The notes beneath the pieces are model-generated. The model saw only the letters and a list, made by a program, of their open reading frames with translations. It had not been told where the DNA came from and did not search any database. 64,000 nt of DNA from an uncultured Prevotella sp. (GTDB lineage: Bacteria; Bacteroidota; Bacteroidia; Bacteroidales; Bacteroidaceae): positions 627,927 through 691,926 of the forward strand of contig CAJODL010000001.1 of the NCBI GenBank assembly GCA_905233165.1, given 5' to 3'. Below, piece by piece: positions 1-64,000 of the stretch; position 1 is the first letter of the stretch; every line of letters starts with the position of its first letter. Made by a program: the position numbers and the translations under genes.

Positions 1-30
1 AAATCCATGTAAAAACAATACCTTCAGCAT
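1..30 (-). CDS. Start of an alpha/beta-hydrolase-like protein (partial)
   Basis: Only the first ten codons lie in the window. Read on the minus strand from an ATG at 28-30 they give MLKVLFLHGF, which resembles the first strand and the HGF oxyanion turn of YqiA/YcfP-type esterases. A promoter-like TACCTTCG lies about 20 nt upstream, which supports this start. With ten residues the family is a guess; the rest of the gene lies to the left of the window. Confidence 0.4.
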   Translation of the reverse strand, partial: MLKVLFLHGF

Positions 31-49
31 AAGCTTCGCATTTCCACCG

Positions 50-57
50 CGAAGGTA
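50..57 (-). promoter_or_regulatory. Probable -7 box for the partial hydrolase gene
   Basis: The minus strand reads TACCTTCG, one base off the Bacteroidetes TAnnTTTG -7 consensus. It would give a leader of about 15 nt before the ATG at position 30. Confidence 0.35.
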
Positions 58-167
58 CGAAATAATTCTTATTCTACAAAATTTTTGTACAAAAAAAGCT
101 GGCGTGTAATAGCTAAATAGCTTTGCTCAGTTTGTCCAATTACTTCATTTCAATCGTGAATCTTTAA

Positions 168-833
168 CTACCAAAATATAAATTGTCCAATAATTTCTTT
201 GCATACATACCAGAGTGCTGTAAATACATTTTTTGAACTCCAATAAGCAACGATTATTGTGCATATATTAAACAGAATGGCTGTCGCAATATAAGTATAC
301 GAAAAATATAGTGGACGTTTGTTAATATCAGTTTGGTAGTTGCCTATTTGATTTTTCCATGTATTTGCATGAAAGGCAATAGATATTCCTATTATTATGT
401 CTATACACCATAAAAATGTGGTAGAGCAGATAGAACGAAAAGCCAAAAGAATGTATGTGTAAATTGGAAAACAGTAAGGAGATAGGTCAACAAAAATCAG
501 TGTTTTATCATTACCGCTTGTTGTTATCAGACCACTATCGTTTTTAGCTTCGAAAGAGTGTATTCTTCTAAGAAATAAAATTGCGACCAAGGTATGTGTT
601 AACTCGTGTGTGAAGGTCTCAAACCATTGCAGATTACTTTTTATATATCTTTTAACAATAAAGAACAGGACTACTCCTATTGTTGTCCACTGATAGAGTT
701 GCAGATTACCAATCCATGTACCATACCTTGGGTGAATAATACTGTATATTACATCCCATATTGTGGCAAGGATAGCCAAGGAAAGTAATGTAAATAATAC
801 TGTTAATATGATGTATTTTGTTCTATATATCAT
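168..833 (-). CDS. M50B-like integral membrane zinc protease
   Basis: 221-aa protein with about six hydrophobic segments, the first at residues 9-29. The zinc-protease motif HELTH is at residues 76-80 at the edge of a hydrophobic stretch, and a second conserved-looking stretch (VDLSPYCFPIY) follows about 40 residues later. This layout fits the peptidase M50B-like family, site-2-protease relatives that cut within or near membranes; the exact Asp ligand cannot be assigned by eye. It is the last gene of an eight-gene minus-strand operon, one base after its neighbour, beside a cell-wall synthase fusion. A role in processing a membrane partner of that operon is inference. Confidence 0.65.
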   Translation of the reverse strand: MIYRTKYIILTVLFTLLSLAILATIWDVIYSIIHPRYGTWIGNLQLYQWTTIGVVLFFIVKRYIKSNLQWFETFTHELTHTLVAILFLRRIHSFEAKNDSGLITTSGNDKTLIFVDLSPYCFPIYTYILLAFRSICSTTFLWCIDIIIGISIAFHANTWKNQIGNYQTDINKRPLYFSYTYIATAILFNICTIIVAYWSSKNVFTALWYVCKEIIGQFIFW

Positions 834-834
834 G

Positions 835-1281
835 TTACTGATTATTATTCTTTCTCAGAATTTCTGCTACAATTAGTGCAGGACAATCCACATAATCACC
901 ATTTTTATTTAGGGTTATCATTGTAATTCCCTTCAAATATTTTACGGAGAAATCCTTTCTCTGTATAGTTTCAAGCAATCTCCTCGCTTGTGGCATTTTA
1001 TTGTTGTTTGCATGCAGAAGTATCATTGCGTTAGAATTGTATTCTATTTCGAAAAGACTGCTTCTTTTTTTTGTCTTCAGACCTTGACTCGTATAATGTT
1101 TTTTTAGATAGAAATTAAGAGTGTCCACATGAATAGGCACGAATAAAGCTTCTGTAGGCAGTATTTGCTCTTCCGTATTCTCTGCTGCCATTTCCTTTAA
1201 ACCACAATGATTTGATGCGTATATTCCAAGTATCACGATAATTATCATGCCTAAAATGAAATATATCAATTTGTCTTTCAT
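835..1281 (-). CDS. Small membrane-anchored protein, unknown
   Basis: 148 aa. Residues 6-24 form one hydrophobic helix, so the protein is probably anchored with its C-terminal 120 residues outside the cytoplasm. I recognise no family. The soluble part has alternating strands and a helix (PQARRLLETIQRKD) and only scattered cysteines. It sits one nucleotide from both the SEDS-PBP fusion upstream and the M50B-like gene downstream, so translational coupling is likely. Size and topology recall small accessory subunits of cell-wall synthases, but no sequence motif supports that. Confidence 0.6.
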   Translation of the reverse strand: MKDKLIYFILGMIIIVILGIYASNHCGLKEMAAENTEEQILPTEALFVPIHVDTLNFYLKKHYTSQGLKTKKRSSLFEIEYNSNAMILLHANNNKMPQARRLLETIQRKDFSVKYLKGITMITLNKNGDYVDCPALIVAEILRKNNNQ

Positions 1282-1282
1282 A

Positions 1283-4200
1283 TTATCTCATGTATTTTTT
1301 AAAACTGTTACTATTTACAATATTTTCAAGCACATTGTTAATCATATTCCAGTAAACTTTTTTTTCTAAGGTAAGTTGCTTAAATCTAAAATATACCACC
1401 ATAAATTTGTTATCATCTAATGATTTGATTTTATCAGAAGTAATGTCATGGTTACAAATGATAACTGCGAGCATTCTATCATCATGTGTCTTGTTCCCTA
1501 AGCTTAATGTGCCAGTTTTTGCATATAAATGATACCCCTTTAATGTATTTAACTCTTTTGCTGTTCCTTTTTGAATACAACTGAACATTCCTCTATATAG
1601 ATTATTTTGATAGAATTCCAAGTGTTTTTTTTGAGTATTTCCGTTTCTACCTAGCCATGGATCTTTGAACTTTGATTTTCTCGGCATTACACTAGCGTGA
1701 AAATCAGGGTGAAGAGAGTATAGCTTACCATACATCTCTGCCATCTTCATTGGAGTAACTTTAACAGGCGAAGCACCTAAAGTATATTGTCTTAGGCGCT
1801 CAGCAGGTGTTAGTTGAGAATCTTCCATCTCATAGTTGTATATTGTTGATGCTTGAGGAAAAGCCCAAGCGAATCTGCTTGAAACCTTAGCTTTGTTCTC
1901 TAAATTATTTTCCTTATAAAGATTAGTATTAATAAATTCATATCTCAAGGAATCAACCCACCCAATAAAAGTAGGCATATGGAAGTTCTTTGTGAGACCA
2001 TCAAACAAAATTTGTTCAGAGGTAGCAGTTGGGGCATTACGGAAAGTATATATCTGTCCATTCTGCTCTATTCTGAATCGTGGAAAATCATTGATATCTT
2101 TTGAAATAACAAATATCTCATCCTTTGCGTTCGCTAAACTTTCATAATGTCCCAAATATGTAATTAGTGCATTGTAATAATTACTTGATTGTGATAAGTA
2201 AAATTCGTTGTCAATCCATTGTCCATCTCCATTTTCATCGCTTGCTATAGATTTGAATGGTCTCTGGTCACTATAAGTGTATTTTGGACCAAATTTTTTT
2301 ATGTAATAATATTTGTCATCTGATTGTGCAACTTCTTTATTCTGAATTACCTTGGGACTCATAAGCTCTAGTCCTGCCCAATTTATGTCTTGACTCTGCG
2401 ATGTAACAGCAGCATACGTGATAGGCTTAAGAGAGGATCCAGGACCAGGTCTCATATAGCATAAGTTGAGATTGCCAAACAGATTTTCGTCTCTCATTGA
2501 GTTCGGATTCATGTAACTTTGTGTAGCTAATTCTTCAATTAGAGTTTCATCATTAGGATCTATAGAACCTGAAAGTTTGTTGTCAGCCATGAGTCTGACA
2601 TTTCCTAAACCGTCTATTGCTACAACAGAACATTCATGTCCTGTTTGTTTAAGTGTTTCTGATATATGTTGGGTAAGTTTGCTATCTAATGTAACAAAGA
2701 CCATGTCTCTGCTCCCTGTTCCTTGTTTGCTATATGCCACTAAATTAGAAAAATCTCTAAGCCATAGACATTTTTCTTTTAATGGATAAAAGAACCGACG
2801 CTTTCCATTAATAACAATATTCTTTACGAGTATGTCCTGTTCGTCTCGACCATATTGATAAGTAAGAGATTCTTTGCTTTTTGTATCCCTTAGCTCCAAG
2901 AAATTTTCTGGTGAAATCTGGAATACTGCAGTTGATGCAGTGTAGTCTTTCATCTCTCTATGAAGTATTACTTTGTAGTTTTCTCCAATATGACCATCTT
3001 TCATGCGGCTATCCACAATAGCCAAATCTACATTTTTAGGTAGCCATGACTGTGGTATAGAGTAAACAATAAGTCCAGGTAGTTTTGTAAGCATCAATGC
3101 ACTGCTATCATTTGTAGCAGATATTTCAGAATATATATTTCCTTTCCATGCTTTTTTATCAAATTCAGGGCTTTGTAAACTGAAATAAGCATTGTTAAGC
3201 GCTAATTCAAAAGTATTAAGATCTTGATGTCTTAGATGAATAATATTTCCATTTGAATTTTTGCGTTTTAAATTATTAGTAAAAGCCTGATATAGTGAGT
3301 AGGTGAAATCATTTATCAGCCCTTCTTCCTTTAATTTATTTACATGCTCACTTAGGTGAATTTTTTCTTCAATATCTTTTACCAGCGAACTTATGTCCTC
3401 TTCATTAACTAATTGATGACCTCGTGCTGGATACTGAGAAAGAAGACTATTTATCCCTGCTAATTCATCTTTACTTGTTGCCATTGCAGTAGAGATGTTA
3501 AACTCTTCCGCATTCATTTTGTCTCCTTGCACTTTGTTGTTAGCATAAAGCTCACCATAGTTATTCCCGCAGAAATAAACTATTAAAGCTATAACGATAA
3601 ATATCAAAAAGAAGGTCGTTTGTGGTCCGCGCTTTGTAAAAGATTTCAGACCTTCTTTTAATTCAGAGTTGTCTTCATCCTTTGGATGATAGCATGCAAA
3701 TACAACAAAAGCAGCAATCCACATTGCAAACATTATTAAGGTGAATCGCGCATTCTGACTGAGGAAGGGAAAATCCTGACCAAAGAAAACCGTTCTATTG
3801 GTTACAGCCATCCACTCGAAGGTGCTCTGTACCACAAATAGCAATGCTATTGCAAAAGTAAGAGTCCTTCCAGCAGGAGAATTATTCTCATTTTGGAATG
3901 TTCTCCATAATAGTACAAGTGAGAGTAATATCATTGTAATTGGTACAAGCCAAGACAATTCTCCTATCACGTATCTGGATAGTATCACATCACTAATCTG
4001 GGTGTTCCATGTAACACCCTTCTTGAAGTGTGGCAGTAAAGACATAATACCATCATCAGTGACACGCTTCTCTCCTTTATTGATATGATATTGTAGGAAC
4101 CACTGATTCTGAGCTGCATTTAACAACCTTTGGGAATTGCTGTGATTATAACTCTCATTCTGCATTATCCTACCTACAGTCTGTGTATGAATAATAGCAC

Positions 4201-6499
4201 GATACTTAAAATGAAGATTGTTAGTTTGGAAATAGTCATATCCTATTGTTGCTGTACTAACGACAAATGTTAGCCATACAAAGATAGCTATAGCTCCTTT
4301 CCACTTAAAATCATATCTTTTCCATAGCCATGTAACCAATAATAAGATAAAACCCATAATTAAAGGCAAAAGGATAAAGAACAGTCTTGAGGTGCTGATG
4401 AACCCGAGGAAAGAATCTTCTTGATTATAGGCTGTCCATACACAGTATGGAAGGAATATAACCATAACAATTACTAAGAATACAAGAACTGTGAAAAGGG
4501 GAAATCCTGCAGCTTTTCCTGCAGTGTGGTCATAATATCTGTATTTCAAAAATGAATATAGGATTATCGAATAATATATGCATTCAAAAATGAAAAACAT
4601 TATAGCATAGCCAGGATCCCCTATGAATAATGCAGCCAAAGTGAATAGCGCATTAGCAATTCTGTAACCAACGGGTAATCCTCGAGCTATAATGTATTCA
4701 TTAAGAATGAAGAATGATACAGGTACCAATATATTTAATCCTACAATGCTTATATGGGCAAATTTTGTTATCAATACAATAGCTATCGGTAAAAATAAAA
4801 ATATACTATAGACAATCTTTTTCCATAATTTTCTTAGTTCAAAGTTTGGTAAGTATTTTATGCAAATCCAGAGTGATAGTGCAGTAACAGGCATTAGTAT
4901 CCATAAACCTATGGTTATTAATATTGGATTCTCCAATAAATTAGGAAGTTTCATTGTATATCTTAAGAACTCATTGAGTGTTATGTCCGTTACTGGTGGG
5001 AAGACTGCAATTCTCCACAATAGGTATATTCGAATAACAAAAAAAGGAATGGCAAATAGGCTTGCTATCATCACAACCTTTGATGTATGTCCTTTTGTAA
5101 ATATCATTGAATATAAGAAGGTAAGGAATAGAATACCAAAGACAAGAAAAAGTATTGTGATATCCTTTACCCATATATTATCCTCTCCAGTTATAGGGCT
5201 TGATTGTCTGAGATTGCATACGTTGAAATGCCATACTGCTCCGTTTTTGGCTGTCAATGTGTTTAATAGTTGGATAGTATTGATACTATTATCATTGAGT
5301 ATAGCCTTAAAAGGAGTTTGGCTGTCATCTATCATGTAATTAATATTGCCATTAAAATTATACTCATTATTCTCATTTTCAAACAATGGGTAGTAAAAGG
5401 CCTCATTTACATTTGTCTTGAGAAGTGAGGCTGTCTTTGATGTGACCGCAATGACTTTCTGCCTATTCTCTGCCTCCGCATCATCTGCCAGTCCTGGAAA
5501 ATTATTTATGTATGGGAACTGATATCTTAAACGAATGCAACCATCACTATAGACAGCCTTTAAAGGACGAGTGGCTTGGCTCCCTATACCAATGTAGTAA
5601 TAAGTGTCTTTATCCAATTCTTCTGTCTCTAACGCATTAGAGGCAATGAATTCCTTACCATCGCAGAAAAGCTTGACATCTTTCAAACTTTGTGGATATG
5701 TCATATAAAAGACATCTTGCTCTTTGTCCTCATGATTCCTGACTAAGAATACTTCATGTAATGTATTTAAAAGTTCTTCTTCTCCAGTTTCTTCATAAGA
5801 TGTACTGCTATGTAGAATGTCATATAAATTATATCCTATTTGAATAGGTAGTTTGAATGATGGTTCATATTTTTTCTGAGTGTTGTTCGATAGATGATTG
5901 AATGATACTACAACCTTTGTAGAATCCTTTTTGTCTTCTTTGATTGTTCTAATAGAGATGTTGCAAATTATAGAATCATTCTGAAGTGTTATTTTATCAT
6001 GAAAAGAAGGCAATTGTCCTTTGTTAATCAGTCTTCCTGTTCTACTATCATCTACTTTCGCAAATATTGGTTCGCTGAGGATGTTATAGTGGAGTATGCA
6101 GTTCTGGCTATCACTGTTTTTAGGAGTTATTGACGCAAACCCCTCGTAATTCTTTTTATCAAAGAAAGATTGAGTTTTGTTTTTTCCTACCAGTAAGACA
6201 GAATCCTTTTTGTCCACCCCTTGCATTACCAACACATGATAGTCAGCATTACTATATACAGAAATATTAGGATGCAGGTAGTTGAGTGTTATTAATACCG
6301 ATGCTACTGCTGTTATAGTCCAAGGAATAATTAATTTAGCCTTGTCTTTTATAAATGAACACCATAGAAGTGTAAGCGTACATATTACAAAATATGCGGA
6401 AAAGGTAAAGGAGAAAATAATGTTTGCTATAACTCCAATGATTATGCTTATAATACAGAGGAGACCAATACCAATAAAACCCTTCGTTTTTTGTTCCAT
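1283..6499 (-). CDS. SEDS glycosyltransferase - penicillin-binding transpeptidase fusion
   Basis: 1738 aa. Two or three N-terminal helices and an extracytoplasmic domain (about 75-440) lead into a polytopic core (about 445-960) with SEDS (FtsW/RodA) hallmarks: SDVILSRYVIGEL around residues 836-848, with the expected acidic residue near 847, and GQDFPFLSQNARFTL around 905-920, matching the PFxSxGG loop. After a linker and one more helix comes a transpeptidase with all three motifs in order: SSLK (Ser1355), SSN (1438-1440) and KTG (1661-1663). SEDS proteins polymerise lipid II and class B PBPs cross-link the product, so one chain appears to hold both activities. The whole ORF is open and sits inside an operon with an actin-like ATPase. 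Which housekeeping pair it descends from cannot be told by eye. Confidence 0.85.
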   Translation of the reverse strand: MEQKTKGFIGIGLLCIISIIIGVIANIIFSFTFSAYFVICTLTLLWCSFIKDKAKLIIPWTITAVASVLITLNYLHPNISVYSNADYHVLVMQGVDKKDSVLLVGKNKTQSFFDKKNYEGFASITPKNSDSQNCILHYNILSEPIFAKVDDSRTGRLINKGQLPSFHDKITLQNDSIICNISIRTIKEDKKDSTKVVVSFNHLSNNTQKKYEPSFKLPIQIGYNLYDILHSSTSYEETGEEELLNTLHEVFLVRNHEDKEQDVFYMTYPQSLKDVKLFCDGKEFIASNALETEELDKDTYYYIGIGSQATRPLKAVYSDGCIRLRYQFPYINNFPGLADDAEAENRQKVIAVTSKTASLLKTNVNEAFYYPLFENENNEYNFNGNINYMIDDSQTPFKAILNDNSINTIQLLNTLTAKNGAVWHFNVCNLRQSSPITGEDNIWVKDITILFLVFGILFLTFLYSMIFTKGHTSKVVMIASLFAIPFFVIRIYLLWRIAVFPPVTDITLNEFLRYTMKLPNLLENPILITIGLWILMPVTALSLWICIKYLPNFELRKLWKKIVYSIFLFLPIAIVLITKFAHISIVGLNILVPVSFFILNEYIIARGLPVGYRIANALFTLAALFIGDPGYAIMFFIFECIYYSIILYSFLKYRYYDHTAGKAAGFPLFTVLVFLVIVMVIFLPYCVWTAYNQEDSFLGFISTSRLFFILLPLIMGFILLLVTWLWKRYDFKWKGAIAIFVWLTFVVSTATIGYDYFQTNNLHFKYRAIIHTQTVGRIMQNESYNHSNSQRLLNAAQNQWFLQYHINKGEKRVTDDGIMSLLPHFKKGVTWNTQISDVILSRYVIGELSWLVPITMILLSLVLLWRTFQNENNSPAGRTLTFAIALLFVVQSTFEWMAVTNRTVFFGQDFPFLSQNARFTLIMFAMWIAAFVVFACYHPKDEDNSELKEGLKSFTKRGPQTTFFLIFIVIALIVYFCGNNYGELYANNKVQGDKMNAEEFNISTAMATSKDELAGINSLLSQYPARGHQLVNEEDISSLVKDIEEKIHLSEHVNKLKEEGLINDFTYSLYQAFTNNLKRKNSNGNIIHLRHQDLNTFELALNNAYFSLQSPEFDKKAWKGNIYSEISATNDSSALMLTKLPGLIVYSIPQSWLPKNVDLAIVDSRMKDGHIGENYKVILHREMKDYTASTAVFQISPENFLELRDTKSKESLTYQYGRDEQDILVKNIVINGKRRFFYPLKEKCLWLRDFSNLVAYSKQGTGSRDMVFVTLDSKLTQHISETLKQTGHECSVVAIDGLGNVRLMADNKLSGSIDPNDETLIEELATQSYMNPNSMRDENLFGNLNLCYMRPGPGSSLKPITYAAVTSQSQDINWAGLELMSPKVIQNKEVAQSDDKYYYIKKFGPKYTYSDQRPFKSIASDENGDGQWIDNEFYLSQSSNYYNALITYLGHYESLANAKDEIFVISKDINDFPRFRIEQNGQIYTFRNAPTATSEQILFDGLTKNFHMPTFIGWVDSLRYEFINTNLYKENNLENKAKVSSRFAWAFPQASTIYNYEMEDSQLTPAERLRQYTLGASPVKVTPMKMAEMYGKLYSLHPDFHASVMPRKSKFKDPWLGRNGNTQKKHLEFYQNNLYRGMFSCIQKGTAKELNTLKGYHLYAKTGTLSLGNKTHDDRMLAVIICNHDITSDKIKSLDDNKFMVVYFRFKQLTLEKKVYWNMINNVLENIVNSNSFKKYMR

Positions 6500-6504
6500 G
6501 TAGA

Positions 6505-7230
6505 TTAAAATTTAAGTTTATATCCAAATGCTGCAGTCTCAGTTTTTACACCTTGTTCCTCTAACCATTCATATACAGTAATAACACTTACAGGCACTGT
6601 AGTCGGATCTTTATAAAACTCTTCCAGTTTCATATCATTCAGTGAAAGATTATCCAATATCATTCTCAGCCCTTCAGTGTTATGGCTTACCTTGTTAAGG
6701 TCAGAATTACTTTCTTTCAAGAAATTTACAGTTTGAGAAGCAATCTCCCAAAGTAGGAGACTGATTTGACTCTTCACTTCTGGAGTCATAGGGCGTTTTA
6801 TGTGGTTGAATAATTCGTCCCATTGGCCACTATAACGATGGTACATTGCTTGACTCCATTTCTTTTCCATGCATTCCTCCGTTTCAGCAACAGAATCCTT
6901 CTTCTTTATGTTTTCTTCTGTTGCTTTGGTTTCTTTTGGCATTGTTTCTTGAGACTCTTCTTTCTCTGCTTTCTGTTGCTTGTCTTCGTCTGTTTCAGAA
7001 TAGGAAACTTCTGCACAATCAGTATCCACTGAAGAATCCTCATTTATAATAGTACAGTTCCTGTATTCCACGGCCATACATGTCAATGTTAGTAGGGGTA
7101 TCCCTAGAATGACACATAACAACATTTGCCAGTAGTCGGCAAAGATTATTGGACTAATAAAAGGCAATACTATGGTTGTTAGTATTGTTATTGCTTCTAT
7201 TGCAATCAATATATAATAAATCTTTTTCAT
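6505..7230 (-). CDS. Two-helix membrane protein with acidic linker, unknown
   Basis: 241 aa. Two N-terminal hydrophobic helices (about 4-26 and 33-53) are followed by a long charged Glu/Lys/Thr-rich linker (about 65-120) and a compact C-terminal helical domain (about 125-241) with the motif MYHRYSGQWDELFNHIKRP. No known family is recognised. It lies 5 nt before the SEDS-PBP fusion and 14 nt after the actin-like ATPase, so by position it could connect the cytoplasmic ATPase to the membrane synthase; that is inference. Confidence 0.65.
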   Translation of the reverse strand: MKKIYYILIAIEAITILTTIVLPFISPIIFADYWQMLLCVILGIPLLTLTCMAVEYRNCTIINEDSSVDTDCAEVSYSETDEDKQQKAEKEESQETMPKETKATEENIKKKDSVAETEECMEKKWSQAMYHRYSGQWDELFNHIKRPMTPEVKSQISLLLWEIASQTVNFLKESNSDLNKVSHNTEGLRMILDNLSLNDMKLEEFYKDPTTVPVSVITVYEWLEEQGVKTETAAFGYKLKF

Positions 7231-7244
7231 CGTTCTCTATGTGC

Positions 7245-9524
7245 TCAAGTTGTTTTTATTTCTGGGATGTCACAATTTTTGTCCAATACTCTGTAAGGGT
7301 AGGGGAAGAGACTTTCGTATAGCATATCGTTGTTTCGCTGTTCTACACAAGGTGTTAACAGAATGCTACTATTATCATCTTTTGCATAGAAATCTTTTCC
7401 ATCGTAAAATAGTGTGTATTTGCGTTTGTCAAATGTTTGTCTGTTTTCTCCCTCATATTCGTCATCAGAGATATAGAAATGAGTGTTTTCATTACAATTG
7501 TCTATTACCAGTTCACCACGCATAATTTTTACTATGTCATTATTTCCTGCATCAAGATTAACTTCTTTATCTTCATTCTTTGTCTGTACTGTACTTTCTA
7601 AAATATCAAAATGCATCAAATTACGAATTTTTGATACACACATGTCGAGGTGGTCTTTCCATGTTTTTTTGTAATTATCTGCAATAACTATTTCCGTATT
7701 ATCATTTGTCTCTGATAAAATCCTATCAAACTTTTTCTCCATTCTTGACTTTTCGCTGCTTCTCTTGGTAACATCAACAGCAATAGGAATTCCTATCATG
7801 TCAGATTGCTTGCTTATCTGAATAGATTTCAGCGGACCTATCAGGCAACCTTTTTTCAGTTGTTCATTATTAAGAACTACAATTCTGCCTTCCATGTGAT
7901 ATATCTTCTCTAAAATATTTATTGTGGCAGTTTGGAAAGGTTTATATTTAAAGGCTCTTCCGCTAAGTATTATATTTTCAAACCTGTTCTCTTTGACGTT
8001 AGTTACAATTTTCTTTATTATCTTGTTGATAGTCGATTGGATAATGTTAAGATTATCGCCAATATCTCCACGTTTCGCAATGTAGTCAATAATGGTGGTT
8101 ACATTCATTCCCTCCTCAATCTTTAGGTTGCTATTACTGTCGTTTATGATAGGGTTCTCCTTCTTCTTGTAATTTTCAATGATATTCTCTAATCTGTATA
8201 AATCAGCTTCCTCGGCTTCAGAAAGAACTTTTTTTATAATATTTTTTGCCTTCATTAGACCTCCCATTGTGACGATATAATTCACGAATATGGCATAAGT
8301 CAAAGCATTTCCCGCCCCAACAAATCCCGAGCGGTATATACTAACAGCATTACTGCCATTTTCTACTTTGATGATAGAAAAGTCCGTCGTACCCTTACCT
8401 ACGTCAATGACAAGATAATTACCTCGTCTCACATTCGTGTTTCCATTACAAAACCATGAAACAAACGAAGCATCGCTTTCAGAATAGGAGTGTATGTCAA
8501 AGATAACCTCTTTCATCTTCTCTGGCAACAGTTGTCTGAATTCTTCAGAATCTGCTTTCTGTCGCACATCATTGATGAAGTCGGAAAGTTGTCCCTGTTC
8601 CATTACGTTAGGCACGAGAAGGTACAAACGGATTCCACATTTCACTCCGTCACGATTTTTCTCACATACTTCCATTACTATCTCATGGAGGAATCTCATA
8701 ACGATGCCTTGATGCAGGTCGTTGAGATCTATCTCTTCAGGACATTCACCTGAAAGGTATGATATTTTAATGTTTGGCAGACGTTGGCCTTTGTTGCTGT
8801 CGTCCCTTTTGGTAATAAAATCCAGCAGAGGATCTTTCTCACCAGGTTTGGCAATGACATTTTTGTCTCTATTTTGATTGTTGGTTAACTCTTTCGGTAG
8901 GAAATATACACTCCTGAAAAGTTCTTCGTCTGCATCTTCTTGTTGGTCGAATGTACGAGGTTTTATTTCATCTGATTCTAAACCATAAAAATGCTTGGCA
9001 CAATTTTTGAACAACTCACTATATCGAAACTGGTCCTCTCTGTTTATCAGCATCTGACTCGCTTCTGAACCGACATCCAACACTACCTCATAGATATTTT
9101 CTTGCGGAATACAGTCTATTATAAACTTTCCCTTGTATTCCACACCCTGTTCTTCATAATGGAAAACTATAGTGTATGTTTCTGCGCTTTCGCTTCCTTG
9201 ATTGTATATCTCCCAGTTGTTACCATCTTTTACAAAACGGAAATTACTTCCAATATACTCCTCTTCATCTTTATTTTTATTTGTAAGAGTAATATCAAGC
9301 TGATAACCCTCCTCAGAAACAGAATCGATATAAACTTTTCTATCGTGTTTTCTACTTGTGTAGGAAACCAGTTTCAGGTTCTCAACCTCGAGTTTTAGTA
9401 ATTCTACTCCTGATCGTGTATTGGCAAACAGTTGTTTCTCGTCATTTATCTCTTGCTCGACATTGTCATATAGTTTTAGGTTATATGCTCGCTCGCCACT
9501 TTTAAAATAGAGATGGTAAATCAT
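7245..9524 (-). CDS. Actin/Hsp70-fold ATPase with N-terminal beta domain
   Basis: 759 aa, soluble. Residues 1-140 look like a beta-sandwich. The ATPase core then shows the three nucleotide-contact motifs of the actin/Hsp70/sugar-kinase superfamily in order: phosphate-1 VVLDVGSEASQM (about 147-158), phosphate-2 LVIDVGKGTTDF (about 370-380) and an adenosine-type motif IILSGRAF (about 516). ParM, MreB, FtsA, DnaK and SrfB-like proteins share this layout; I cannot place it closer. Its operon neighbour is a SEDS-PBP fusion, so a scaffold or regulator role like that of MreB for RodA-PBP2 is an attractive inference. It is 14 nt from the next gene and 17 nt from the previous one. Confidence 0.8.
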   Translation of the reverse strand: MIYHLYFKSGERAYNLKLYDNVEQEINDEKQLFANTRSGVELLKLEVENLKLVSYTSRKHDRKVYIDSVSEEGYQLDITLTNKNKDEEEYIGSNFRFVKDGNNWEIYNQGSESAETYTIVFHYEEQGVEYKGKFIIDCIPQENIYEVVLDVGSEASQMLINREDQFRYSELFKNCAKHFYGLESDEIKPRTFDQQEDADEELFRSVYFLPKELTNNQNRDKNVIAKPGEKDPLLDFITKRDDSNKGQRLPNIKISYLSGECPEEIDLNDLHQGIVMRFLHEIVMEVCEKNRDGVKCGIRLYLLVPNVMEQGQLSDFINDVRQKADSEEFRQLLPEKMKEVIFDIHSYSESDASFVSWFCNGNTNVRRGNYLVIDVGKGTTDFSIIKVENGSNAVSIYRSGFVGAGNALTYAIFVNYIVTMGGLMKAKNIIKKVLSEAEEADLYRLENIIENYKKKENPIINDSNSNLKIEEGMNVTTIIDYIAKRGDIGDNLNIIQSTINKIIKKIVTNVKENRFENIILSGRAFKYKPFQTATINILEKIYHMEGRIVVLNNEQLKKGCLIGPLKSIQISKQSDMIGIPIAVDVTKRSSEKSRMEKKFDRILSETNDNTEIVIADNYKKTWKDHLDMCVSKIRNLMHFDILESTVQTKNEDKEVNLDAGNNDIVKIMRGELVIDNCNENTHFYISDDEYEGENRQTFDKRKYTLFYDGKDFYAKDDNSSILLTPCVEQRNNDMLYESLFPYPYRVLDKNCDIPEIKTT

Positions 9525-9541
9525 AATTTTATATCGTTTTA

Positions 9542-10606
9542 TTAGTTTCGTATTGTTATTTTTGTCAATTTAGGATAGTTCTTGTTTGTTGGGTTGAGAT
9601 TGCTTCCCAAGGTTTTCAGCTCCGTCACCTTAAACCCTCTTCTTATGTATTCTCTAAGTTCAGATGATCTGTAATATGAAACCTGTTGTGGAATGCCGTC
9701 CACCATAAATGTAGTATTCCCGAATGGTGAAGGACTGTTGGTTATAAGCATCTCTTTAATTTTCGGGTCCTGTGTTGCTAATAGTTCTGTGATAAAGTCA
9801 TAATAACTTACATTTATTGCTTGAACTTCAGAGGTTGTTTTATCAGACTCTCCCCTTAGATATATTGTGCAATTATCCTTGAGGAAAAGAGTATCATTCT
9901 TGCTTATTATGTTTGCCTGAAGCTTCCAGTTGATGTCATCTGTGTTTTTTACTTTTTTCTGATAATCAATATAGTATTCTATTGCCTCAAATTTTGTGTC
10001 TCCAAAATAAACAGTACATGTTTTAGAATCATAAATAGCATTGACTTTGTATTTTGAACTTGTCTTTTGAGTTATGTTATCTATTATGGAATTCTCGTTT
10101 GTATTACCGATCAATCTTGGGAGAAGAGTTATGATTATTCCCAGTACTATACCGGCAACCAATCCTGCACCACTTATATACAACCATTTTCTGTCAATAG
10201 GCTTCTTCGTAGAATAGGGTTTCGCTATTGTTTCTGATTGTTTCCACTTAATGATTGTATCTGGACTTGCTATTCCGTTTAAAAAGATGATTCTTCCTGT
10301 CTTTACATCTGCAACATACAAACTCTTGAGCAGAATGTTGCATAAATCTGATGCAGGACCTGCACCTATGTTATTTGTGATATATTCGCCTATCTCTTTA
10401 TAGATGTCAGCATTATTCCTGTCAGCGTAATTCAGTATTAAGAGTTCGTCCAGAAGATGAGTGTGGATAAATTCTTTGAAGAAACTATATACCTTAGAAG
10501 ATTCCTCATCCTCATGATTAATCAAAAACAGAATCAGCCTTTTCCCGTCATCCTTGTAAATGACGTTTTCTTTTGGAACCAATATCTCGTATTTCATATT
10601 TCCCAT
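9542..10606 (-). CDS. Single-pass membrane protein, unknown
   Basis: 354 aa. A cytoplasmic-looking N-terminal domain (about 1-145, thioredoxin-like in its alternation of strands and helices but without CxxC) is followed by one strong hydrophobic helix (about 147-168) and a C-terminal extracytoplasmic domain of about 185 residues. That domain ends in LREYIRRGFKVTELKTLG, which may help bind a partner. No family recognised. Start could be residue 1 or the Met at residue 4. Its topology would let it carry a signal from the actin-like ATPase encoded next to the two exported proteins encoded upstream. Confidence 0.65.
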   Translation of the reverse strand: MGNMKYEILVPKENVIYKDDGKRLILFLINHEDEESSKVYSFFKEFIHTHLLDELLILNYADRNNADIYKEIGEYITNNIGAGPASDLCNILLKSLYVADVKTGRIIFLNGIASPDTIIKWKQSETIAKPYSTKKPIDRKWLYISGAGLVAGIVLGIIITLLPRLIGNTNENSIIDNITQKTSSKYKVNAIYDSKTCTVYFGDTKFEAIEYYIDYQKKVKNTDDINWKLQANIISKNDTLFLKDNCTIYLRGESDKTTSEVQAINVSYYDFITELLATQDPKIKEMLITNSPSPFGNTTFMVDGIPQQVSYYRSSELREYIRRGFKVTELKTLGSNLNPTNKNYPKLTKITIRN

Positions 10607-10620
10607 AGGTTAAGGTGTTG

Positions 10621-11289
10621 TTAAAGGGGTACAATCCGATAAACATCCCCTAATAGAATCATTGCCTTGTTGCCCATGTCTTTAGGCTGTTTTATCATGT
10701 ACACTTTGTAGTCTTTACGGTCCTTTTCTTTTATCGTGTTCTTTTGCTCTACAGAGCCTGCAAATTCTACGCTTTGATATTCCTGCATCAGGCTGACCGT
10801 TGATTCGTAAATCTCACTCCCATCAGAAAGATTCCCTTTCTTTTTCCAATTCTTGGGATCAGCCAGTTTACCATTGATGTAGCCCTCTACTATTCCGATT
10901 TTATAGGATCTATATTTAATCCCATTTAGAGATTGCGTTTTTAGAGATGCCAGATATGTCGGCATTCTCGAATTTCTATATTTGTAGCTGCCGGAGGTCT
11001 TGTCATACCAACTGGTCTTCATCTTTCTGTTGGCAAAATCAAGGAATAGAGGAGGAATGTCGTTTTCAATGATTTCCTGCTTCTGGCAGGCAGCCCTCAA
11101 CAAATCCTTGTTTGCCCTTGATGGAGGCGTGTTGCCAACCTTGGTGATAAATCTACATAACTGCATCAGTTTATGATAAAGCTCATTTTGCACAGGCATC
11201 AGTTCGTTTCTCGTCAATCTTGCGTCTTGGGCATTGGTTTGACAAGTAAAGGCTATTAGTAATATGATGATAATGATTCCTTTCTTCAT
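10621..11289 (-). CDS. Exported protein, unknown
   Basis: 222 aa with a clear signal peptide (KKGIIIIILLIAFTCQTNAQ, cut after about residue 21). The mature part is mostly helical at first (two cysteines near 42 and 67 could pair) and then beta-rich. No family recognised. It is the second gene of the operon, 15 nt after the first exported protein, and is likely periplasmic. Confidence 0.7.
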   Translation of the reverse strand: MKKGIIIIILLIAFTCQTNAQDARLTRNELMPVQNELYHKLMQLCRFITKVGNTPPSRANKDLLRAACQKQEIIENDIPPLFLDFANRKMKTSWYDKTSGSYKYRNSRMPTYLASLKTQSLNGIKYRSYKIGIVEGYINGKLADPKNWKKKGNLSDGSEIYESTVSLMQEYQSVEFAGSVEQKNTIKEKDRKDYKVYMIKQPKDMGNKAMILLGDVYRIVPL

Positions 11290-11304
11290 ATTCGTCCACT
11301 ATCT

Positions 11305-12141
11305 TTATCGTTTCCGTTTTCCCTCTTGGTAAATATAGTGTCTCAAAACTTCCCCGGAACCTTGCTGCGTAATTTTTATCAAGAAGCATCTTGCATCCTT
11401 TTCTTTGTTGGGAGGGATATATCCACTAAAAACATCAAAATAGTCAACATTAATATTTATATTGTCTGGAGTAGAGTATGTATAATATGCCCGTTCGCTT
11501 TTTATAAGACGATTTTCCTCTCCAAAATATCCTTGTTTTGTATTTATAACACTATGCAGCTCAAATTCCCATGCTCCACCTTGGCTGGATAAATGGCTGA
11601 CATTTTTGTTAATATAGAATTCATATTCATTTGTGGTAATCTGATCCTCTGGTATGAGATACATTCGAAAATCAATACTCCTGATTGATAAGCTATTATA
11701 ATCTTTTCCTCTCCATATAACAGTCATTTCTATAGGGGTGTCCTTTATGCGTTGTTGCAGGTCATCCTCAATGTTTCTTTGCAACATACCCTTAACCTTA
11801 TATACACTGGTTCCGTAATAGTTTTCGATGCTTGTAACTTTAAATACATGAGTGATGCTATGATCCTTCAATATATACTGTTTATACCAATTCAGAAAAC
11901 TGGTCATCTTGATTTCATCCGAATTAAGATAAAATGTGTTGATATCCTTTTGGTATGCTGCTGCGATATCTTCCGGACTTAATTTTTCTATAGGATTATT
12001 CATTTCAGAAATCTTATAGAAAAATTCCCTTACAGCACGCTCTATATCTGCATTCACATTGTATCTGCTTTGGGCAGACAATGCTGTAGGGGGGAATGCA
12101 AGGCATAATAGCAATATGGTAATCCGAATGCTTGGTTTCAT
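11305..12141 (-). CDS. Exported protein, first gene of the SEDS-PBP operon
   Basis: 278 aa with a signal peptide ending near ALSAQ (residue 24). The mature protein begins with a helical segment holding two possible NTF2-like helices, then alternating strands such as STLxVxxIDFRMYL. This could be an NTF2-like or other ligand-binding fold, but I do not recognise it. It opens the eight-gene operon and lies about 50 nt downstream of a good Bacteroidetes promoter that is nearly identical to the promoter of the Liv/kinase operon. Confidence 0.7.
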   Translation of the reverse strand: MKPSIRITILLLCLAFPPTALSAQSRYNVNADIERAVREFFYKISEMNNPIEKLSPEDIAAAYQKDINTFYLNSDEIKMTSFLNWYKQYILKDHSITHVFKVTSIENYYGTSVYKVKGMLQRNIEDDLQQRIKDTPIEMTVIWRGKDYNSLSIRSIDFRMYLIPEDQITTNEYEFYINKNVSHLSSQGGAWEFELHSVINTKQGYFGEENRLIKSERAYYTYSTPDNININVDYFDVFSGYIPPNKEKDARCFLIKITQQGSGEVLRHYIYQEGKRKR

Positions 12142-12198
12142 TAGGTTCTGATATTGGGTGTTGCAACCCTATAATTTGCTTATGATTACTTTTAGGTG

Positions 12199-12228
12199 CA
12201 AATGTATTTATTTTTTCTCAAATACAAA
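12199..12228 (-). promoter_or_regulatory. Promoter of the SEDS-PBP operon
   Basis: On the minus strand TTTG (12225-12228), 18 nt, then TACATTTG (12199-12206) match the Bacteroidetes -33/-7 pair. The surrounding 67 bp (12191-12257) are nearly the same as 28471-28536 before livH. Confidence 0.75.
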
Positions 12229-12310
12229 AGAAAATACAAAGTTTTTTTTACAAAATGTATCCAAATATACCCAATTATAACCAAAGAGGGTAGGGGAAAG
12301 TATTATACAA

Positions 12311-12372
12311 ATCCTTTCACTACTGTCTAATATGACCGATTAATCAACCCTTATTGGACAGTAGTGAAGGAT
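12311..12372. repeat. Long inverted repeat between operon promoter and ATPase gene
   Basis: Arms of 21-22 bp (12311-12332 and 12352-12372) are complementary except for one extra T and one wobble, around a loop of about 19 bases. It lies 8 bp downstream of the stop codon of the minus-strand ATPase gene, so it may act as a terminator or mRNA stabiliser, although no T-run follows. It could also be the relic of a small inverted-repeat element. Confidence 0.6.
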
Positions 12373-12380
12373 GAATGTGT

Positions 12381-13451
12381 TTAATTACAGTATCTGATAA
12401 TCCATTCTTTAAAGAAAGGGTCTTCTACTTCATATTTTTCCACCTTCATTACATACCCACTTTTCATCAACCTTTTTATTCCACTATATGTAGTGCTACT
12501 TGCCACCATTCTATTCTGTAAGGGGGTATTTCCTCTACAAAGACTCACCATGATGGAACGATCTGTTCGATTGAAATTAAGCCATAGACGTTCAAAATCC
12601 AAATCATGTGTACGCACAATAGTTTCTATAGCCTCTTTTACGACTCCGTCAACAATGCTTTCATAGGTCATCATATCCCATACCTGCGCAGAGAGTTGTT
12701 GAGTGTAGTATGGATGGAGATTAGTAAAAGATAATATCTCCTCTACTATTCCATACAGTTTTTCTGGTTCTTTTATCGGTAAACGTGTGGCAACATATTC
12801 CCTGAAATCATCATAGGGTATCTTATTAAGATGCATCAGCTTTCCAAAATGGTAGAAAGGGGACTTCTTTCGTTCAAATATCTCTGTCATCATTGATTCC
12901 TGACTTCCCAAGAGCACATAATTAAGATTTTCCTGGGTTTGCATGATGGAACGCAATTGCTTATCCAGCCCTTTACGTATATTCAGGATTTCCTGAAATT
13001 CATCAAATACCACGATTATCCGATTTCCTTCTGTACTAACTTTTTCTATTAACGACATTGCATCTTCAAGCAGTACGATGCTGTCCATCACAGGTTGGAA
13101 AGAAACATCAATGCCATTTGTAACAGGGTTTGTTGAAATTGTTGGTACAATGCGGAAATGAGACATCAAATGTTTGATTCGCTCCAATGGATATAGACGG
13201 AAAAGTTCACGTAATAGTTTGGACGCAAAATCATCGACACTCAGTATATTCTGCATATTCAAAGAAATACACGGACGACCTGCCGTTTTGACTGCTTTTG
13301 CAACAAGACTTGACTTGCCAAACCTTCGTGGACTGATTAGTACCAGATGGTTCTCACTATTCAGCGTCCACATAACCTCTTTAAGTTCTTCGTTTCTGTC
13401 GGTAAAGAACTCATCATCAACGAGCACTCCAAACTTGAATGGATTTTTCAT
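12381..13451 (-). CDS. P-loop ATPase of the archaeal-ATPase type
   Basis: 356 aa. Walker A is SPRRFGKSSL (about residues 40-49), Walker B is IIVVFDEFQEI (about 145-155), and a winged-helix-like C-terminus follows (TYSGIKRLMKSGYVMKVE). This is the STAND-related ATPase family often annotated as archaeal ATPase (Pfam ATPase_2), abundant and usually of unknown role in Bacteroidetes. It stands alone, with its own promoter upstream and an inverted repeat downstream, between two large operons. There is no nuclease domain. Confidence 0.85.
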   Translation of the reverse strand: MKNPFKFGVLVDDEFFTDRNEELKEVMWTLNSENHLVLISPRRFGKSSLVAKAVKTAGRPCISLNMQNILSVDDFASKLLRELFRLYPLERIKHLMSHFRIVPTISTNPVTNGIDVSFQPVMDSIVLLEDAMSLIEKVSTEGNRIIVVFDEFQEILNIRKGLDKQLRSIMQTQENLNYVLLGSQESMMTEIFERKKSPFYHFGKLMHLNKIPYDDFREYVATRLPIKEPEKLYGIVEEILSFTNLHPYYTQQLSAQVWDMMTYESIVDGVVKEAIETIVRTHDLDFERLWLNFNRTDRSIMVSLCRGNTPLQNRMVASSTTYSGIKRLMKSGYVMKVEKYEVEDPFFKEWIIRYCN

Positions 13452-13477
13452 ATCATTCCTTTTTGATGTTTTCGGTG

Positions 13478-13485
13478 CAAAGATA
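13478..13485 (-). promoter_or_regulatory. -7 box for the lone ATPase gene
   Basis: The minus strand reads TATCTTTG followed by CACC, a typical TAnnTTTG box, about 27 nt before the ATG. Confidence 0.6.
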
Positions 13486-13728
13486 CAACTTTAATTTGAA
13501 ACTGTCAGATGAATTGATAAAATTATGCGAAAAATTTCGCAACGAAGAATTTCGCAATGATAAAAACATCCCGTTTCCCCCTTATTGTGACCTATAAAGA
13601 AGTCAAGAGAACAACAATCTTAATTACAGTTCTTCTCTCTATAGTTTTAACCTGTCACCTGTCAGATATCGCCTAAACAAAATCCAATTTACGCAAATGA
13701 TTTGGGGAATAACTGGTAAATTCTCTAG

Positions 13729-13869
13729 AGAATCTATCGACTGCATCGTATAGGAAAATCTGCTATCGTTTCCAATGATGATGATTGTTGGGGCGCTATT
13801 AATAGCGAAAACAAATTGATATATCCCTTTGAATATGGTTGGGAAGAACTATATGATAAGTTATATTGA
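13729..13869 (+). pseudogene. Remnant of a WG-repeat protein
   Basis: In one plus-strand frame this short stretch encodes DDDCWGAINSENKLIYPFEY followed by a stop. This is the W-G-x-I-N-x-x-N-x-x-x-I-P-x-x-Y signature of WG beta-repeat proteins. The frame is closed by a stop at 13726 and no start codon or other repeats remain, so only the last repeat of a decayed gene survives. The rest of the 567-bp gap between 13452 and 14018 holds no gene that I can support. Confidence 0.5.
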
Positions 13870-13938
13870 AGTAATTAAACGATGAACCGAATGTTAATGT
13901 TTACTTAACATTTTTTTTCAGGTTTATTTTTATCTCAC

Positions 13939-13970
13939 TGGTAGCTATCAGCATAAATGGACAGCCACCA
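13939..13970 (-). terminator. Hairpin after the Liv/kinase operon
   Basis: TGGTGGCT pairs with AGCTACCA on the minus strand (one wobble), 48 bp past the last stop codon of the ten-gene operon and followed by an A/T-rich run. A weak terminator candidate. Confidence 0.35.
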
Positions 13971-14018
13971 AAAAGAAATTTTATAAAAAGAACTTTACAT
14001 ACAACTCTATGCCAGACT

Positions 14019-16352
14019 TTACAATTCCGTCATTTGCTTCTCTCCTGTGAATATCATTTGGATGAAAATTCCCCAGAACATAGCTATGAATGAGAACATT
14101 ATTAGGAAATCACGCATGAAGAAAATTTTATATCCAAATATAGTGATTTTCTCGACAATTTTATGACCATCTTTTGTTGCTTCTCGCAGATTATCTACCT
14201 TTTTTATGTCTGGAATATCGTTGGGATCATTAATATCATTTAATCTGTTTATGATAGCCTTTCCATAGCTTACCCATTGGCTGTCATTTAATATTTCTTC
14301 ATTGGAGTTGCTGCAGTAAGCAATAGTATCAACAATATACGATTTTCCATTGACGTCTTGTTGAACATGTTGGTCGTAGTAATCACCAATATAGCTACCT
14401 CTCTCTAAGAATTTCTCTCCTAAAAAGTTAATAACAACCACTCCAACTAATAATGAAATGCAGTAGCTGATTATCAGGAATTCAACCCCCCTAAAGATTT
14501 TTCTTAAATTATTGCTTGCAGGCATAATCCTGTTGATCTCGTACATAATAAACATGAAGACCACCATGGAAATAGCTATAGCAGTATGCCACCTTGGACT
14601 TGAGTCAAAAAATGACACATATATATCAAATCCTAAAGACATTGTTAACCAACCAGCAGTAATAGCGGCAACCAACCTCGGAAACAAAAGATGGAGACTT
14701 GAAATAGGATGTAAAGCAGGAAGCCCCAATTTAGGTGTCTTTATTGATATATAAAATAGAGCGGATAATATAAAGAAAAACCAAATTGGAGCCCATTCCC
14801 CCCATTCTCCCCATTCCTTACCTATTACTGTATTGAACACCCCAATACATATTGCATAAAAGGATAAAAATGAGAATATTATATATGTTCTCTTAAAAAC
14901 GGTTGCTCTTCTTTTTCTTATGATTAAGTCTTCCTTTGATGCATTATTCCATATCGAATATATTGTTGGTGGGCAGATAATAGCTACTATTCCTATAGTA
15001 ACGAAGTAAATGATATTGTCTGAAAAAGTCTCATTCAAATCATTCAAAACATTCAGATCTATTAAACGTAGCAGCCAAAATAGTAAAATAAATACAATGC
15101 ATGAAACTATAATAAAATTCAAGCCTTTAAAGAAATGCAAATGAATAACGTCATTAAAATCATAACGCTTAAGAAACCATCGAGAAATAAGCTCCCTGTT
15201 TCTATCATTGGTGGCTACCAATGAAACTGATATATTGTCCTTACTATTATTAATTTTGAAGTATTCAATTAGAGTGTCAGTATTGCAGATGTGTTTTTTT
15301 CCAGAATCTTTTTCTTTCATTGTGAAGCATACACGCCTCATCTCCTCCTCAGGTTCAGAAAACCACAAGTTTCTGTCATATTCAAAGTCTTTTTCTGCTT
15401 GAGGATTCATAATATCTTGCACCCATAAATCCTCAGCTTTAACAAGTTCATTTGCATACAAGACTTTTATAGACTCTTTTCTCTGTTCAATTTCATCCTC
15501 ACTAACATTATCTTTTCTCTGTTCAATTTCATCTATAGCCTCTCTCGTCAGCTTTCTATAATAGTAGTACTCACACTTGTGCATTAATGCAGAGAAATAG
15601 AAGTTTGACATCAACCCCGAATACATCTGATCATAATACCGACTATTTTGGAAAACATCAGAATGTTTCAAATCGAACATGAAATCTAATAGCAATTTGC
15701 GTAAGAAACCAACGATATCTTTTCTTTTGTCCTCTTCTTCATAAAGATAAATGCTTTTGCCGTTTGTCTTTGTCAAGTTCATGAGCCATAAAGTCGAATA
15801 AGAATGAAGTATGTCAACTGCATCTTGCAAAGATTCATACAACCCTTGTTTAATTCGATTTATAATTATACCCCCTTGTGTGTTATCTTCTAATGGAAAA
15901 CGGCTCCTGATAAGTTGTTCTAAGAAACGTCCCCCAGAACTGCCATCTTGCTTATTGTCATCGGATGTGATTTTTAAAGGAAATTTTGTGTAATATAGTT
16001 CTTTAATTGTTTCGGTTAATTTGTCTGTGGCATCATTTCTATATGGCAATTCAAATATCACCTCTTCCATATGTGCCATATTCATTCCTTTAGTTGTGCC
16101 ACCGTTTTTTTCCCTAATTTCTTCGACACTATATCCATATATTGATTCTTCCTCTACCTTATATACACTATAGTGTAATCTGAAGCGTACTGAATTTGAG
16201 GTGATAGTAACGCTTACGGGATATTTGGGTGACATAAGATTGTCTTCGGAGGGGCCGAAATATGCAGGCAAATCTACATAATCGTATATTGCTACTCCAT
16301 CGTTAACTTTTGATATGCTCTGATTTAAACGAAAGAATCTGCCGTTATTCAT
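14019..16352 (-). CDS. Polytopic membrane protein with large cytoplasmic domain, unknown
   Basis: 777 aa. The first 400 residues are soluble, charged and largely helical. They are followed by about eight hydrophobic helices (roughly 408-432, 447-468, 485-507, 516-533, 548-575, 582-602, 615-637 and 745-770) with one larger loop (about 640-740). No family recognised. It is the last gene of the Liv/kinase operon, 4 nt after the receiver-like protein, so it could be the membrane output or input partner of that signalling pair. No enzymatic motif is visible. Confidence 0.7.
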   Translation of the reverse strand: MNNGRFFRLNQSISKVNDGVAIYDYVDLPAYFGPSEDNLMSPKYPVSVTITSNSVRFRLHYSVYKVEEESIYGYSVEEIREKNGGTTKGMNMAHMEEVIFELPYRNDATDKLTETIKELYYTKFPLKITSDDNKQDGSSGGRFLEQLIRSRFPLEDNTQGGIIINRIKQGLYESLQDAVDILHSYSTLWLMNLTKTNGKSIYLYEEEDKRKDIVGFLRKLLLDFMFDLKHSDVFQNSRYYDQMYSGLMSNFYFSALMHKCEYYYYRKLTREAIDEIEQRKDNVSEDEIEQRKESIKVLYANELVKAEDLWVQDIMNPQAEKDFEYDRNLWFSEPEEEMRRVCFTMKEKDSGKKHICNTDTLIEYFKINNSKDNISVSLVATNDRNRELISRWFLKRYDFNDVIHLHFFKGLNFIIVSCIVFILLFWLLRLIDLNVLNDLNETFSDNIIYFVTIGIVAIICPPTIYSIWNNASKEDLIIRKRRATVFKRTYIIFSFLSFYAICIGVFNTVIGKEWGEWGEWAPIWFFFILSALFYISIKTPKLGLPALHPISSLHLLFPRLVAAITAGWLTMSLGFDIYVSFFDSSPRWHTAIAISMVVFMFIMYEINRIMPASNNLRKIFRGVEFLIISYCISLLVGVVVINFLGEKFLERGSYIGDYYDQHVQQDVNGKSYIVDTIAYCSNSNEEILNDSQWVSYGKAIINRLNDINDPNDIPDIKKVDNLREATKDGHKIVEKITIFGYKIFFMRDFLIMFSFIAMFWGIFIQMIFTGEKQMTEL

Positions 16353-16356
16353 AATC

Positions 16357-18858
16357 TTATTGCATCTTTAAAGTTTTGATATAGCTCTCAATGTGAGCAA
16401 CCATATTTTGATATTCTTCTGTTGAGACTTTGTCTACATAATTAGCAACATTGTTTTGAGCATCAAACTGTCCCTTAAAATAGTTATATTCTTCCCACAT
16501 TTCAGGCCACTGACGTATAGTACCAAAAGCTGTTAAATGAACTAATTGTGTTAAATGCTCTAACATTCCTCCCAAATTTACATTCTTACTAATAAAATCC
16601 GTGACAAGTACAGAGCCTTTTGTGTTAAAAATACTATCATCTTCAGGAATGTCAACATCCGCTAACATCTTTCGATAGTGATATTGGAGGCTCAATACCT
16701 CTTGATATTTTTTATTAGCATTTTTCCTTACAGCTCCCTTTACAGGATTGAAAATAGACTCAACTATCTTATATATTTCCTTTGGAGAAAGTTTTAGTAT
16801 ACCTGAGTGCTCCAACCGGTTTTCCATCAGTTTTATAAGGTTATATAGAAATAGTTGTGGAGTATTAGTCGGACATGCTCCGATAGCTATTTGCCAATAA
16901 TCTTCTATTTGGTTCAATCCTTCTGCAAGCAGACGCTCATAAATAGCCGATGAATATGCCGAAATAAATAGGAAGAAGAATTTTCCGTTAGGTCCCATAC
17001 CTAATTTATATTTATCATCTCCAACCTTTGTATGCTTACTTATATCTTCTAATAGTTGATATCCGTAATGATTTCCAGTAGGATCTGTTAAAAGGTAGTC
17101 AAGTAAGATGATATCATATTTTTTTAATCGTAAGGCTTCCTCTGCTTCCTTTTCAGTTTCTGCATATTCTATTATAAATGGGCTATGCTCTATTGCATGC
17201 ATTTGAAATTCTGATTTGTTTAATAATTGATTTTCAAAATCTTTTTTCTTTTCATCATTCCATTTTTGGGGAAAAATAATCTTTATTCCCCTATATACTG
17301 TGTTTAGTTTAAAATCAATTGAACTTATTTCCTCTTCAATTAATTTAATTTCTTTGTTTGCAACTACACCTGTGTAGATAAGTTTGTAGATAAGTTTTTC
17401 TACGTTACTATTTGAATTATTCGTTTTCGTTAACTCTTGCAGTTCCAATGAAAAATTTTTAATATTTGTGTCGCTTTTGTTACGTCCATTAACCTCAGAA
17501 ATTTTCTCTTGCAGGCGTGTTTGTATATGTTTTATCTCTGATTCTTGTACACCCTCATATAATTGTATGTTTAGAAGAAAACATTTCTTTTCTTCACATA
17601 CCTCTATATCCGTTGTACCTAAATCAGCTTCATTAATCCATGAATGTTTTTTTCTTGTTATATTGCCCCATATTGTGGCGACAAAAGCTTTTAATAGTTT
17701 ATTCAGTTTTAGTGGTTTAGAAAGATCGATAATTTTATCTTTAATTTCTGAAGCCTTATCTATTGAAAAACATTTAATATTTACTCTGTCTGAAAGTTCT
17801 GATGTCTTTTCGAATGACATCGGTAAATATGAAACATTTTCGGTAGTAATATCAACGTCGTTTGCAGTGGAGTTAATTAAAGAACGAATTTCTGTAAGTT
17901 TTTGTTCGTTTATAGGACTTTTAAATTCAAGATATAAATCATCACCCTTGACTATATTCATCTGATTAAAGTGTCTATCAGGGATGATGCTTCCTGTGTT
18001 TGAGTTTTCATTAAGTTTAAATTGTTTTTGTAGAAGATTTTTTATAATGGTTAGTTTACAATTCCACTGATGAGGGGCGTTTTCTTTTAAGTCATTAGCC
18101 ATAGCTTGTACAGCCTTATCGTCAACCAACAAAATACGCCATTTCTTACTCTTTATTCGTTCAATTATAGGAGTCTCAGTTAAATATTCTTGTTCTATCA
18201 ACTGTCGTATAACACTTTCTGAATGGAAAATGAAGGGTGAAACAGCCACAGCATGGGAACCCGCTAAATACGCTTGAGACGCAAGTCGAGCATTTAAGTC
18301 TGCGTATTCTTTAGCAACAGAAAGATTATATAGATGCTTTTGATAATTTCTATATATACTTTCTACTGCCTCATAAAAAACCTTTTCTATTTTTTCTTTA
18401 TCACTATATAGCGGAACGAGGTAGTTCCAGATGCTATTATCCATTATTTGAAATGAACGGGGAACAGAATTTGGCAAACTTTCACCATCATACATACTCT
18501 TAACAAAAAAATCTGTTAACACTAAATGTAAGATAGGTATATAGACTTTATTTTTATCATCAGTCTTTTTTAGGACAAAATCTGTTTGAGCAAAACTATT
18601 TACGTTGCCACTAGATGCATATCCTGTCAATATATCTTTTGGCGTGTGAAGAATCAATCGTATAAGGTTACCTTTTTCTTCATCTAATTTTTTATCCTCA
18701 TTCCATAGCGGAGTTTTACTATCTTTATTTAAATAACGAAAAAGAAAATCAAAAAAGAAAATTTTCTCATTATTAGAGTTCACGACATTATAAGAAAAAG
18801 TTTTGTTTTCGTCATTATCTCTTTTTATAATCAGTTTTGCTTCTAAATAATTACTCAT
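16357..18858 (-). CDS. Receiver-like signalling protein with a split receiver fold
   Basis: 833 aa, soluble. KKWRILLVDDKAV (Asp246, Asp247) looks like the first strand and acidic pair of a response-regulator receiver, but the next receiver elements appear only about 340 residues later: AETEKEAEEALRLKKYDIILLDYLL with a candidate phosphoacceptor Asp587, then FFLFISAYS as strand 4. No clear KP pair of strand 5 is seen. Before and after are helical regions of unknown fold; no DNA-binding domain is visible. It lies in the same operon as a histidine-kinase-like protein, 11 nt after the 389-aa gene, which fits a non-transcriptional signal acceptor. The split-fold reading is by eye. Confidence 0.65.
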   Translation of the reverse strand: MSNYLEAKLIIKRDNDENKTFSYNVVNSNNEKIFFFDFLFRYLNKDSKTPLWNEDKKLDEEKGNLIRLILHTPKDILTGYASSGNVNSFAQTDFVLKKTDDKNKVYIPILHLVLTDFFVKSMYDGESLPNSVPRSFQIMDNSIWNYLVPLYSDKEKIEKVFYEAVESIYRNYQKHLYNLSVAKEYADLNARLASQAYLAGSHAVAVSPFIFHSESVIRQLIEQEYLTETPIIERIKSKKWRILLVDDKAVQAMANDLKENAPHQWNCKLTIIKNLLQKQFKLNENSNTGSIIPDRHFNQMNIVKGDDLYLEFKSPINEQKLTEIRSLINSTANDVDITTENVSYLPMSFEKTSELSDRVNIKCFSIDKASEIKDKIIDLSKPLKLNKLLKAFVATIWGNITRKKHSWINEADLGTTDIEVCEEKKCFLLNIQLYEGVQESEIKHIQTRLQEKISEVNGRNKSDTNIKNFSLELQELTKTNNSNSNVEKLIYKLIYTGVVANKEIKLIEEEISSIDFKLNTVYRGIKIIFPQKWNDEKKKDFENQLLNKSEFQMHAIEHSPFIIEYAETEKEAEEALRLKKYDIILLDYLLTDPTGNHYGYQLLEDISKHTKVGDDKYKLGMGPNGKFFFLFISAYSSAIYERLLAEGLNQIEDYWQIAIGACPTNTPQLFLYNLIKLMENRLEHSGILKLSPKEIYKIVESIFNPVKGAVRKNANKKYQEVLSLQYHYRKMLADVDIPEDDSIFNTKGSVLVTDFISKNVNLGGMLEHLTQLVHLTAFGTIRQWPEMWEEYNYFKGQFDAQNNVANYVDKVSTEEYQNMVAHIESYIKTLKMQ

Positions 18859-18869
18859 GATAAAGTGAT

Positions 18870-20039
18870 TTAATTATTCGTTTCTCCAAGTTCAATATTT
18901 TTTATTTCATCATTAAGAATAGAAATTAATCTTAAATACTCTATATCTTGTTTACCTTCTTGAAGAGATTTTTCATCAAGGTTGGAAATGATGTTTGTTA
19001 TGTTTTTGAACTTGTCATCAGATAATATTTTAACTTTTATTTCACTTAGGTTTCCTTTAATAGCCAGTTCATATAAATCAAAGAGTAGTCCACGAGTTGT
19101 TAATTTGGATTCTACATAATCAAGGAGATCTTTAGATGTTTGTCCGGCATCTTTAAGAATTTCACCAAATTCACCTGTATGTTGAAATAGGGCAATGGTT
19201 CTTACTGTTGTTTGGCTATCTAACCTTGGATAATCCAATACTCCAGAAATCTCGTTGCATTTAATGTCTTTATCATGAAGGATTAGATAAAGCTTCTCCG
19301 CATCTTCATTTAATGTTAGAAATTGTGTGGATAAAGCATCTATCCAAGCGTTATCTAACCATTTTTTATTTTCTTCATCTTTTACTGGAGAACCTTCCTC
19401 AATTGGCCAAACGGCATATACGACCACGTCGTCACTGAAATCATTCAAACGATAATACGAAAACCTGTGATAAATCCATGGAGCAGGTGGAGTTTCTCTA
19501 TCTTTAGTCAAATAAACATTAAATTTTTCTTGTTGTCCCTCATTCTTTAAGTTATCAGCTATCCATTGTGAACCTTTTGTTCGCATGAAATCTATTTTGA
19601 TTGACTCTTCATCACATTTCTTATATTTATCAAACAAATCCATATACAATTGAGAATCCTCTAACTTGTTTAAATCCATTAGAATCTTAAGTGTCTTAAT
19701 CCATTTATATTCATTATCTTTGTTTATTTTTTTTGAAGTTAGATCTTTGTCTATTATTTCTTTGTATTTTGAGACAAATGCTTCCAATTCTTTGTATGCA
19801 TCATTTATTATAGGTCGTATTTTTCCCTCTATTTCGTCCTTACCTTCATTCTTAATGTATGAAGGAAGTTCTTTTAAAACATCTTTCGCATTGATATTAT
19901 CTTTAATATCATTCCAAAAATAGTCACATAACTTCTTATCACTCATAGGAAATGGTGTTGAAGACTTTGGGTTAAACAGAACATCGTCCCTAAATGGACT
20001 ATTAAAGTAAGTTGAAAAGACGATAACTTTTTTACTCAT
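18870..20039 (-). CDS. Soluble protein of the Liv/kinase operon, unknown
   Basis: 389 aa, no signal peptide or membrane helix. It begins with a hydrophobic strand (KKVIVFSTYF), continues with a Lys/Glu-rich helical stretch (about 50-150), a mixed domain with DDVVVYAVWPIEEG near 240, and a helical C-terminus. I recognise no family. It overlaps the stop of the kinase-like gene by 8 nt and precedes the receiver-like gene by 11 nt, so it probably works in the same complex or relay. Confidence 0.65.
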   Translation of the reverse strand: MSKKVIVFSTYFNSPFRDDVLFNPKSSTPFPMSDKKLCDYFWNDIKDNINAKDVLKELPSYIKNEGKDEIEGKIRPIINDAYKELEAFVSKYKEIIDKDLTSKKINKDNEYKWIKTLKILMDLNKLEDSQLYMDLFDKYKKCDEESIKIDFMRTKGSQWIADNLKNEGQQEKFNVYLTKDRETPPAPWIYHRFSYYRLNDFSDDVVVYAVWPIEEGSPVKDEENKKWLDNAWIDALSTQFLTLNEDAEKLYLILHDKDIKCNEISGVLDYPRLDSQTTVRTIALFQHTGEFGEILKDAGQTSKDLLDYVESKLTTRGLLFDLYELAIKGNLSEIKVKILSDDKFKNITNIISNLDEKSLQEGKQDIEYLRLISILNDEIKNIELGETNN

Positions 20040-23000
20040 ATCTGGCAGAATTTAATAATTCAACTAATGAATATTTGCAATCAAGTACAGCGTGTTCTAT
20101 TGCAGAATAAGGAATAAATGGCAGTTGCTGAGGCATGTCTGATTCACTTGGTTTTGATCTTCCGGAATGTATTGTCATACCTGGTAAGAAATAGTGGGTT
20201 TTAACACGTATGTCATTACCTTCATAGGCGATTATGTTATCCGCATTAGCAAATTTTGAGTAAAAATCTCTAGTCAAATTTTCTTTTGCTTGTTGATCTC
20301 CTTTTATATTAAATGCACCGTATAATTTGTCTAAAAGGCCTTGGTGAATAGAAAGATTGTCAAAGCTGGATAATACATGAGCATCATCAAGAGAGACTGG
20401 TGTGACTTCAAGACTTTGCGCTTCTTTATTCCAACTGAATTTTGCATATTTTTTGCATTGCGAGAAAGTAGATGTCGCTAAATCAAGACTAAAGCCATAA
20501 AGATTGAAAGAATCAGTATTCTCACAACTACGGATAATTGAGAAAATGTATAAATTTTTACTGGCATAAGTTGCTCCTAAATGAGTTCGAGCCTCAACCA
20601 AATCAACATCCCTGTCTTGACGTGGATTTATCTTAAGGGCTTGTAATATAGGATCCAACATTTCATAACTATCACACTGATTAATAGTAGAATATTGGGG
20701 GAAATTTGCAATTAGTTTTTCTTTGTCTGATTTTATATCGTTGCCATATCCCTCTATCTTATGGATAGTAAAATCTGTTTCTTCAACTCCAAAAGCCTTA
20801 GAAAAAATACGTTCATCAAAAATTCCAATTTTCTGCTTTATAGCGAACAATTGTTTATAGAACCAAAGTTCTGTAAGTGGTTCATTTCTTATAAGTCTAT
20901 CTGTAGAATTGTTACCTGTTATACCTTCGCTAAATATAAACTTGTTTCTATCTGTAGCATTATTGATCACGTGCTCTTCAAATTCTTTTTTGTCCTCAAG
21001 ATGAGTTACGTAGCGGTATTTAGCCTTTTCTTCAGATTTCTCAAATGTAATCTTGTCTACAATATCAGTTTTATCAGCATCCTTGTATCCTTCATAGGCT
21101 TTTTCATCATATATATATATCATCTCAGCCTTGTCCCATTTCGATAATTTTCGATATAACAATGTGATAGTTCCTTTTAGCAGTCCACCCAAAGTATCAT
21201 TGTAACATGTAGATTCTTGCAGTAATAACTGTTTTATTTTTGCAAAATTGCTTTCTTCTAACTCAGATAACTTAAAGAAACGAGTTGATGAGAAATGCCT
21301 TACCATTTTGTATTCCTCCTCATTCGCCTCTTGACATAAGTTATCATCATAAACAACAAACTCAAAACTCTTATTGTTGTATGCAATAAAACTGCTTGGA
21401 CTAAAGACTTTCCACGATTCTTTCTGAATAATGTTGTTGATTCGTTCTTCATTATTCTCAAAATCTGAAGAAACAAAAGCGACTTTCTGAGGACGTACTA
21501 AGCAAAAAACATATTGCAGATGACATTCTCCGTCTTTGCCCTTTGATCTTCTTGCATAAAGAACAGGAGGGTACGATTTCCAACACTCACCATTCTGTAG
21601 CCAAGTTTTATCACCTTTATCATAATTATTCAGATTAACAGGTGAATAACTTGGATTATCATCAATAGATCTAAGCCAAGCAGACGATATTCTCATTTCT
21701 TTGATGCCTTTATTAGCATTCTTCATTTTGCCACTTTCATCATCAATATAGTCTTCTATTATAGCTTTTCTCAAAGAATACAATGATTCTTTAGTAAATG
21801 AAAGATTATCTGTAAGTGTTACAAAATAAAGTTCATTATCAGCTTTATTACTGCTTCCACAATAATAACGCTTCAACACTTCTTTAAGAGATAAAGACCC
21901 CTCATCAGGACTATCATCTATAAAGCGTTCTTTTAAATCTGCATCAGGATTTTCATTTAAAACATCTTCCTTTGAAAAAATATCAATGGTTAACTCCAAT
22001 TTTCCCTTGTCGCGCCAATTGCCATGTTTTGCTGCGTTTCTAATAACATTTTCAAAAATAGAGAAGATTGCCTGACGTCCAACTATACCACCAGGTAAAC
22101 TGACATCATAGTTCCTCATCTCGTTTAATTCCTCTTTAGCTTTCTGTACCAAAGTTTTGTCGTGATAATAATCAGTCGGTATCACACCCGGCGTAGAAGG
22201 ACTAGCTGATATTTTTTCAACAGGATCTCCAGTAAATGTTGTTCTGAATTTAAGAACTATATCGCATAATGTCGTTCCATTATCTACACTTGTGGGGCAG
22301 GTTGTACGTCCTAAGCCTTCTGATCTGGCTATATTCCCTAAAAGGATATTGTCTGGTTTTAAATTTTGCCTGTCAGGATGGCGTTCGTATCTTTTGTCGT
22401 TATTAAGTTCGTCATAAATAAAATCCTTAAAATTGACTGTCGAGTAATAAGGAATATAGTCTGTTGCAATTGTAGCAATAAAATCTTGCCGTTCTTGTAG
22501 ATATGATATGAATTGCCCGAGACCCACTAGGAACGGTAGGGCTATTTTATCAACATCCTTTTGTCGTAAATTTATACCTGTATCGGAGTTTTCTTGTATC
22601 TTCAATTGAGAATTTGCCATTTGTAACAAGCTTGTTAGATCTTGTTCGCTTTCAAACAATTGAGACAGAATCTTGTCATTTAACATATCTTTTACAGAAC
22701 CAAGATGATGCTTTAGGTATGACATGACATGACTACCTAAATTATGGCTCATATTACGGGACATAATAGCGGCCTTGGCCGATTTTACAGCTTCTTTTTT
22801 CTGCCTAATATCAGAATCGTCAGTCCGACGCGATTTCAGTAGCATGACAAATTCTATGATTTCAGCCCGATTTTCTTCTATGAATTTTTTTAATCCGTCT
22901 TCGTAGTCACTTATTGCAAGAATATTAGTAAGATAACTTCCATCACTATTAGTGGATACGTCTGGGTCTTCGCCGCATACCCATACATATACCCAACCCG

Positions 23001-23499
23001 GTTCCAGTTTTAATTTTTTGATGTTTTCATGTAAAAAAGTATGGTTGCTCTTGTCAAAGAATTCAGTTTTAAAACGTTCTTCCATGGGTGCTCCATTTTT
23101 TGCTGAATCAATGAAAGGATTCAACGTGTACCATTCGTCTCCAAACACTTGTTGGATTCTTGTAATGGTTATTTCATCATTGTTTGAGAAAAAATTAACT
23201 TTGAATGTAGCCTCTTTAATGGTGAATGCTGTTAAGAAATCGAGAATTTTGAAACCATCAGGAATATTATTCGCCACAGCGTTTGAATCAAAGTGTGGTT
23301 TACTATATGAGAATGGCAATATGTTGTTGTCAAAATCCTTACTTAGACGTACGTTAACGCCGTAAGTCACTTTGTCCCCTTCCCTAAAAGAAGCCATACC
23401 ATTGACATAACTCTCAATGTTAATTTGAGCAGCCAACTCTTTTATAGTTTTTCTCTTATCTAATATTTTCTTAAAGACATTTCGTTTGTTTGCGTCCAT
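20032..23499 (-). CDS. Large soluble histidine-kinase-like protein
   Basis: 1155 aa with no membrane segment. A possible H-box, MSRNMSHNLGSHVMSYLKHHLG (candidate His252, also His257), follows a helical region. A GHKL ATPase domain follows with its motifs spread out by insertions: N-box SIFENVIRNAAKHG near 485, D-type LYFVTLTDNLSF near 570 and G-type NKGIKEM near 600. The last 500 residues are a domain of unknown fold. Histidine kinases phosphorylate receiver proteins, and a receiver-like protein is encoded two genes later. It starts 2 nt after the Liv-type binding protein, which suggests that the signal is transporter-linked. Autokinase activity is not proven by sequence; a GHKL ATPase without kinase activity is the alternative. 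Confidence 0.75.
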   Translation of the reverse strand: MDANKRNVFKKILDKRKTIKELAAQINIESYVNGMASFREGDKVTYGVNVRLSKDFDNNILPFSYSKPHFDSNAVANNIPDGFKILDFLTAFTIKEATFKVNFFSNNDEITITRIQQVFGDEWYTLNPFIDSAKNGAPMEERFKTEFFDKSNHTFLHENIKKLKLEPGWVYVWVCGEDPDVSTNSDGSYLTNILAISDYEDGLKKFIEENRAEIIEFVMLLKSRRTDDSDIRQKKEAVKSAKAAIMSRNMSHNLGSHVMSYLKHHLGSVKDMLNDKILSQLFESEQDLTSLLQMANSQLKIQENSDTGINLRQKDVDKIALPFLVGLGQFISYLQERQDFIATIATDYIPYYSTVNFKDFIYDELNNDKRYERHPDRQNLKPDNILLGNIARSEGLGRTTCPTSVDNGTTLCDIVLKFRTTFTGDPVEKISASPSTPGVIPTDYYHDKTLVQKAKEELNEMRNYDVSLPGGIVGRQAIFSIFENVIRNAAKHGNWRDKGKLELTIDIFSKEDVLNENPDADLKERFIDDSPDEGSLSLKEVLKRYYCGSSNKADNELYFVTLTDNLSFTKESLYSLRKAIIEDYIDDESGKMKNANKGIKEMRISSAWLRSIDDNPSYSPVNLNNYDKGDKTWLQNGECWKSYPPVLYARRSKGKDGECHLQYVFCLVRPQKVAFVSSDFENNEERINNIIQKESWKVFSPSSFIAYNNKSFEFVVYDDNLCQEANEEEYKMVRHFSSTRFFKLSELEESNFAKIKQLLLQESTCYNDTLGGLLKGTITLLYRKLSKWDKAEMIYIYDEKAYEGYKDADKTDIVDKITFEKSEEKAKYRYVTHLEDKKEFEEHVINNATDRNKFIFSEGITGNNSTDRLIRNEPLTELWFYKQLFAIKQKIGIFDERIFSKAFGVEETDFTIHKIEGYGNDIKSDKEKLIANFPQYSTINQCDSYEMLDPILQALKINPRQDRDVDLVEARTHLGATYASKNLYIFSIIRSCENTDSFNLYGFSLDLATSTFSQCKKYAKFSWNKEAQSLEVTPVSLDDAHVLSSFDNLSIHQGLLDKLYGAFNIKGDQQAKENLTRDFYSKFANADNIIAYEGNDIRVKTHYFLPGMTIHSGRSKPSESDMPQQLPFIPYSAIEHAVLDCKYSLVELLNSARYE

Positions 23500-23501
23500 A
23501 A

Positions 23502-24566
23502 TTACTGAAGTTTAAAGATTTCCATTTCCATTTCGCCATTACCTTTTTCGTCAATAGTTAGAGTCGCAATGTCTGCATTAATCTTCTTTCCACGAAGATA
23601 TTCCCTCTGACTTGCAATATTGTTAGGATCTTTTACAGCTTTACGAGCCTGGTCAATGATATGAGAAATAACATAGGCACACCCGCAATATGAATTGGCG
23701 GTTTCTCCATATTTATTTTTGTAGTCGGAGTTGAACGCATTACTGAATTTTGCGTCAGCATAATAGATTTTCACTTTGTCGTTTTTCTTGTTCTCTGTAA
23801 AATTTTTTGTTGCGAGATTTACATCTCCGAGTAGAACTATGCCATCATACTTGGGATTGCTTGCCATCTGTGAACAAAAAGCTGCGGGGGAAATACCAAA
23901 ACCTGTTATAAAGATGCCTCCAAAGTCTTTTTCAGCCATTTTGCTGATGGTATTCTTAAAATCGTAAGCTCCAATATCGTATGTGTCGGAGAATTCAACA
24001 CTACCGCCTAACTTTGTTAAGTTGTCGTTGAAAGCATTGTATGCTTGAAGGCATGGAACTGTATTGATAGAGATAGCCGCAGTCTTTTTAATGTTTAATT
24101 CTGTTGCGAGGAAATTAGACGCAATTTTTCCAAGGGCATTAGCACTTGGATAAACCCTAAAAGCGCAGTCAGTTGCATCCAATACAGCCTCATTGTAGTC
24201 AGCAGATGTAAAATAGATAATATTTTTTCCCTTTGTCATAGGAGCAATTGCCATAGCGAACTGCCCACCAATGGCTAAAAAATATTTTACACCTTGCATT
24301 TCCAAACGTTTGAAGCATGATAATGAAGTTGCGGGGTCGGATTTGCTGTCTTCATATATGACTTCGTATTGAAAATCCTTATTTTCCGCATTTAACTTGT
24401 TGATAGCCATTTCAAATCCATTAACCCAATATCCTGCCGTAGTGGAACCTGCACCAGTCATCGGGATGACAACTCCAATTTTAACTTTGTTATCAGTCTT
24501 ATTATTACAACTAATAACAGAAACCATCATAAAGATGACTAAACAAATTCTAATCAAATTTTTCAT
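23502..24566 (-). CDS. Liv-type substrate-binding lipoprotein
   Basis: About 354 aa from the Met at 24566 (MKNLIRIC); the track start at 24614 adds 16 residues before the signal peptide and would overlap the methyltransferase, so I prefer the shorter form. The lipobox VISC is near residue 20. The rest is a periplasmic-binding-protein type I fold of the LivK/Peripla_BP_6 family (KIGVVIPMTGAGSTTAGYW at the start of the mature domain). Ligands of this family are amino acids, urea, amides or aromatic acids; the ligand here is unknown. In a Gram-negative cell it would be membrane-anchored, facing the periplasm. Confidence 0.85.
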   Translation of the reverse strand: MKNLIRICLVIFMMVSVISCNNKTDNKVKIGVVIPMTGAGSTTAGYWVNGFEMAINKLNAENKDFQYEVIYEDSKSDPATSLSCFKRLEMQGVKYFLAIGGQFAMAIAPMTKGKNIIYFTSADYNEAVLDATDCAFRVYPSANALGKIASNFLATELNIKKTAAISINTVPCLQAYNAFNDNLTKLGGSVEFSDTYDIGAYDFKNTISKMAEKDFGGIFITGFGISPAAFCSQMASNPKYDGIVLLGDVNLATKNFTENKKNDKVKIYYADAKFSNAFNSDYKNKYGETANSYCGCAYVISHIIDQARKAVKDPNNIASQREYLRGKKINADIATLTIDEKGNGEMEMEIFKLQ

Positions 24567-24567
24567 T

Positions 24568-25200
24568 TTACTTTTTCTTAAGAACATAATATTTGAATAT
24601 TTTACTTTTTTCAAAAAATCCAGGGAGACCTACAGCATGCACTTTTTCTGCAATGATTTCAAACTGATGAGTACGTTTGATGTTCTCTCCGATATTCGTT
24701 ATAGGCCATGTGGTTCTGCTTGTATATTTAGCCACTTTGGCTTTTGCAAATTCGTCAGACTCGTCCCATCCCGAAAGAAGCAATAGCCCGTTATGCTTTA
24801 ATAGACTTGCAAATCCCTTAAGGAAATTAGTCCACAATTCTGGTTGTACATGATGAAAGAGTGAATTAGCAATAATAATGTCATAGGGCTCCTCTTCATC
24901 ATCTATATCTTGAGGCGTTGCTGCCTGTATAACTTTGATGCCGTCTTTCTCGTATTTCTTTTTTAACCAGTCTACAAGATTATCAGATATATCTGCTAGT
25001 TCAACAATAGCTCCTTTCTGAAAGAAATAGTAGGCAATAAGTCCATTTCCGCAACCATAATCTAATAGTTTCCTCCCCTTAACATCAGGGAGGAATTGCT
25101 TTAAAAAGTCAATATGCCCTTTTGCACAGATTTCACTCATCCATGGAGCATCATCTAAATGTTGTTTGTATATATTATCCCATTCTTCCTTACTATACAT
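24568..25200 (-). CDS. Class I SAM-dependent methyltransferase
   Basis: 210 aa. Motif I is LLDYGCGNGLIAYYF (about residues 41-55), the acidic end of strand 2 is LADISDN, and motif III-like NSLFHHV follows near 112. This is the ordinary Methyltransf_11/25 fold. The substrate cannot be told; small molecules are as likely as proteins. It is inserted between livF (8-nt overlap) and the binding-protein gene (1-nt gap), so it is made together with the transporter. Chemoreceptor-like methylation of the signalling partners or modification of the transported ligand are both possible. Confidence 0.85.
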   Translation of the reverse strand: MYSKEEWDNIYKQHLDDAPWMSEICAKGHIDFLKQFLPDVKGRKLLDYGCGNGLIAYYFFQKGAIVELADISDNLVDWLKKKYEKDGIKVIQAATPQDIDDEEEPYDIIIANSLFHHVQPELWTNFLKGFASLLKHNGLLLLSGWDESDEFAKAKVAKYTSRTTWPITNIGENIKRTHQFEIIAEKVHAVGLPGFFEKSKIFKYYVLKKK

Positions 25201-25924
25201 TAAATGCCTCCCTTCTAAACATGTAATCCTCGATATTATTAAGATTATCTTCTTTGAATATTTTTAATATGTTTCCTTGTCGGATTAATGCACTTCTTTC
25301 ACAAAACTCTACTGCTTTGGCAATATTTTGCTCTATCAGAATGATGGTGACGCCGAGTTTTTCCTTTATAGCACGAAGCATCTGGTACATTTCTTCTACT
25401 GCTATTGGGGACAATCCGGCACTGGGTTCGTCAAGGATGACAAGTTTGGGATTGGTGGCAAGGGTCATCGCCAAGGATAATTGGTGCTTCTGACCTCCGC
25501 TTAGCTTGTCTGCCATTAGGTTTCGCAGCTCTTTTCCTGGGCGTTGCAATAGAGGAATAATCTCGGCCAATTGACCTTTGACCTTTGACCTTTGACCTGT
25601 TTTCCCTTGCGTTGCAAGCTGCAGGTTGTCCCAAACGGATAGATTGCGGAATACTTTGCCACCTTGTTGCATGATGGAGATGCCACGATGGGCGAGTTCT
25701 GTCGTGGGGAGTCCTGTGACGTCTTCCCCGTCAAACTCCATAACACCCCAGCGATAGGGTATCATCCCCATGAGGGCCTTGCCGAAGGTTGACTTGCCTG
25801 AGCCGTTGAGACCGATGATGCCAACGGCTTCGCCTTGCTGCACCTCCATAGAGATGTCGTGAAGAATGTTGACTCCTTCCTTATATCCTCCGGAGAGATT
25901 TATAATCTTCAATATCTCGCTCAT
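25193..25924 (-). CDS. livF: ABC transporter ATPase, LivF type
   Basis: 243 aa. Walker A GLNGSGKST, signature LSGGQ, Walker B LVILDEPSAG and the switch His in EQN context follow the branched-chain amino acid ABC ATPase pattern. Between Q-loop and signature the chain holds GQRSKVKGQ, encoded by four perfect tandem copies of a 7-bp unit (TTGACCT on the plus strand), an insertion unlike ordinary LivF. Any gain or loss of one unit would shift the frame before the signature motif. It overlaps livG by 4 nt. Symbol given by family, the substrate is unknown. Confidence 0.85.
   Translation of the reverse strand: MSEILKIINLSGGYKEGVNILHDISMEVQQGEAVGIIGLNGSGKSTFGKALMGMIPYRWGVMEFDGEDVTGLPTTELAHRGISIMQQGGKVFRNLSVWDNLQLATQGKTGQRSKVKGQLAEIIPLLQRPGKELRNLMADKLSGGQKHQLSLAMTLATNPKLVILDEPSAGLSPIAVEEMYQMLRAIKEKLGVTIILIEQNIAKAVEFCERSALIRQGNILKIFKEDNLNNIEDYMFRREAFNV
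25571..25598. repeat. Heptamer tandem repeat (TTGACCT)4 inside livF
   Basis: Four perfect copies of TTGACCT in a row within the coding region of livF. Unit length 7 is not a multiple of three, so slippage changes the reading frame. Similar heptamers occur in the spacer upstream of metY (57797-57824). Confidence 0.9.
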
Positions 25925-26703
25925 AAACCCAAATAACTATTTCGTACATTCTTGTCATCGAGCACTTCGGCTGTTGGACCGACTTTTTCTATCACTCCGT
26001 CATCAAGATAGGCACAGGTGTCTGCAATTTTACGAACAAAGTGCATGTTGTGTTCTATCAGCAAGACGGTAAGTCCTTCGGCTACCATCTCACGGATTAT
26101 CTGTTCGATAGTGTCTATATATACAGGATTTACTCCTGATGTTGGTTCGTCAAGAAGCAACAATCTGTCTCCTCCCATCAACAGGCGTGCCAGTGACAGA
26201 AGACGCTGCTCTCCGTAAGAGAATGCAGAGGCATCATCATTCAGCATCTTGAGATATTTGCAGTCTTCGCCAAAGATACGTTTCAGAATATCTATGGCTT
26301 GCTGTTCTTTCTTGTGTTCTGCCTCTCGGTATTGTTTTGGACGAATCAGGGATGAGAAAGGCTGCTCACCAGTCTTGTTGTCAGAAGCCAATTTCATATT
26401 TTCCATCAGGGTGAGACCTGACAGTAACTGTCCATCTTGGAACAGACGCCCAATGCCCATCAAGGAAATTCTGTGAGCTGGAATCTTATTGAAGTTGATG
26501 TCTTCGAAGATGACATCGCCTGTATAGTCTTTCTCAAAACCTGATATAATATTAAACAGTGTCGTCTTGCCTGTTCCGTTGCCACCTACCAGCGCCGTTA
26601 TCTTACCACCTTCTACAGTCAGATTAAGACCACGAAGGAGATCGAATGTCTCATTTTGGGCATTCGTGAAACTCATGTGTATGTCTTTTAACTGCAGAAT
26701 CAT
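25921..26703 (-). CDS. livG: ABC transporter ATPase, LivG type
   Basis: 260 aa. Walker A GGNGTGKTT, a slightly unusual signature SYGEQ, Walker B LLLLDEPTSG and the LivG-type C-terminus (VIEKVGPTAEVLDDKNVRNSYLGL) are all present. It would pair with LivF under LivH and LivM. One nucleotide separates it from livM. Confidence 0.9.
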   Translation of the reverse strand: MILQLKDIHMSFTNAQNETFDLLRGLNLTVEGGKITALVGGNGTGKTTLFNIISGFEKDYTGDVIFEDINFNKIPAHRISLMGIGRLFQDGQLLSGLTLMENMKLASDNKTGEQPFSSLIRPKQYREAEHKKEQQAIDILKRIFGEDCKYLKMLNDDASAFSYGEQRLLSLARLLMGGDRLLLLDEPTSGVNPVYIDTIEQIIREMVAEGLTVLLIEHNMHFVRKIADTCAYLDDGVIEKVGPTAEVLDDKNVRNSYLGL

Positions 26704-26704
26704 A

Positions 26705-27577
26705 TTACTTCAATATTGTTTTTCCTAAAATGCCTTGAGGACGATAATACATAACAAATATCAGAGCCAAACCATAGATAATCTGGCGGAGGTTGGCAGC
26801 GATTGTGTCGGGGAGACCGACAAAGCGCAACAGTTCTGGTAACAGCACAACGAAAATAGCGCCAAGAATGGGACCTTTGGTGTTGCCAATGCCTCCGATA
26901 AACAACGCGCTGACAATGAAGATACTCTCATCGAGTGTAAAACTGGTTGGGTCGATATAGCTAACGTACGAGGCATAGATGATACCAGCCAATGATGCTA
27001 CGGCTGCAGACAGGAAGAATGCCCACGATTTGAATAATACTGTATTGCGTCCCATTGCTTTTACCATGGTCTCGTCGGCTCGAATTGCATTAAGAACCCT
27101 GCCAAATGGTGAACACACCAAGTGGTGGAAGAGGAACACAACAACGCACATCAATATCAATGATAATACTAAGTAGGCATAAATGCCAGATAACTCGAAC
27201 ACTCCGAAGAGCTTTATGCCGGGAATGCCGGGAATGCCGTATGGACCTCGAGTAACATCTGTCCAGTTATACAATATGGTATAAACAATAAGCTGGAACC
27301 CCATGGTTGCTATAACAAAATAGTCACCCTTCAGGCGTACAGATGCGAAAGACACGAGAAAGCTGAAGGCACCAGTCAACAGCATTACCAATAACGCAAT
27401 CACTATAAAAGGCAGATTGAACTGCATCAAAAAGTATGTTCCGATATAAGCACCAATACCATAGAAAGCAGCCTGACACATAGTAAGGAGGTTGGCCATA
27501 CCAATGGTCAAGTTTGCGCTCAAAGTCAACATGATGTATATGTTGAGCATGATGATAATATGAAATATATACTCCAT
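26705..27577 (-). CDS. livM: ABC transporter permease, LivM type
   Basis: 290 aa, about eight to ten hydrophobic helices, with the conserved LivM stretch ADETMVKAMGRNTVLFKSWAF around residues 165-185 and the RPQGILG C-terminus. It forms the inner-membrane channel with LivH. Six nucleotides from livH. Confidence 0.9.
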   Translation of the reverse strand: MEYIFHIIIMLNIYIMLTLSANLTIGMANLLTMCQAAFYGIGAYIGTYFLMQFNLPFIVIALLVMLLTGAFSFLVSFASVRLKGDYFVIATMGFQLIVYTILYNWTDVTRGPYGIPGIPGIKLFGVFELSGIYAYLVLSLILMCVVVFLFHHLVCSPFGRVLNAIRADETMVKAMGRNTVLFKSWAFFLSAAVASLAGIIYASYVSYIDPTSFTLDESIFIVSALFIGGIGNTKGPILGAIFVVLLPELLRFVGLPDTIAANLRQIIYGLALIFVMYYRPQGILGKTILK

Positions 27578-27583
27578 CGGCAG

Positions 27584-28453
27584 TTAAATGGTGCGTTGTC
27601 TATATCCTGCAATACCTTGAGGGCGCAGGAAGAGAAGGATTAACAATACTAAGAATGTAACGGCATTCTGCCAGTTTGAGGCATATTGATATACTGTGAG
27701 TGACTGAAGCACTCCAAGCGTCAGGCCTCCAAGGATACAGGTGCTGAACTTGCCGACTCCTCCAAGTATCATGGCAACCATCGCATTAATCAATATGCTC
27801 ATGCCCATATTCGGGTCAAGTCCTACATCATATACTGTCAGACAGCTGGCAATGGCTATGAAGGCACCACTGGTCAGGAATACCATTACTCTTGTTTTAT
27901 TGTTGTTATAGCCCAAAGTCTCAAACAGAGTTTCATCAGCACTCAAAGCTTTGAGTCGCAATCCCCAGTTGGTACGTTGCAGTACCAAAAGGAAAACAGC
28001 CAAAGTTACCATTCCTATCAATGCCTGATATTTTTGTGGGGTAGTGATGATGATGTCACCCAAGGTAAGTGGTTGTAATATGGCGTTTTCAACAACCTTT
28101 GTCTCGTTGCCAAAGAACATTGCGATAGTATTGATGATGACAGTCATCAGACCAATGGATGATATCATCATTACGTTCAAGGAGGCATTCTTATTCTTTA
28201 GAGGACGGTAAACACATAATTCGGACAGCAGACTGAGAATCATTGTCAGCGCTATAGCTACAAAAGATGCAAAAATGACAGGGAAGCCTGTTCGGGCGAC
28301 AAAGAACCAAAACATATATGCAGCAAACACATAAATGCCTGCAGCTGCTATATGGAAAATCCTTGTAGTGTTATACACCAAAGCAAATCCTATTGCCAAG
28401 AGTGAATACAGGATTCCAGTTATTAGCCCGTTAATAATAAACTGCCAAATCAT
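27584..28453 (-). CDS. livH: ABC transporter permease, LivH type; first gene of the operon
   Basis: 289 aa polytopic protein with LivH features: GILYSLLAIGFALVYNTTRIFHIAA near the N-terminus, ADETLFETLGYN in the cytoplasmic coupling loop and RPQGIAG at the end. It opens a ten-gene minus-strand operon in which every gap is at most 11 nt. Liv-type transporters are not common in Bacteroidetes, and linkage to a kinase-like protein is unusual to my knowledge. Confidence 0.9.
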   Translation of the reverse strand: MIWQFIINGLITGILYSLLAIGFALVYNTTRIFHIAAAGIYVFAAYMFWFFVARTGFPVIFASFVAIALTMILSLLSELCVYRPLKNKNASLNVMMISSIGLMTVIINTIAMFFGNETKVVENAILQPLTLGDIIITTPQKYQALIGMVTLAVFLLVLQRTNWGLRLKALSADETLFETLGYNNNKTRVMVFLTSGAFIAIASCLTVYDVGLDPNMGMSILINAMVAMILGGVGKFSTCILGGLTLGVLQSLTVYQYASNWQNAVTFLVLLILLFLRPQGIAGYRQRTI

Positions 28454-28478
28454 TAGCGCTATATAATAGTTTTAGGCG

Positions 28479-28508
28479 CAAATATAGTGCTTTTTTCTCA
28501 AATACAAA
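28479..28508 (-). promoter_or_regulatory. Promoter of the Liv/kinase operon
   Basis: Minus-strand TTTG (28505-28508), 18 nt, TATATTTG (28479-28486), about 26 nt before livH. The region 28471-28536 aligns with 12191-12257 before the SEDS-PBP operon at roughly 58 of 67 positions, including identical 20-bp upstream blocks. Confidence 0.8.
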
Positions 28509-28609
28509 AGAAAAAACTGAGTTTTTTTACAAAATGTCGTAAAAACTTACCTATTTGTAGAGAAAAATAAGCCGAACGAAGGTTTCAATGAAGATATTTA
28601 GTTGATTAA

Positions 28610-29665
28610 TTAATTAATTTGATTTTTTGACTGATAAATGTTATTTATAGGCACAACATTCCCGTTGTATGCAGATAAACAGTCTTCTGTCGTAGGATGT
28701 TTAATCCACCAGTTAAGGTGGTTGTATATTGCTAACATCAAGTCATTGTGACTCTTATGAGGTGAATCGCAATAACCATCTAAACCATTGATTGAAAACA
28801 AACCTTGTACGTATATTGGTTGCATGCATTGACTGTTGTCATCATCAAAGGCATTCAACTTATATCCTGCATTTGTTATGGTATAGTTCGTTAAAATGTA
28901 CCGGTTATGGGTTCTTGAATATAAACCACTATCATGGGTATGATAGAAAACCTCAACGTCAATAGGATAGGGCCTGTCTAATTCGGATGTCATGTCATAG
29001 ACTTTATGTGCAGCATATGAAAGTGCTACACCTTTACCATCCTGTTGCTCTCCAATGATAATGCTTACTTTATATGGGCATTTTAACTTATGAGTTGGCA
29101 GCATTGCATCTAATATGCCATAGATATTGTCCAAAGAATTCCCCAATTCTTTTTCATTTGCAAATAGATAGCGATCAATCATTATCAGATGATTAGAGGG
29201 AATGTGGGCAGCGTCAATCCTTTCCAACATTGAATACCATGTATAATTGTCGTCTTTTTTATCTAAACTGAATTTTAAATCAGGATCCATCAGAACGGAA
29301 TAATCCATTTTCTTGATGGATTGGCATATCACACCATAATCTCGTTGGATTGCTTCTGCATCTTCTTCTGAAATATCCAAAAGAAAAATACCATTCTGAT
29401 ATTGGGTAACTGATTCGGGATGGTCAGATATAGAATCTATATACTTAGTAGCATACTTTATTTCTATACCATAGCTTTCTTCAAGAAGAAATAATGTGTC
29501 CTCTGTGGTAAGATATTTCTTTTCTTCCAGAGATGATATATATATATATTTAAGTTTGGTGAATATTTTAAACCAAACATCCTGATCTGCTTCATTCGTT
29601 GAGGAAGCCATGTTTTTAATTACGATGTCTTCCAATTTCTCCTGAGGAATAAAAACGTTGAGCAT
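28610..29665 (-). CDS. Unknown partner of the ABC-type ATPase
   Basis: 351 aa, soluble, no signal peptide. No family recognised with confidence. A stretch with HTHDSGLYSRTHNRYILTNY (about residues 245-265) has the H-x-R-x-x-x-T look of the PLD-like domain in MITD1-type proteins and some predicted bacterial nucleases, and an earlier IDRYLF lies in similar context; this is weak. It starts 2 nt after the ATPase gene, an arrangement typical of two-gene ATPase-effector pairs in phage defence. Confidence 0.6.
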   Translation of the reverse strand: MLNVFIPQEKLEDIVIKNMASSTNEADQDVWFKIFTKLKYIYISSLEEKKYLTTEDTLFLLEESYGIEIKYATKYIDSISDHPESVTQYQNGIFLLDISEEDAEAIQRDYGVICQSIKKMDYSVLMDPDLKFSLDKKDDNYTWYSMLERIDAAHIPSNHLIMIDRYLFANEKELGNSLDNIYGILDAMLPTHKLKCPYKVSIIIGEQQDGKGVALSYAAHKVYDMTSELDRPYPIDVEVFYHTHDSGLYSRTHNRYILTNYTITNAGYKLNAFDDDNSQCMQPIYVQGLFSINGLDGYCDSPHKSHNDLMLAIYNHLNWWIKHPTTEDCLSAYNGNVVPINNIYQSKNQIN

Positions 29666-29667
29666 AT

Positions 29668-30987
29668 TTATTTCCCCCTTTCATGTTTTATAATGGTCAT
29701 GTGCAGACGACCGGCCTCGTCAAAGAACCCGGAGTCGAATTTGTTCTGAAACCTACCGCTTGGTATGAATCCCATATCGTAAGGAAGGCGAGTGGTTGGG
29801 AAATAATAAACCTTGAAGGGATTCTTCTGTTCTAATTCTTCCTGGTCTTGGTACGACTGCTGTAAAACAATGTTCTGTACAGAGCGAATGATATATTCGG
29901 AATGTGTCTCAATAATGAAACGGAATCCGAAGTCGTTATACATGTCGGCAAAAAGGTCTGCCAAAAGGCTCTGTAACCGAGGATGAAGATTCTGTTCTGG
30001 TTCTTCAATAACTATTGTTGGAGTAGGTGTTGTAGGACCTTCATAACGACTGATGAAGGTTGCTAACTTTAGGAGGAGTATCATGATTTGAATGTATCCG
30101 AGTCCCAAGTCGGCAAGTTCCATCTCCCTGCCTGCCATATTCTTTATCTTTACATAATAGGCTACACCGGACTTGCAATCGATAGTGAACTCTGTTCCGA
30201 TTCCAAATTTCTCCATCCATTCAAGAACAAATTTGTGCTCCTTGTCATTCTCCAATATCTGTTCTTCAAAATAATCGTGGAGGACAGCTGCAATGTAGTC
30301 GTTTTTGTCTTCATAGGAGAAAACTACTTTCTGCATTGCTGCATGGGTATAGATATATTCGATAACATTGTTTCGCAATGTTTCTGCTACCTTTTGAGCA
30401 AGTGCTTTCAGGATATCCTCGTATTCGCTGCACTTTTCTGAAAAATCGACGATTTGATTGATGATATCATTTTCATTCATGATTACTGATGGTCTCTCCA
30501 TTGCCAGAGTAATGTTTGTTCCTTCATTACAAAGTGTGGCTTGAGAGTTCTTGTAATCAAATGTAACGGAAATGCCATCAGCATCTTGGATAGACAGAAG
30601 AATAATAGGGGAGAGGGTTTCGTAACTGTCATCCTTGTCGTTCTCATTTCCCTCAATAGTAATGCCAAAAGTGATTTGCTCAACAGTCAGGCAGAAGGAA
30701 ATCGTCTTGTCTTTCTTGTCTGCAGCATGATGGTTTAGAGCACGCCAAAATGTCCCGACATGCAAGTCGTGAATCTGGTTTGCATCAAAACGGAACTTTG
30801 GCGCATGTGAGGACGGGTCTTTCCATGAATTACGGATATGGCGGAGATTGTCAAAAGTGAGCAGCAATGCTTTGACAAGTGTTGATTTTCCGCAGTTGTT
30901 ACCTCCAACTAAAAATGTTATATCTCCGAGTGACAATGGTGGAAATTGCTCGAATCTTCTAAAATTTGAAAAGGATATTTCTTTCAT
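29668..30987 (-). CDS. OLD/SMC-like ABC-type ATPase (AAA_21, DUF3696-like C-terminus)
   Basis: 439 aa. Walker A GGNNCGKST near residue 30, an ABC-signature-like LADLGLGYIQI near 290, Walker B TIVIEEPEQNLHP near 330 and a switch His in ETHSEYII near 365. The C-terminal GRFQNKFDSGFFDEA matches the end of ATPases that carry DUF3696. There is no TOPRIM domain, unlike full OLD nucleases, so the effector must lie elsewhere, probably in the next gene. Such ATPases drive Septu-, PARIS- and retron-type defence, among other roles. Confidence 0.85.
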   Translation of the reverse strand: MKEISFSNFRRFEQFPPLSLGDITFLVGGNNCGKSTLVKALLLTFDNLRHIRNSWKDPSSHAPKFRFDANQIHDLHVGTFWRALNHHAADKKDKTISFCLTVEQITFGITIEGNENDKDDSYETLSPIILLSIQDADGISVTFDYKNSQATLCNEGTNITLAMERPSVIMNENDIINQIVDFSEKCSEYEDILKALAQKVAETLRNNVIEYIYTHAAMQKVVFSYEDKNDYIAAVLHDYFEEQILENDKEHKFVLEWMEKFGIGTEFTIDCKSGVAYYVKIKNMAGREMELADLGLGYIQIMILLLKLATFISRYEGPTTPTPTIVIEEPEQNLHPRLQSLLADLFADMYNDFGFRFIIETHSEYIIRSVQNIVLQQSYQDQEELEQKNPFKVYYFPTTRLPYDMGFIPSGRFQNKFDSGFFDEAGRLHMTIIKHERGK

Positions 30988-31004
30988 ATATTTGTTGAAT
31001 GAAT

Positions 31005-31979
31005 CTATTGTTGTTCAAAATAATATCCCCATCCTATTTGCAGTCTTTGGTAAATGTAAACGGCCTTGTATGTGATGTGGCGATAATATTCGATGATGTT
31101 ATGCTCATATTCTTTATCCTCCAGTTGTTTCGCTATCTGCCTACGATAGTCATACCATTTGTGGATGGCTTTCTGGTTGGGATCTAAATCAATATCAATA
31201 TCTCCTTCAAAAGGCAACCATCGTGCAGTATGGCCGTCCTCTGTAAAATATCCAATTTCTTCTTTTAGTAACTCGTTGCGTGTTTCTGCATATTTACTGT
31301 ATGTGTCGTTAAGAATCATGGGACCAGAAGAACCTGCGTCGGTATAGTTGTCATAAAACTCTTTAAAGACATCTTCCCATAGCACATAGTCTTTAAAATA
31401 GGAAGCTGCAAGTATGTCATGTTTATCGTAACGCAAAAGCGAATCTGCCATGTGGTAGGTCATTAAAAGTCTGAATTTAGAGGTTAATGCCATCACACCT
31501 GTAGCTTGATTGATTTCTGATTGAGGACCACCCAAATATTCCTCATATGAATCATCAACTTGTTTTGTAATTTTACAAATCTTGCTATAGTTTTTAAATC
31601 GTGGGGTATCTCCAAATGTATCAAGGTCATTACCATTTCCTTCCAAACTTATATTCTTGTTGTCCAACTGTTTTTCTATTTCTTGCTCTATGACTTGACT
31701 CCACATCCAGTCATATATAGCTTGATTTCCTCCTTCCAAATCTTCATGAGTAAAAAGTAAATGTTCCATAGCTTCGCATTCACTTTTGGATGCTAACACT
31801 TTAGGACTTATAGTGTCGAGACATACTTTTATCTGCTTCTTGAACTTGTTTATTGTATCTGCTGGTACTTCGTTGAAGGTGGCATAAGAAACAGCTTGTG
31901 GTGAGTCAGCCCCTGTTGTCTCGCGTTTACACCCCAAAATGATATACGACAATAACAATATGATAAGGGATACTCTCAT
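31005..31979 (-). CDS. Lipoprotein, first gene of the ATPase operon
   Basis: 324 aa with a lipobox (YIILGC, Cys near residue 17). The mature part is helical, rich in Trp and Tyr, with no family that I recognise. It is 17 nt before the OLD-like ATPase gene. A lipoprotein at the head of an ATPase-effector operon is odd, because the other two products are cytoplasmic. Confidence 0.7.
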   Translation of the reverse strand: MRVSLIILLLSYIILGCKRETTGADSPQAVSYATFNEVPADTINKFKKQIKVCLDTISPKVLASKSECEAMEHLLFTHEDLEGGNQAIYDWMWSQVIEQEIEKQLDNKNISLEGNGNDLDTFGDTPRFKNYSKICKITKQVDDSYEEYLGGPQSEINQATGVMALTSKFRLLMTYHMADSLLRYDKHDILAASYFKDYVLWEDVFKEFYDNYTDAGSSGPMILNDTYSKYAETRNELLKEEIGYFTEDGHTARWLPFEGDIDIDLDPNQKAIHKWYDYRRQIAKQLEDKEYEHNIIEYYRHITYKAVYIYQRLQIGWGYYFEQQ

Positions 31980-32014
31980 GATAGTTTAGGTTTGTTAGTG
32001 ATATAATTTGACTG

Positions 32015-32022
32015 CAAAAATA
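32015..32022 (-). promoter_or_regulatory. -7 box of the lipoprotein/ATPase operon
   Basis: Minus-strand TATTTTTG followed by CAGTC, about 36 nt before the lipoprotein ATG. The -33 element is less clear. Confidence 0.5.
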
Positions 32023-32109
32023 TGTATTTCTTTTTAATAATGGACTATTTATACATTTTTTAACATTGTTGTAGAGTTATAGTTGGTTATTATAATCAAA
32101 GAATAATGA

Positions 32110-33708
32110 TTAAAAACCAATACGTCTCTTCTCTCGTGGAACCTCTATTGGTTGGATGTCTGCAGGAGTAATGGCAAAGAATGATTTCATGTCCTTGTTT
32201 TTCTTACTTTTCATGCAGCGTTTTGCATGTGTGATATAGATATTCTCTAACAAATTAGCTACAAAGCGGGCATTACCCCAGTTGTTTGGATTACGAACAC
32301 GATATGCTTCTGTTAGCACGGCCTTGTATTTCAGCAGTCCGGATCGTGTGAAATGATATCCATACTCTGTCATACGACTGCTGGTAATCTTCATCAGTTC
32401 GTTGATGGAGAAGTCTTCAAACTCAAAGTGATTTGGAAAACGGGATGCTAAACCTGGATTGAGTTCCAAGAGTTTCAGCATTTGCTCTTTATAACCACAA
32501 AGAACAATGGCAATGTCTCGCTGCTGTTCGTTGGAGAGAATATCCATGAATAATGGCAATATAAGCTTGCCTGGGTCATTCGGGTGGTTAGAATTGAGTA
32601 GATATGCTTCGTCTATCATAAGAACCCCTCCCTTTGCTTTCTTCATTGCCTGCTGGATGGCAGCTTCTTCATCACCCCAATTGGGGCCTACGAAAGTGCC
32701 ACGATTGCATACTACGACATGACCCTTACTTAATACTCCGGCTTCTTTCAGCAAACCACCATATATTTTACATACTGTTGTCTTTCCTGTGCCGGGACGT
32801 CCAAAGAAGATAGCATGTAATGAAATCTGGTGCTGCTTCCAGTCAGGGTAGAAATGGTGCATCTTCTTGTTGTAACGAGTCAGCTGTATGAGGTCGTTAA
32901 TCTGGGATTTAATACGCTGGCAACCTATCATTTTCTCCAATTCTTCTTGTGGATGTGGTATTGGGGGGAGAATCTCAGCGCATAATGGCCTTTTACGATG
33001 ACTTCCTGCAAAGAGAAAGTCGTCTCCTTCGACATCCTCATCATCTTCATCATTACATCGGAAAGTCTCAGGAGTATCTTTGTCATTCAGACCGTATTCC
33101 ATCTCATCATAGTCGGCATCAATGTCATCAAAGGCGAAAGGGTCATATTTAACATCGCCAATTACGTCGCACCATAGCTTGAAGGCCTTGACTTGCGGGA
33201 GAGCTAATGATTCGTGATAACTGGTGGAATAATAGACATAGGGCATGGGGGCTTTCTTGAAGTTATGATAGACTGTGATTCCCATATCATCCCAAATACC
33301 CCCCATATCCTCATAATTAATAAAGTAGGAATTTGAGATTAAAACGCCCCAAATGTTATTTAATTCAATCTTGGCTTCACACATGGCATCCTTATAGTTG
33401 CGGATAAAGTCATTCAATATCCAGGCAGGGCTGACACGATGTTTGTCTTGAGAAAAATAGAGTGGTTTTTGACCTAAATACATTTCTTCATCGGCCAATT
33501 CCTCAGTACAATATGGCTGCCAATCGAGCATTAGTATTACGACTTCATCTTCAGTTATAAAGGCATATAAGGGATTCTCCTTCGTGGTTTTATAAAAATT
33601 TGAAAGATTAACACCTTCTATGCCGTCAAATTTACCGACCTCACCAATAAACTGCAGAATGTTTCTTTCGCTTTCTTCTTTGAATTTCTTGATTAACTGT
33701 AATGACAT
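32110..33708 (-). CDS. CbbX/SpoVK-type AAA ATPase with N-terminal domain
   Basis: About 532 aa from the Met at 33708 (MSLQLIKKF); the track start at 33783 lies upstream of the -7 box and is rejected. The N-terminal 260 residues are an acidic domain of unknown fold. The AAA domain of the CbxX/CfxQ family has Walker A GRPGTGKTT (near 304), the pore-loop stretch NRGTFVGPNWGDEE, Walker B GGVLMIDEAYLL and the family's arginine-finger region NPGLASRFPNHFEF. CbbX-type proteins remodel protein complexes. A WYL regulator is divergently transcribed and a second, larger CbbX-type gene follows it. Confidence 0.85.
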   Translation of the reverse strand: MSLQLIKKFKEESERNILQFIGEVGKFDGIEGVNLSNFYKTTKENPLYAFITEDEVVILMLDWQPYCTEELADEEMYLGQKPLYFSQDKHRVSPAWILNDFIRNYKDAMCEAKIELNNIWGVLISNSYFINYEDMGGIWDDMGITVYHNFKKAPMPYVYYSTSYHESLALPQVKAFKLWCDVIGDVKYDPFAFDDIDADYDEMEYGLNDKDTPETFRCNDEDDEDVEGDDFLFAGSHRKRPLCAEILPPIPHPQEELEKMIGCQRIKSQINDLIQLTRYNKKMHHFYPDWKQHQISLHAIFFGRPGTGKTTVCKIYGGLLKEAGVLSKGHVVVCNRGTFVGPNWGDEEAAIQQAMKKAKGGVLMIDEAYLLNSNHPNDPGKLILPLFMDILSNEQQRDIAIVLCGYKEQMLKLLELNPGLASRFPNHFEFEDFSINELMKITSSRMTEYGYHFTRSGLLKYKAVLTEAYRVRNPNNWGNARFVANLLENIYITHAKRCMKSKKNKDMKSFFAITPADIQPIEVPREKRRIGF

Positions 33709-33738
33709 AATTCCTGAATTAAAAGTTTGACTGAGGTG

Positions 33739-33746
33739 CAAAATTA
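33739..33746 (-). promoter_or_regulatory. -7 box of the CbbX-type gene
   Basis: Minus-strand TAATTTTG followed by CACC, about 30 nt before the ATG at 33708. TTG lies about 16 nt further upstream. Confidence 0.6.
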
Positions 33747-33824
33747 TGATGTTTTTATGATACAAAAAAGTTTTTTTATCCAAATTATTGGGACATTATT
33801 GCATCTTTTGTCACGTCAAAAGTG

Positions 33825-33853
33825 TTTGATATCATTTTTTTTTCGTAAGTTTG
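33825..33853 (+). promoter_or_regulatory. Promoter of the WYL regulator
   Basis: TTTG (33825-33828), 17 nt, TAAGTTTG (33846-33853), about 32 nt before the ATG at 33886. Confidence 0.65.
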
Positions 33854-33885
33854 CAGCAGATTTATTAATCTCTACCTTATTGTAT

Positions 33886-34851
33886 ATGGATCTGTTATAT
33901 AAAATATGTGATGAGTTGGCTTCAACTGAGAAGTATGTAACCCTTAGAGATGTTATGGAGAAATTCTATGGTACATCTCTTAGTAAGTTAGATGGCGACA
34001 AGGAGTATGGTAGGCTAAAAAAACAGCTGAACAGAAATGAATATGCAGTAGAATATAGGAACGGGCATGATTTTCGTGATGGCTTTAGATATAAAAAAGG
34101 TTTTGAGTTTTATTTTCAGAAAAAGGAAGAGAAAAATGAACTTCTGAAAAAAGATGGAGACGAGCGAATGTTGTTTTTGACAGGTGGCCTCCAGATGCTA
34201 TTTGATGGAAAATCGTCAAATGAGCATCTTGTAGAACTTGAGTGTGTCTCCGAACTTCAGAATCTTAGTTTGGTAAAGGTCTTGGTAAAATATCTTGGAA
34301 AGTGGGTGATATCATTCAACTACGTACAGGGCTACCATAATTTGATGAAGAAAACGGTTCATCCTCACATACTGAAAGAATATAACTCAAGATGGTTCTT
34401 GTTTGGCTATGTTCAGCAAGAGGATGAAACGTGGGAAATTGTCAATTTCGCTTTGGATAGAATAGTTTATAATGGTTCATCCAATGACATTAAGGTTCAT
34501 ACAGATATTCCGCTGAAGAGCGTTCCAAAAAACTTTTATTCCGATTATTTTAGAGATATAGTTGGTGTAACGAAATATGATGGGGTAGGGGTTGAGCAAA
34601 TAACAATCAGAACAACAGACTTTAAAGTACATCATCTGTTGCGTACAAAACCTATCCATTCTTCCCAAATAGAAACGATGTCTTTTGATGAAGAAAACGG
34701 TTATGGTGAGTTTACTATAAGTGTTGTTCCAAATATTGAACTTCAAGCCCGCTTGCTAAGCTATGGAGCAGGATTATACGTAAAGGAAGATACCACATTC
34801 CGTCAACGGATGCAGAATACCATAGCCAAGTTGTCAGAACTATATAAGTGA
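33886..34851 (+). CDS. WYL-domain regulator
   Basis: 321 aa from the ATG at 33886; the track start at 33727 is upstream of the promoter and is rejected. An N-terminal helical region with MEKFYGTSLSKLDGDKEYGRLKKQL may bind DNA. A WYL-like domain follows (about 145-240), with YNSRWFLFGYVQQEDETWEIVNFALDRI, and a C-terminal region typical of WYL proteins. WYL domains sense ligands, often nucleic acids or nucleotides, and regulate defence operons. Its divergent position beside two CbbX-type AAA genes makes it their likely regulator. Confidence 0.8.
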   Translation: MDLLYKICDELASTEKYVTLRDVMEKFYGTSLSKLDGDKEYGRLKKQLNRNEYAVEYRNGHDFRDGFRYKKGFEFYFQKKEEKNELLKKDGDERMLFLTGGLQMLFDGKSSNEHLVELECVSELQNLSLVKVLVKYLGKWVISFNYVQGYHNLMKKTVHPHILKEYNSRWFLFGYVQQEDETWEIVNFALDRIVYNGSSNDIKVHTDIPLKSVPKNFYSDYFRDIVGVTKYDGVGVEQITIRTTDFKVHHLLRTKPIHSSQIETMSFDEENGYGEFTISVVPNIELQARLLSYGAGLYVKEDTTFRQRMQNTIAKLSELYK

Positions 34852-34855
34852 GAAA

Positions 34856-37327
34856 TCAAATATATCCGATTCTTCCACTGTTTCTGTTGTCCCATTTGAA
34901 ATGAGAAACATCTTGAAGTGTTACAAGAGGCTCTTCTTCTGGATTAACAAGCCTGTATTGTGTAATTTGTGCAATGGTCTGGGCTAAATGGAACATGGTC
35001 CTTGCATTTACCGGAGTCTCTTTTGTTTCATTACTCTTTATATTCTCAATATATTGATGTATTTTTGTTTTCGCATCGGAGGCGGCTTCAAGGTGGTATT
35101 CTGAATGGAGAAGAGAAAAGAGAATCTCTGTGAGTTCTGCAATAGAGAAATCATCGAAGACAATGGAATTATCGTATACTGCAATGCCGTTGTCTGCAAG
35201 ATTCTGAGCTATCATGTCCTCTGAGGCTTTTACCTGTGCGAAAACCAATGCTGTGGTCTGATGATATTCGCGAAGTTTATTGAATATCCACATTCGCAGG
35301 TGGTCCATGTTTACGTTCTTTACGTTTGGTGCATCCATGTCAAGGAATAGCAAGCCGTCTTTTGCCTCCTTGATGACTCTCTTTAAAACCTGATAGCTGT
35401 CACTGCCGGTCAGTTCGTCTGCATTAACGCATATTGTCTGACCACGTTTCAGGATGCCAAGCCCTTGGAGTATTTTTCCAAGAATCTCTGCCACAGTACT
35501 CTTGCCTGTGCCCGTCTTGCCGATGAAGTTCCAACAAAGACTTTGGGGCGTAACCTTCAAACTGTTATGTTGATGGGCAAAACGGGAAATTGCTACATAG
35601 TCGTTCACGGCCTTTTTAGCGTTCTCCAAACCTGTCAAAAGGTTTAGTCTTTCCAATGATTCTGACAGAATGGTTTCATCTAGTTTGTTCAGTTGGAAAT
35701 CTTTGGATTTTACATCTGGTACATCACACTCCTCGATGGTTGTCATCTCTTCCAAGGTTATCTGGTCTGCTGGCTTGGTTAGCAGCCGTTGACAGAGCGA
35801 TGGGATAATATTTGTCGTTATCAGTCGGGTGATAAAACGGCCATTACCGAAATGTTCGTCTTTATGGTCATATTCGTTGATGACATATTTCGCAAGTTTG
35901 CGTTCTGCTTCCTGGGTCATGGTGTAATGCTCCTTTTCGAGCACCTTCTTGCCAATCTGCATCAGCTGTTCCGGTGTATAATCCTCGAATTGCAGGATGT
36001 ATGAAAAACGGCTTTTCAAACCAGGATTGGACTCAAGCATACGGTTCATCTCTCCTGTATATCCTGCTAAGATGACAATCATATCGGTATCCTCAGTGCC
36101 AAGATATGTCAATAATGTTTCTATGACTCTCATGCCGAAATCTCTTTTGTCTTCCCGATCTTCAGTGAACAGGTTATATGCTTCATCAATAAATAAGACA
36201 CCACCACTTGCTTTCTTGATAGCTTTTGTGGCATTTCGTTCAGTTACGCCAATATATTCACCAACCAATTTTGAACGATCTGTAGCTACAACATGTCCTG
36301 ATGACAGAACACCAATGCTATGATAAATCTCACCTATATATTTTGCAACAGTTGTCTTTCCCGTTCCGGGATTACCTGTAAACACCATGTGCATAGGAGG
36401 CATCTTATTGTGTAAGCCCTTTGCGGCTCTTAAGGCGTTGAGTTTTACAAGAGCTGTATGGTTGAGAATTTGTTTCTTAATATCATCTAAACCGATTAGA
36501 GATTTCAGCTTGTTTATTGATTCGTCTGTATCAGTGTGACTAATAGGAGGCAAATCTTCCGGCATAATCGTACATAGGTCTGTATTCTCGGGTGATAAAT
36601 CCTGTTTCATCACCCTTTCAGAGAGTCGCGGAAGTATCTCTCTGTCAAAAACATCGCGGAGGAAAGAGGCGTTCCTAAAATTAGAACCTCGTAACTTGTA
36701 AACATGATTTAGATAATCCACCAAAGCAGTGTCAGTAGAAGTGTCAAAGAGATAGTTCCTGCTATTAGCATAATCTATCATATATTTGAACAAAGCGTCA
36801 GGCGTCAGGTCATGAAAATGGAATATATATGTAAACCATTCCCTCGCTTTTTCATGGTCTTTTACGAGTTCAATTATTTGATTATTATCTCCGCATAGAA
36901 TGACCACACTATTATTTAAGGTTGACATTTTGGTACAGAGTTCTTCCATGCCAGTCTTAATGTTCGTATTCCCCTTTTGATTCAGTTGCTCCGCATTATC
37001 TATACATATCAAAGTGTTGTTTTTACATGCCTCGCTCATTGAACTGGAAAAAGCCTCATTGTAGTCATACATAGTAGCCGCATCGTGATAGGAAAAATCG
37101 GAAATACGATAAAGACTACTCATACGCTCCTGAATCTCTTTGATGGCTTCATTGATGCCGACTCCTTCGTTGCCAATCAACACATAATGATGATTGGGAG
37201 GGCATGTCTGTTCAATAGATTCGGATTCCAGTTCACAACGTTGTCTGGCTTCTTTAAATTTGATGGCATTATCTAAGACTTTTAGGTGCTCCTTAAATTC
37301 TATGGGTGCATAATCTAATATATTCAT
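34856..37327 (-). CDS. Three-AAA CbbX-type ATPase
   Basis: 823 aa with three AAA modules. The first (about 40-240) has a degenerate Walker A (GNEGVGINEA, no Lys-Thr) and IDNAEQL in place of a Walker B Asp-Glu. The second (about 285-530) is a complete CbxX/CfxQ AAA with GNPGTGKTT, VGEYIGVTE pore loop and GGVLFIDEAYNL. The third (about 560-800) keeps GKTGTGKST but has LLFLDMDAPN, so hydrolysis may be impaired. One active and two regulatory or binding modules are suggested. It ends 4 nt from the convergent WYL gene and has its own promoter. Confidence 0.85.
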   Translation of the reverse strand: MNILDYAPIEFKEHLKVLDNAIKFKEARQRCELESESIEQTCPPNHHYVLIGNEGVGINEAIKEIQERMSSLYRISDFSYHDAATMYDYNEAFSSSMSEACKNNTLICIDNAEQLNQKGNTNIKTGMEELCTKMSTLNNSVVILCGDNNQIIELVKDHEKAREWFTYIFHFHDLTPDALFKYMIDYANSRNYLFDTSTDTALVDYLNHVYKLRGSNFRNASFLRDVFDREILPRLSERVMKQDLSPENTDLCTIMPEDLPPISHTDTDESINKLKSLIGLDDIKKQILNHTALVKLNALRAAKGLHNKMPPMHMVFTGNPGTGKTTVAKYIGEIYHSIGVLSSGHVVATDRSKLVGEYIGVTERNATKAIKKASGGVLFIDEAYNLFTEDREDKRDFGMRVIETLLTYLGTEDTDMIVILAGYTGEMNRMLESNPGLKSRFSYILQFEDYTPEQLMQIGKKVLEKEHYTMTQEAERKLAKYVINEYDHKDEHFGNGRFITRLITTNIIPSLCQRLLTKPADQITLEEMTTIEECDVPDVKSKDFQLNKLDETILSESLERLNLLTGLENAKKAVNDYVAISRFAHQHNSLKVTPQSLCWNFIGKTGTGKSTVAEILGKILQGLGILKRGQTICVNADELTGSDSYQVLKRVIKEAKDGLLFLDMDAPNVKNVNMDHLRMWIFNKLREYHQTTALVFAQVKASEDMIAQNLADNGIAVYDNSIVFDDFSIAELTEILFSLLHSEYHLEAASDAKTKIHQYIENIKSNETKETPVNARTMFHLAQTIAQITQYRLVNPEEEPLVTLQDVSHFKWDNRNSGRIGYI

Positions 37328-37374
37328 AACACTCTCTGTTGTTTTTATAATTGGTGATTGCAGATATATTGCTG

Positions 37375-37382
37375 CAAAGGTA
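37375..37382 (-). promoter_or_regulatory. -7 box of the three-AAA gene
   Basis: Minus-strand TACCTTTG followed by CAGC, about 48 nt before the ATG at 37327. Confidence 0.6.
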
Positions 37383-37459
37383 TAAATTATAATTGAATAT
37401 ACAATGAAAAAAATCGGTATAATATTAAATTTATCTCAATAAAAATTCATTTTATAAAA

Positions 37460-37475
37460 TATTTTTGTATTTTTG
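37460..37475 (+). promoter_or_regulatory. Two overlapping -7 boxes for the Sel1-repeat gene
   Basis: TATTTTTG occurs twice in tandem (37460-37467 and 37468-37475), just 5-12 nt before the ATG at 37480. Transcription from either would give a leaderless or nearly leaderless mRNA. Confidence 0.5.
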
Positions 37476-37479
37476 CGGC

Positions 37480-38547
37480 ATGATCTCAACATTACCATCA
37501 TACGATGAGGCTCGTATTGCTGTACGGGATGGGAAAGACGCAAAGGCTTTCTTCAACCTTGGACTCCTGTATGCTAAAGGCATAGGTGTTAAGCAAAATA
37601 ATGTTCTGGCTCAATATTTTTCTAAGAAAGCTCTTGATTTAGGCTGTGAGGAGGCGAAGGAATACGTAGGCATTGCGTATGAATCAGGAGAAATAGCTTT
37701 TCCCACACAAATTAAGCGTATGTTGGGGAATGCTGAAGAGGCTTCTCCCGAAACAATTGCTGCTCTAAGGAAAAGAATAGAGATTGAAAGAAAAGCAAAG
37801 AATTATGGATATCTTTCAGTATTACGTGAACAATTGCCAGCGTTCTATCCTGAATACGATAAGGAGAAGGCGATGGATGATATCTTGAATGGTCGTGACA
37901 CCCTTGATGCTGATATTCTTTTCGCTACCAGCACCAGTGACAATAGGTCTGAGATATATGTCGAAAAGCAGGACAGACTGCTACAGCAATTGTATGCTCC
38001 GGTAGAGGCGCAAAACGTTTCGTGGGATGAAATGGATGATGATATCTTGGAGGTGGAGGCGGCGGAATTGCTGGAATGTATGAGAAATATCACTGTCGCC
38101 TATAAGGCTATTTGCCACCAATTTAATATTAGGGAGCAGGATTTCCTTACTCCGGAATCTTTGAAGACTTTGCCATGTATTAAGATCTCGGATTTGTTAC
38201 TATTGAGGTATCAGGGACTTAGATGTTTATTGTCTATTAAAGATGTTAATCCGATTATATGTGATAAGTTCTTGAATAATCTGTGCAAGGATGATGAGTT
38301 GCTCGATATATGTGAATCGATAAAAGAACAAGATTTGCAGATGTTACTGATATCTTTTGTAGAGCTGAATCTTGATATTGATGCGATAGAGATTAAATCT
38401 TTGCGATTGTTGAGAGGGTATAGAAGAGGTTATTTAGAGTCTCTTGCCGACCATATCAATGTCTTCGTTACAAGATTGAAAGGTTTAGGATTAGACCTCA
38501 ATCTCCCCGTTTACACAAAGGAAACACTTCCACAGATAGAATTGTAG
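37480..38547 (+). CDS. Sel1-repeat protein, otherwise unknown
   Basis: 355 aa from the ATG at 37480; the track start at 37465 is a TTG inside the promoter box and is rejected. Residues 15-70 hold two Sel1/TPR-like repeats (AFFNLGLLYAKGIGVKQNN, then a second with GIAYESGEI). The remainder is helical with an acidic stretch (WDEMDDDILEVEAAEL). Sel1 repeats mediate protein contacts. It points toward, and ends 7 bp from, the convergent helicase-nuclease gene. No enzymatic motif is seen. Confidence 0.75.
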   Translation: MISTLPSYDEARIAVRDGKDAKAFFNLGLLYAKGIGVKQNNVLAQYFSKKALDLGCEEAKEYVGIAYESGEIAFPTQIKRMLGNAEEASPETIAALRKRIEIERKAKNYGYLSVLREQLPAFYPEYDKEKAMDDILNGRDTLDADILFATSTSDNRSEIYVEKQDRLLQQLYAPVEAQNVSWDEMDDDILEVEAAELLECMRNITVAYKAICHQFNIREQDFLTPESLKTLPCIKISDLLLLRYQGLRCLLSIKDVNPIICDKFLNNLCKDDELLDICESIKEQDLQMLLISFVELNLDIDAIEIKSLRLLRGYRRGYLESLADHINVFVTRLKGLGLDLNLPVYTKETLPQIEL

Positions 38548-38554
38548 GTTGTCG

Positions 38555-41500
38555 TTAAGTGTTAATTGACGACATACCATTCACTTCTTTTATGTCGCCT
38601 TTTTGAAGCATCATATCAAGAATGGTATTTATTGTCTCTGCAATCTTGGAGCCAGCATTGGAGAATCCGAGTTTGCGCGCAGTGGCAGTAGGTATCTTGT
38701 CCTTTGGAAGTGAGAATTCTTCGCTAAATACCTCATGGATAGCATTCATGACTTCGCATACTGGGATTTCCGTAATACTCCTCGGAGATGGCGAACGATA
38801 AGATTGGTAGTTCTTAGAACATTCTTCGTTTATCCATAGACTATACTCTCCATTCAACGCTAGCGGGTCTCGATAAAAATTATGGGCTGCAATAGCTACT
38901 GCTTTCTGCACATTTGCTCCAGCATGACCGAAACCGAATAGCCTTGCTACACGTTTGCAAAGATAGCTCTCAGTGATGGGCTGCTCTTTGGAGATAATCT
39001 GACGAATAACCTTGGTATTGTACCCAGCAGACGGCTTGTATTCTGCCTTGTTTATTACAGGAATTTTCACTTCTGCTTCAATATATGGCATTTGCCCCTG
39101 ATTTTTTGTGGGTTCTATGAGAATGTCATCTTTTTGGATGTTGTCAGAATTGAACTCCTTGAGTGGTAAGACTTCCTCAGTTGTATTTTTTGTATCGGAT
39201 ATTTCTATGTCTCTTAATTCGTCTAAAATATTCTTGGCACTTTGCTCATGATTCTCATACCAATCTATAGAATAAACCCGAATGATTCGCCATCCAAGCA
39301 TCTTCAAGATATTAGGTTGTACAATCTCTCGGTCTCGAGTGGTCTTTGTCTCATAATAGTTTTTGCCATCGCATAGTATTCCCAAAATGTATTTCTCGGG
39401 ATTCTTGTTTGTGGAAACAGCGATGTCAATTTTAAAATTTGATCTTCCGATACATTGCTTGGCAATATATCCTTGACTATTGAGCATTTCACATATTTGA
39501 TTTATGATTATGTTCTTTTCTGTCTCATGAAGACTACCATTCATCATCGGTAAACACCCGGTTTCTGCATATTCCAAGAATCCTTTCAATCCCTCAACTC
39601 CCTTGGCTTGTGAACGCCTTAAGTCTATCTGATCGGATTTTAAGGTAGAATAAACAAGCATTTCATAACGAGCGCGTGAAACAGCGACGTTTAAGCGCCT
39701 TTCTCCGCCAACATTATTCAACGGTCCAAAATTCATTGATACATTACCATCTTTGTCAGTACCATAACCGATTGAGAAAAGGATAATATCACGTTCGTCA
39801 CCTTGAACATTCTCAAGATTTTTAATAAAGATTGGTTCGGGACTATTGTATGCTATATCCTTTAATTCTGGATTTTTATCGAGTTCTTCTGTAAGATCAT
39901 CTTCTATTCTGTCACCTTGTACCTTGCTGAAAGATACAACTCCGATACTATATTTCCGTAATTCCGGGTCGGATAGCCTACGAATAATTTCCTTAACAAT
40001 GGCTTTGGATTCTTCCGGATTACTGCGTGTCCGTCCTTTGTCATAGACACCTTCCACTGGAATAAGTTTTACTTTTGCAACCTGATCGTCAACCGACGGG
40101 AAGGTGAAAAGATGGTTGTCATAATATTGGGAATTGCTAAAAGCTATCAAACTTTCATGCTTGCTACGATAATGCCAGCTAAGATAGTATTCTCGTAAGG
40201 AAAGTGTCTTACAATCATCAAGGATGCTTTCCATATCATCAATGTCGGCTTCATCATCATCAACTTGCGTAGATGAGAAGAAACTGGTTGGGGGCATCTG
40301 TTTACTATCTCCAACGACAATAAGTGCTTTGCCTCGTGCAATGGCACCAACAGCCTCGCATGTTGGCATTTGTGAGGCTTCGTCAAAGATTACGAGATCA
40401 AACTTTTTTGATTTTAAATCAATATACTGAGCTACGCTGATAGGACTCATCAGCATGCAAGGACAGAGGCGAGGGAGAAGGGTGGGGATGTTGTCAATAA
40501 TGGTACGAATGGAGTTTCCGCGTCCCCCATTGGTGATATTACGTTTTAGAATACTAATCTCGGAACCGTCAACTGTTGCTGTTGATGAGGATGGAACCCT
40601 TGATGCCAATTTGCAATATAGTTCCTTTTTGCTTAGCTCCTGAAACTTCAGAGTATCACGTTTGTATTGTTCTATCTTTTGACGAAAAATCTTACTGTTG
40701 AAAGTGCGTAATTGCTCATCTTCATCGATTGTTATAGAGATTAGGTAGCTATATATACCTTTTATAAATGCTGGTATTATATCTTGGGGCTTTTCTCCCT
40801 TTTCAAGTCGTGCTGCTATTGTTTGAAGACTCATTTGACAGAGCTCCTGTTTCTTGGCTGTCCAAAGATACCAATCTTTCATTTGATGATAATTGTTCAG
40901 CCAACGGTCCATAGATGAAATAATTTCCTCCGAAGAATTTCTGCTGTATGTTTTAGATGCAAGTTTATTTTTAATGTCCTTTAATTGTTTAAAAAGGTCG
41001 AGGATGTATCCAGATGATTGTGAATTATTCTGCTCGGAATGAGCTTTGTGTGCTTCTATGTATTTTAAGTAAGCATTATGTTGACAACGATAGTCTTCTA
41101 TTAAATCAAAGACAACGTCCACATTTGATGCATCCACATATCCAAAAATCTGGAAATTCTTCAAAAATCTCTTTTTAGCGAAATAACGGGGTATAAACCA
41201 TTTGTCTTGAATGTCCTTCCATTCACGTCTTACCCTTCTAACATCAATTCGTATTATGTCATCATGATATGATGGTAGTACCTGTGCGTAAGTTGTTAGT
41301 GTCTGACCGTATAGCTTTAGAAGTTGCTTAATGCTATCCAATGTATCCATTCGGTTATCTATTGGCTCAAGTCCATACAATGGATGCTGCTGAGGGATAC
41401 TGACAATGCTCAATATCGTATCAAGTTGTTCAACCTGATTTTTACAGTTATTAATAAAGTCGGCTGTCAAAAGTTCTTTTTCTGGCAGGCCATCTGATAT

Positions 41501-42955
41501 TTCTTCCTGTTGAATAGACAGATATGCTGAAATACAATCATAAAGACTCAAATCATTGTTGCCTTTCTGATGAAGAGCATCCATATAGTTGATTAAACTC
41601 TTTCGTTCCGCAAGTAGTTCTTCAGCTTTGGAAGCATATTCTGCTGGTTCTTTAATCTTGGTAACATTCAGGGCCTTGGCCATCTGCTCCAGAAAATGTT
41701 TCTTTGTAGCTTTGTTGGAATGGAGTTCTAAACAAAATGGTGCAAGTCCGATTTTCTCCAGTCGTGATTGAACAACGGAGAGGGCTGCCATTTTCTCTGC
41801 TACGAAAAGTACTCTTCGTCCTTGGTACAAAGCATTCGCAATCATATTGGTGATGGTTTGCGACTTGCCAGTTCCAGGAGGGCCATGCAAAATGAATGAT
41901 CTGCCTCTTCCTGACTCAACGATGGCTTCCATTTGTGAGGAATCAACGTCAAGTGGTATAGAAAAGTCTGCAGGGGAAGTCGTTTTGTCAATTATGCGAG
42001 CATCAACCATCTCCGTAGAATCCTCTTGCAGTGCGCGATTCTCTATCAATGATGCAACAATGGCATTCTTGGCAAGTAAATCTGCATTGGAATGAATGTC
42101 ATTCCACATTACAAACTTATTAAAAGAGAAAAGTCCTAACATGGACTCTTCGAGAACATCCCATTTCTTTTGTTCAATAATTGCTTGACGGAAATATGTA
42201 AATGTTTTCTTTACGTCAACCCCATACTCATCTGTTGGAAGGTCTTTTAAGATATCCAGGTCAATCTTGAACCCCTGTTTCAGCAGTTCAACAAGTGTGA
42301 TGTTAAGGATAATATCTTCATCACGTTTGCGAATTACGTATTTATTACCATTCTTGCGTATGATATCTACAGGCAGCAAAAGAATTGGAGCATAACGCGG
42401 CTGTTCGCTCTTTGTATTCTCAAACCATTTGAGCATTCCTAATGCTAAAAACAGACTGTTTGCTCCATTTTCTTCTAATGAAGTACGTGCTGTTCTATAT
42501 ATATATGTTAGTGAACGTTGTAGTTCTGCGTCAGTTAGGTAGGAAATAATCTTATTACTCTTTATGTTCTCAGGAACAAAACTCTTGTATTCAGATGCTT
42601 GATGACGTGAATTGTACATTCCGTCATCATTTGGCTCAATTTGTTTATCTGGTGATGGGGTAATCTCGTAATCTTCATTATTTTGCAAATGGTCTTCAAG
42701 ATGTTCTATTTCAAACGAAATAAAGGGTACGACTTTTCTTCCTAACCTGGTGTTAAGCAGATTGTTGCGAAGTGAAAAATCTAATAATTTCCTTTCCCAT
42801 ATCATCTGCTTTGTTATAAGTTCTTTTGGGTCATCAAGTTGCAAATCGTATTGACTATACTCTGTAATCTGTTTTGTGGCATCCTGGTGTGCTACGCCCT
42901 CATTATTAATATCAAGATTTAGATTATCGGTTTGGAATAACTTTTGTTCGCTCAT
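38555..42955 (-). CDS. DUF4011 - SF1 helicase - MTES_1575-type nuclease - DUF3320 protein
   Basis: 1466 aa from the ATG at 42955 (MSEQKLF); the track start at 43021 lies inside the promoter. In order: DUF4011 (MIWERKLLDFSLRNNLLNTRLG near residue 50); a split SF1 helicase with Walker A GPPGTGKSQT near 365, Walker B VIFDEASQMP near 850, then WHYRSKHESL, VQGDERDIILFSIGYG and LNVAVSRAR; a restriction-endonuclease-fold domain of the MTES_1575/Vsr kind (GRSNFKIDIAV, then ILCDGKNYYETKTTRDRE, GWRIIRVYSIDWY); and DUF3320 (RVARLFGFGHAGANVQKAV). Single-gene systems of this layout were reported as phage defence (hhe, from memory). All catalytic motifs look intact. Confidence 0.9.
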   Translation of the reverse strand: MSEQKLFQTDNLNLDINNEGVAHQDATKQITEYSQYDLQLDDPKELITKQMIWERKLLDFSLRNNLLNTRLGRKVVPFISFEIEHLEDHLQNNEDYEITPSPDKQIEPNDDGMYNSRHQASEYKSFVPENIKSNKIISYLTDAELQRSLTYIYRTARTSLEENGANSLFLALGMLKWFENTKSEQPRYAPILLLPVDIIRKNGNKYVIRKRDEDIILNITLVELLKQGFKIDLDILKDLPTDEYGVDVKKTFTYFRQAIIEQKKWDVLEESMLGLFSFNKFVMWNDIHSNADLLAKNAIVASLIENRALQEDSTEMVDARIIDKTTSPADFSIPLDVDSSQMEAIVESGRGRSFILHGPPGTGKSQTITNMIANALYQGRRVLFVAEKMAALSVVQSRLEKIGLAPFCLELHSNKATKKHFLEQMAKALNVTKIKEPAEYASKAEELLAERKSLINYMDALHQKGNNDLSLYDCISAYLSIQQEEISDGLPEKELLTADFINNCKNQVEQLDTILSIVSIPQQHPLYGLEPIDNRMDTLDSIKQLLKLYGQTLTTYAQVLPSYHDDIIRIDVRRVRREWKDIQDKWFIPRYFAKKRFLKNFQIFGYVDASNVDVVFDLIEDYRCQHNAYLKYIEAHKAHSEQNNSQSSGYILDLFKQLKDIKNKLASKTYSRNSSEEIISSMDRWLNNYHQMKDWYLWTAKKQELCQMSLQTIAARLEKGEKPQDIIPAFIKGIYSYLISITIDEDEQLRTFNSKIFRQKIEQYKRDTLKFQELSKKELYCKLASRVPSSSTATVDGSEISILKRNITNGGRGNSIRTIIDNIPTLLPRLCPCMLMSPISVAQYIDLKSKKFDLVIFDEASQMPTCEAVGAIARGKALIVVGDSKQMPPTSFFSSTQVDDDEADIDDMESILDDCKTLSLREYYLSWHYRSKHESLIAFSNSQYYDNHLFTFPSVDDQVAKVKLIPVEGVYDKGRTRSNPEESKAIVKEIIRRLSDPELRKYSIGVVSFSKVQGDRIEDDLTEELDKNPELKDIAYNSPEPIFIKNLENVQGDERDIILFSIGYGTDKDGNVSMNFGPLNNVGGERRLNVAVSRARYEMLVYSTLKSDQIDLRRSQAKGVEGLKGFLEYAETGCLPMMNGSLHETEKNIIINQICEMLNSQGYIAKQCIGRSNFKIDIAVSTNKNPEKYILGILCDGKNYYETKTTRDREIVQPNILKMLGWRIIRVYSIDWYENHEQSAKNILDELRDIEISDTKNTTEEVLPLKEFNSDNIQKDDILIEPTKNQGQMPYIEAEVKIPVINKAEYKPSAGYNTKVIRQIISKEQPITESYLCKRVARLFGFGHAGANVQKAVAIAAHNFYRDPLALNGEYSLWINEECSKNYQSYRSPSPRSITEIPVCEVMNAIHEVFSEEFSLPKDKIPTATARKLGFSNAGSKIAETINTILDMMLQKGDIKEVNGMSSINT

Positions 42956-43018
42956 ACTTATATATTTATACGACGTTTTGGTTAGCTTAGTTTTAGTGTT
43001 TATTACACATTTCGGGTA

Positions 43019-43026
43019 CAAAGATA
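43019..43026 (-). promoter_or_regulatory. -7 box of the helicase-nuclease gene
   Basis: Minus-strand TATCTTTG followed by TACCC. It places the start of transcription downstream of the longest ORF start and supports the ATG at 42955, about 64 nt away. Confidence 0.65.
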
Positions 43027-43212
43027 AACATTTTTTTTAATAAATCTTCAAAATGTAAAAAATAATATTTATTTTGATTAATGTTTGGTTGGATAAAATG
43101 TAAAATCACCCTTCGTCTTTCACCTAAATTCTGCGGATATCTCCGAATTATAAAATCACACAGTTAATCTATGTTAAATTATTCGGCATTGGCGTATGTT
43201 TTTTGGTTAAAA

Positions 43213-43244
43213 TTTTGAGTAATTTAGAATTTTTAGTAATTTTG
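43213..43244 (+). promoter_or_regulatory. Promoter upstream of the coiled-coil gene
   Basis: TTTTG (43213-43217), 19 nt, TAATTTTG (43237-43244). It would give a leader of about 140 nt before the ATG at 43394. The 372-bp gap between 43022 and 43393 holds only this and the divergent promoter. Confidence 0.65.
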
Positions 43245-43393
43245 CAAATGTCATTCGGGATACATCACCTTGATAGTGGGATAATAGAGTTTCATGATGC
43301 TTTTGGTGGTCGTTTTTCTGATGATAAGATTATATTTAAGATAAGTTTAATTTATTATATATTGTGCCATGAGAACACAAAATCTTTACAATT

Positions 43394-44227
43394 ATGGAAG
43401 AGCAGAGAGAACCAGATATAGAGGGGCATATTACTCTTGGAGATGATATAGCCGATAAACAGCAATGGTCTAAGAGTGAGACAGCATCTGCTCCCTCAAA
43501 GAATATGATGGACTCAGATTCTGAGGCTATCAAGAGGTTTCTGTTTCCAAAAATTATTGAGGAGAATAATAATCTGAAAGAAGAGATTCAACAACAGCAG
43601 GAACAGATAGAAAGTTTGATGGATGAAAATGGTTCTCTAAGAAATATCGTTGTTGATAAGGAACTTGAAATAAAGAGGTGTAAAGAAAAACTTGAGAAAC
43701 TGCAGAAGTTGTTTAGCGAAAATCCTCAAGAGGAAGTCACTGTAATTACCGATGGTTTGGATTTTGTCTTTGATGTAATGCACTTCAATGAATATATAAG
43801 GATAGATCAAATACATTTTCTGTTCCTGCAATTGCAGAAGCTGGTAGATATAAAGATAGAACCAGACAAGTATCTTTTGGATAATACCTCTGCTATTGTA
43901 CCTATTTTTATATTACTAACCCAAAGTGTCAGTATTCCCACAATATATAGATATGAAGGTAATATGCGTGACTTCTGTAACGAGTGGAATAGTAATGTTG
44001 TCGCATATATTAAAGATAAGGAACGAGCAAAGGCCTTGACATGCGATTACGAAAACTTTAAACGCGAAAATAGCAAAGAACCATGGACCAGTACTTCTCC
44101 TGCAACATGGAGAAAAGATATAATAAATAGCAGAAGTAAACTAAAACTAAATCGAGCGGTTAATATAAAAATACAACTTGAGAAACTTCTCAAGACAATC
44201 ACATCCCCCTGTAAACAAGCTGTTTAA
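43394..44227 (+). CDS. Coiled-coil protein, unknown
   Basis: 277 aa, no signal peptide. After a polar N-terminus (1-45), residues 50-110 form a strong coiled coil (EENNNLKEEIQQQQEQIESL onward). A helical C-terminal domain follows, with W-rich ENSKEPWTSTSPATWRKDI near 235 and a basic tail. I recognise no family; Bacteroidetes mobile elements carry many such proteins. Start chosen at the ATG directly before the acidic segment. A terminator hairpin overlaps its stop codon. Confidence 0.7.
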   Translation: MEEQREPDIEGHITLGDDIADKQQWSKSETASAPSKNMMDSDSEAIKRFLFPKIIEENNNLKEEIQQQQEQIESLMDENGSLRNIVVDKELEIKRCKEKLEKLQKLFSENPQEEVTVITDGLDFVFDVMHFNEYIRIDQIHFLFLQLQKLVDIKIEPDKYLLDNTSAIVPIFILLTQSVSIPTIYRYEGNMRDFCNEWNSNVVAYIKDKERAKALTCDYENFKRENSKEPWTSTSPATWRKDIINSRSKLKLNRAVNIKIQLEKLLKTITSPCKQAV

Positions 44228-44241
44228 TAGGGGGCTTTTTT
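44205..44241 (+). terminator. Rho-independent terminator of the coiled-coil gene
   Basis: CCCCCTGTAAAC pairs with GTTTAATAGGGGG (one bulge) and is followed by CTTTTTT. The left arm lies in the last codons and the stop codon lies in the right part of the hairpin. Confidence 0.85.
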
Positions 44242-44292
44242 ATACGTTTATAGCCTTGTTTTTCAGGGGAAAGTGGTGTTTTCGTTTCAAAA

Positions 44293-44406
44293 TGGTCCCC
44301 GTTTCGAACATGCGTGGTCCCTCTTTTTGCAGCGTTATGCCTTATTTTTGAAAATCAGGATAATATGGTCCCCTTTTTTTGCATCAATTTTGGGGTTCAT
44401 GGTCCC
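44293..44406. repeat. Four spaced TGGTCCC repeats
   Basis: TGGTCCC occurs at 44293, 44315, 44366 and 44400, each soon followed by a T-rich stretch, three of them ending near TGCA. It is in the 561-bp gene-free stretch 44228-44788. No protein product is supported here; both ORFs in the track lack any family signature. Confidence 0.7.
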
Positions 44407-44539
44407 TTTTTTATGCACAGGGAAAAAGCGAAAAATATTATCATGTGCTGTTCCAAACTATTGCCGTACCTTTGCATCCGAAGAACACCGGTTCTCTCCG
44501 TTTAACACACGGATGTAAAAAGATTGGAAAACAGGGTAT

Positions 44540-44594
44540 GACTCCCGAGTGAGTCCCAAGTGACTCCCAACTGACTCCCACGTGAGTCCCACTC
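44540..44594. repeat. Five 11-bp tandem repeats (GACTCCCAAGT type)
   Basis: Units GACTCCCGAGT, GAGTCCCAAGT, GACTCCCAACT, GACTCCCACGT and GAGTCCCACTC follow without spacers. Neither unit length nor lack of spacers fits CRISPR. Confidence 0.85.
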
Positions 44595-44625
44595 ATAGGA
44601 TGGGAGGCAGAAGGGAGTAGGTGAG

Positions 44626-44703
44626 GAGTTAAGAGTTAAGAGTTAAGAATTAACGCTAACCTCTAACCTTTAACCTCTAACCGTTAATCTTTAACCGTTA
44701 TTT
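44626..44703. repeat. Heptamer-type low-complexity repeats
   Basis: GAGTTAA units (three to four copies) are followed by CTAACCT/TTAACCT/TTAACCG units. The same kinds of heptamer recur at 47800-47835 and 51590-51632, so this is a dispersed repeat class of this genome. Confidence 0.75.
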
Positions 44704-44771
44704 TTCAATGTTTAATTATTTAATCAGACCGCGTACCTCGTTCCGGTCCGTTCCTAAAAAGGAATGTTAAT

Positions 44772-44777
44772 AGGAGG
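44772..44777 (+). promoter_or_regulatory. Shine-Dalgarno-like AGGAGG before the DUF6266-like gene
   Basis: AGGAGG lies 11 nt before the ATG at 44789. Ribosome binding sites of this strength are rare in Bacteroidetes, and none of the other genes here has one that I noticed. A small hairpin, GTTCCTAAAAAGGAAT, lies just upstream. Confidence 0.55.
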
Positions 44778-44788
44778 TTTTTTAAGCT

Positions 44789-45853
44789 ATGGGTAAAATA
44801 GCTATCGGAGGCTTGGACTCCAATCAACTAACGGGTTCTGTAGGTTCCCACACTTTCCGTTACACTAACGGACAACTGGTAGTTTCACAAAAGGCTGCCA
44901 CAGTAACTAACCCTCGTACGTATGAGCAGGTAGCCCGTAGAGCTCTGTTCCTGAATGTAGCAGCCGCAGGCAAGCTCCTAAGTTCTGCTACGTTCAAGTT
45001 TGCCTTTGAAGACAAGGAGGCAAAGCAGACAGACTACAACATGTTCTTTAAGTACGCCATGATGACGTCAAATCCCGTGTATATCACGAAGAATATGCGT
45101 CAAAGCGGCGTCTGTGTACCAGTAGAGTACCCAGTGTCACGCGGCTCTCTACCAAAGATCACGTATTCGTATGATGCAAGCGCACAGGCATTCGTCACGA
45201 ATCTCTTTGCCAGTGATGTTACTGCAAACACCACAGTAGCAGAGTTTTCCATTGACCTCCGCGCAAAGAACAAGTCGCATCAGTTCTTGCCTGATGACAA
45301 ACTTGTCTATGTAGTACTTAATGGTACTATGGGTGATGATGGTTACGTACGCTTTGATGTCGTAGGCGCATCGATGCTGGTCTCTTATGACGACACCGCA
45401 AAGTTGTCATCAGTATTGCCACTGCTGAAGATTGTCAATGGCAAGGTGGCATTCACTGCCTCTGCTTATTCGTGCATCGCAGTCCTACACTCCCGTCCTA
45501 CAGAAGATGGAGTCTATGTTAGTCCACAGGATCTTGCTCTCAGCGATGACCTGAAAGCGTACGCTGCTATTTTCCGTACTGCTGATGCTAAGTACTTATC
45601 AATGAAGTCTCTCGGTGGTTGGAACGATTCTCTCATTGGTTCAAAGGCTTCTACCAGTCTTAACAACGGCACTGTTGTACGCGACCTTGAAGATGTTAAT
45701 GACAGCCAAGGCAGTCAACAGGGCAGCTCACAAGGTGGTAGCACAAATCCTGAACCAGGCACTGGTGGTAATCCTTCGACCGGAGGCTCAGGACAGGACA
45801 CTGGTGGCGGTAATAACGGCGGCAGTACCGGCGACGGATGGGAAGAAGGATAA
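44789..45853 (+). CDS. DUF6266-like protein with Gly/Ser-rich tail
   Basis: 354 aa, no signal peptide. The N-terminus (GKIAIGGLDSNQLTGSVGSHTFRYTNGQ, then NPRTYEQVARRALF) resembles DUF6266 proteins, common in Bacteroidetes and of unknown function. The middle is beta-rich and the last 50 residues are a Gly/Ser/Asn/Thr low-complexity tail. Such genes are often followed by a smalltalk gene, as seen here. A strong hairpin terminator follows the stop codon. The base composition is higher in GC than in the genes before it. Confidence 0.7.
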   Translation: MGKIAIGGLDSNQLTGSVGSHTFRYTNGQLVVSQKAATVTNPRTYEQVARRALFLNVAAAGKLLSSATFKFAFEDKEAKQTDYNMFFKYAMMTSNPVYITKNMRQSGVCVPVEYPVSRGSLPKITYSYDASAQAFVTNLFASDVTANTTVAEFSIDLRAKNKSHQFLPDDKLVYVVLNGTMGDDGYVRFDVVGASMLVSYDDTAKLSSVLPLLKIVNGKVAFTASAYSCIAVLHSRPTEDGVYVSPQDLALSDDLKAYAAIFRTADAKYLSMKSLGGWNDSLIGSKASTSLNNGTVVRDLEDVNDSQGSQQGSSQGGSTNPEPGTGGNPSTGGSGQDTGGGNNGGSTGDGWEEG

Positions 45854-45864
45854 ACGATCGGGAC

Positions 45865-45893
45865 GAGCCCTTCGGGGCTCTCCCTTCTCCTTT
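45865..45893 (+). terminator. Terminator of the DUF6266-like gene
   Basis: GAGCCC-TTCG-GGGCTC, a perfect 6-bp stem closed by a stable TTCG tetraloop, followed by a pyrimidine-rich run (TCCCTTCTCCTTT), 12 bp after the stop codon. Confidence 0.8.
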
Positions 45894-45930
45894 GAGAAAT
45901 GAAAGAATGAAGAAATGAAAAAATGAAAGT
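45894..45930. repeat. GAAATGAAAGAATGAA low-complexity repeat
   Basis: Tandem units close to GAAATGA/GAAAGAATGAA. The same sequence occurs at 49285-49326, where it encodes part of a signal peptide. Confidence 0.7.
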
Positions 45931-45946
45931 TAAAAGTTTTTAGTTT

Positions 45947-46059
45947 ATGAACGATAAGAAAATATTTGGCAGGTGTTGGCGAAGGTGATAGTAGCCGCAC
46001 TGACAGCAGCACTCACAGCTGTTACAACAACGTCATGTATGGGATTTGGACCTATGTAA
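45947..46059 (+). pseudogene. Frameshifted smalltalk-like small protein gene
   Basis: From the ATG at 45947 the frame reads MNDKKIFGRCWRR and stops. The +2 frame of the same stretch gives WQVLAKVIVAALTAALTAVTTTSC plus a short tail and a stop at 46057. Removing two T from the TTT at 45965-45967 restores MNDKKIWQVLAKVIVAAL..., which matches the 30-35-aa smalltalk protein pattern (charged start, W, hydrophobic T/A-rich helix, SC end). It is either a pseudogene or a sequencing error in a T run. It is too short for the ORF track. Confidence 0.55.
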
Positions 46060-46108
46060 AGTTGAGAGTTTAGAGTTTAGAGTTGAGAGTTGAATGAGAG
46101 AATGAAAA

Positions 46109-46141
46109 TTGGCGCAGGATGTTTCGTGCATCTTGCGCCAA
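46109..46141 (+). terminator. 13-bp stem hairpin
   Basis: TTGGCGCAGGATG pairs with CATCTTGCGCCAA over 13 bp (one G-T wobble) with a 7-base loop. It lies after the smalltalk-like gene and before the promoter of the next remnant; no strong T-run follows on either strand. Confidence 0.6.
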
Positions 46142-46200
46142 TAAATTATGATTAAACAAAAAGGTTTTTCGGTTTGGTTTTGGTTATTACATAATTTTTA

Positions 46201-46208
46201 TATCTTTG
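46201..46208 (+). promoter_or_regulatory. Orphan promoter before a gene remnant
   Basis: TATCTTTG with TTTTG about 20 nt upstream, 26 nt before the ATG at 46234. The promoter has outlived the gene it once served. Confidence 0.5.
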
Positions 46209-46233
46209 TGCCCAGGATATTGTATATAATACT

Positions 46234-46370
46234 ATGAAAAAGTATTTCTTGATGATGGTGGCTGTGGTGAACATGGTGTGTATGCAGGGCGCAGAGTAAT
46301 AGTGTCGTCGGGATGTTTCCTGAGAATGGGGCAACGGGTGTGAATAATTCTGACAGCCAGTGGGTGCTAA
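46234..46370 (+). pseudogene. Remnant of an exported esterase-type gene
   Basis: MKKYFLMMVAVVNMVCMQGAE is a signal-peptide-like start ended by TAA after 21 codons. In another frame, from 46313, MFPENGATGVNNSDSQWVL follows. The stretch P-E-N-G-A-T-G-V-N-x-D is close to the repeat found early in Bacteroidetes pectin esterases and related carbohydrate enzymes (G-A-T-G-V-N-P-D-T). Nothing further survives before the convergent peptidase gene. Neighbouring pectin genes fit the origin, but the family call rests on about 19 residues. Confidence 0.45.
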
Positions 46371-47780
46371 CTACTCGTCTGCTTGAAAGAGCGGGTCTTC
46401 TGGCATCACCATGACTGGCTTCTGCTCTGCTTCTTTCTGCAGGTCGGTGGAAACGTATTGCTTGTCAATGACGAGTCGGAACATATACTCCTTAAACCAT
46501 CGGTCGGTCATGATGAGACAACCGGCCTGCCCGTTTTCTTTTCCCCATGAATTCTCTACCTTCCACTTGCGTGGCTTGCCTTCAGCATCCAAATCTACGG
46601 CAGAGAGTGTCATAGCGTGTGTAGAACCGCTGTCAAAGGTTGCTATGCGTTGTGCCTTGTTCATGTTGAAGGTGGTATTGAAGAGTGATGCATAGTCGTA
46701 GTTTTCGGTATCGAGATAGCCGCGTTTGCGGTCCAGCTGCTTTGCGACATCATACGAGCTATACATCTTACGTCCATCCTTTAGCGATGCTATTGCCAAG
46801 GCACTGATTTCCTCCATTGGCAGGTTGAGGTATTTCCAGTTGTGACCGTCATAGGTGTGGCGATCGTATTCCACTTCATATGTCTTATGGTACGGACGTC
46901 GTGGGTCATTCATCACCATAATGAAGGTGCCATTTATCGGTCCGCCGACAGTCTCCTGATAGAAGCTCTTTGGGGTATAATGCTTTGCCTCGCCCTTTGG
47001 CTTTCCGTCTTTGTCAGTAAAGGCATAGGTGAATTCCTTCACGGGTTCTCCCAATGTAAGACACAACATGCCATATATGGTGCTGAGCATATCTGTCTTG
47101 CGCTGCTGTATTGCCTTTGCCGATGTCTTGCTGGAAGACATTTCATACAGTTCCAGGCCAAACTCGCGCAGTTTTGAAGATATCAGACGCGCCATGCGGC
47201 TTGTGTTTTCTGCAGAATATGTCTCGGGCACTATGCTTTGAGGTACAAGGCCGTATTTCTCTGCCAAGTCTGCAACACCGCAGAAGGTGCCGCCATCGTT
47301 GATGGGATGTTTAAAGAAAAACTGCAGGCGCAGGTTCTCAAACGGTTTTCCGGCATTGTCTATCACCCCTTGCAGCATCAGGTTCGCCTTCTCCAACTGG
47401 TCATAGAAGAAGAGGTAGTCCTGTGAGAATTCCACTGTCAGGGTGTCCTTATGCTGTTTTGCGAAGTTGGAGCGTAGCACATTCAACCCGGAGAACATCC
47501 AGCAGCGTCCGCTCTGCTTCTGGTCGTGGATAGACTGCTTAGGTGTCTCGGTAGAAAACTGGGTATCTATCGCTCCTTGGTTTTTGAAGTTCTTTGACAG
47601 GTCATCAATAGAATTGGAGGCGATGGCGTTAAAGAGCGCCTTGCTGGACGGATTTGCGGCATATTGCTTTTCCATCTGTTGCAGCATCTGTGTGCTGATA
47701 CCTCCATTCTGCTGTGCTGTTGCCGTGACAGAGCATGCAAGCAGGCAAAGAAAAATCGTTATGTTTATTACTGTATTCAT
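46371..47780 (-). CDS. Exported C1-family cysteine peptidase (bleomycin-hydrolase/PepC type)
   Basis: 469 aa with a signal peptide (cut after TATAQ, residue 23). The papain-like triad of the C1B family is present: QKQSGRCWMFSG (Cys93), STHAMTLSAV (His near 390) and VENSWG (Asn near 413). PepC and bleomycin hydrolase are usually cytoplasmic aminopeptidases; an exported form is common in Bacteroidales. Length fits the family. Monocistronic by appearance. Confidence 0.92.
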   Translation of the reverse strand: MNTVINITIFLCLLACSVTATAQQNGGISTQMLQQMEKQYAANPSSKALFNAIASNSIDDLSKNFKNQGAIDTQFSTETPKQSIHDQKQSGRCWMFSGLNVLRSNFAKQHKDTLTVEFSQDYLFFYDQLEKANLMLQGVIDNAGKPFENLRLQFFFKHPINDGGTFCGVADLAEKYGLVPQSIVPETYSAENTSRMARLISSKLREFGLELYEMSSSKTSAKAIQQRKTDMLSTIYGMLCLTLGEPVKEFTYAFTDKDGKPKGEAKHYTPKSFYQETVGGPINGTFIMVMNDPRRPYHKTYEVEYDRHTYDGHNWKYLNLPMEEISALAIASLKDGRKMYSSYDVAKQLDRKRGYLDTENYDYASLFNTTFNMNKAQRIATFDSGSTHAMTLSAVDLDAEGKPRKWKVENSWGKENGQAGCLIMTDRWFKEYMFRLVIDKQYVSTDLQKEAEQKPVMVMPEDPLFQADE

Positions 47781-47829
47781 GTTTTAAGTTTCAAGTTTGA
47801 CTTCGTCAATAACCTATAACCTTTAACCG

Positions 47830-48357
47830 TTATATCACCATCAGGGTTGTCATTTCGATGTCTTTGAACTGGTCTCTGCCGTGGAGGCCTTCGTCGGTAA
47901 TCTCGACGATGAAGTTGACGTAGGTCTTCTTGGGGTGGAAGTATTGCACTAACTTGTATGCTGCCATTGCTGTACCGCCTGTTGCTAACAGGTCGTCGTG
48001 TATCAGCACGACATCGTCTGGCGTGATGGCATCGATGTGTATCTCAATGGTATCTACACCATATTCCTTCGAAAACGACTCTCTGATAACGGTTGCTGGC
48101 AGTTTTCCGGGTTTGCGTGCCAATACTACTCCGCATCCCAAACGTGCTGCAAGGGCGGCTGCCATCACAAAGCCACGACTTTCAACACCCACAATCTTCG
48201 TGATGCCTTTGTCTTTATATAGCTCTTCCATCTCATCGAGCATAATCTTCATACACTCTGCACTCTTATAGAGTGTCGTAACATCCCTGAAGTTAATACC
48301 TTTCTTCGGGAAATCAGGAATCCAACGTAAGTTCTTAAGTAAAATAGGGTTGTTCAT
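47830..48357 (-). CDS. apt: Adenine phosphoribosyltransferase
   Basis: 175 aa, the normal length. It converts adenine and PRPP to AMP in purine salvage. The PRPP-binding loop is VVLIHDDLLATGGTA, the N-terminal PDFPKKGINFRDVT segment is typical, and GVESRGFVMAAALA is the family's central motif. Confidence 0.95.
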   Translation of the reverse strand: MNNPILLKNLRWIPDFPKKGINFRDVTTLYKSAECMKIMLDEMEELYKDKGITKIVGVESRGFVMAAALAARLGCGVVLARKPGKLPATVIRESFSKEYGVDTIEIHIDAITPDDVVLIHDDLLATGGTAMAAYKLVQYFHPKKTYVNFIVEITDEGLHGRDQFKDIEMTTLMVI

Positions 48358-48365
48358 TGTTGTTA

Positions 48366-48432
48366 TAAGGTTTAAGGGTTTAATAGCTTAATAGCTTAGT
48401 AGCTTAATAGCTTAGTGGCTTAATAGTTTAGT
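48366..48432. repeat. TTAATAGCTTAGTAGC-type tandem repeat
   Basis: Units of about 8-10 bases (TTAATAGC, TTAGTAGC, TTAGTGGC) follow each other in the apt-pectate lyase spacer and run into the 3' end of the lyase gene. Confidence 0.75.
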
Positions 48433-49337
48433 ATTGATTTTGGTCTTGTGTTATACCATTGGTAGCCGTTGCGGCGTTCTGGTCCGATGTCGTTGATGTT
48501 GCGGCGTGGGATGCCGTCTCTGTCGCAGAAGAATGGTTTGCCTTCTTCGAGGTCGTAGAAGCGTGCCCACCGTCCATCGGGTAGCTGGTGGGCTTTAAAC
48601 CAATCTATGGCGCCTGCTATGGCTCGCTTTACCGCTGGTGAGGGATTTGGAAGAGACTTCAGCAGCTGTACCAACGGAACACTTTCGGCAGTACAGAAGG
48701 AGGGTAGCTCATAGGCGCGTGCCTTAGCTGGCTTGAGGGTGATATGGTCGTGTTGCTGACACCATATGGTGGGTCTGTCATCAACGATAATCTGTGTCTT
48801 TAGGATTATATCGATGCCTTTGTCAAAGGATTTTTGCAGTCGCTGACGAAGACTGTCGGTAGTTAGGTCTCCCTGATAGGGAGGCTCTTGCGCTATGACG
48901 TGCTGAAACAGAAACAGGGTATTTGCGATAGCATCGTCATTATAGGTGATATGTACCTGGTAGCCCTTCGGATTAGGCCAGAACTGTGGCCAGCCACCAT
49001 TGGGATATTGTCCTGAGAGGAGATACTGGATGCCTTTAACGAATGCTGTGCGGTATTTTTCTTCGTGGGTGAGCTGATAGGTCTCGGCAAGGTATTTCAA
49101 CTGTCGTGTAGTGGCGCCATTATCTATGGTGCTGTCGTCGGTGCGCTGCTTATCGGCCAGCACCTGTGCCTTCTCCGCCTCAGAGAGGGGCAGGGACATA
49201 TCAATGTTCTTTGGCCAACCACCCGTGATACGTTGATAGAGAAGTATCTGGTCAGCTACCTTCGTATCTTGCGCTGTTGCTGCAAGAATGAAGAAATGAA
49301 AGAATGAAAAAATAAAAAAATGAAATTTATTGAACAT
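48420..49337 (-). CDS. PL10-type pectate lyase
   Basis: 305 aa. ITGGWPKNIDMS near residue 35, DNGATTRQLKYLAETYQ near 73, GGWPQFWP near 118 and ITYNDDAIANTLF near 135 match the PL10 family (PelA type), which cleaves polygalacturonate by beta-elimination through an (alpha/alpha) toroid. The signal peptide (NKFHFFIFSFFHFFILAATAQ) is written by a tandem DNA repeat. Its stop lies in another repeat. It shares one base with the thioredoxin-like gene upstream. Confidence 0.88.
   Translation of the reverse strand: MFNKFHFFIFSFFHFFILAATAQDTKVADQILLYQRITGGWPKNIDMSLPLSEAEKAQVLADKQRTDDSTIDNGATTRQLKYLAETYQLTHEEKYRTAFVKGIQYLLSGQYPNGGWPQFWPNPKGYQVHITYNDDAIANTLFLFQHVIAQEPPYQGDLTTDSLRQRLQKSFDKGIDIILKTQIIVDDRPTIWCQQHDHITLKPAKARAYELPSFCTAESVPLVQLLKSLPNPSPAVKRAIAGAIDWFKAHQLPDGRWARFYDLEEGKPFFCDRDGIPRRNINDIGPERRNGYQWYNTRPKSILNY
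49285..49326. repeat. Repeat encoding the lyase signal peptide
   Basis: GAATGAAGAAATGAAAGAATGAAAAAATAAAAAAATGAAAT on the plus strand, the same repeat class as 45894-45930, forms codons 4-18 of the pectate lyase. Confidence 0.75.
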
Positions 49338-49876
49338 TACTTTCTTATTATTCTTTCGATGGATGCGTAGTCGGCTATTGGACGGTCGTTAAACGAGGCA
49401 ATTACTATGCCGTCGGCATTGATGATGTATGTGCGTGGAATAGTACGGGTGGCGAACTGAAAGTATAGCCTCTGGGCACCATCGCTATAGATAGGCATCG
49501 TAAGACCGTTCTCCTTCCAATATGCTTCGGCATCTTCTACTCCCTGACTGCGTGGGACATTAAGCACTGGTACTTTGTCGCCATAATTGTCGTAGATTTG
49601 CTGCAACACAGGGAACTCCCTTCTGCAGTCGGGACATGTGGTATCAAAGAAATTCAGGATATATACCTTTCCTTTGAGGGACTCTGACGTCACCTTACTA
49701 TCATCCAAACCTTTCAGCTCGAAGGTAGGTGCTGCCATACCGACCTTGATGATTGCGGTATCGTCATCTTTGTCGGAATATGTTTCTTCATCATCACCGC
49801 ATGCTGTCATGCATAATGCTGCCAACATCAGCAGCAATGTGTTTATGTTAAGGAAAAAAGACTTTAATGTTTTCAT
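49337..49876 (-). CDS. TlpA-like thioredoxin-fold lipoprotein
   Basis: 179 aa with a lipobox (LCMTAC, Cys near residue 26) and an acidic linker. The thioredoxin-like domain has the redox motif CPDC (in FFDTTCPDCRREFP) and the cis-Pro region RTIPRTYII. TlpA/ResA-type proteins reduce disulfides or assist cytochrome maturation on the outer face of the inner membrane. Its stop and the start of the lyase gene overlap, and its start is next to the nadD stop, so the three may be co-transcribed. Confidence 0.88.
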   Translation of the reverse strand: MKTLKSFFLNINTLLLMLAALCMTACGDDEETYSDKDDDTAIIKVGMAAPTFELKGLDDSKVTSESLKGKVYILNFFDTTCPDCRREFPVLQQIYDNYGDKVPVLNVPRSQGVEDAEAYWKENGLTMPIYSDGAQRLYFQFATRTIPRTYIINADGIVIASFNDRPIADYASIERIIRK

Positions 49877-50391
49877 TATGTAACGTTTTTATGGTTTAAT
49901 AGTTGGACAACAGCTTTAGGAACAAATGGTGAGATGTCGGCTCCCTGAGCTATCATCTCCCTTATCATAGTTGACGAGATAGGTATCTCTCCATTTCTTG
50001 GGTAGGTACCTATTTCATATTGCCACACTATATCCTTCCAATGTCTCCAACGTTCCAGGCGTTTCCAATTGTCACCACCGAGGATGAGGACGAATTCGTC
50101 ATCGGGATAGTCAGCCTTCAGGTGCTGTAGGGTAGTCCACGTATAGGAAGGCTGGGGGAGAGAAAGTTCGTAATCTTTTGCAATAAGACGTGGTTCGTCA
50201 GCCAATGCCTGCTTCACGAGATGGTACCTCTCCTCAGCATCAGGAAGGGCTTTGTTGACCTTTAGAGGATTCTGGGGACTGACCATAAACCAGACTTCAT
50301 CGAGACGCTTGTTCTCAAGCATCCATTTGCCTATGGCAATATGTCCGTTATGAATGGGATTAAAAGAACCCCCAAAAAGTCCTATTCGCAT
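49876..50391 (-). CDS. nadD: Nicotinate-nucleotide adenylyltransferase
   Basis: 171 aa. GLFGGSFNPIHNGHIAIG holds the nucleotidyltransferase HxGH motif, and ISSTMIREM is the C-terminal ISSTxxR motif. It makes deamido-NAD from nicotinate mononucleotide and ATP. The start codon lies in one arm of a palindrome shared with the divergent gene. Confidence 0.93.
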   Translation of the reverse strand: MRIGLFGGSFNPIHNGHIAIGKWMLENKRLDEVWFMVSPQNPLKVNKALPDAEERYHLVKQALADEPRLIAKDYELSLPQPSYTWTTLQHLKADYPDDEFVLILGGDNWKRLERWRHWKDIVWQYEIGTYPRNGEIPISSTMIREMIAQGADISPFVPKAVVQLLNHKNVT

Positions 50392-50429
50392 ACAATAAAC
50401 AAACGAATGATGCGTTCATTTATTGTATG
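50389..50429. promoter_or_regulatory. 41-bp palindrome covering both divergent start codons
   Basis: CATACAATAAA (50389-50399) and TTTATTGTATG (50419-50429) are exact reverse complements, as are AACG and CGTT inside them. The first three and last three bases are the nadD and wecA-like start codons. It could be a shared operator or a hairpin in both mRNAs. Confidence 0.7.
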
Positions 50430-51548
50430 GAAGACATTATGATAATTTTACTACTAGCCTCTGGCTTATCACTTATATTCACCCTGTTTGTTACCCCGAG
50501 GGTTGTAAAAGTGGCTCATGCATTGAAATTGTATGACCTCCCCGATGAGAGGAAGATACACAAGTTACCTATTCCACGTCTTGGCGGCATGATGTTTTTG
50601 CCGATAATGATGGTGACAATGACCATCATTGTTGTGGTGCTGATGAGGCTGGGTATGTATGAGAAATTATGTAATAACCTCAGCATGGAACATTGGATGG
50701 CTTTTATTGCCGGTGGCATGATGTTATTTAGTATCGGATTGTTTGACGACATCAAGAGAGTACCATATAAATTGAAGTTCTCCATCCAGATGTTTACAGG
50801 CGTTCTGATGTGTATCTCCGGATTGTGGATAGCAGATATGGCACACGTTTTCTTTATAGACGCGGTGCCTTGGTGGTTTGGTATGCCATTGACGATATTG
50901 ACGGTAGTGTATGTTACAAATGCCATGAACCTCATTGATGGTATTGACGGTTTATCGTCAGGACTCAGCATCATAGCCCTGATATGCATTGCATTCCTGT
51001 TTGTTATTACAGAGCAGTATTTCTGGGCAATCTGCTCGGCATCGCTGTTGGGAGTGGTGTGCGGATTCTTCTACTATAATGTTTTCGGAAAGAAGGATAA
51101 GACCTTTATGGGTGATGCCGGCAGTCTTACCCTGGGCTTTACGCTATGCTTCCTCTTGCTACACTTCTGGCAACGCAACCCTGTATGGAATCCGGCAATG
51201 CATAACATAGGTATCGTGGCAGTCAGCACGTTGATAATACCGCTGTTCGACGTTACCCGTGTTACATTAAGCCGTCTGCGTGACCATCGCCCTCCTTTCA
51301 TGCCAGATAAGAATCATATTCACCATAAACTGATGCGTGCAGGCTTGGGGCCTCACATGACAATGGTGGTGTTGCTGCTGCTGCAAATAGGATTCATTGT
51401 GGTGAATTATCTCGTGGCATCATTTATGTCGCAAACACTAATGGTAGTAGCAGATATAGTACTCTTCACCTTGATGCATATTATAATCAATTGCTTTATA
51501 TATCGGAATGTAGGGCGTGAAGATATTGAGTGGAAGAGAATCTTTTAG
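50427..51548 (+). CDS. WecA/TagO-type undecaprenyl-phosphate sugar-1-phosphate transferase
   Basis: 373 aa with about ten helices. Family motifs: HKLPIPRLGGMMF, FDDIKRVPYKLKF, NAMNLIDGIDGLSSG, FMGDAGSLTLGF and the C-terminal DKNHIHHKL. It transfers a HexNAc-1-phosphate to undecaprenyl phosphate and starts O-antigen, capsule or related glycan synthesis. It is not MraY, whose set of loop motifs differs. Start could also be the Met at residue 5. Confidence 0.92.
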   Translation: MEDIMIILLLASGLSLIFTLFVTPRVVKVAHALKLYDLPDERKIHKLPIPRLGGMMFLPIMMVTMTIIVVVLMRLGMYEKLCNNLSMEHWMAFIAGGMMLFSIGLFDDIKRVPYKLKFSIQMFTGVLMCISGLWIADMAHVFFIDAVPWWFGMPLTILTVVYVTNAMNLIDGIDGLSSGLSIIALICIAFLFVITEQYFWAICSASLLGVVCGFFYYNVFGKKDKTFMGDAGSLTLGFTLCFLLLHFWQRNPVWNPAMHNIGIVAVSTLIIPLFDVTRVTLSRLRDHRPPFMPDKNHIHHKLMRAGLGPHMTMVVLLLLQIGFIVVNYLVASFMSQTLMVVADIVLFTLMHIIINCFIYRNVGREDIEWKRIF

Positions 51549-51589
51549 AGATTAAAGGTCTAAGGTCTTTCAACGATAACGTTAACCTT

Positions 51590-51632
51590 AACGATAATCT
51601 GAAACTTAATTCTTAACTCTTAATTCTTAATT
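51590..51632. repeat. TTAATTCTTAACTC heptamer repeats
   Basis: CTTAATT/CTTAACT units end just before the ATG of the rel gene. Same class as 44626-44703. Confidence 0.65.
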
Positions 51633-51635
51633 CAT

Positions 51636-53831
51636 ATGTTTTTCACACAGGATGAGAAAATACGGACTTTGGAGCTTTATCGGCAGTTATACCAAGAGTT
51701 GGATGGTGTGCTGAAGGATGCTGATGTCCGTCGTGTGAAAGATATATTGGAGAAGGCTGTTGCAGAGGGGAATGTGCAACGTGATGCCTTCGGACTCAAT
51801 CCTATTTTGATGAGTTTGGAGACTGCCTGGCTTGCGGTTAGCGAAATCGGAGTACGTCGTGATGCCGTTATTGCCATAATGCTATGCTCAATCTCTAAGG
51901 GAAATGATATAGCGCCGGAAGAGTTAGAGAAGAATTTCGGAGAACCCGTTGCACGCATCATGCGAGGGCTCGAAAATATCCAGCAGCTATACAGAAAGAA
52001 TACGGTAGTAGAGACGGAGAATTTCCGTAACCTGCTCTTCTCGTTGGCGGAGGATGTGCGAGTGATACTCATTATGATTGCCGACCGTCTAAACCTCATG
52101 CGCCAGATAAGAGATGCTGAACAGGATGAATTGCGACGCAAGGTCAGTGAGGAGAGTATGTTCCTGTATGCTCCACTGGCGCACAAACTGGGTCTTTACA
52201 GGTTGAAGTCGGAACTGGAAGACCTATCCTTAAAATATACGGAACATGATGCCTACTACCACATCAAGGATAAGCTGAACGAGACGAAGGCAAGCCGTGA
52301 TGCGTATATAGAACGCTTTATCGGACCTATCAGCGAACGCTTGCAGGAGGCAGGTCTGAAATTTCATATCAAGGGACGCACAAAATCCATTCACTCCATT
52401 TGGCAGAAGATGAGGAAGCAACGCTGTCCCTTTGAGGGAGTGTATGACCTCTTCGCCATCCGCATAATCCTCGACAGCCCTCTTGATAAGGAGAAGATGC
52501 AATGCTGGCAGGCTTTTGCCATAGTGACGTCTATGTACCAGCCTAACCCGAAGCGATTGAGAGACTGGGTCAGCGTGCCAAAGACAAATGGCTACGAAAG
52601 TCTGCATATCACCGTTGTCGGTCCGGAACAGAAATGGGTGGAGGTGCAGATACGCACAGAACGCATGGACGAAGTGGCAGAACGTGGTGTTGCTGCCCAT
52701 TGGCGTTATAAAGGCATAAAGAGTGACTCGGGCCTTGACCAGTGGCTCAGCAATATACGCTCTATGCTGGAGGCAAGTGAGGGAACGGAAAGCATCGACC
52801 AGTTCAAGATGGAACTGTATGAAGATGAGGTATTCGTCTTCACTCCAAAGGGAGATATCTATAAGTTCCCCAAAGGCGCCACAGTACTCGATTTTGCATA
52901 TCGCATACATTCCAAAATAGGAAATACCTGTACAGGAGCACGCATCAACGGCAGGGCTGTACCATTGCGCCATCAGCTGAAGAGTGGTGACCAGGTAGAG
53001 ATACTTACGGCGTCAAAACAGCAGCCAAAGCAGGCGTGGCTCAATATCGTAAAGACGTCGCATGCCAGGGGAAAGATACGCCAGGCCCTCAACGAGGCAC
53101 GTTCTCAGGAAAGACTTTTGGGAAGGGAGATGCTTGAGCGAAAGCTGAAAAACCATAAGATGGAACTGGACGAGAATATCCTCCATCCGCTTATCCGAAA
53201 ACTCGGCATAAAGGAAGCCGGCGACTTCTACATCCAGATAGCAAGAGGCGAACTCGATTCTACCCACGTCATAGATCTATATGCCGATTTGCTCCAGAAG
53301 ACTTCGGAATCTCCTGCAGCCCCGACAGAGAGCGCTTCAAACTTTATATTGGATACTGCGAGCATCAGCAGCGAGAACATAAAGGACGATGTGCTGATAA
53401 TAGACCGGAAGCTGACCGGCGTTGATTACCACCTGTCACGTTGCTGCAATCCTATCTATGGAGATCCCGTATTTGGTTTTGTCAGCGTTTCGGGAGGCAT
53501 AAAGATTCATCGTATAGACTGCCCTAATGCACCAGAACTCCAGAGCCGTTATCCTTATCGCATCGTAAAGGCAAAATGGAGCGGAAAAGGTGGCTCTACA
53601 TACGCCGTGACATTACGTCTTGTAGGAAATGATGACATCGGCATCATAAGTAATGTCACCAGCATAATACATAAGGAAGATAAGCTCACCTTGAGAGCAA
53701 TAAACATCAGTTCCAGCGATAATATCTTTTGCGGAAATGTTACCATCCTTGTAGATGACACCGCCCAACTCGAAGAACTGATTAAGAAGCTACAAGGAGT
53801 CAAGGGAATAAAACAAGTAACGAGGCAATAA
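51636..53831 (+). CDS. rel: RelA/SpoT-type (p)ppGpp synthetase
   Basis: 731 aa. Order: HD-like domain (1-170), synthetase with RTKSIHSIWQKM, YDLFAIRIIL, TNGYESLHI and EVQIRTERMDEVAERGVAAHWRYK, TGS (VFVFTPKGDIYKFPKGATVLDFAY), zinc-finger-like HLSRCCNPIYGD and ACT. The hydrolase site looks decayed: where ALLHD is expected the sequence has IMLCSISKGND, and ADRLHNMR is ADRLNLMR. So it likely makes but does not degrade (p)ppGpp. It has its own repeat-rich leader. Confidence 0.93.
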   Translation: MFFTQDEKIRTLELYRQLYQELDGVLKDADVRRVKDILEKAVAEGNVQRDAFGLNPILMSLETAWLAVSEIGVRRDAVIAIMLCSISKGNDIAPEELEKNFGEPVARIMRGLENIQQLYRKNTVVETENFRNLLFSLAEDVRVILIMIADRLNLMRQIRDAEQDELRRKVSEESMFLYAPLAHKLGLYRLKSELEDLSLKYTEHDAYYHIKDKLNETKASRDAYIERFIGPISERLQEAGLKFHIKGRTKSIHSIWQKMRKQRCPFEGVYDLFAIRIILDSPLDKEKMQCWQAFAIVTSMYQPNPKRLRDWVSVPKTNGYESLHITVVGPEQKWVEVQIRTERMDEVAERGVAAHWRYKGIKSDSGLDQWLSNIRSMLEASEGTESIDQFKMELYEDEVFVFTPKGDIYKFPKGATVLDFAYRIHSKIGNTCTGARINGRAVPLRHQLKSGDQVEILTASKQQPKQAWLNIVKTSHARGKIRQALNEARSQERLLGREMLERKLKNHKMELDENILHPLIRKLGIKEAGDFYIQIARGELDSTHVIDLYADLLQKTSESPAAPTESASNFILDTASISSENIKDDVLIIDRKLTGVDYHLSRCCNPIYGDPVFGFVSVSGGIKIHRIDCPNAPELQSRYPYRIVKAKWSGKGGSTYAVTLRLVGNDDIGIISNVTSIIHKEDKLTLRAINISSSDNIFCGNVTILVDDTAQLEELIKKLQGVKGIKQVTRQ

Positions 53832-53846
53832 TGGAAGTAATTGAGG

Positions 53847-54866
53847 TTACTTCCACTTTGCATTTTCTCTCATAATGAATTGTATCTTCGACTTCTTTGG
53901 CAGTTGAGGCTTTTGCCATTCTCCGCCCAGTATCTGTATGGTAGTAGTTTTCTGTCCTTTTGCTTGTGCTGCTGCCATAGCATCTTCTAACGACATGAAG
54001 TCACCACGTCCCTTGCTGTCAACGGTATAGTCGGCATCACAACGATATTTCTTCAGTAGCGGAATCTCCTCACACAAAGCATCGGCCAATAACTTTGCCA
54101 CTACATGGGCACCATAAACGTTGTAGTGTGTATTGTCCTGACGTCCTTCCGGAACGCTTGGCTCCTCGCCTGGCTTAAACCACATATGTAGCTTCTTTGA
54201 AGCCTCTGTTCCCAAACCCTGTTCCAAGTCGTGGGTAATCTTGTTGGCATCAACAAAGTGAACATTCATGCGCTGAGCAACATCACGAGGTGCTACACGA
54301 TATAGTCCATGAGTATCGATAAGAGTATCGCCTTCCACCATCTTCACTCCGTCCTTAAACGTAGTAGTACGTAGTTTCTCGTCATCATCATTCTGCGGAA
54401 CACTTGTGAAGAAGTTACGACGCACAACGCAGTTCATTAGAACAGGAATGCCACCATGCTCACGTGTCTCTCGTACATAACGTGCCAACATATAATCGAA
54501 GGTAGACCCCGGGTCGGTATGACGCTTCTCGCCAGGCTTTTCGTCGTTATGTCCGAATTGTATTATGACATAGTCGCCAGGCTTCATCTTCTCCAATACC
54601 TTTGTCCAACGTCCCTCATTAAAGAAACTGATGGAAGAGCGTCCGTTGACGGCGTGATTGTCGATGCGGACATCATCAGTAAAGTAACATTGCAGGGCCA
54701 TTCCCCAACCACGTTCCTTCTTGTTGTTAGAAATGTCTTTATTGGCAGCAGTAGAGTCGCCAATGACAAAGATAGTAGTGGTCTTGTCAGAATCAGCAGA
54801 TGTGAGTGCTAATGTCACGATGGCAGCGAAGAAAATACTGTAGATGGAAGAAAAAATACGTCTCAT
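53847..54866 (-). CDS. Rhamnogalacturonan acetylesterase (CE12-like SGNH hydrolase)
   Basis: 339 aa with a signal peptide. SGNH blocks: IFVIGDSTAANK (Ser), NHAVNGRSS (Gly), IIQFGHNDEK (Asn) and DNTHYNVYGAHVVAKLLADAL (Asp/His). It removes acetyl groups from rhamnogalacturonan in pectin. A C-terminal extension of about 60 residues contains QKTTTIQILGGEWQKPQ. With the PL10 lyase and the esterase remnant it points to pectin use. Confidence 0.9.
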   Translation of the reverse strand: MRRIFSSIYSIFFAAIVTLALTSADSDKTTTIFVIGDSTAANKDISNNKKERGWGMALQCYFTDDVRIDNHAVNGRSSISFFNEGRWTKVLEKMKPGDYVIIQFGHNDEKPGEKRHTDPGSTFDYMLARYVRETREHGGIPVLMNCVVRRNFFTSVPQNDDDEKLRTTTFKDGVKMVEGDTLIDTHGLYRVAPRDVAQRMNVHFVDANKITHDLEQGLGTEASKKLHMWFKPGEEPSVPEGRQDNTHYNVYGAHVVAKLLADALCEEIPLLKKYRCDADYTVDSKGRGDFMSLEDAMAAAQAKGQKTTTIQILGGEWQKPQLPKKSKIQFIMRENAKWK

Positions 54867-54910
54867 ATTGCGGATAGTATAATAGTGGTAATATTAAGAA
54901 AACTTGGAAG

Positions 54911-54918
54911 CAAAGGTA
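54911..54918 (-). promoter_or_regulatory. -7 box of the acetylesterase gene
   Basis: Minus-strand TACCTTTG followed by CTTCC, about 45 nt before the ATG at 54866. Confidence 0.6.
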
Positions 54919-54998
54919 CAAAAAAACGAGTGAACCACCAAATATTACTAAATAAATTTGTATGTTCACTCGTTTAATCGTCTTAGCAACAGATGCAG

Positions 54999-55379
54999 CT
55001 AATCAGCTGCACCTATTGCCTCGATTTCTACCAACGCCCCTTTTGGCAACGTTTTTACTGCAACGGCAGAGCGTGCAGGATAGGGCTCGGAAAAGAATTC
55101 TGCATAGATGGAATTCATGTCACTAAAGTCTTCCATATTTGTCAAGAATACAGTTGTCTTCACAACATCGTTTATCGTGAGGCCAGTCTCTTCAAAAATG
55201 GCTTTGATGTTGTTGAGCGCTTGACGTGTCTGCTCCTTGATGTCACCAGATACTATGCTGCCAGTTGCGGGTGAGATGGGAATTTGACCAGAAGTGAACA
55301 ATAGGTTTCCCACCTTGATGGCTTGACTGTAAGGCCCGATAGCAGCAGGGGCTTGTGATGTGGAAATAACTTTTTTCAT
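54999..55379 (-). CDS. ridA: RidA-family enamine/imine deaminase
   Basis: 126 aa, normal length. [20 protein letters not shown] and the C-terminal PARSAVAV with [12 protein letters not shown] are family motifs, including the arginine that binds the carboxylate. It hydrolyses reactive 2-aminoacrylate-type intermediates that PLP enzymes release, which suits the adjacent cysK and metY. Confidence 0.95.
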
Positions 55380-55479
55380 ACAGAATAACTCTTTTCCGAA
55401 ATATTGATAGGTTAATTATATGAGTTTCGCATTTCTCAACTGTTCAGAAGTGAGAGGTAAGTAGTGAGACTGCTTATCT

Positions 55480-56427
55480 TTACAGAGGATAATCCTCAAA
55501 AGCGTATAGAACTGTTGACAGATAGCGCTCACCTGTATCAGGCAGTAATACTACGATATTCTTGCCTTTGTTCTCAGGACGCTTAGCAATCTGAGATGCT
55601 GCATACAATGCTGCACCCGCAGATATGCCAACGAGTACACCTTCCTGTTGTGCTACCTCACGGCTGGTGCGGATGGCATCGTCGTTTTCTACGTCAAACA
55701 CTTCGTCGATGACGTTGTTGTCGTAGTTCTTTGGTACGAAACCAGCTCCGATACCCTGTATCTTATGAGGACCGCTAGGACCGCCATTGAGTACTGGTGA
55801 AGACTTTGGCTCTACAGCAATAACCTTCACGCCCGCCTTCTGCTCCTTGAGGAACTTTCCTGTACCAGAAACAGTGCCACCTGTACCGACACCAGCAACA
55901 AGGATGTCAACCTTTCCTTCTGTATCACGCCATATCTCAGGGCCTGTTGTGGCATAGTGATTTGCTGGATTTGCTGGGTTTTCAAACTGCTGCAGTATGA
56001 TGCTGCCAGGTATAGAGTCACGCAATGCTTCTGCCTCGCGGATAGCTCCAGGCATACCATCCTTACCTGATGTCAGGCGCACCTCTGCACCATAAGCCTT
56101 TACGAGGTTACGACGTTCCACACTCATCGTCTCAGGCATTGTGAGGATGAGGTGATAACCCTTTACGGCACTTACCAATGCCAGTCCGACACCTGTGTTG
56201 CCGCTGGTTGGCTCGATGATGGTAGCTCCTGGTTTGAGGATGCCCTTCTTTTCTGCATCTTCTATCATAGCGAGGGCAATTCTGTCCTTCACGCTACCTG
56301 CAGGGTTGAAAAACTCTACCTTCGCAATAAGGGGTGTCTCGATGCCCTTTTTGCTTGAGAAAGTACTTAACTCTACCAATGGGGTGTTACCAATAAGTTC
56401 CGTCAGTTTTTTTGCAATCTTAGCCAT
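55480..56427 (-). CDS. cysK: Cysteine synthase A
   Basis: 315 aa. PLP lysine in NPAGSVKDRIA, substrate loop PTSGNTGVGLA and phosphate loop GVGTGGTVSGTGKFL. It makes cysteine from O-acetylserine and sulfide. It lies 47 nt downstream of metY on the same strand, so co-transcription is likely. Confidence 0.95.
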   Translation of the reverse strand: MAKIAKKLTELIGNTPLVELSTFSSKKGIETPLIAKVEFFNPAGSVKDRIALAMIEDAEKKGILKPGATIIEPTSGNTGVGLALVSAVKGYHLILTMPETMSVERRNLVKAYGAEVRLTSGKDGMPGAIREAEALRDSIPGSIILQQFENPANPANHYATTGPEIWRDTEGKVDILVAGVGTGGTVSGTGKFLKEQKAGVKVIAVEPKSSPVLNGGPSGPHKIQGIGAGFVPKNYDNNVIDEVFDVENDDAIRTSREVAQQEGVLVGISAGAALYAASQIAKRPENKGKNIVVLLPDTGERYLSTVLYAFEDYPL

Positions 56428-56474
56428 AATTTTCTCCTTTCATTTTTTTATTTAATTTTCGTTTTCGTTTTCGT

Positions 56475-57764
56475 TTAAATTTTATCAAACGCCTGCTGCA
56501 GGTCTTCAAGGATGTCGTCGATGTGTTCTGTACCTATTGACAGGCGGATTGTTGATGGTGTTATGTGTTGTGCCTCCAGCTCCTCTGGTGATAGTTGTGA
56601 GTGGGTCGTTGTGTATGGATGTATCACAAGACTCTTCACGTCAGCAACATTTGCCAGGAGTGAGAAGATTTTCAGGGCGTCGATGAATTTCCAAGCCTCT
56701 TCCTGTCCGCCCTTTATCTCGAATGTGAAGATGCTACCGCCGCCATTAGGGAAATATTTCTTATACAGTTCGTGGTCGGGATGGCTGGCGAGGGCTGGAT
56801 GGTTTACGTGTGCCACTTTTGGATGCTTGCTCAGAAAGTCAACCACCTTCAGGGCATTCTCAACATGTCTTTCTACTCGCAGGCTTAATGTCTCGACACC
56901 TTGCAACAATATGAAGGCATTGAATGGTGATATCGTAGCACCTGTATCGCGAAGCAGGACGGCGCGGATTCTGGTTACGAAGGCAGCAGGTCCTACAGCA
57001 TCAGCAAAGACGATGCCATGATATGAGGGATCTGGCTGGGCGAGAGTAGGGAACTTCTCGCTGTTTGCCTTCCAGTCGAATTTTCCGCCATCAACGATGA
57101 CACCACCGAGACTCGTTCCGTGTCCGCCAAGGAACTTTGTGGCAGAGTGTACCACGATGTCTGCACCATGCTCTAAAGGACGGATAAGATAAGGTGTGCC
57201 AAAGGTGTTGTCAACGATGAGGGGCACATTGTGTTTGTGTGCTACGGCAGCCACCTTCTCAAAGTCTGTTACATCACTGTTCGGATTGCCGAATGTCTCG
57301 GCAAAGACAGCCTTTGTGTTAGGCTTTATGGCAGCCTCCAAAGCATTGAGGTCGTTGATGCGGACGATAGTGTTGCTGACACCCTGGTTAGCCAATGTGT
57401 GTGTAATAAGGTTATAGCTGCCGCCATACAGATTGTCAGCTGCCACGATGTGGTCACCAGCCTGCAGGATGTTCTGCAAAGCGTATGTGATAGCTGCTGC
57501 TCCTGATGCTACAGCAAGTCCTGCAACACCACCCTCAAGGGCTGCTACACGGTCCTCAAAAACACCTTGAGTAGAGTTTGTCAAACGTCCATAGATGTTT
57601 CCTGCATCTCTCAAGCCAAAGCGATCTGCTGCATGCTGGCTGTTGTGGAATACGTAACTGGTGGTCTGATAGATAGGCACAGCACGTGAATCGGTTGCTG
57701 GATCAGCCTGCTCTTGTCCCACATGAAGTTGTAAAGTTTCAAAACGATAATTTTTTGCGCTCAT
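56475..57764 (-). CDS. metY: O-acetylhomoserine sulfhydrylase
   Basis: 429 aa, the MetY length. PLP lysine in HSATKFLGGHGTSLGG, YGRLTNSTQGVFEDRVAALEGG near the start and DVKSLVIHPYTTTHSQL near the end are family signatures. It makes homocysteine from O-acetylhomoserine and sulfide. It is preceded by an unusual structured leader of about 235 nt. Confidence 0.94.
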   Translation of the reverse strand: MSAKNYRFETLQLHVGQEQADPATDSRAVPIYQTTSYVFHNSQHAADRFGLRDAGNIYGRLTNSTQGVFEDRVAALEGGVAGLAVASGAAAITYALQNILQAGDHIVAADNLYGGSYNLITHTLANQGVSNTIVRINDLNALEAAIKPNTKAVFAETFGNPNSDVTDFEKVAAVAHKHNVPLIVDNTFGTPYLIRPLEHGADIVVHSATKFLGGHGTSLGGVIVDGGKFDWKANSEKFPTLAQPDPSYHGIVFADAVGPAAFVTRIRAVLLRDTGATISPFNAFILLQGVETLSLRVERHVENALKVVDFLSKHPKVAHVNHPALASHPDHELYKKYFPNGGGSIFTFEIKGGQEEAWKFIDALKIFSLLANVADVKSLVIHPYTTTHSQLSPEELEAQHITPSTIRLSIGTEHIDDILEDLQQAFDKI

Positions 57765-57796
57765 AATTTTACTCCTTTCTTTTATTATTTATTAAT

Positions 57797-57824
57797 GTCA
57801 AAAGTCAAAAGTCAAAGGTCAAAG
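57797..57824. repeat. GTCAAAA/GTCAAAG heptamer repeat in the metY leader
   Basis: Two GTCAAAA then two GTCAAAG units, the complement class of the repeat inside livF. Confidence 0.8.
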
Positions 57825-57867
57825 GCCTTTCTTGTTTCTCGATTTCTGAGTGCAATGTTGCGATTAA

Positions 57868-58006
57868 GCGAAAGCAAAAGAAAGCTTGTTTTCATTTTGC
57901 TGAGCGAAAGCAACTTCGCATCCAGAACGAATCTCTGTTTAAGAGATAGCATCTTAAACGTTTTGTTTTAGATGCTTATCGAGTTTTTAATCTCGATTTC
58001 TGGATG
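57868..58006 (-). ncRNA. Structured metY leader, candidate regulatory RNA
   Basis: On the minus strand a 10-bp perfect stem, GCATCCAGAA (57997-58006) with TTCTGGATGC (57918-57927), encloses three hairpins: ATCGAG/CTCGAT, AGCATCT/AGATGCT (plus AAAC/GTTT) and ATCTCT/AGAGAT with a TAAAC loop. The result is a four-way junction at the very 5' end of the predicted transcript. Downstream are GCGAA/TTCGC and AGCAAAA/TTTTGCT hairpins that could serve as an expression platform. The known SAM-I core is absent. A metabolite or T-box-like control of sulfur amino acid synthesis is inference. The 379-bp gap 57765-58143 otherwise holds the two divergent promoters. Confidence 0.55.
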
Positions 58007-58038
58007 CAAAGGTACGCACTTTAGAAATTTCTACCAAA
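58007..58038 (-). promoter_or_regulatory. Promoter of metY
   Basis: Minus-strand TTTG (58035-58038), 20 nt, TACCTTTG (58007-58014). The start of transcription falls in or next to the first strand of the closing stem of the leader structure. Confidence 0.75.
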
Positions 58039-58042
58039 TTTC

Positions 58043-58073
58043 TTGTGTAATTCGGAATAAATTGCTAATTTTG
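58043..58073 (+). promoter_or_regulatory. Promoter of the broken lrp gene
   Basis: TTG (58043-58045), 20 nt, TAATTTTG (58066-58073), with a leader of about 65 nt before the ATG at 58144. It overlaps nothing but faces away from the metY promoter 5 bp away. Confidence 0.65.
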
Positions 58074-58143
58074 CAGCGCAGAGAGAAAATATCTCCGATT
58101 GGGCCGTTTGTAAAGCCCCTTAACAGAATAAAATTCTATAACT

Positions 58144-58577
58144 ATGGCAGAAGTACTCGACGAAACCGACTTGCAGATACTAAAAATACTGCAGAAAAAT
58201 GCAAAATTAACCACAAAAGAGCTTGCAGATGCAGTTCATTTGACCCCGACACCGGTTTTTGAACGTCAAAAACGTCTTGAGCGACAAGGGTATATAAAAA
58301 GATACTCGGCAGTACTCGATCCCGATAAGCTGGGACAGAGCCTGTAAACCACGAGATTGCAGATGCCTTCACCTATCGCATACAGGCAATTCCAGAGGTG
58401 ATAGAGTGTTACAACACCAGTGGTGCCTATGATTATCTTTTAAAGGTACGCGCACGCGATATGAAGCAATATCAGGAATTCGTACTCACCAAACTCGGCG
58501 ACATCGAAGACCTTGGCTCCATAGAAAGCACCTTCGTCATGAGCGAGGTAAAGCAAACCTACGGAATTAATCTTTGA
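58144..58577 (+). pseudogene. lrp: Lrp/AsnC regulator, disrupted by deletion and frameshift
   Basis: The N-terminal half is a normal Lrp winged helix (DETDLQILKILQKNAKLTTKELADAVHLTPTPVFERQKRLE) up to DPDKLGQSL, where TAA follows. The rest of the protein continues in another frame as NHEIADAFTYRIQAIPEVIECYNTSGAYDYLLKVRARD to TYGINL and a stop at 58577. About a dozen residues that normally join both parts are missing. The DNA-binding half might still be made alone (67 aa) but could not oligomerise or sense amino acids. Its place opposite metY suggests that it once controlled amino acid genes. Confidence 0.85.
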
Positions 58578-58585
58578 CTGTAAAA

Positions 58586-58786
58586 ATGGATTATCTTCCC
58601 AAAGACCCTGCCATACTTGTCTCAAGCGTGAATATGCTGCTAAGAGATGAGGAATTCGATACGTTAGAATCATTATGCTATGCCTTCAACCGAGAGCCTC
58701 AAGAGGTGAAAGACTATCTTTGGGGAAACGGTTTCGTTTGGAGTGAAAAGCAGAAACAATTCCGTCCCATTGGCTACGACGCATGA
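58586..58786 (+). CDS. DUF4250-type small protein
   Basis: 66 aa from the ATG at 58586 (MDYLPKDPAIL); the track start is an upstream TTG. LPKDPAILVSSVNMLLRDEEFDTLESLC is the DUF4250 pattern, small proteins of unknown function common in gut Bacteroidetes and Firmicutes. Its stop overlaps the next start (ATGA), so the two are translationally coupled. Confidence 0.8.
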   Translation: MDYLPKDPAILVSSVNMLLRDEEFDTLESLCYAFNREPQEVKDYLWGNGFVWSEKQKQFRPIGYDA

Positions 58787-59031
58787 TACCCCGAGACAGC
58801 ATAGAAACGGCGTACAGCTTTCTGCATCAGAAACGGAATGTATATATCCATTCTTCCATCGACTGGCAACGCGATGACATAGAGTATGCCATCGCCTCCT
58901 ATGTTGACGATATGAATGAAGAACTGCTATGTGAGATTTCTGGTGGCAATCTTGATTTCCTCAAAGACCACAGCCACTTCGAGGAAGATATTTCAAAGGC
59001 TGTAGAACTATTGGAGAAGATGCTGGAGTAA
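58783..59031 (+). CDS. Small acidic protein, unknown
   Basis: 82 aa, rich in Asp and Glu, predicted mostly helical (IDWQRDDIEYAIASYVDDMN). It starts in the ATGA overlap with the DUF4250 gene. I recognise no family. Confidence 0.65.
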   Translation: MIPRDSIETAYSFLHQKRNVYIHSSIDWQRDDIEYAIASYVDDMNEELLCEISGGNLDFLKDHSHFEEDISKAVELLEKMLE

Positions 59032-59181
59032 GATTCGGCATCTTTTTTGTTTCCCCCAAATTTCCCAAAAATAAGCCAAAATATGTATAGTTCTACAAAA
59101 TAGAACAAAAATTTGCGTGTTTAGGACCATAAAAATGTTAATGTGAGTAAAAAACAGCTCCTTAAAAGTTAAAAAACGTTA

Positions 59182-59191
59182 CCCCCCCCCC
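59182..59191. repeat. Poly-C tract of about ten
   Basis: A run of about ten C in the 332-bp spacer 59032-59363, about 45 bp upstream of the -7 box of the next gene. Homopolymer G/C runs of this size are slippage-prone. The rest of the spacer is AT-rich, with a promoter and no gene. Confidence 0.75.
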
Positions 59192-59232
59192 TGTTCCTTA
59201 AATAAAGTTAAGGATATTTGCATTTTTTGTCA

Positions 59233-59240
59233 TATATTTG
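59233..59240 (+). promoter_or_regulatory. -7 box of the TolB-like gene
   Basis: TATATTTG followed by CAAAA; the -33 element is unclear. It implies a leader of about 115 nt. Confidence 0.5.
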
Positions 59241-59363
59241 CAAAAACTTTTGAATGAAGATAGAAACTTTTATAATACCCGAAGCTGGAAGCTAATTGAA
59301 AATAAAGTAAAACCTATTTGTTCACATTATTTTGAAATTTAAAAATAAATAATAAAAATAAAT

Positions 59364-60332
59364 ATGAAGAAGAATATTATATTTTGTTCTTTGCTAATAA
59401 GTATGAATGCAGTTGCACAGGGTGTGGATTATTCTGTGCCATCTGTGCCAGAAGAGAAAGGCTTAAATCTGGTAAAGGTTACTACGGACAACGATGGTGT
59501 TTGTATGCCCAAGGTGAGGCGTTCTTCAACAAGTTTGAACTGGATGACAAATAAAATAGTTTCTGTTTCTCCAGATGGGCAGAGAATAGCTTTCTTATGT
59601 TATCGTAATGAGGCTTCTAATATTTTCTATAAGAGCCTTGATAAGTCAAGCGGAACAGTACAGAGAACGAATCGTCGAGGAATTGTTGATTTTTCTTTTT
59701 CTCCTGATGGAAAAACTATATGCTTTGCTGAAACACAAGGTAAGACAACTCAGATTTATTTGACTGATGCTACAAATGGGTATGTATGTCGACAAGTAAC
59801 AACAGGTGCAAATGACTACTCACCAATATATAATCCAGCTATGAGTGAGATAATATTCTCTCGTGGGGAGAATACAGGATTTAATATTTGGAGTTACAAC
59901 ACAAAAGAGAAATATCTGTCTTCTCATGCAGCAGGAATCAATCCTTATCCTTTAAAAGATGGTGGTTCATATCTTTGTGCAAGAGAAAATGCGGATAGGC
60001 GTTACGAGATATGGCGAGTTAATCCATCGCAAGGAGTTGAAGAATGTATATTAACAGATAGAAATAAAAGTTTTACAGCTCCGACTTTGTCGCCTGATGG
60101 CAAGTGGATACTTCTTGTAGGAGAGAGCGCTTTGCAAAATGGAAACTCTCAATACCGCAATACAGATATATATGTGTGCTCACCAGATGGTTCTGATTTA
60201 AGGCAGTTGACATATCATGCGGCTGATGATTTAAGTCCCGCATGGAGTGCAGATGGTAAGTACATATATTTTATTTCGCAGAGGGGTTCTGCAACGAGGG
60301 TGGCAAATATTTGGCGTATGGATTTTGAATAA
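59364..60332 (+). CDS. Exported TolB-like beta-propeller protein
   Basis: 322 aa with a signal peptide cut after NAVAQ (residue 19). At least four PD40/TolB-type blades are seen: SVSPDGQRIAF, FSFSPDGKTICF, TLSPDGKWILLV and AWSADGKYIYFIS. These propellers mediate protein contacts in the periplasm. It is followed 44 nt later by an outer-membrane barrel gene on the same strand. Confidence 0.85.
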   Translation: MKKNIIFCSLLISMNAVAQGVDYSVPSVPEEKGLNLVKVTTDNDGVCMPKVRRSSTSLNWMTNKIVSVSPDGQRIAFLCYRNEASNIFYKSLDKSSGTVQRTNRRGIVDFSFSPDGKTICFAETQGKTTQIYLTDATNGYVCRQVTTGANDYSPIYNPAMSEIIFSRGENTGFNIWSYNTKEKYLSSHAAGINPYPLKDGGSYLCARENADRRYEIWRVNPSQGVEECILTDRNKSFTAPTLSPDGKWILLVGESALQNGNSQYRNTDIYVCSPDGSDLRQLTYHAADDLSPAWSADGKYIYFISQRGSATRVANIWRMDFE

Positions 60333-60376
60333 CAAACGAGATTATTCTCAATATTATTAATTTAACAAAAAAAACT

Positions 60377-61204
60377 ATGAAAAAATTTATCATTGCAGCT
60401 TTAATGCTGACAGCAAGTAGCGCAACATTCGCTCAGTTTACAAATGGTGGTTCTAAAGGAGCCGCAGGAGATAACTCTGACTATAACAAGGTAAGTGCAT
60501 CTTTTACTTTGGGAAGTTTTAGTGAAAAAATTTATGGGTCGTCTGGTGATGGTACAGGATTATATGGATTCAGTGTGGGCTATTCCCATGGGTTTAATCT
60601 AAGTCAAAGTCTTCCCATGTTCCTTGAGGTAGGTGGCGAATTTAATTTCCATTCAGGCTCTTCAAAAAATTACATGGGTCCAGGTCTTTTTAGCAAGTAT
60701 TTGGATCCTGAATATCTAGAATCTTATATGGAAAGACATGGAGATGATTGGATGGAAGATATTACAGATAAATTTTCAGGTGAAGTTGAAGATTTTTACG
60801 AGGATCTTGATAGAGGTGAAACCACTCTCACGTTTATGAATATTGCAGTTCCTGTAAACTTCTTGTATCGTTTTGATGTTTCTGAAAAATTCTCAATAGC
60901 TCCATATGCTGGTTTGAATCTTAAGTTAAATATTGTCGGAAAGGCAAAGGCAAAAGGCGCAACAGAATCGTCAAGTTTCTTTAAAAAGGATGATTTTAAA
61001 AAAGCAGGTTTAGATGAAGATTTTGCTGCTAATCGTTTCCAGCTTGGCATGAATCTTGGTGTAAATTGTATAATTAACAAAAAGTTCAGCGCAGGCTATC
61101 GATTCCAGCCTGATTTTATCAGTTATCAATCATATAATAAGAATGGTATAGATTATTCTACAAAGATAACAAACCATTACTTCACCTTTGGCTATATCTT
61201 TTAA
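60377..61204 (+). CDS. Outer-membrane beta-barrel protein
   Basis: 275 aa with a signal peptide ending ATFAQ (residue 20). Alternating amphipathic strands end in TNHYFTFGYIF with the C-terminal Phe that the BAM machine recognises. The family is of the OMP beta-barrel (porin-like) kind, with an acidic extracellular loop (about 110-160). Substrate unknown. A hairpin terminator follows. Confidence 0.85.
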   Translation: MKKFIIAALMLTASSATFAQFTNGGSKGAAGDNSDYNKVSASFTLGSFSEKIYGSSGDGTGLYGFSVGYSHGFNLSQSLPMFLEVGGEFNFHSGSSKNYMGPGLFSKYLDPEYLESYMERHGDDWMEDITDKFSGEVEDFYEDLDRGETTLTFMNIAVPVNFLYRFDVSEKFSIAPYAGLNLKLNIVGKAKAKGATESSSFFKKDDFKKAGLDEDFAANRFQLGMNLGVNCIINKKFSAGYRFQPDFISYQSYNKNGIDYSTKITNHYFTFGYIF

Positions 61205-61262
61205 ATAATAATAGTACCCCGTGAGGGCGAAATCTTCTTTTTAAATTCAATTAGTAATCTTT

Positions 61263-61291
61263 CATCCTGCTGAATATCCTTTGGCAGGATG
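61263..61291 (+). terminator. Terminator after the barrel gene
   Basis: CATCCTGC pairs with GCAGGATG over 8 bp with a 13-base loop, 58 bp after the stop codon, and is followed by an A/T-rich tract. Confidence 0.6.
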
Positions 61292-61343
61292 ATTGATAAA
61301 AAAGAAAGTTTTCTAGATATTACAATTATAAAATGAGAAAATT

Positions 61344-61760
61344 ATGAAAAGAAAATTTTTTTGGAGCATGTTGACTATTTTGATGGTCACTTTGCTGTGT
61401 GTTGGTTTTACTTCTTGTGGAGATGATGATGATGATGATGCAAAAGCAAAAGTCGTTGGAACTTGGAAAGGGCGTGATGGAAATACTACTGTTACCATGA
61501 CATTTAATTCTGGAGGTGATGGCATGTATATTGAAAGTTATAATGATAGTTATTCTGGTGGAAGAGAAAGTGTAAGTACTTCTTTTACCTATTCGATGGT
61601 TGACGCTAAAAGGGGCATAGCTAGTATTAAAGTCCCTGATAAATGGTATAGCGGAAGTAGCACATGGACTTTCTATTTTATAATATCTGACAATACGATG
61701 TCTGTTTACGACGATGATTTCGGTGATGATTTAGAATTTGTTTTGACTAAGCAGAAGTGA
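61344..61760 (+). CDS. Small lipocalin-like lipoprotein
   Basis: 138 aa. The lipobox (GFTSC, Cys near residue 25) is followed by a run of acidic residues (GDDDDDDAK), a surface-export-like signal of Bacteroidetes lipoproteins, though usually with K/S first. The domain starts VVGTWKGRDG as lipocalin-like proteins do and continues as beta strands to LEFVLTKQK. Coupled to the next gene through GTGA. Confidence 0.75.
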   Translation: MKRKFFWSMLTILMVTLLCVGFTSCGDDDDDDAKAKVVGTWKGRDGNTTVTMTFNSGGDGMYIESYNDSYSGGRESVSTSFTYSMVDAKRGIASIKVPDKWYSGSSTWTFYFIISDNTMSVYDDDFGDDLEFVLTKQK

Positions 61761-63466
61761 GGTTTATTCCGTTATTTCTAATATGTTTAGTAGCCTGCTT
61801 GTTGTGCATAGACACAACAGGCAGGTTTACGTTTCATTGTTTAATCTCACCATTGCTAACGGCGTTCTTTATTAGTTGGCCTACAAAATTTCTACCTCAT
61901 AGGATAAGAGAGAGCGTTCAGTTTATTATTGGAGAATTGTTCATTTTAATTTGTTTAGTAGATTGCTATTGCCAAGAGATTCTTTTCACACCGATTACCC
62001 CCCAGATTCTCTCCAATGTATTTTTAAGCAATTTGAGGGAAATAAATGAATTCTGTTCAACTTTTATAGGTTTCTATGTGCTTTCTTATTGGCGAATCTC
62101 TGCACTACTACTCCTCTGCTTGATTTTACCTATTGGCCTATTACGCAATCATGGGATTCCTGAACTATGCTATTTCGGAGGTAAATCCTCAGGGCGTAAG
62201 TCCCTAATATTGTTATTGATGTTTTGTATAGCATGCGAAATTCAACCTTCATACAGGTTCGTACAGTTGTTTTACCAGCATCGTGACTTACAGAATATGG
62301 AAGGCCTGATTTTTCGCCACTATCACGAAGAGATTCCAACACCTCTGCATCGTTTTGTATTTGCTTGCTATTCATTAAAGCAATCGAGCTATGTGCTTGA
62401 TAAGATCAAAGCTTCAACTTTCTCCGTTCAGATAGACAGTTGTTCATATCAATCACCACATATTGTGTTAGTGATAGGAGAAAGTTACAACAAACACCAC
62501 TCTACTCTCTATGGTTATCAGCTACCAACTACGCCATTACAGCAAAAACGTAATGATAATGATGAATTGTTCGTTTTTGACAATGTCGTGTCACCATGGA
62601 ATATCACTAGTAACGTTTTTCTTGATATCTTTTCTGTGTGGGAATATGGAATGACAACAGTAATAGACGAAATGCCATTGTTTCCTATCTTGTTTCGTAG
62701 AGCTGGTTACTCGGTAAATTTCTTCTCCAATCAATATTTGCTGAATGGTTTTCGTAAAGGAACTACTAATCAAGCAGGGCATTTCTTTCTTGCTGACAGT
62801 GAGATGAGTGATTCGCTCTTTACATATCGAAATAGGAGGTCAAGTAAGTTTGATCTTGGGTTGGTAGAACAAGTTAAACATTTCAAGGACGAACATCAGT
62901 TGGATAGTTATACATTAGACATTATTCATCTCATTGGACAGCACTTCGAATATTCTCTGCGTTACCCTCAAACGGTTAGAGCATTCAGTATGGAGAATTA
63001 TGCAGATAAAAACATTGATGATGATGCTAAGGAAATAATTATGCAATATGATAATGCCACGCATTATAATGATATTGTGCTTGACAGCATTCTTGCAATG
63101 TATGATTACGAAGAGGCTATTGTCATTTATGTTGCAGACCATGGTGAAGAAGTTTATGATGAATTGCCTGTTCATGGGCGGTTATTTCAAGAACCTACAA
63201 AATTCCAAGCAAAAAATGAATTTGAGGTTCCTATGTGGATATGGTGCTCGAGAAGTTATCAAGAAAAGCATCCCGATTTAGTTGCGGCGATTCGTTCTTC
63301 AACCTCAAAAGAATTCCTAACCGATGGATTGTCTCAAGTTCTGTTGTACCTCGCAGGGATCAAGTGCAAATGGAGCAACGAAAATAGAAACATTCTAAGT
63401 TCTCGTTATCAGTCAAAACAAAGGATAATCGGTGGTAGCGTGGATTATGATAATCTTATGAAATAA
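61757..63466 (+). CDS. Phosphoethanolamine-transferase-like membrane enzyme
   Basis: 569 aa starting at a GTG that overlaps the previous stop (GTGA); the next ATG is out of frame. Four or five helices (1-170) are followed by a sulfatase-fold domain. The metal and catalytic motifs are IGESYNKHHSTLYGY near 240, SPWNITSN near 283 (Thr nucleophile) and YVADHGEEVYDE near 460. This fits the EptA/Mcr-type alkaline-phosphatase superfamily, which adds phosphoethanolamine to lipid A or surface glycans. The acceptor is unknown. Confidence 0.88.
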   Translation: MRFIPLFLICLVACLLCIDTTGRFTFHCLISPLLTAFFISWPTKFLPHRIRESVQFIIGELFILICLVDCYCQEILFTPITPQILSNVFLSNLREINEFCSTFIGFYVLSYWRISALLLLCLILPIGLLRNHGIPELCYFGGKSSGRKSLILLLMFCIACEIQPSYRFVQLFYQHRDLQNMEGLIFRHYHEEIPTPLHRFVFACYSLKQSSYVLDKIKASTFSVQIDSCSYQSPHIVLVIGESYNKHHSTLYGYQLPTTPLQQKRNDNDELFVFDNVVSPWNITSNVFLDIFSVWEYGMTTVIDEMPLFPILFRRAGYSVNFFSNQYLLNGFRKGTTNQAGHFFLADSEMSDSLFTYRNRRSSKFDLGLVEQVKHFKDEHQLDSYTLDIIHLIGQHFEYSLRYPQTVRAFSMENYADKNIDDDAKEIIMQYDNATHYNDIVLDSILAMYDYEEAIVIYVADHGEEVYDELPVHGRLFQEPTKFQAKNEFEVPMWIWCSRSYQEKHPDLVAAIRSSTSKEFLTDGLSQVLLYLAGIKCKWSNENRNILSSRYQSKQRIIGGSVDYDNLMK

Positions 63467-63753
63467 AAGTGCCGGAACCTGCACTGATATCCGACAATTA
63501 TTCTTAACTGTAGGTGTATATGTTTTAGTACACATGTAGAGCTTTTCCTTGTGCTCATACTCAATTCATAACAATAACGAGTTGCATGCAGTTTGTTATT
63601 CTTTCTTTGCTAACCAAACTTTGTGCGAGCCGGTATATTTTTATTTTCAAACCTTGCACCTTTTTATATATCAAACTCTGCAACTTGAATTGCGAACTTT
63701 GCAATTGAACCTCGCTGCAGGGTATGAGAAATATCCAATACCCCGAATAATCA

Positions 63754-64000
63754 AGATGCAGTTCATTTGACTCCGACACCGGTTTTTGAACGTCAAAAAC
63801 GTCTTGAGCGACAAGGGTATATAAAAAGATACTCGGCAGTACTCGATCCCGATAAGCTGGGACAGAGCCTGACGAGATTGCAGATGCCTTCACCTATCGC
63901 ATACAGGCAATTCCAGAGGTGATAGAGTGTTACAACACCAGTGGTGCCTATGGTTATCTTTTAAAGGTACGCGCACGCGATATGAAGCAATACCAGGAAT
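63754..64000 (+). pseudogene. Second, truncated lrp copy (runs out of the window)
   Basis: From 63754 to the window end the DNA matches 58227-58479 at all but a few positions and one 6-nt gap (TAAACC present in the first copy only). It lacks the first 28 codons and any start. Its N-terminal frame runs past the junction as GQSLTRLQMPSP and hits TGA, so it is broken at the same point as the first copy. Confidence 0.9.

Follow-up and report, generated by a model that had tools for sequence, protein, structure and literature searches.

In the usual view, SEDS-PBP pairs build wall as part of either of two machines, which depend on an actin-family ATPase, MreB in one and FtsA in the other. Here we analyzed a 64,000-nt stretch of contig CAJODL010000001.1 from an uncultured Prevotella sp. 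(the window; its own genome is referred to as G000), which contains an operon encoding a SEDS-transpeptidase fusion (FUS) and an actin/Hsp70-superfamily ATPase (ACT). The fusion resembles FtsW-FtsI and RodA-PBP2 in having a SEDS polymerase, then a transmembrane (TM) segment, then a transpeptidase, with the catalytic Asp, the SxxK/SxN/KTG motifs and an accompanying actin-fold ATPase. It differs from both in being a single chain of 1700-2100 aa, in its extra N-terminal TM segments and ~350-residue periplasmic beta domain, and in joining what appears from sequence to be an FtsW-like polymerase to a weakly PBP2-like transpeptidase. Its ATPase, judged by model scores, is neither MreB nor FtsA.

Natural single-ORF SEDS-PBP fusions exist, for example in Rhodococcus sp. 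RHA1, and these likewise combine polymerase and transpeptidase (PMC10449877). From what is mentioned of them, the present locus is set apart by a conserved operon that also encodes a dedicated ATPase and a small partner in the periplasm. E. faecalis has two SEDS proteins in addition to its canonical ones, FtsW2 and RodA2, which are active, induced by wall stress and by CroS/R, and pair as separate proteins with distinct bPBPs; the abstract describes no ATPase of their own, unlike the situation here (PMC12724132). The PBP2SAL elongasome of Salmonella is comparable as a second wall-building complex for particular conditions, but it uses the host MreBCD scaffold, whereas a separate ATPase is encoded here (PMC10492807). 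Ter (TerD/TerB/TerY) systems are reminiscent of four relatives of the locus, which have TerD and a CW_7 TM protein by the core, although TerD is absent from G000. The initial annotation knew of no described system with this gene content. SEDS-PBP fusions and additional SEDS proteins have both been reported from nature before, but no description of a fusion in obligate pairing with a dedicated ATPase was found in open-licence papers.

Operon organization

Eight consecutive ORFs on the (-) strand run from 12141 to 168, separated by 15, 14, 17, 14, 5, 1 and 1 nt, and the nearest upstream gene is 239 nt from the operon. The features are as follows.

12199..12228, (-): candidate Bacteroidetes-type promoter TTTG-N18-TACATTTG, inferred by eye, ~50 nt ahead of p278
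11305..12141, (-): p278, the operon's first gene; exported protein of no known family whose N-terminus resembles a signal peptide; optional
10621..11289, (-): p222, exported protein with a signal-peptide-like N-terminus, no known family; optional
9542..10606, (-): p354, bitopic protein of ~140 residues, one TM (144-162) and ~190 residues; optional
7245..9524, (-): ACT, actin/Hsp70-superfamily ATPase of 759 aa; residues 1-140 form an additional N-terminal beta domain; core
6505..7230, (-): p241, N-terminal membrane anchor and acidic cytoplasmic tail, probably coiled-coil
1283..6499, (-): FUS, 1738-aa SEDS-transpeptidase fusion; core
835..1281, (-): p148, small bitopic protein, TM 5-23 and periplasmic domain, directly behind the fusion; core
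168..833, (-): membrane protein resembling Peptidase_M50B, with HExxH near residue 76; optional

L022, a relative from a different genome, has all eight genes in unchanged order, and 7/8 are conserved in G038, where the M50B gene has relocated elsewhere in the island. The operon is therefore not a chance adjacency, and both its extent and the 1-17 nt spacing reported at annotation were borne out. The further assignments made then also held. TM segments are predicted in all three proteins described as membrane-anchored (p148, p241 and p354), and the N-termini of the two described as exported, p278 and p222, were judged by eye to be signal-peptide-like. The M50B-like protein passes the Pfam cut-off (E 1.8e-8) and HExxH is kept in 5/5 homologues; the first half only of the profile is matched, which makes a third metal ligand and proteolysis putative. 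Its topology makes p354 a candidate for an adaptor that joins cytoplasm and periplasm. In the 64-kb window, scans for Rfam families and tRNA genes gave no matches.

The fusion protein

FUS is divided as follows, in residues.

N-terminus: TM segments
~85-440: periplasmic beta domain
~500-940: SEDS polymerase
960-978: further TM
~1250-1700: transpeptidase

Pfam sees the transpeptidase part at threshold (21.2 bits vs 22.1; 22.9 in a second search), and PF01098 gives no match to the SEDS part. Residues 836-961 match chromosomal FtsW proteins (phmmer, E 2e-5 to 9e-4), and hhalign yields E 4e-6 against an FtsW profile vs 0.16 against RodA. Utilizing a profile of the SEDS half against a small reference set, we recovered 7/8 FtsW proteins, six at E < 1e-4 with a best value of 2e-10, and RodA remained unmatched at E up to 10. 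A RodA-like assignment was consequently rejected, and by these sequence comparisons the SEDS half is FtsW-like. With the transpeptidase half, four PBP2 proteins (E 2e-4 to 6e-3) ranked above FtsI, a weak signal from a small reference set that makes this half weakly PBP2-like.

The SEDS catalytic Asp, D262 in E. coli RodA, belongs to the large periplasmic loop that precedes TM8 (PMC10449877). In FUS, D837 aligns to the FtsW SDF motif and is kept in 13/13 homologues, as are the transpeptidase motifs S1355xxK, S1438SN and K1661TG, in order. The 13 homologues diverge down to 28-29% identity, and retention of these residues across that range argues for selection on both activities. Together with the significant relation to FtsW, the motifs confirm the SEDS-PBP fusion that had been annotated. 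More than ten TMs are predicted in the SEDS region, for which the structure model is of low confidence; the AlphaFold model of residues 1-1000 is confident only for the N-terminal periplasmic domain, and its SEDS part is poor. Foldseek with this model returned nothing, and the periplasmic domain had no relatives. Searching PDB sequences with the fusion, A3 and A4 brought no useful result. Pfam does not reach the diverged SEDS half and its model is poor, so this half may have lost lipid II polymerase activity or may act on another substrate.

The ATPase

ACT carries the motifs D150xGSE, S348ESDAS, D374xGKGTTD and G522RxF, and PHOSPHATE-1, PHOSPHATE-2 and ADENOSINE motifs occur in order in 13/13 genomes. 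The TTD form of PHOSPHATE-2 is also present in FtsA. Sequence libraries gave nothing significant for ACT. Its AlphaFold2 model (pLDDT 74) matches DnaK and ParM in Foldseek with E ~1e-7 to 1e-6 and probability 1.0 (DnaK E 1.2e-7), and the TM-score by target length is 0.61 for ParM vs ~0.53 for DnaK. On its motifs and predicted structure ACT is an actin/Hsp70-fold ATPase, in agreement with the initial annotation. The MreB model has four matches in G000, zero at the ACT locus, and ACT reaches only E 0.15 against PF21522; nor does it pass the FtsA model (PF14450, E 0.13, 13.1 bits vs 31.8). As far as model scores tell, then, ACT is neither MreB nor FtsA. Pfam HSP70 is likewise unmatched, and an Hsp70 substrate-binding domain is not recognizable. 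The invariant SESDAS motif and the N-terminal beta domain distinguish the family.

A conserved core with exchangeable accessories

To define the unit, we compared 13 genomes, comprising 11 fusion genomes, G458 and the window's own genome. FUS, ACT and p148 co-occur in 13/13, spanning several families of Bacteroidia. ACT and the fusion are both present or both missing in ~440 surveyed genomes, lying on different contigs in G836 and G838. For 78 pairs, the distances of ACT and those of the fusion show a correlation of r = 0.99, computed without a housekeeping baseline. An alignment of the 13 places p148 behind the fusion in every case; it is highly diverged in the most distant members and was identified there by position. 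By sequence, p278, p222 and p354 adjoin the core in 3/13. The M50B gene is found in 5/13 genomes, where it is always linked to the fusion and is the sole M50B. Other relatives have, in the place of p354, another bitopic protein, p372, which contains WG repeats. G038, G832, G077, G835 and G837 have homologues of p241 next to ACT or the fusion.

Given these counts, the conserved unit is ACT, FUS and p148, with exchangeable accessories. The eight genes do not form one indivisible unit, since p278, p222 and p354 are absent beside the fusion in 10/13 and M50B is missing in 8/13. Whether the fusion occurs without the other seven genes, a question raised at annotation, has a divided answer: it never occurs without ACT or p148 (13/13), but often without p278, p222, p354 or M50B.

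Distribution and acquisition

The fusion was found in 4/151 genomes of the family, in G000 and G226 among 295 genomes of the order, and in G000 and G458 among 396 genomes of the phylum. Across 84,980 species genomes it occurs at no fewer than 10 loci, which is a lower bound because two short patterns only served as the query. Within the family and order samples ACT is confined to the genomes of the fusion, apart from a weak Hsp70-type match in G088, which was rejected as a case of ACT without the fusion because it is an ordinary Hsp70-type protein. Nine genomes of the same genus in the sample are without ACT and without a full-length fusion, and their weak matches to the fusion query are only ORFs of FtsW size. 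No relatives were found in plasmids with the fusion query, or in phages and viral contigs with the ATPase query.

Canonical MreB is present in 13/13 genomes and FtsW and RodA in the 4/4 checked, and G000 itself retains MreB, FtsW, RodA and other PBPs. The gene set is therefore accessory, as the initial annotation proposed. GC content is 0.35 in the operon against 0.43-0.45 in its flanks. Between G000 and G038, which belong to two genera, the fusion is 62% identical and FtsW 45%, while between more distant genomes the fusion evolves faster than FtsW. Low GC, patchy distribution and the 62% vs 45% identity together indicate horizontal acquisition of the gene set.

Possible function

We give slightly better than an even chance to the locus encoding an auxiliary peptidoglycan synthase that was acquired horizontally, has an ATPase regulator of its own and is used beside the host elongasome and divisome. 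The FtsW-type SEDS half of FUS would polymerize Lipid II and the transpeptidase half would cross-link the strand; as both are in one chain, polymerase and cross-linker would be inseparable. Cytoplasmic ACT may switch or scaffold the synthase, comparable to FtsA for FtsW-FtsI and MreB for RodA-PBP2. The signal could pass the membrane via bitopic partners, p354 and p241 here and the WG-repeat p372 elsewhere, with the small periplasmic p148 also relaying it, and the M50B protease and exported proteins might tune the synthase locally. The synthase is probably turned on under envelope stress. In favor of this reading are the catalytic residues of both enzymes and of the ATPase retained in 13/13 homologues, the all-or-none pairing of ACT with the fusion and their correlated distances, the relation to FtsW, the host's retained wall machinery, the low GC and the between-genera identity of the fusion, and the TerD and CW_7 neighbors in four relatives. 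FtsW2/RodA2 of E. faecalis and the PBP2SAL elongasome are precedents for additional synthases that serve under stress or in particular conditions.

Four other explanations were considered. The operon had been said to look like an accessory elongasome, in which the ATPase would form MreB-like filaments steering the fusion round the side wall. This agrees with the predicted actin-superfamily fold of the ATPase, for which ParM is one of the closest structural matches, and with a transpeptidase half that weakly favors PBP2 over FtsI. However, the SEDS half matches FtsW and zero RodA at E up to 10, ACT is beyond reach of the MreB model, and no MreC/MreD/RodZ-like gene was found by Pfam among the neighbors, in agreement with the first remark that the classical partners are absent. 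We consider an elongasome very unlikely, and the name is not supported for the FUS/ACT set. An alternative division machine resembling FtsA-FtsW-FtsI, building septal or polar wall under special conditions, would agree with the FtsW-like SEDS half and with the TTD motif that ACT has in common with FtsA. In its favor, too, four relatives have near the core ter genes, which in Yersinia pestis and E. coli influence filamentation (PMC4633105). The transpeptidase half is not FtsI-like, though, ACT does not pass the FtsA model, and an FtsQLB/FtsN/FtsZ-like partner was not recognized, making such a machine unlikely.

ACT could instead be an Hsp70-like chaperone that folds or inserts the giant fusion and has no part of its own in wall synthesis. 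Obligate pairing would suit a dedicated chaperone, and the top Foldseek matches are DnaK nucleotide-binding domains; yet ACT shows neither an Hsp70 substrate-binding domain nor a Pfam HSP70 match, ParM scores higher by target length, and the bitopic partners adjoining ACT suggest a membrane role. We find a chaperone quite unlikely. Least probable is a role in defense or conflict, in which the set would change or mend the wall upon attack by phage or a rival: the island does hold the defense-like p1488 (Hhe/PDC-S37) and p439 (NsnB/AriA), and caspase-like, trypsin-like and PP2C genes are near the core in G077, but the core is without such neighbors in L024, L025, L027, L029, G226 and G458, and the phage, plasmid and viral collections contain no match.

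Against an auxiliary synthase, we counted the divergence and poor model of the SEDS half, the missing Ter association in G000 and the separate contigs of ACT and the fusion in G836 and G838. A bolder and rather doubtful form of the same idea is a third, self-contained and transferable peptidoglycan-building machine next to elongasome and divisome, whose one-chain polymerase and cross-linker is driven by its own filament-forming or switch-like actin-family ATPase. A mobile set of synthase and ATPase would be a minimal natural model for the control that a cytoplasmic actin-fold protein exerts through the membrane on a polymerase, and it might shield cells when the normal wall machines are blocked.

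Genomic neighborhood

In G077, G116, G835 and G837 the core adjoins TerD genes and the gene of a TM protein that contains the CW_7 wall-binding repeat, and some TerD-linked relatives also carry Ca-type P-ATPase, TerB-like or VWA genes. A TerB-like gene, just under the Pfam cut-off, adjoins M50B in G038, whereas TerD was found nowhere in G000. The Ter and CW_7 neighbors suggest use under envelope stress.

Several further features were observed around the operon. A perfect 12-bp inverted repeat, TTCACTACTGTC / GACAGTAGTGAA, lies at 12316-12368 of the window, between the operon and an AAA ATPase gene. Within 16357-28453, a kinase-like and a receiver-like protein are encoded together with a methyltransferase and a complete ABC transporter of the branched-chain amino-acid type, and much of this set recurs in G038 (L021). 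The protein at 16357-18858 has two receiver-like stretches, and that at 20032-23499 is a divergent histidine-kinase-like protein with an H-box-like RNMSHNLGSHV; both were recognized by eye, with nothing from Pfam. An AAA_15/OLD-like ATPase (p439, matching NsnB/AriA-type defense models) and a partner protein are encoded at 28610-30987, and a 1488-aa helicase-like protein (p1488) at 38555-43021 (PADLOC: PDC-S37 1134 bits, Hhe 512 bits). The caspase-like, PP2C and trypsin-like genes in the core's region of G077 are at L020 8367-9278 and 17239-17934 and at L018 3673-4797. Between 32110 and 38547, the window encodes two AAA+ proteins of CbbX-like type along with one protein carrying a WYL domain and one with Sel1 repeats, and relatives of these genes are near the operon in G038 and L022.
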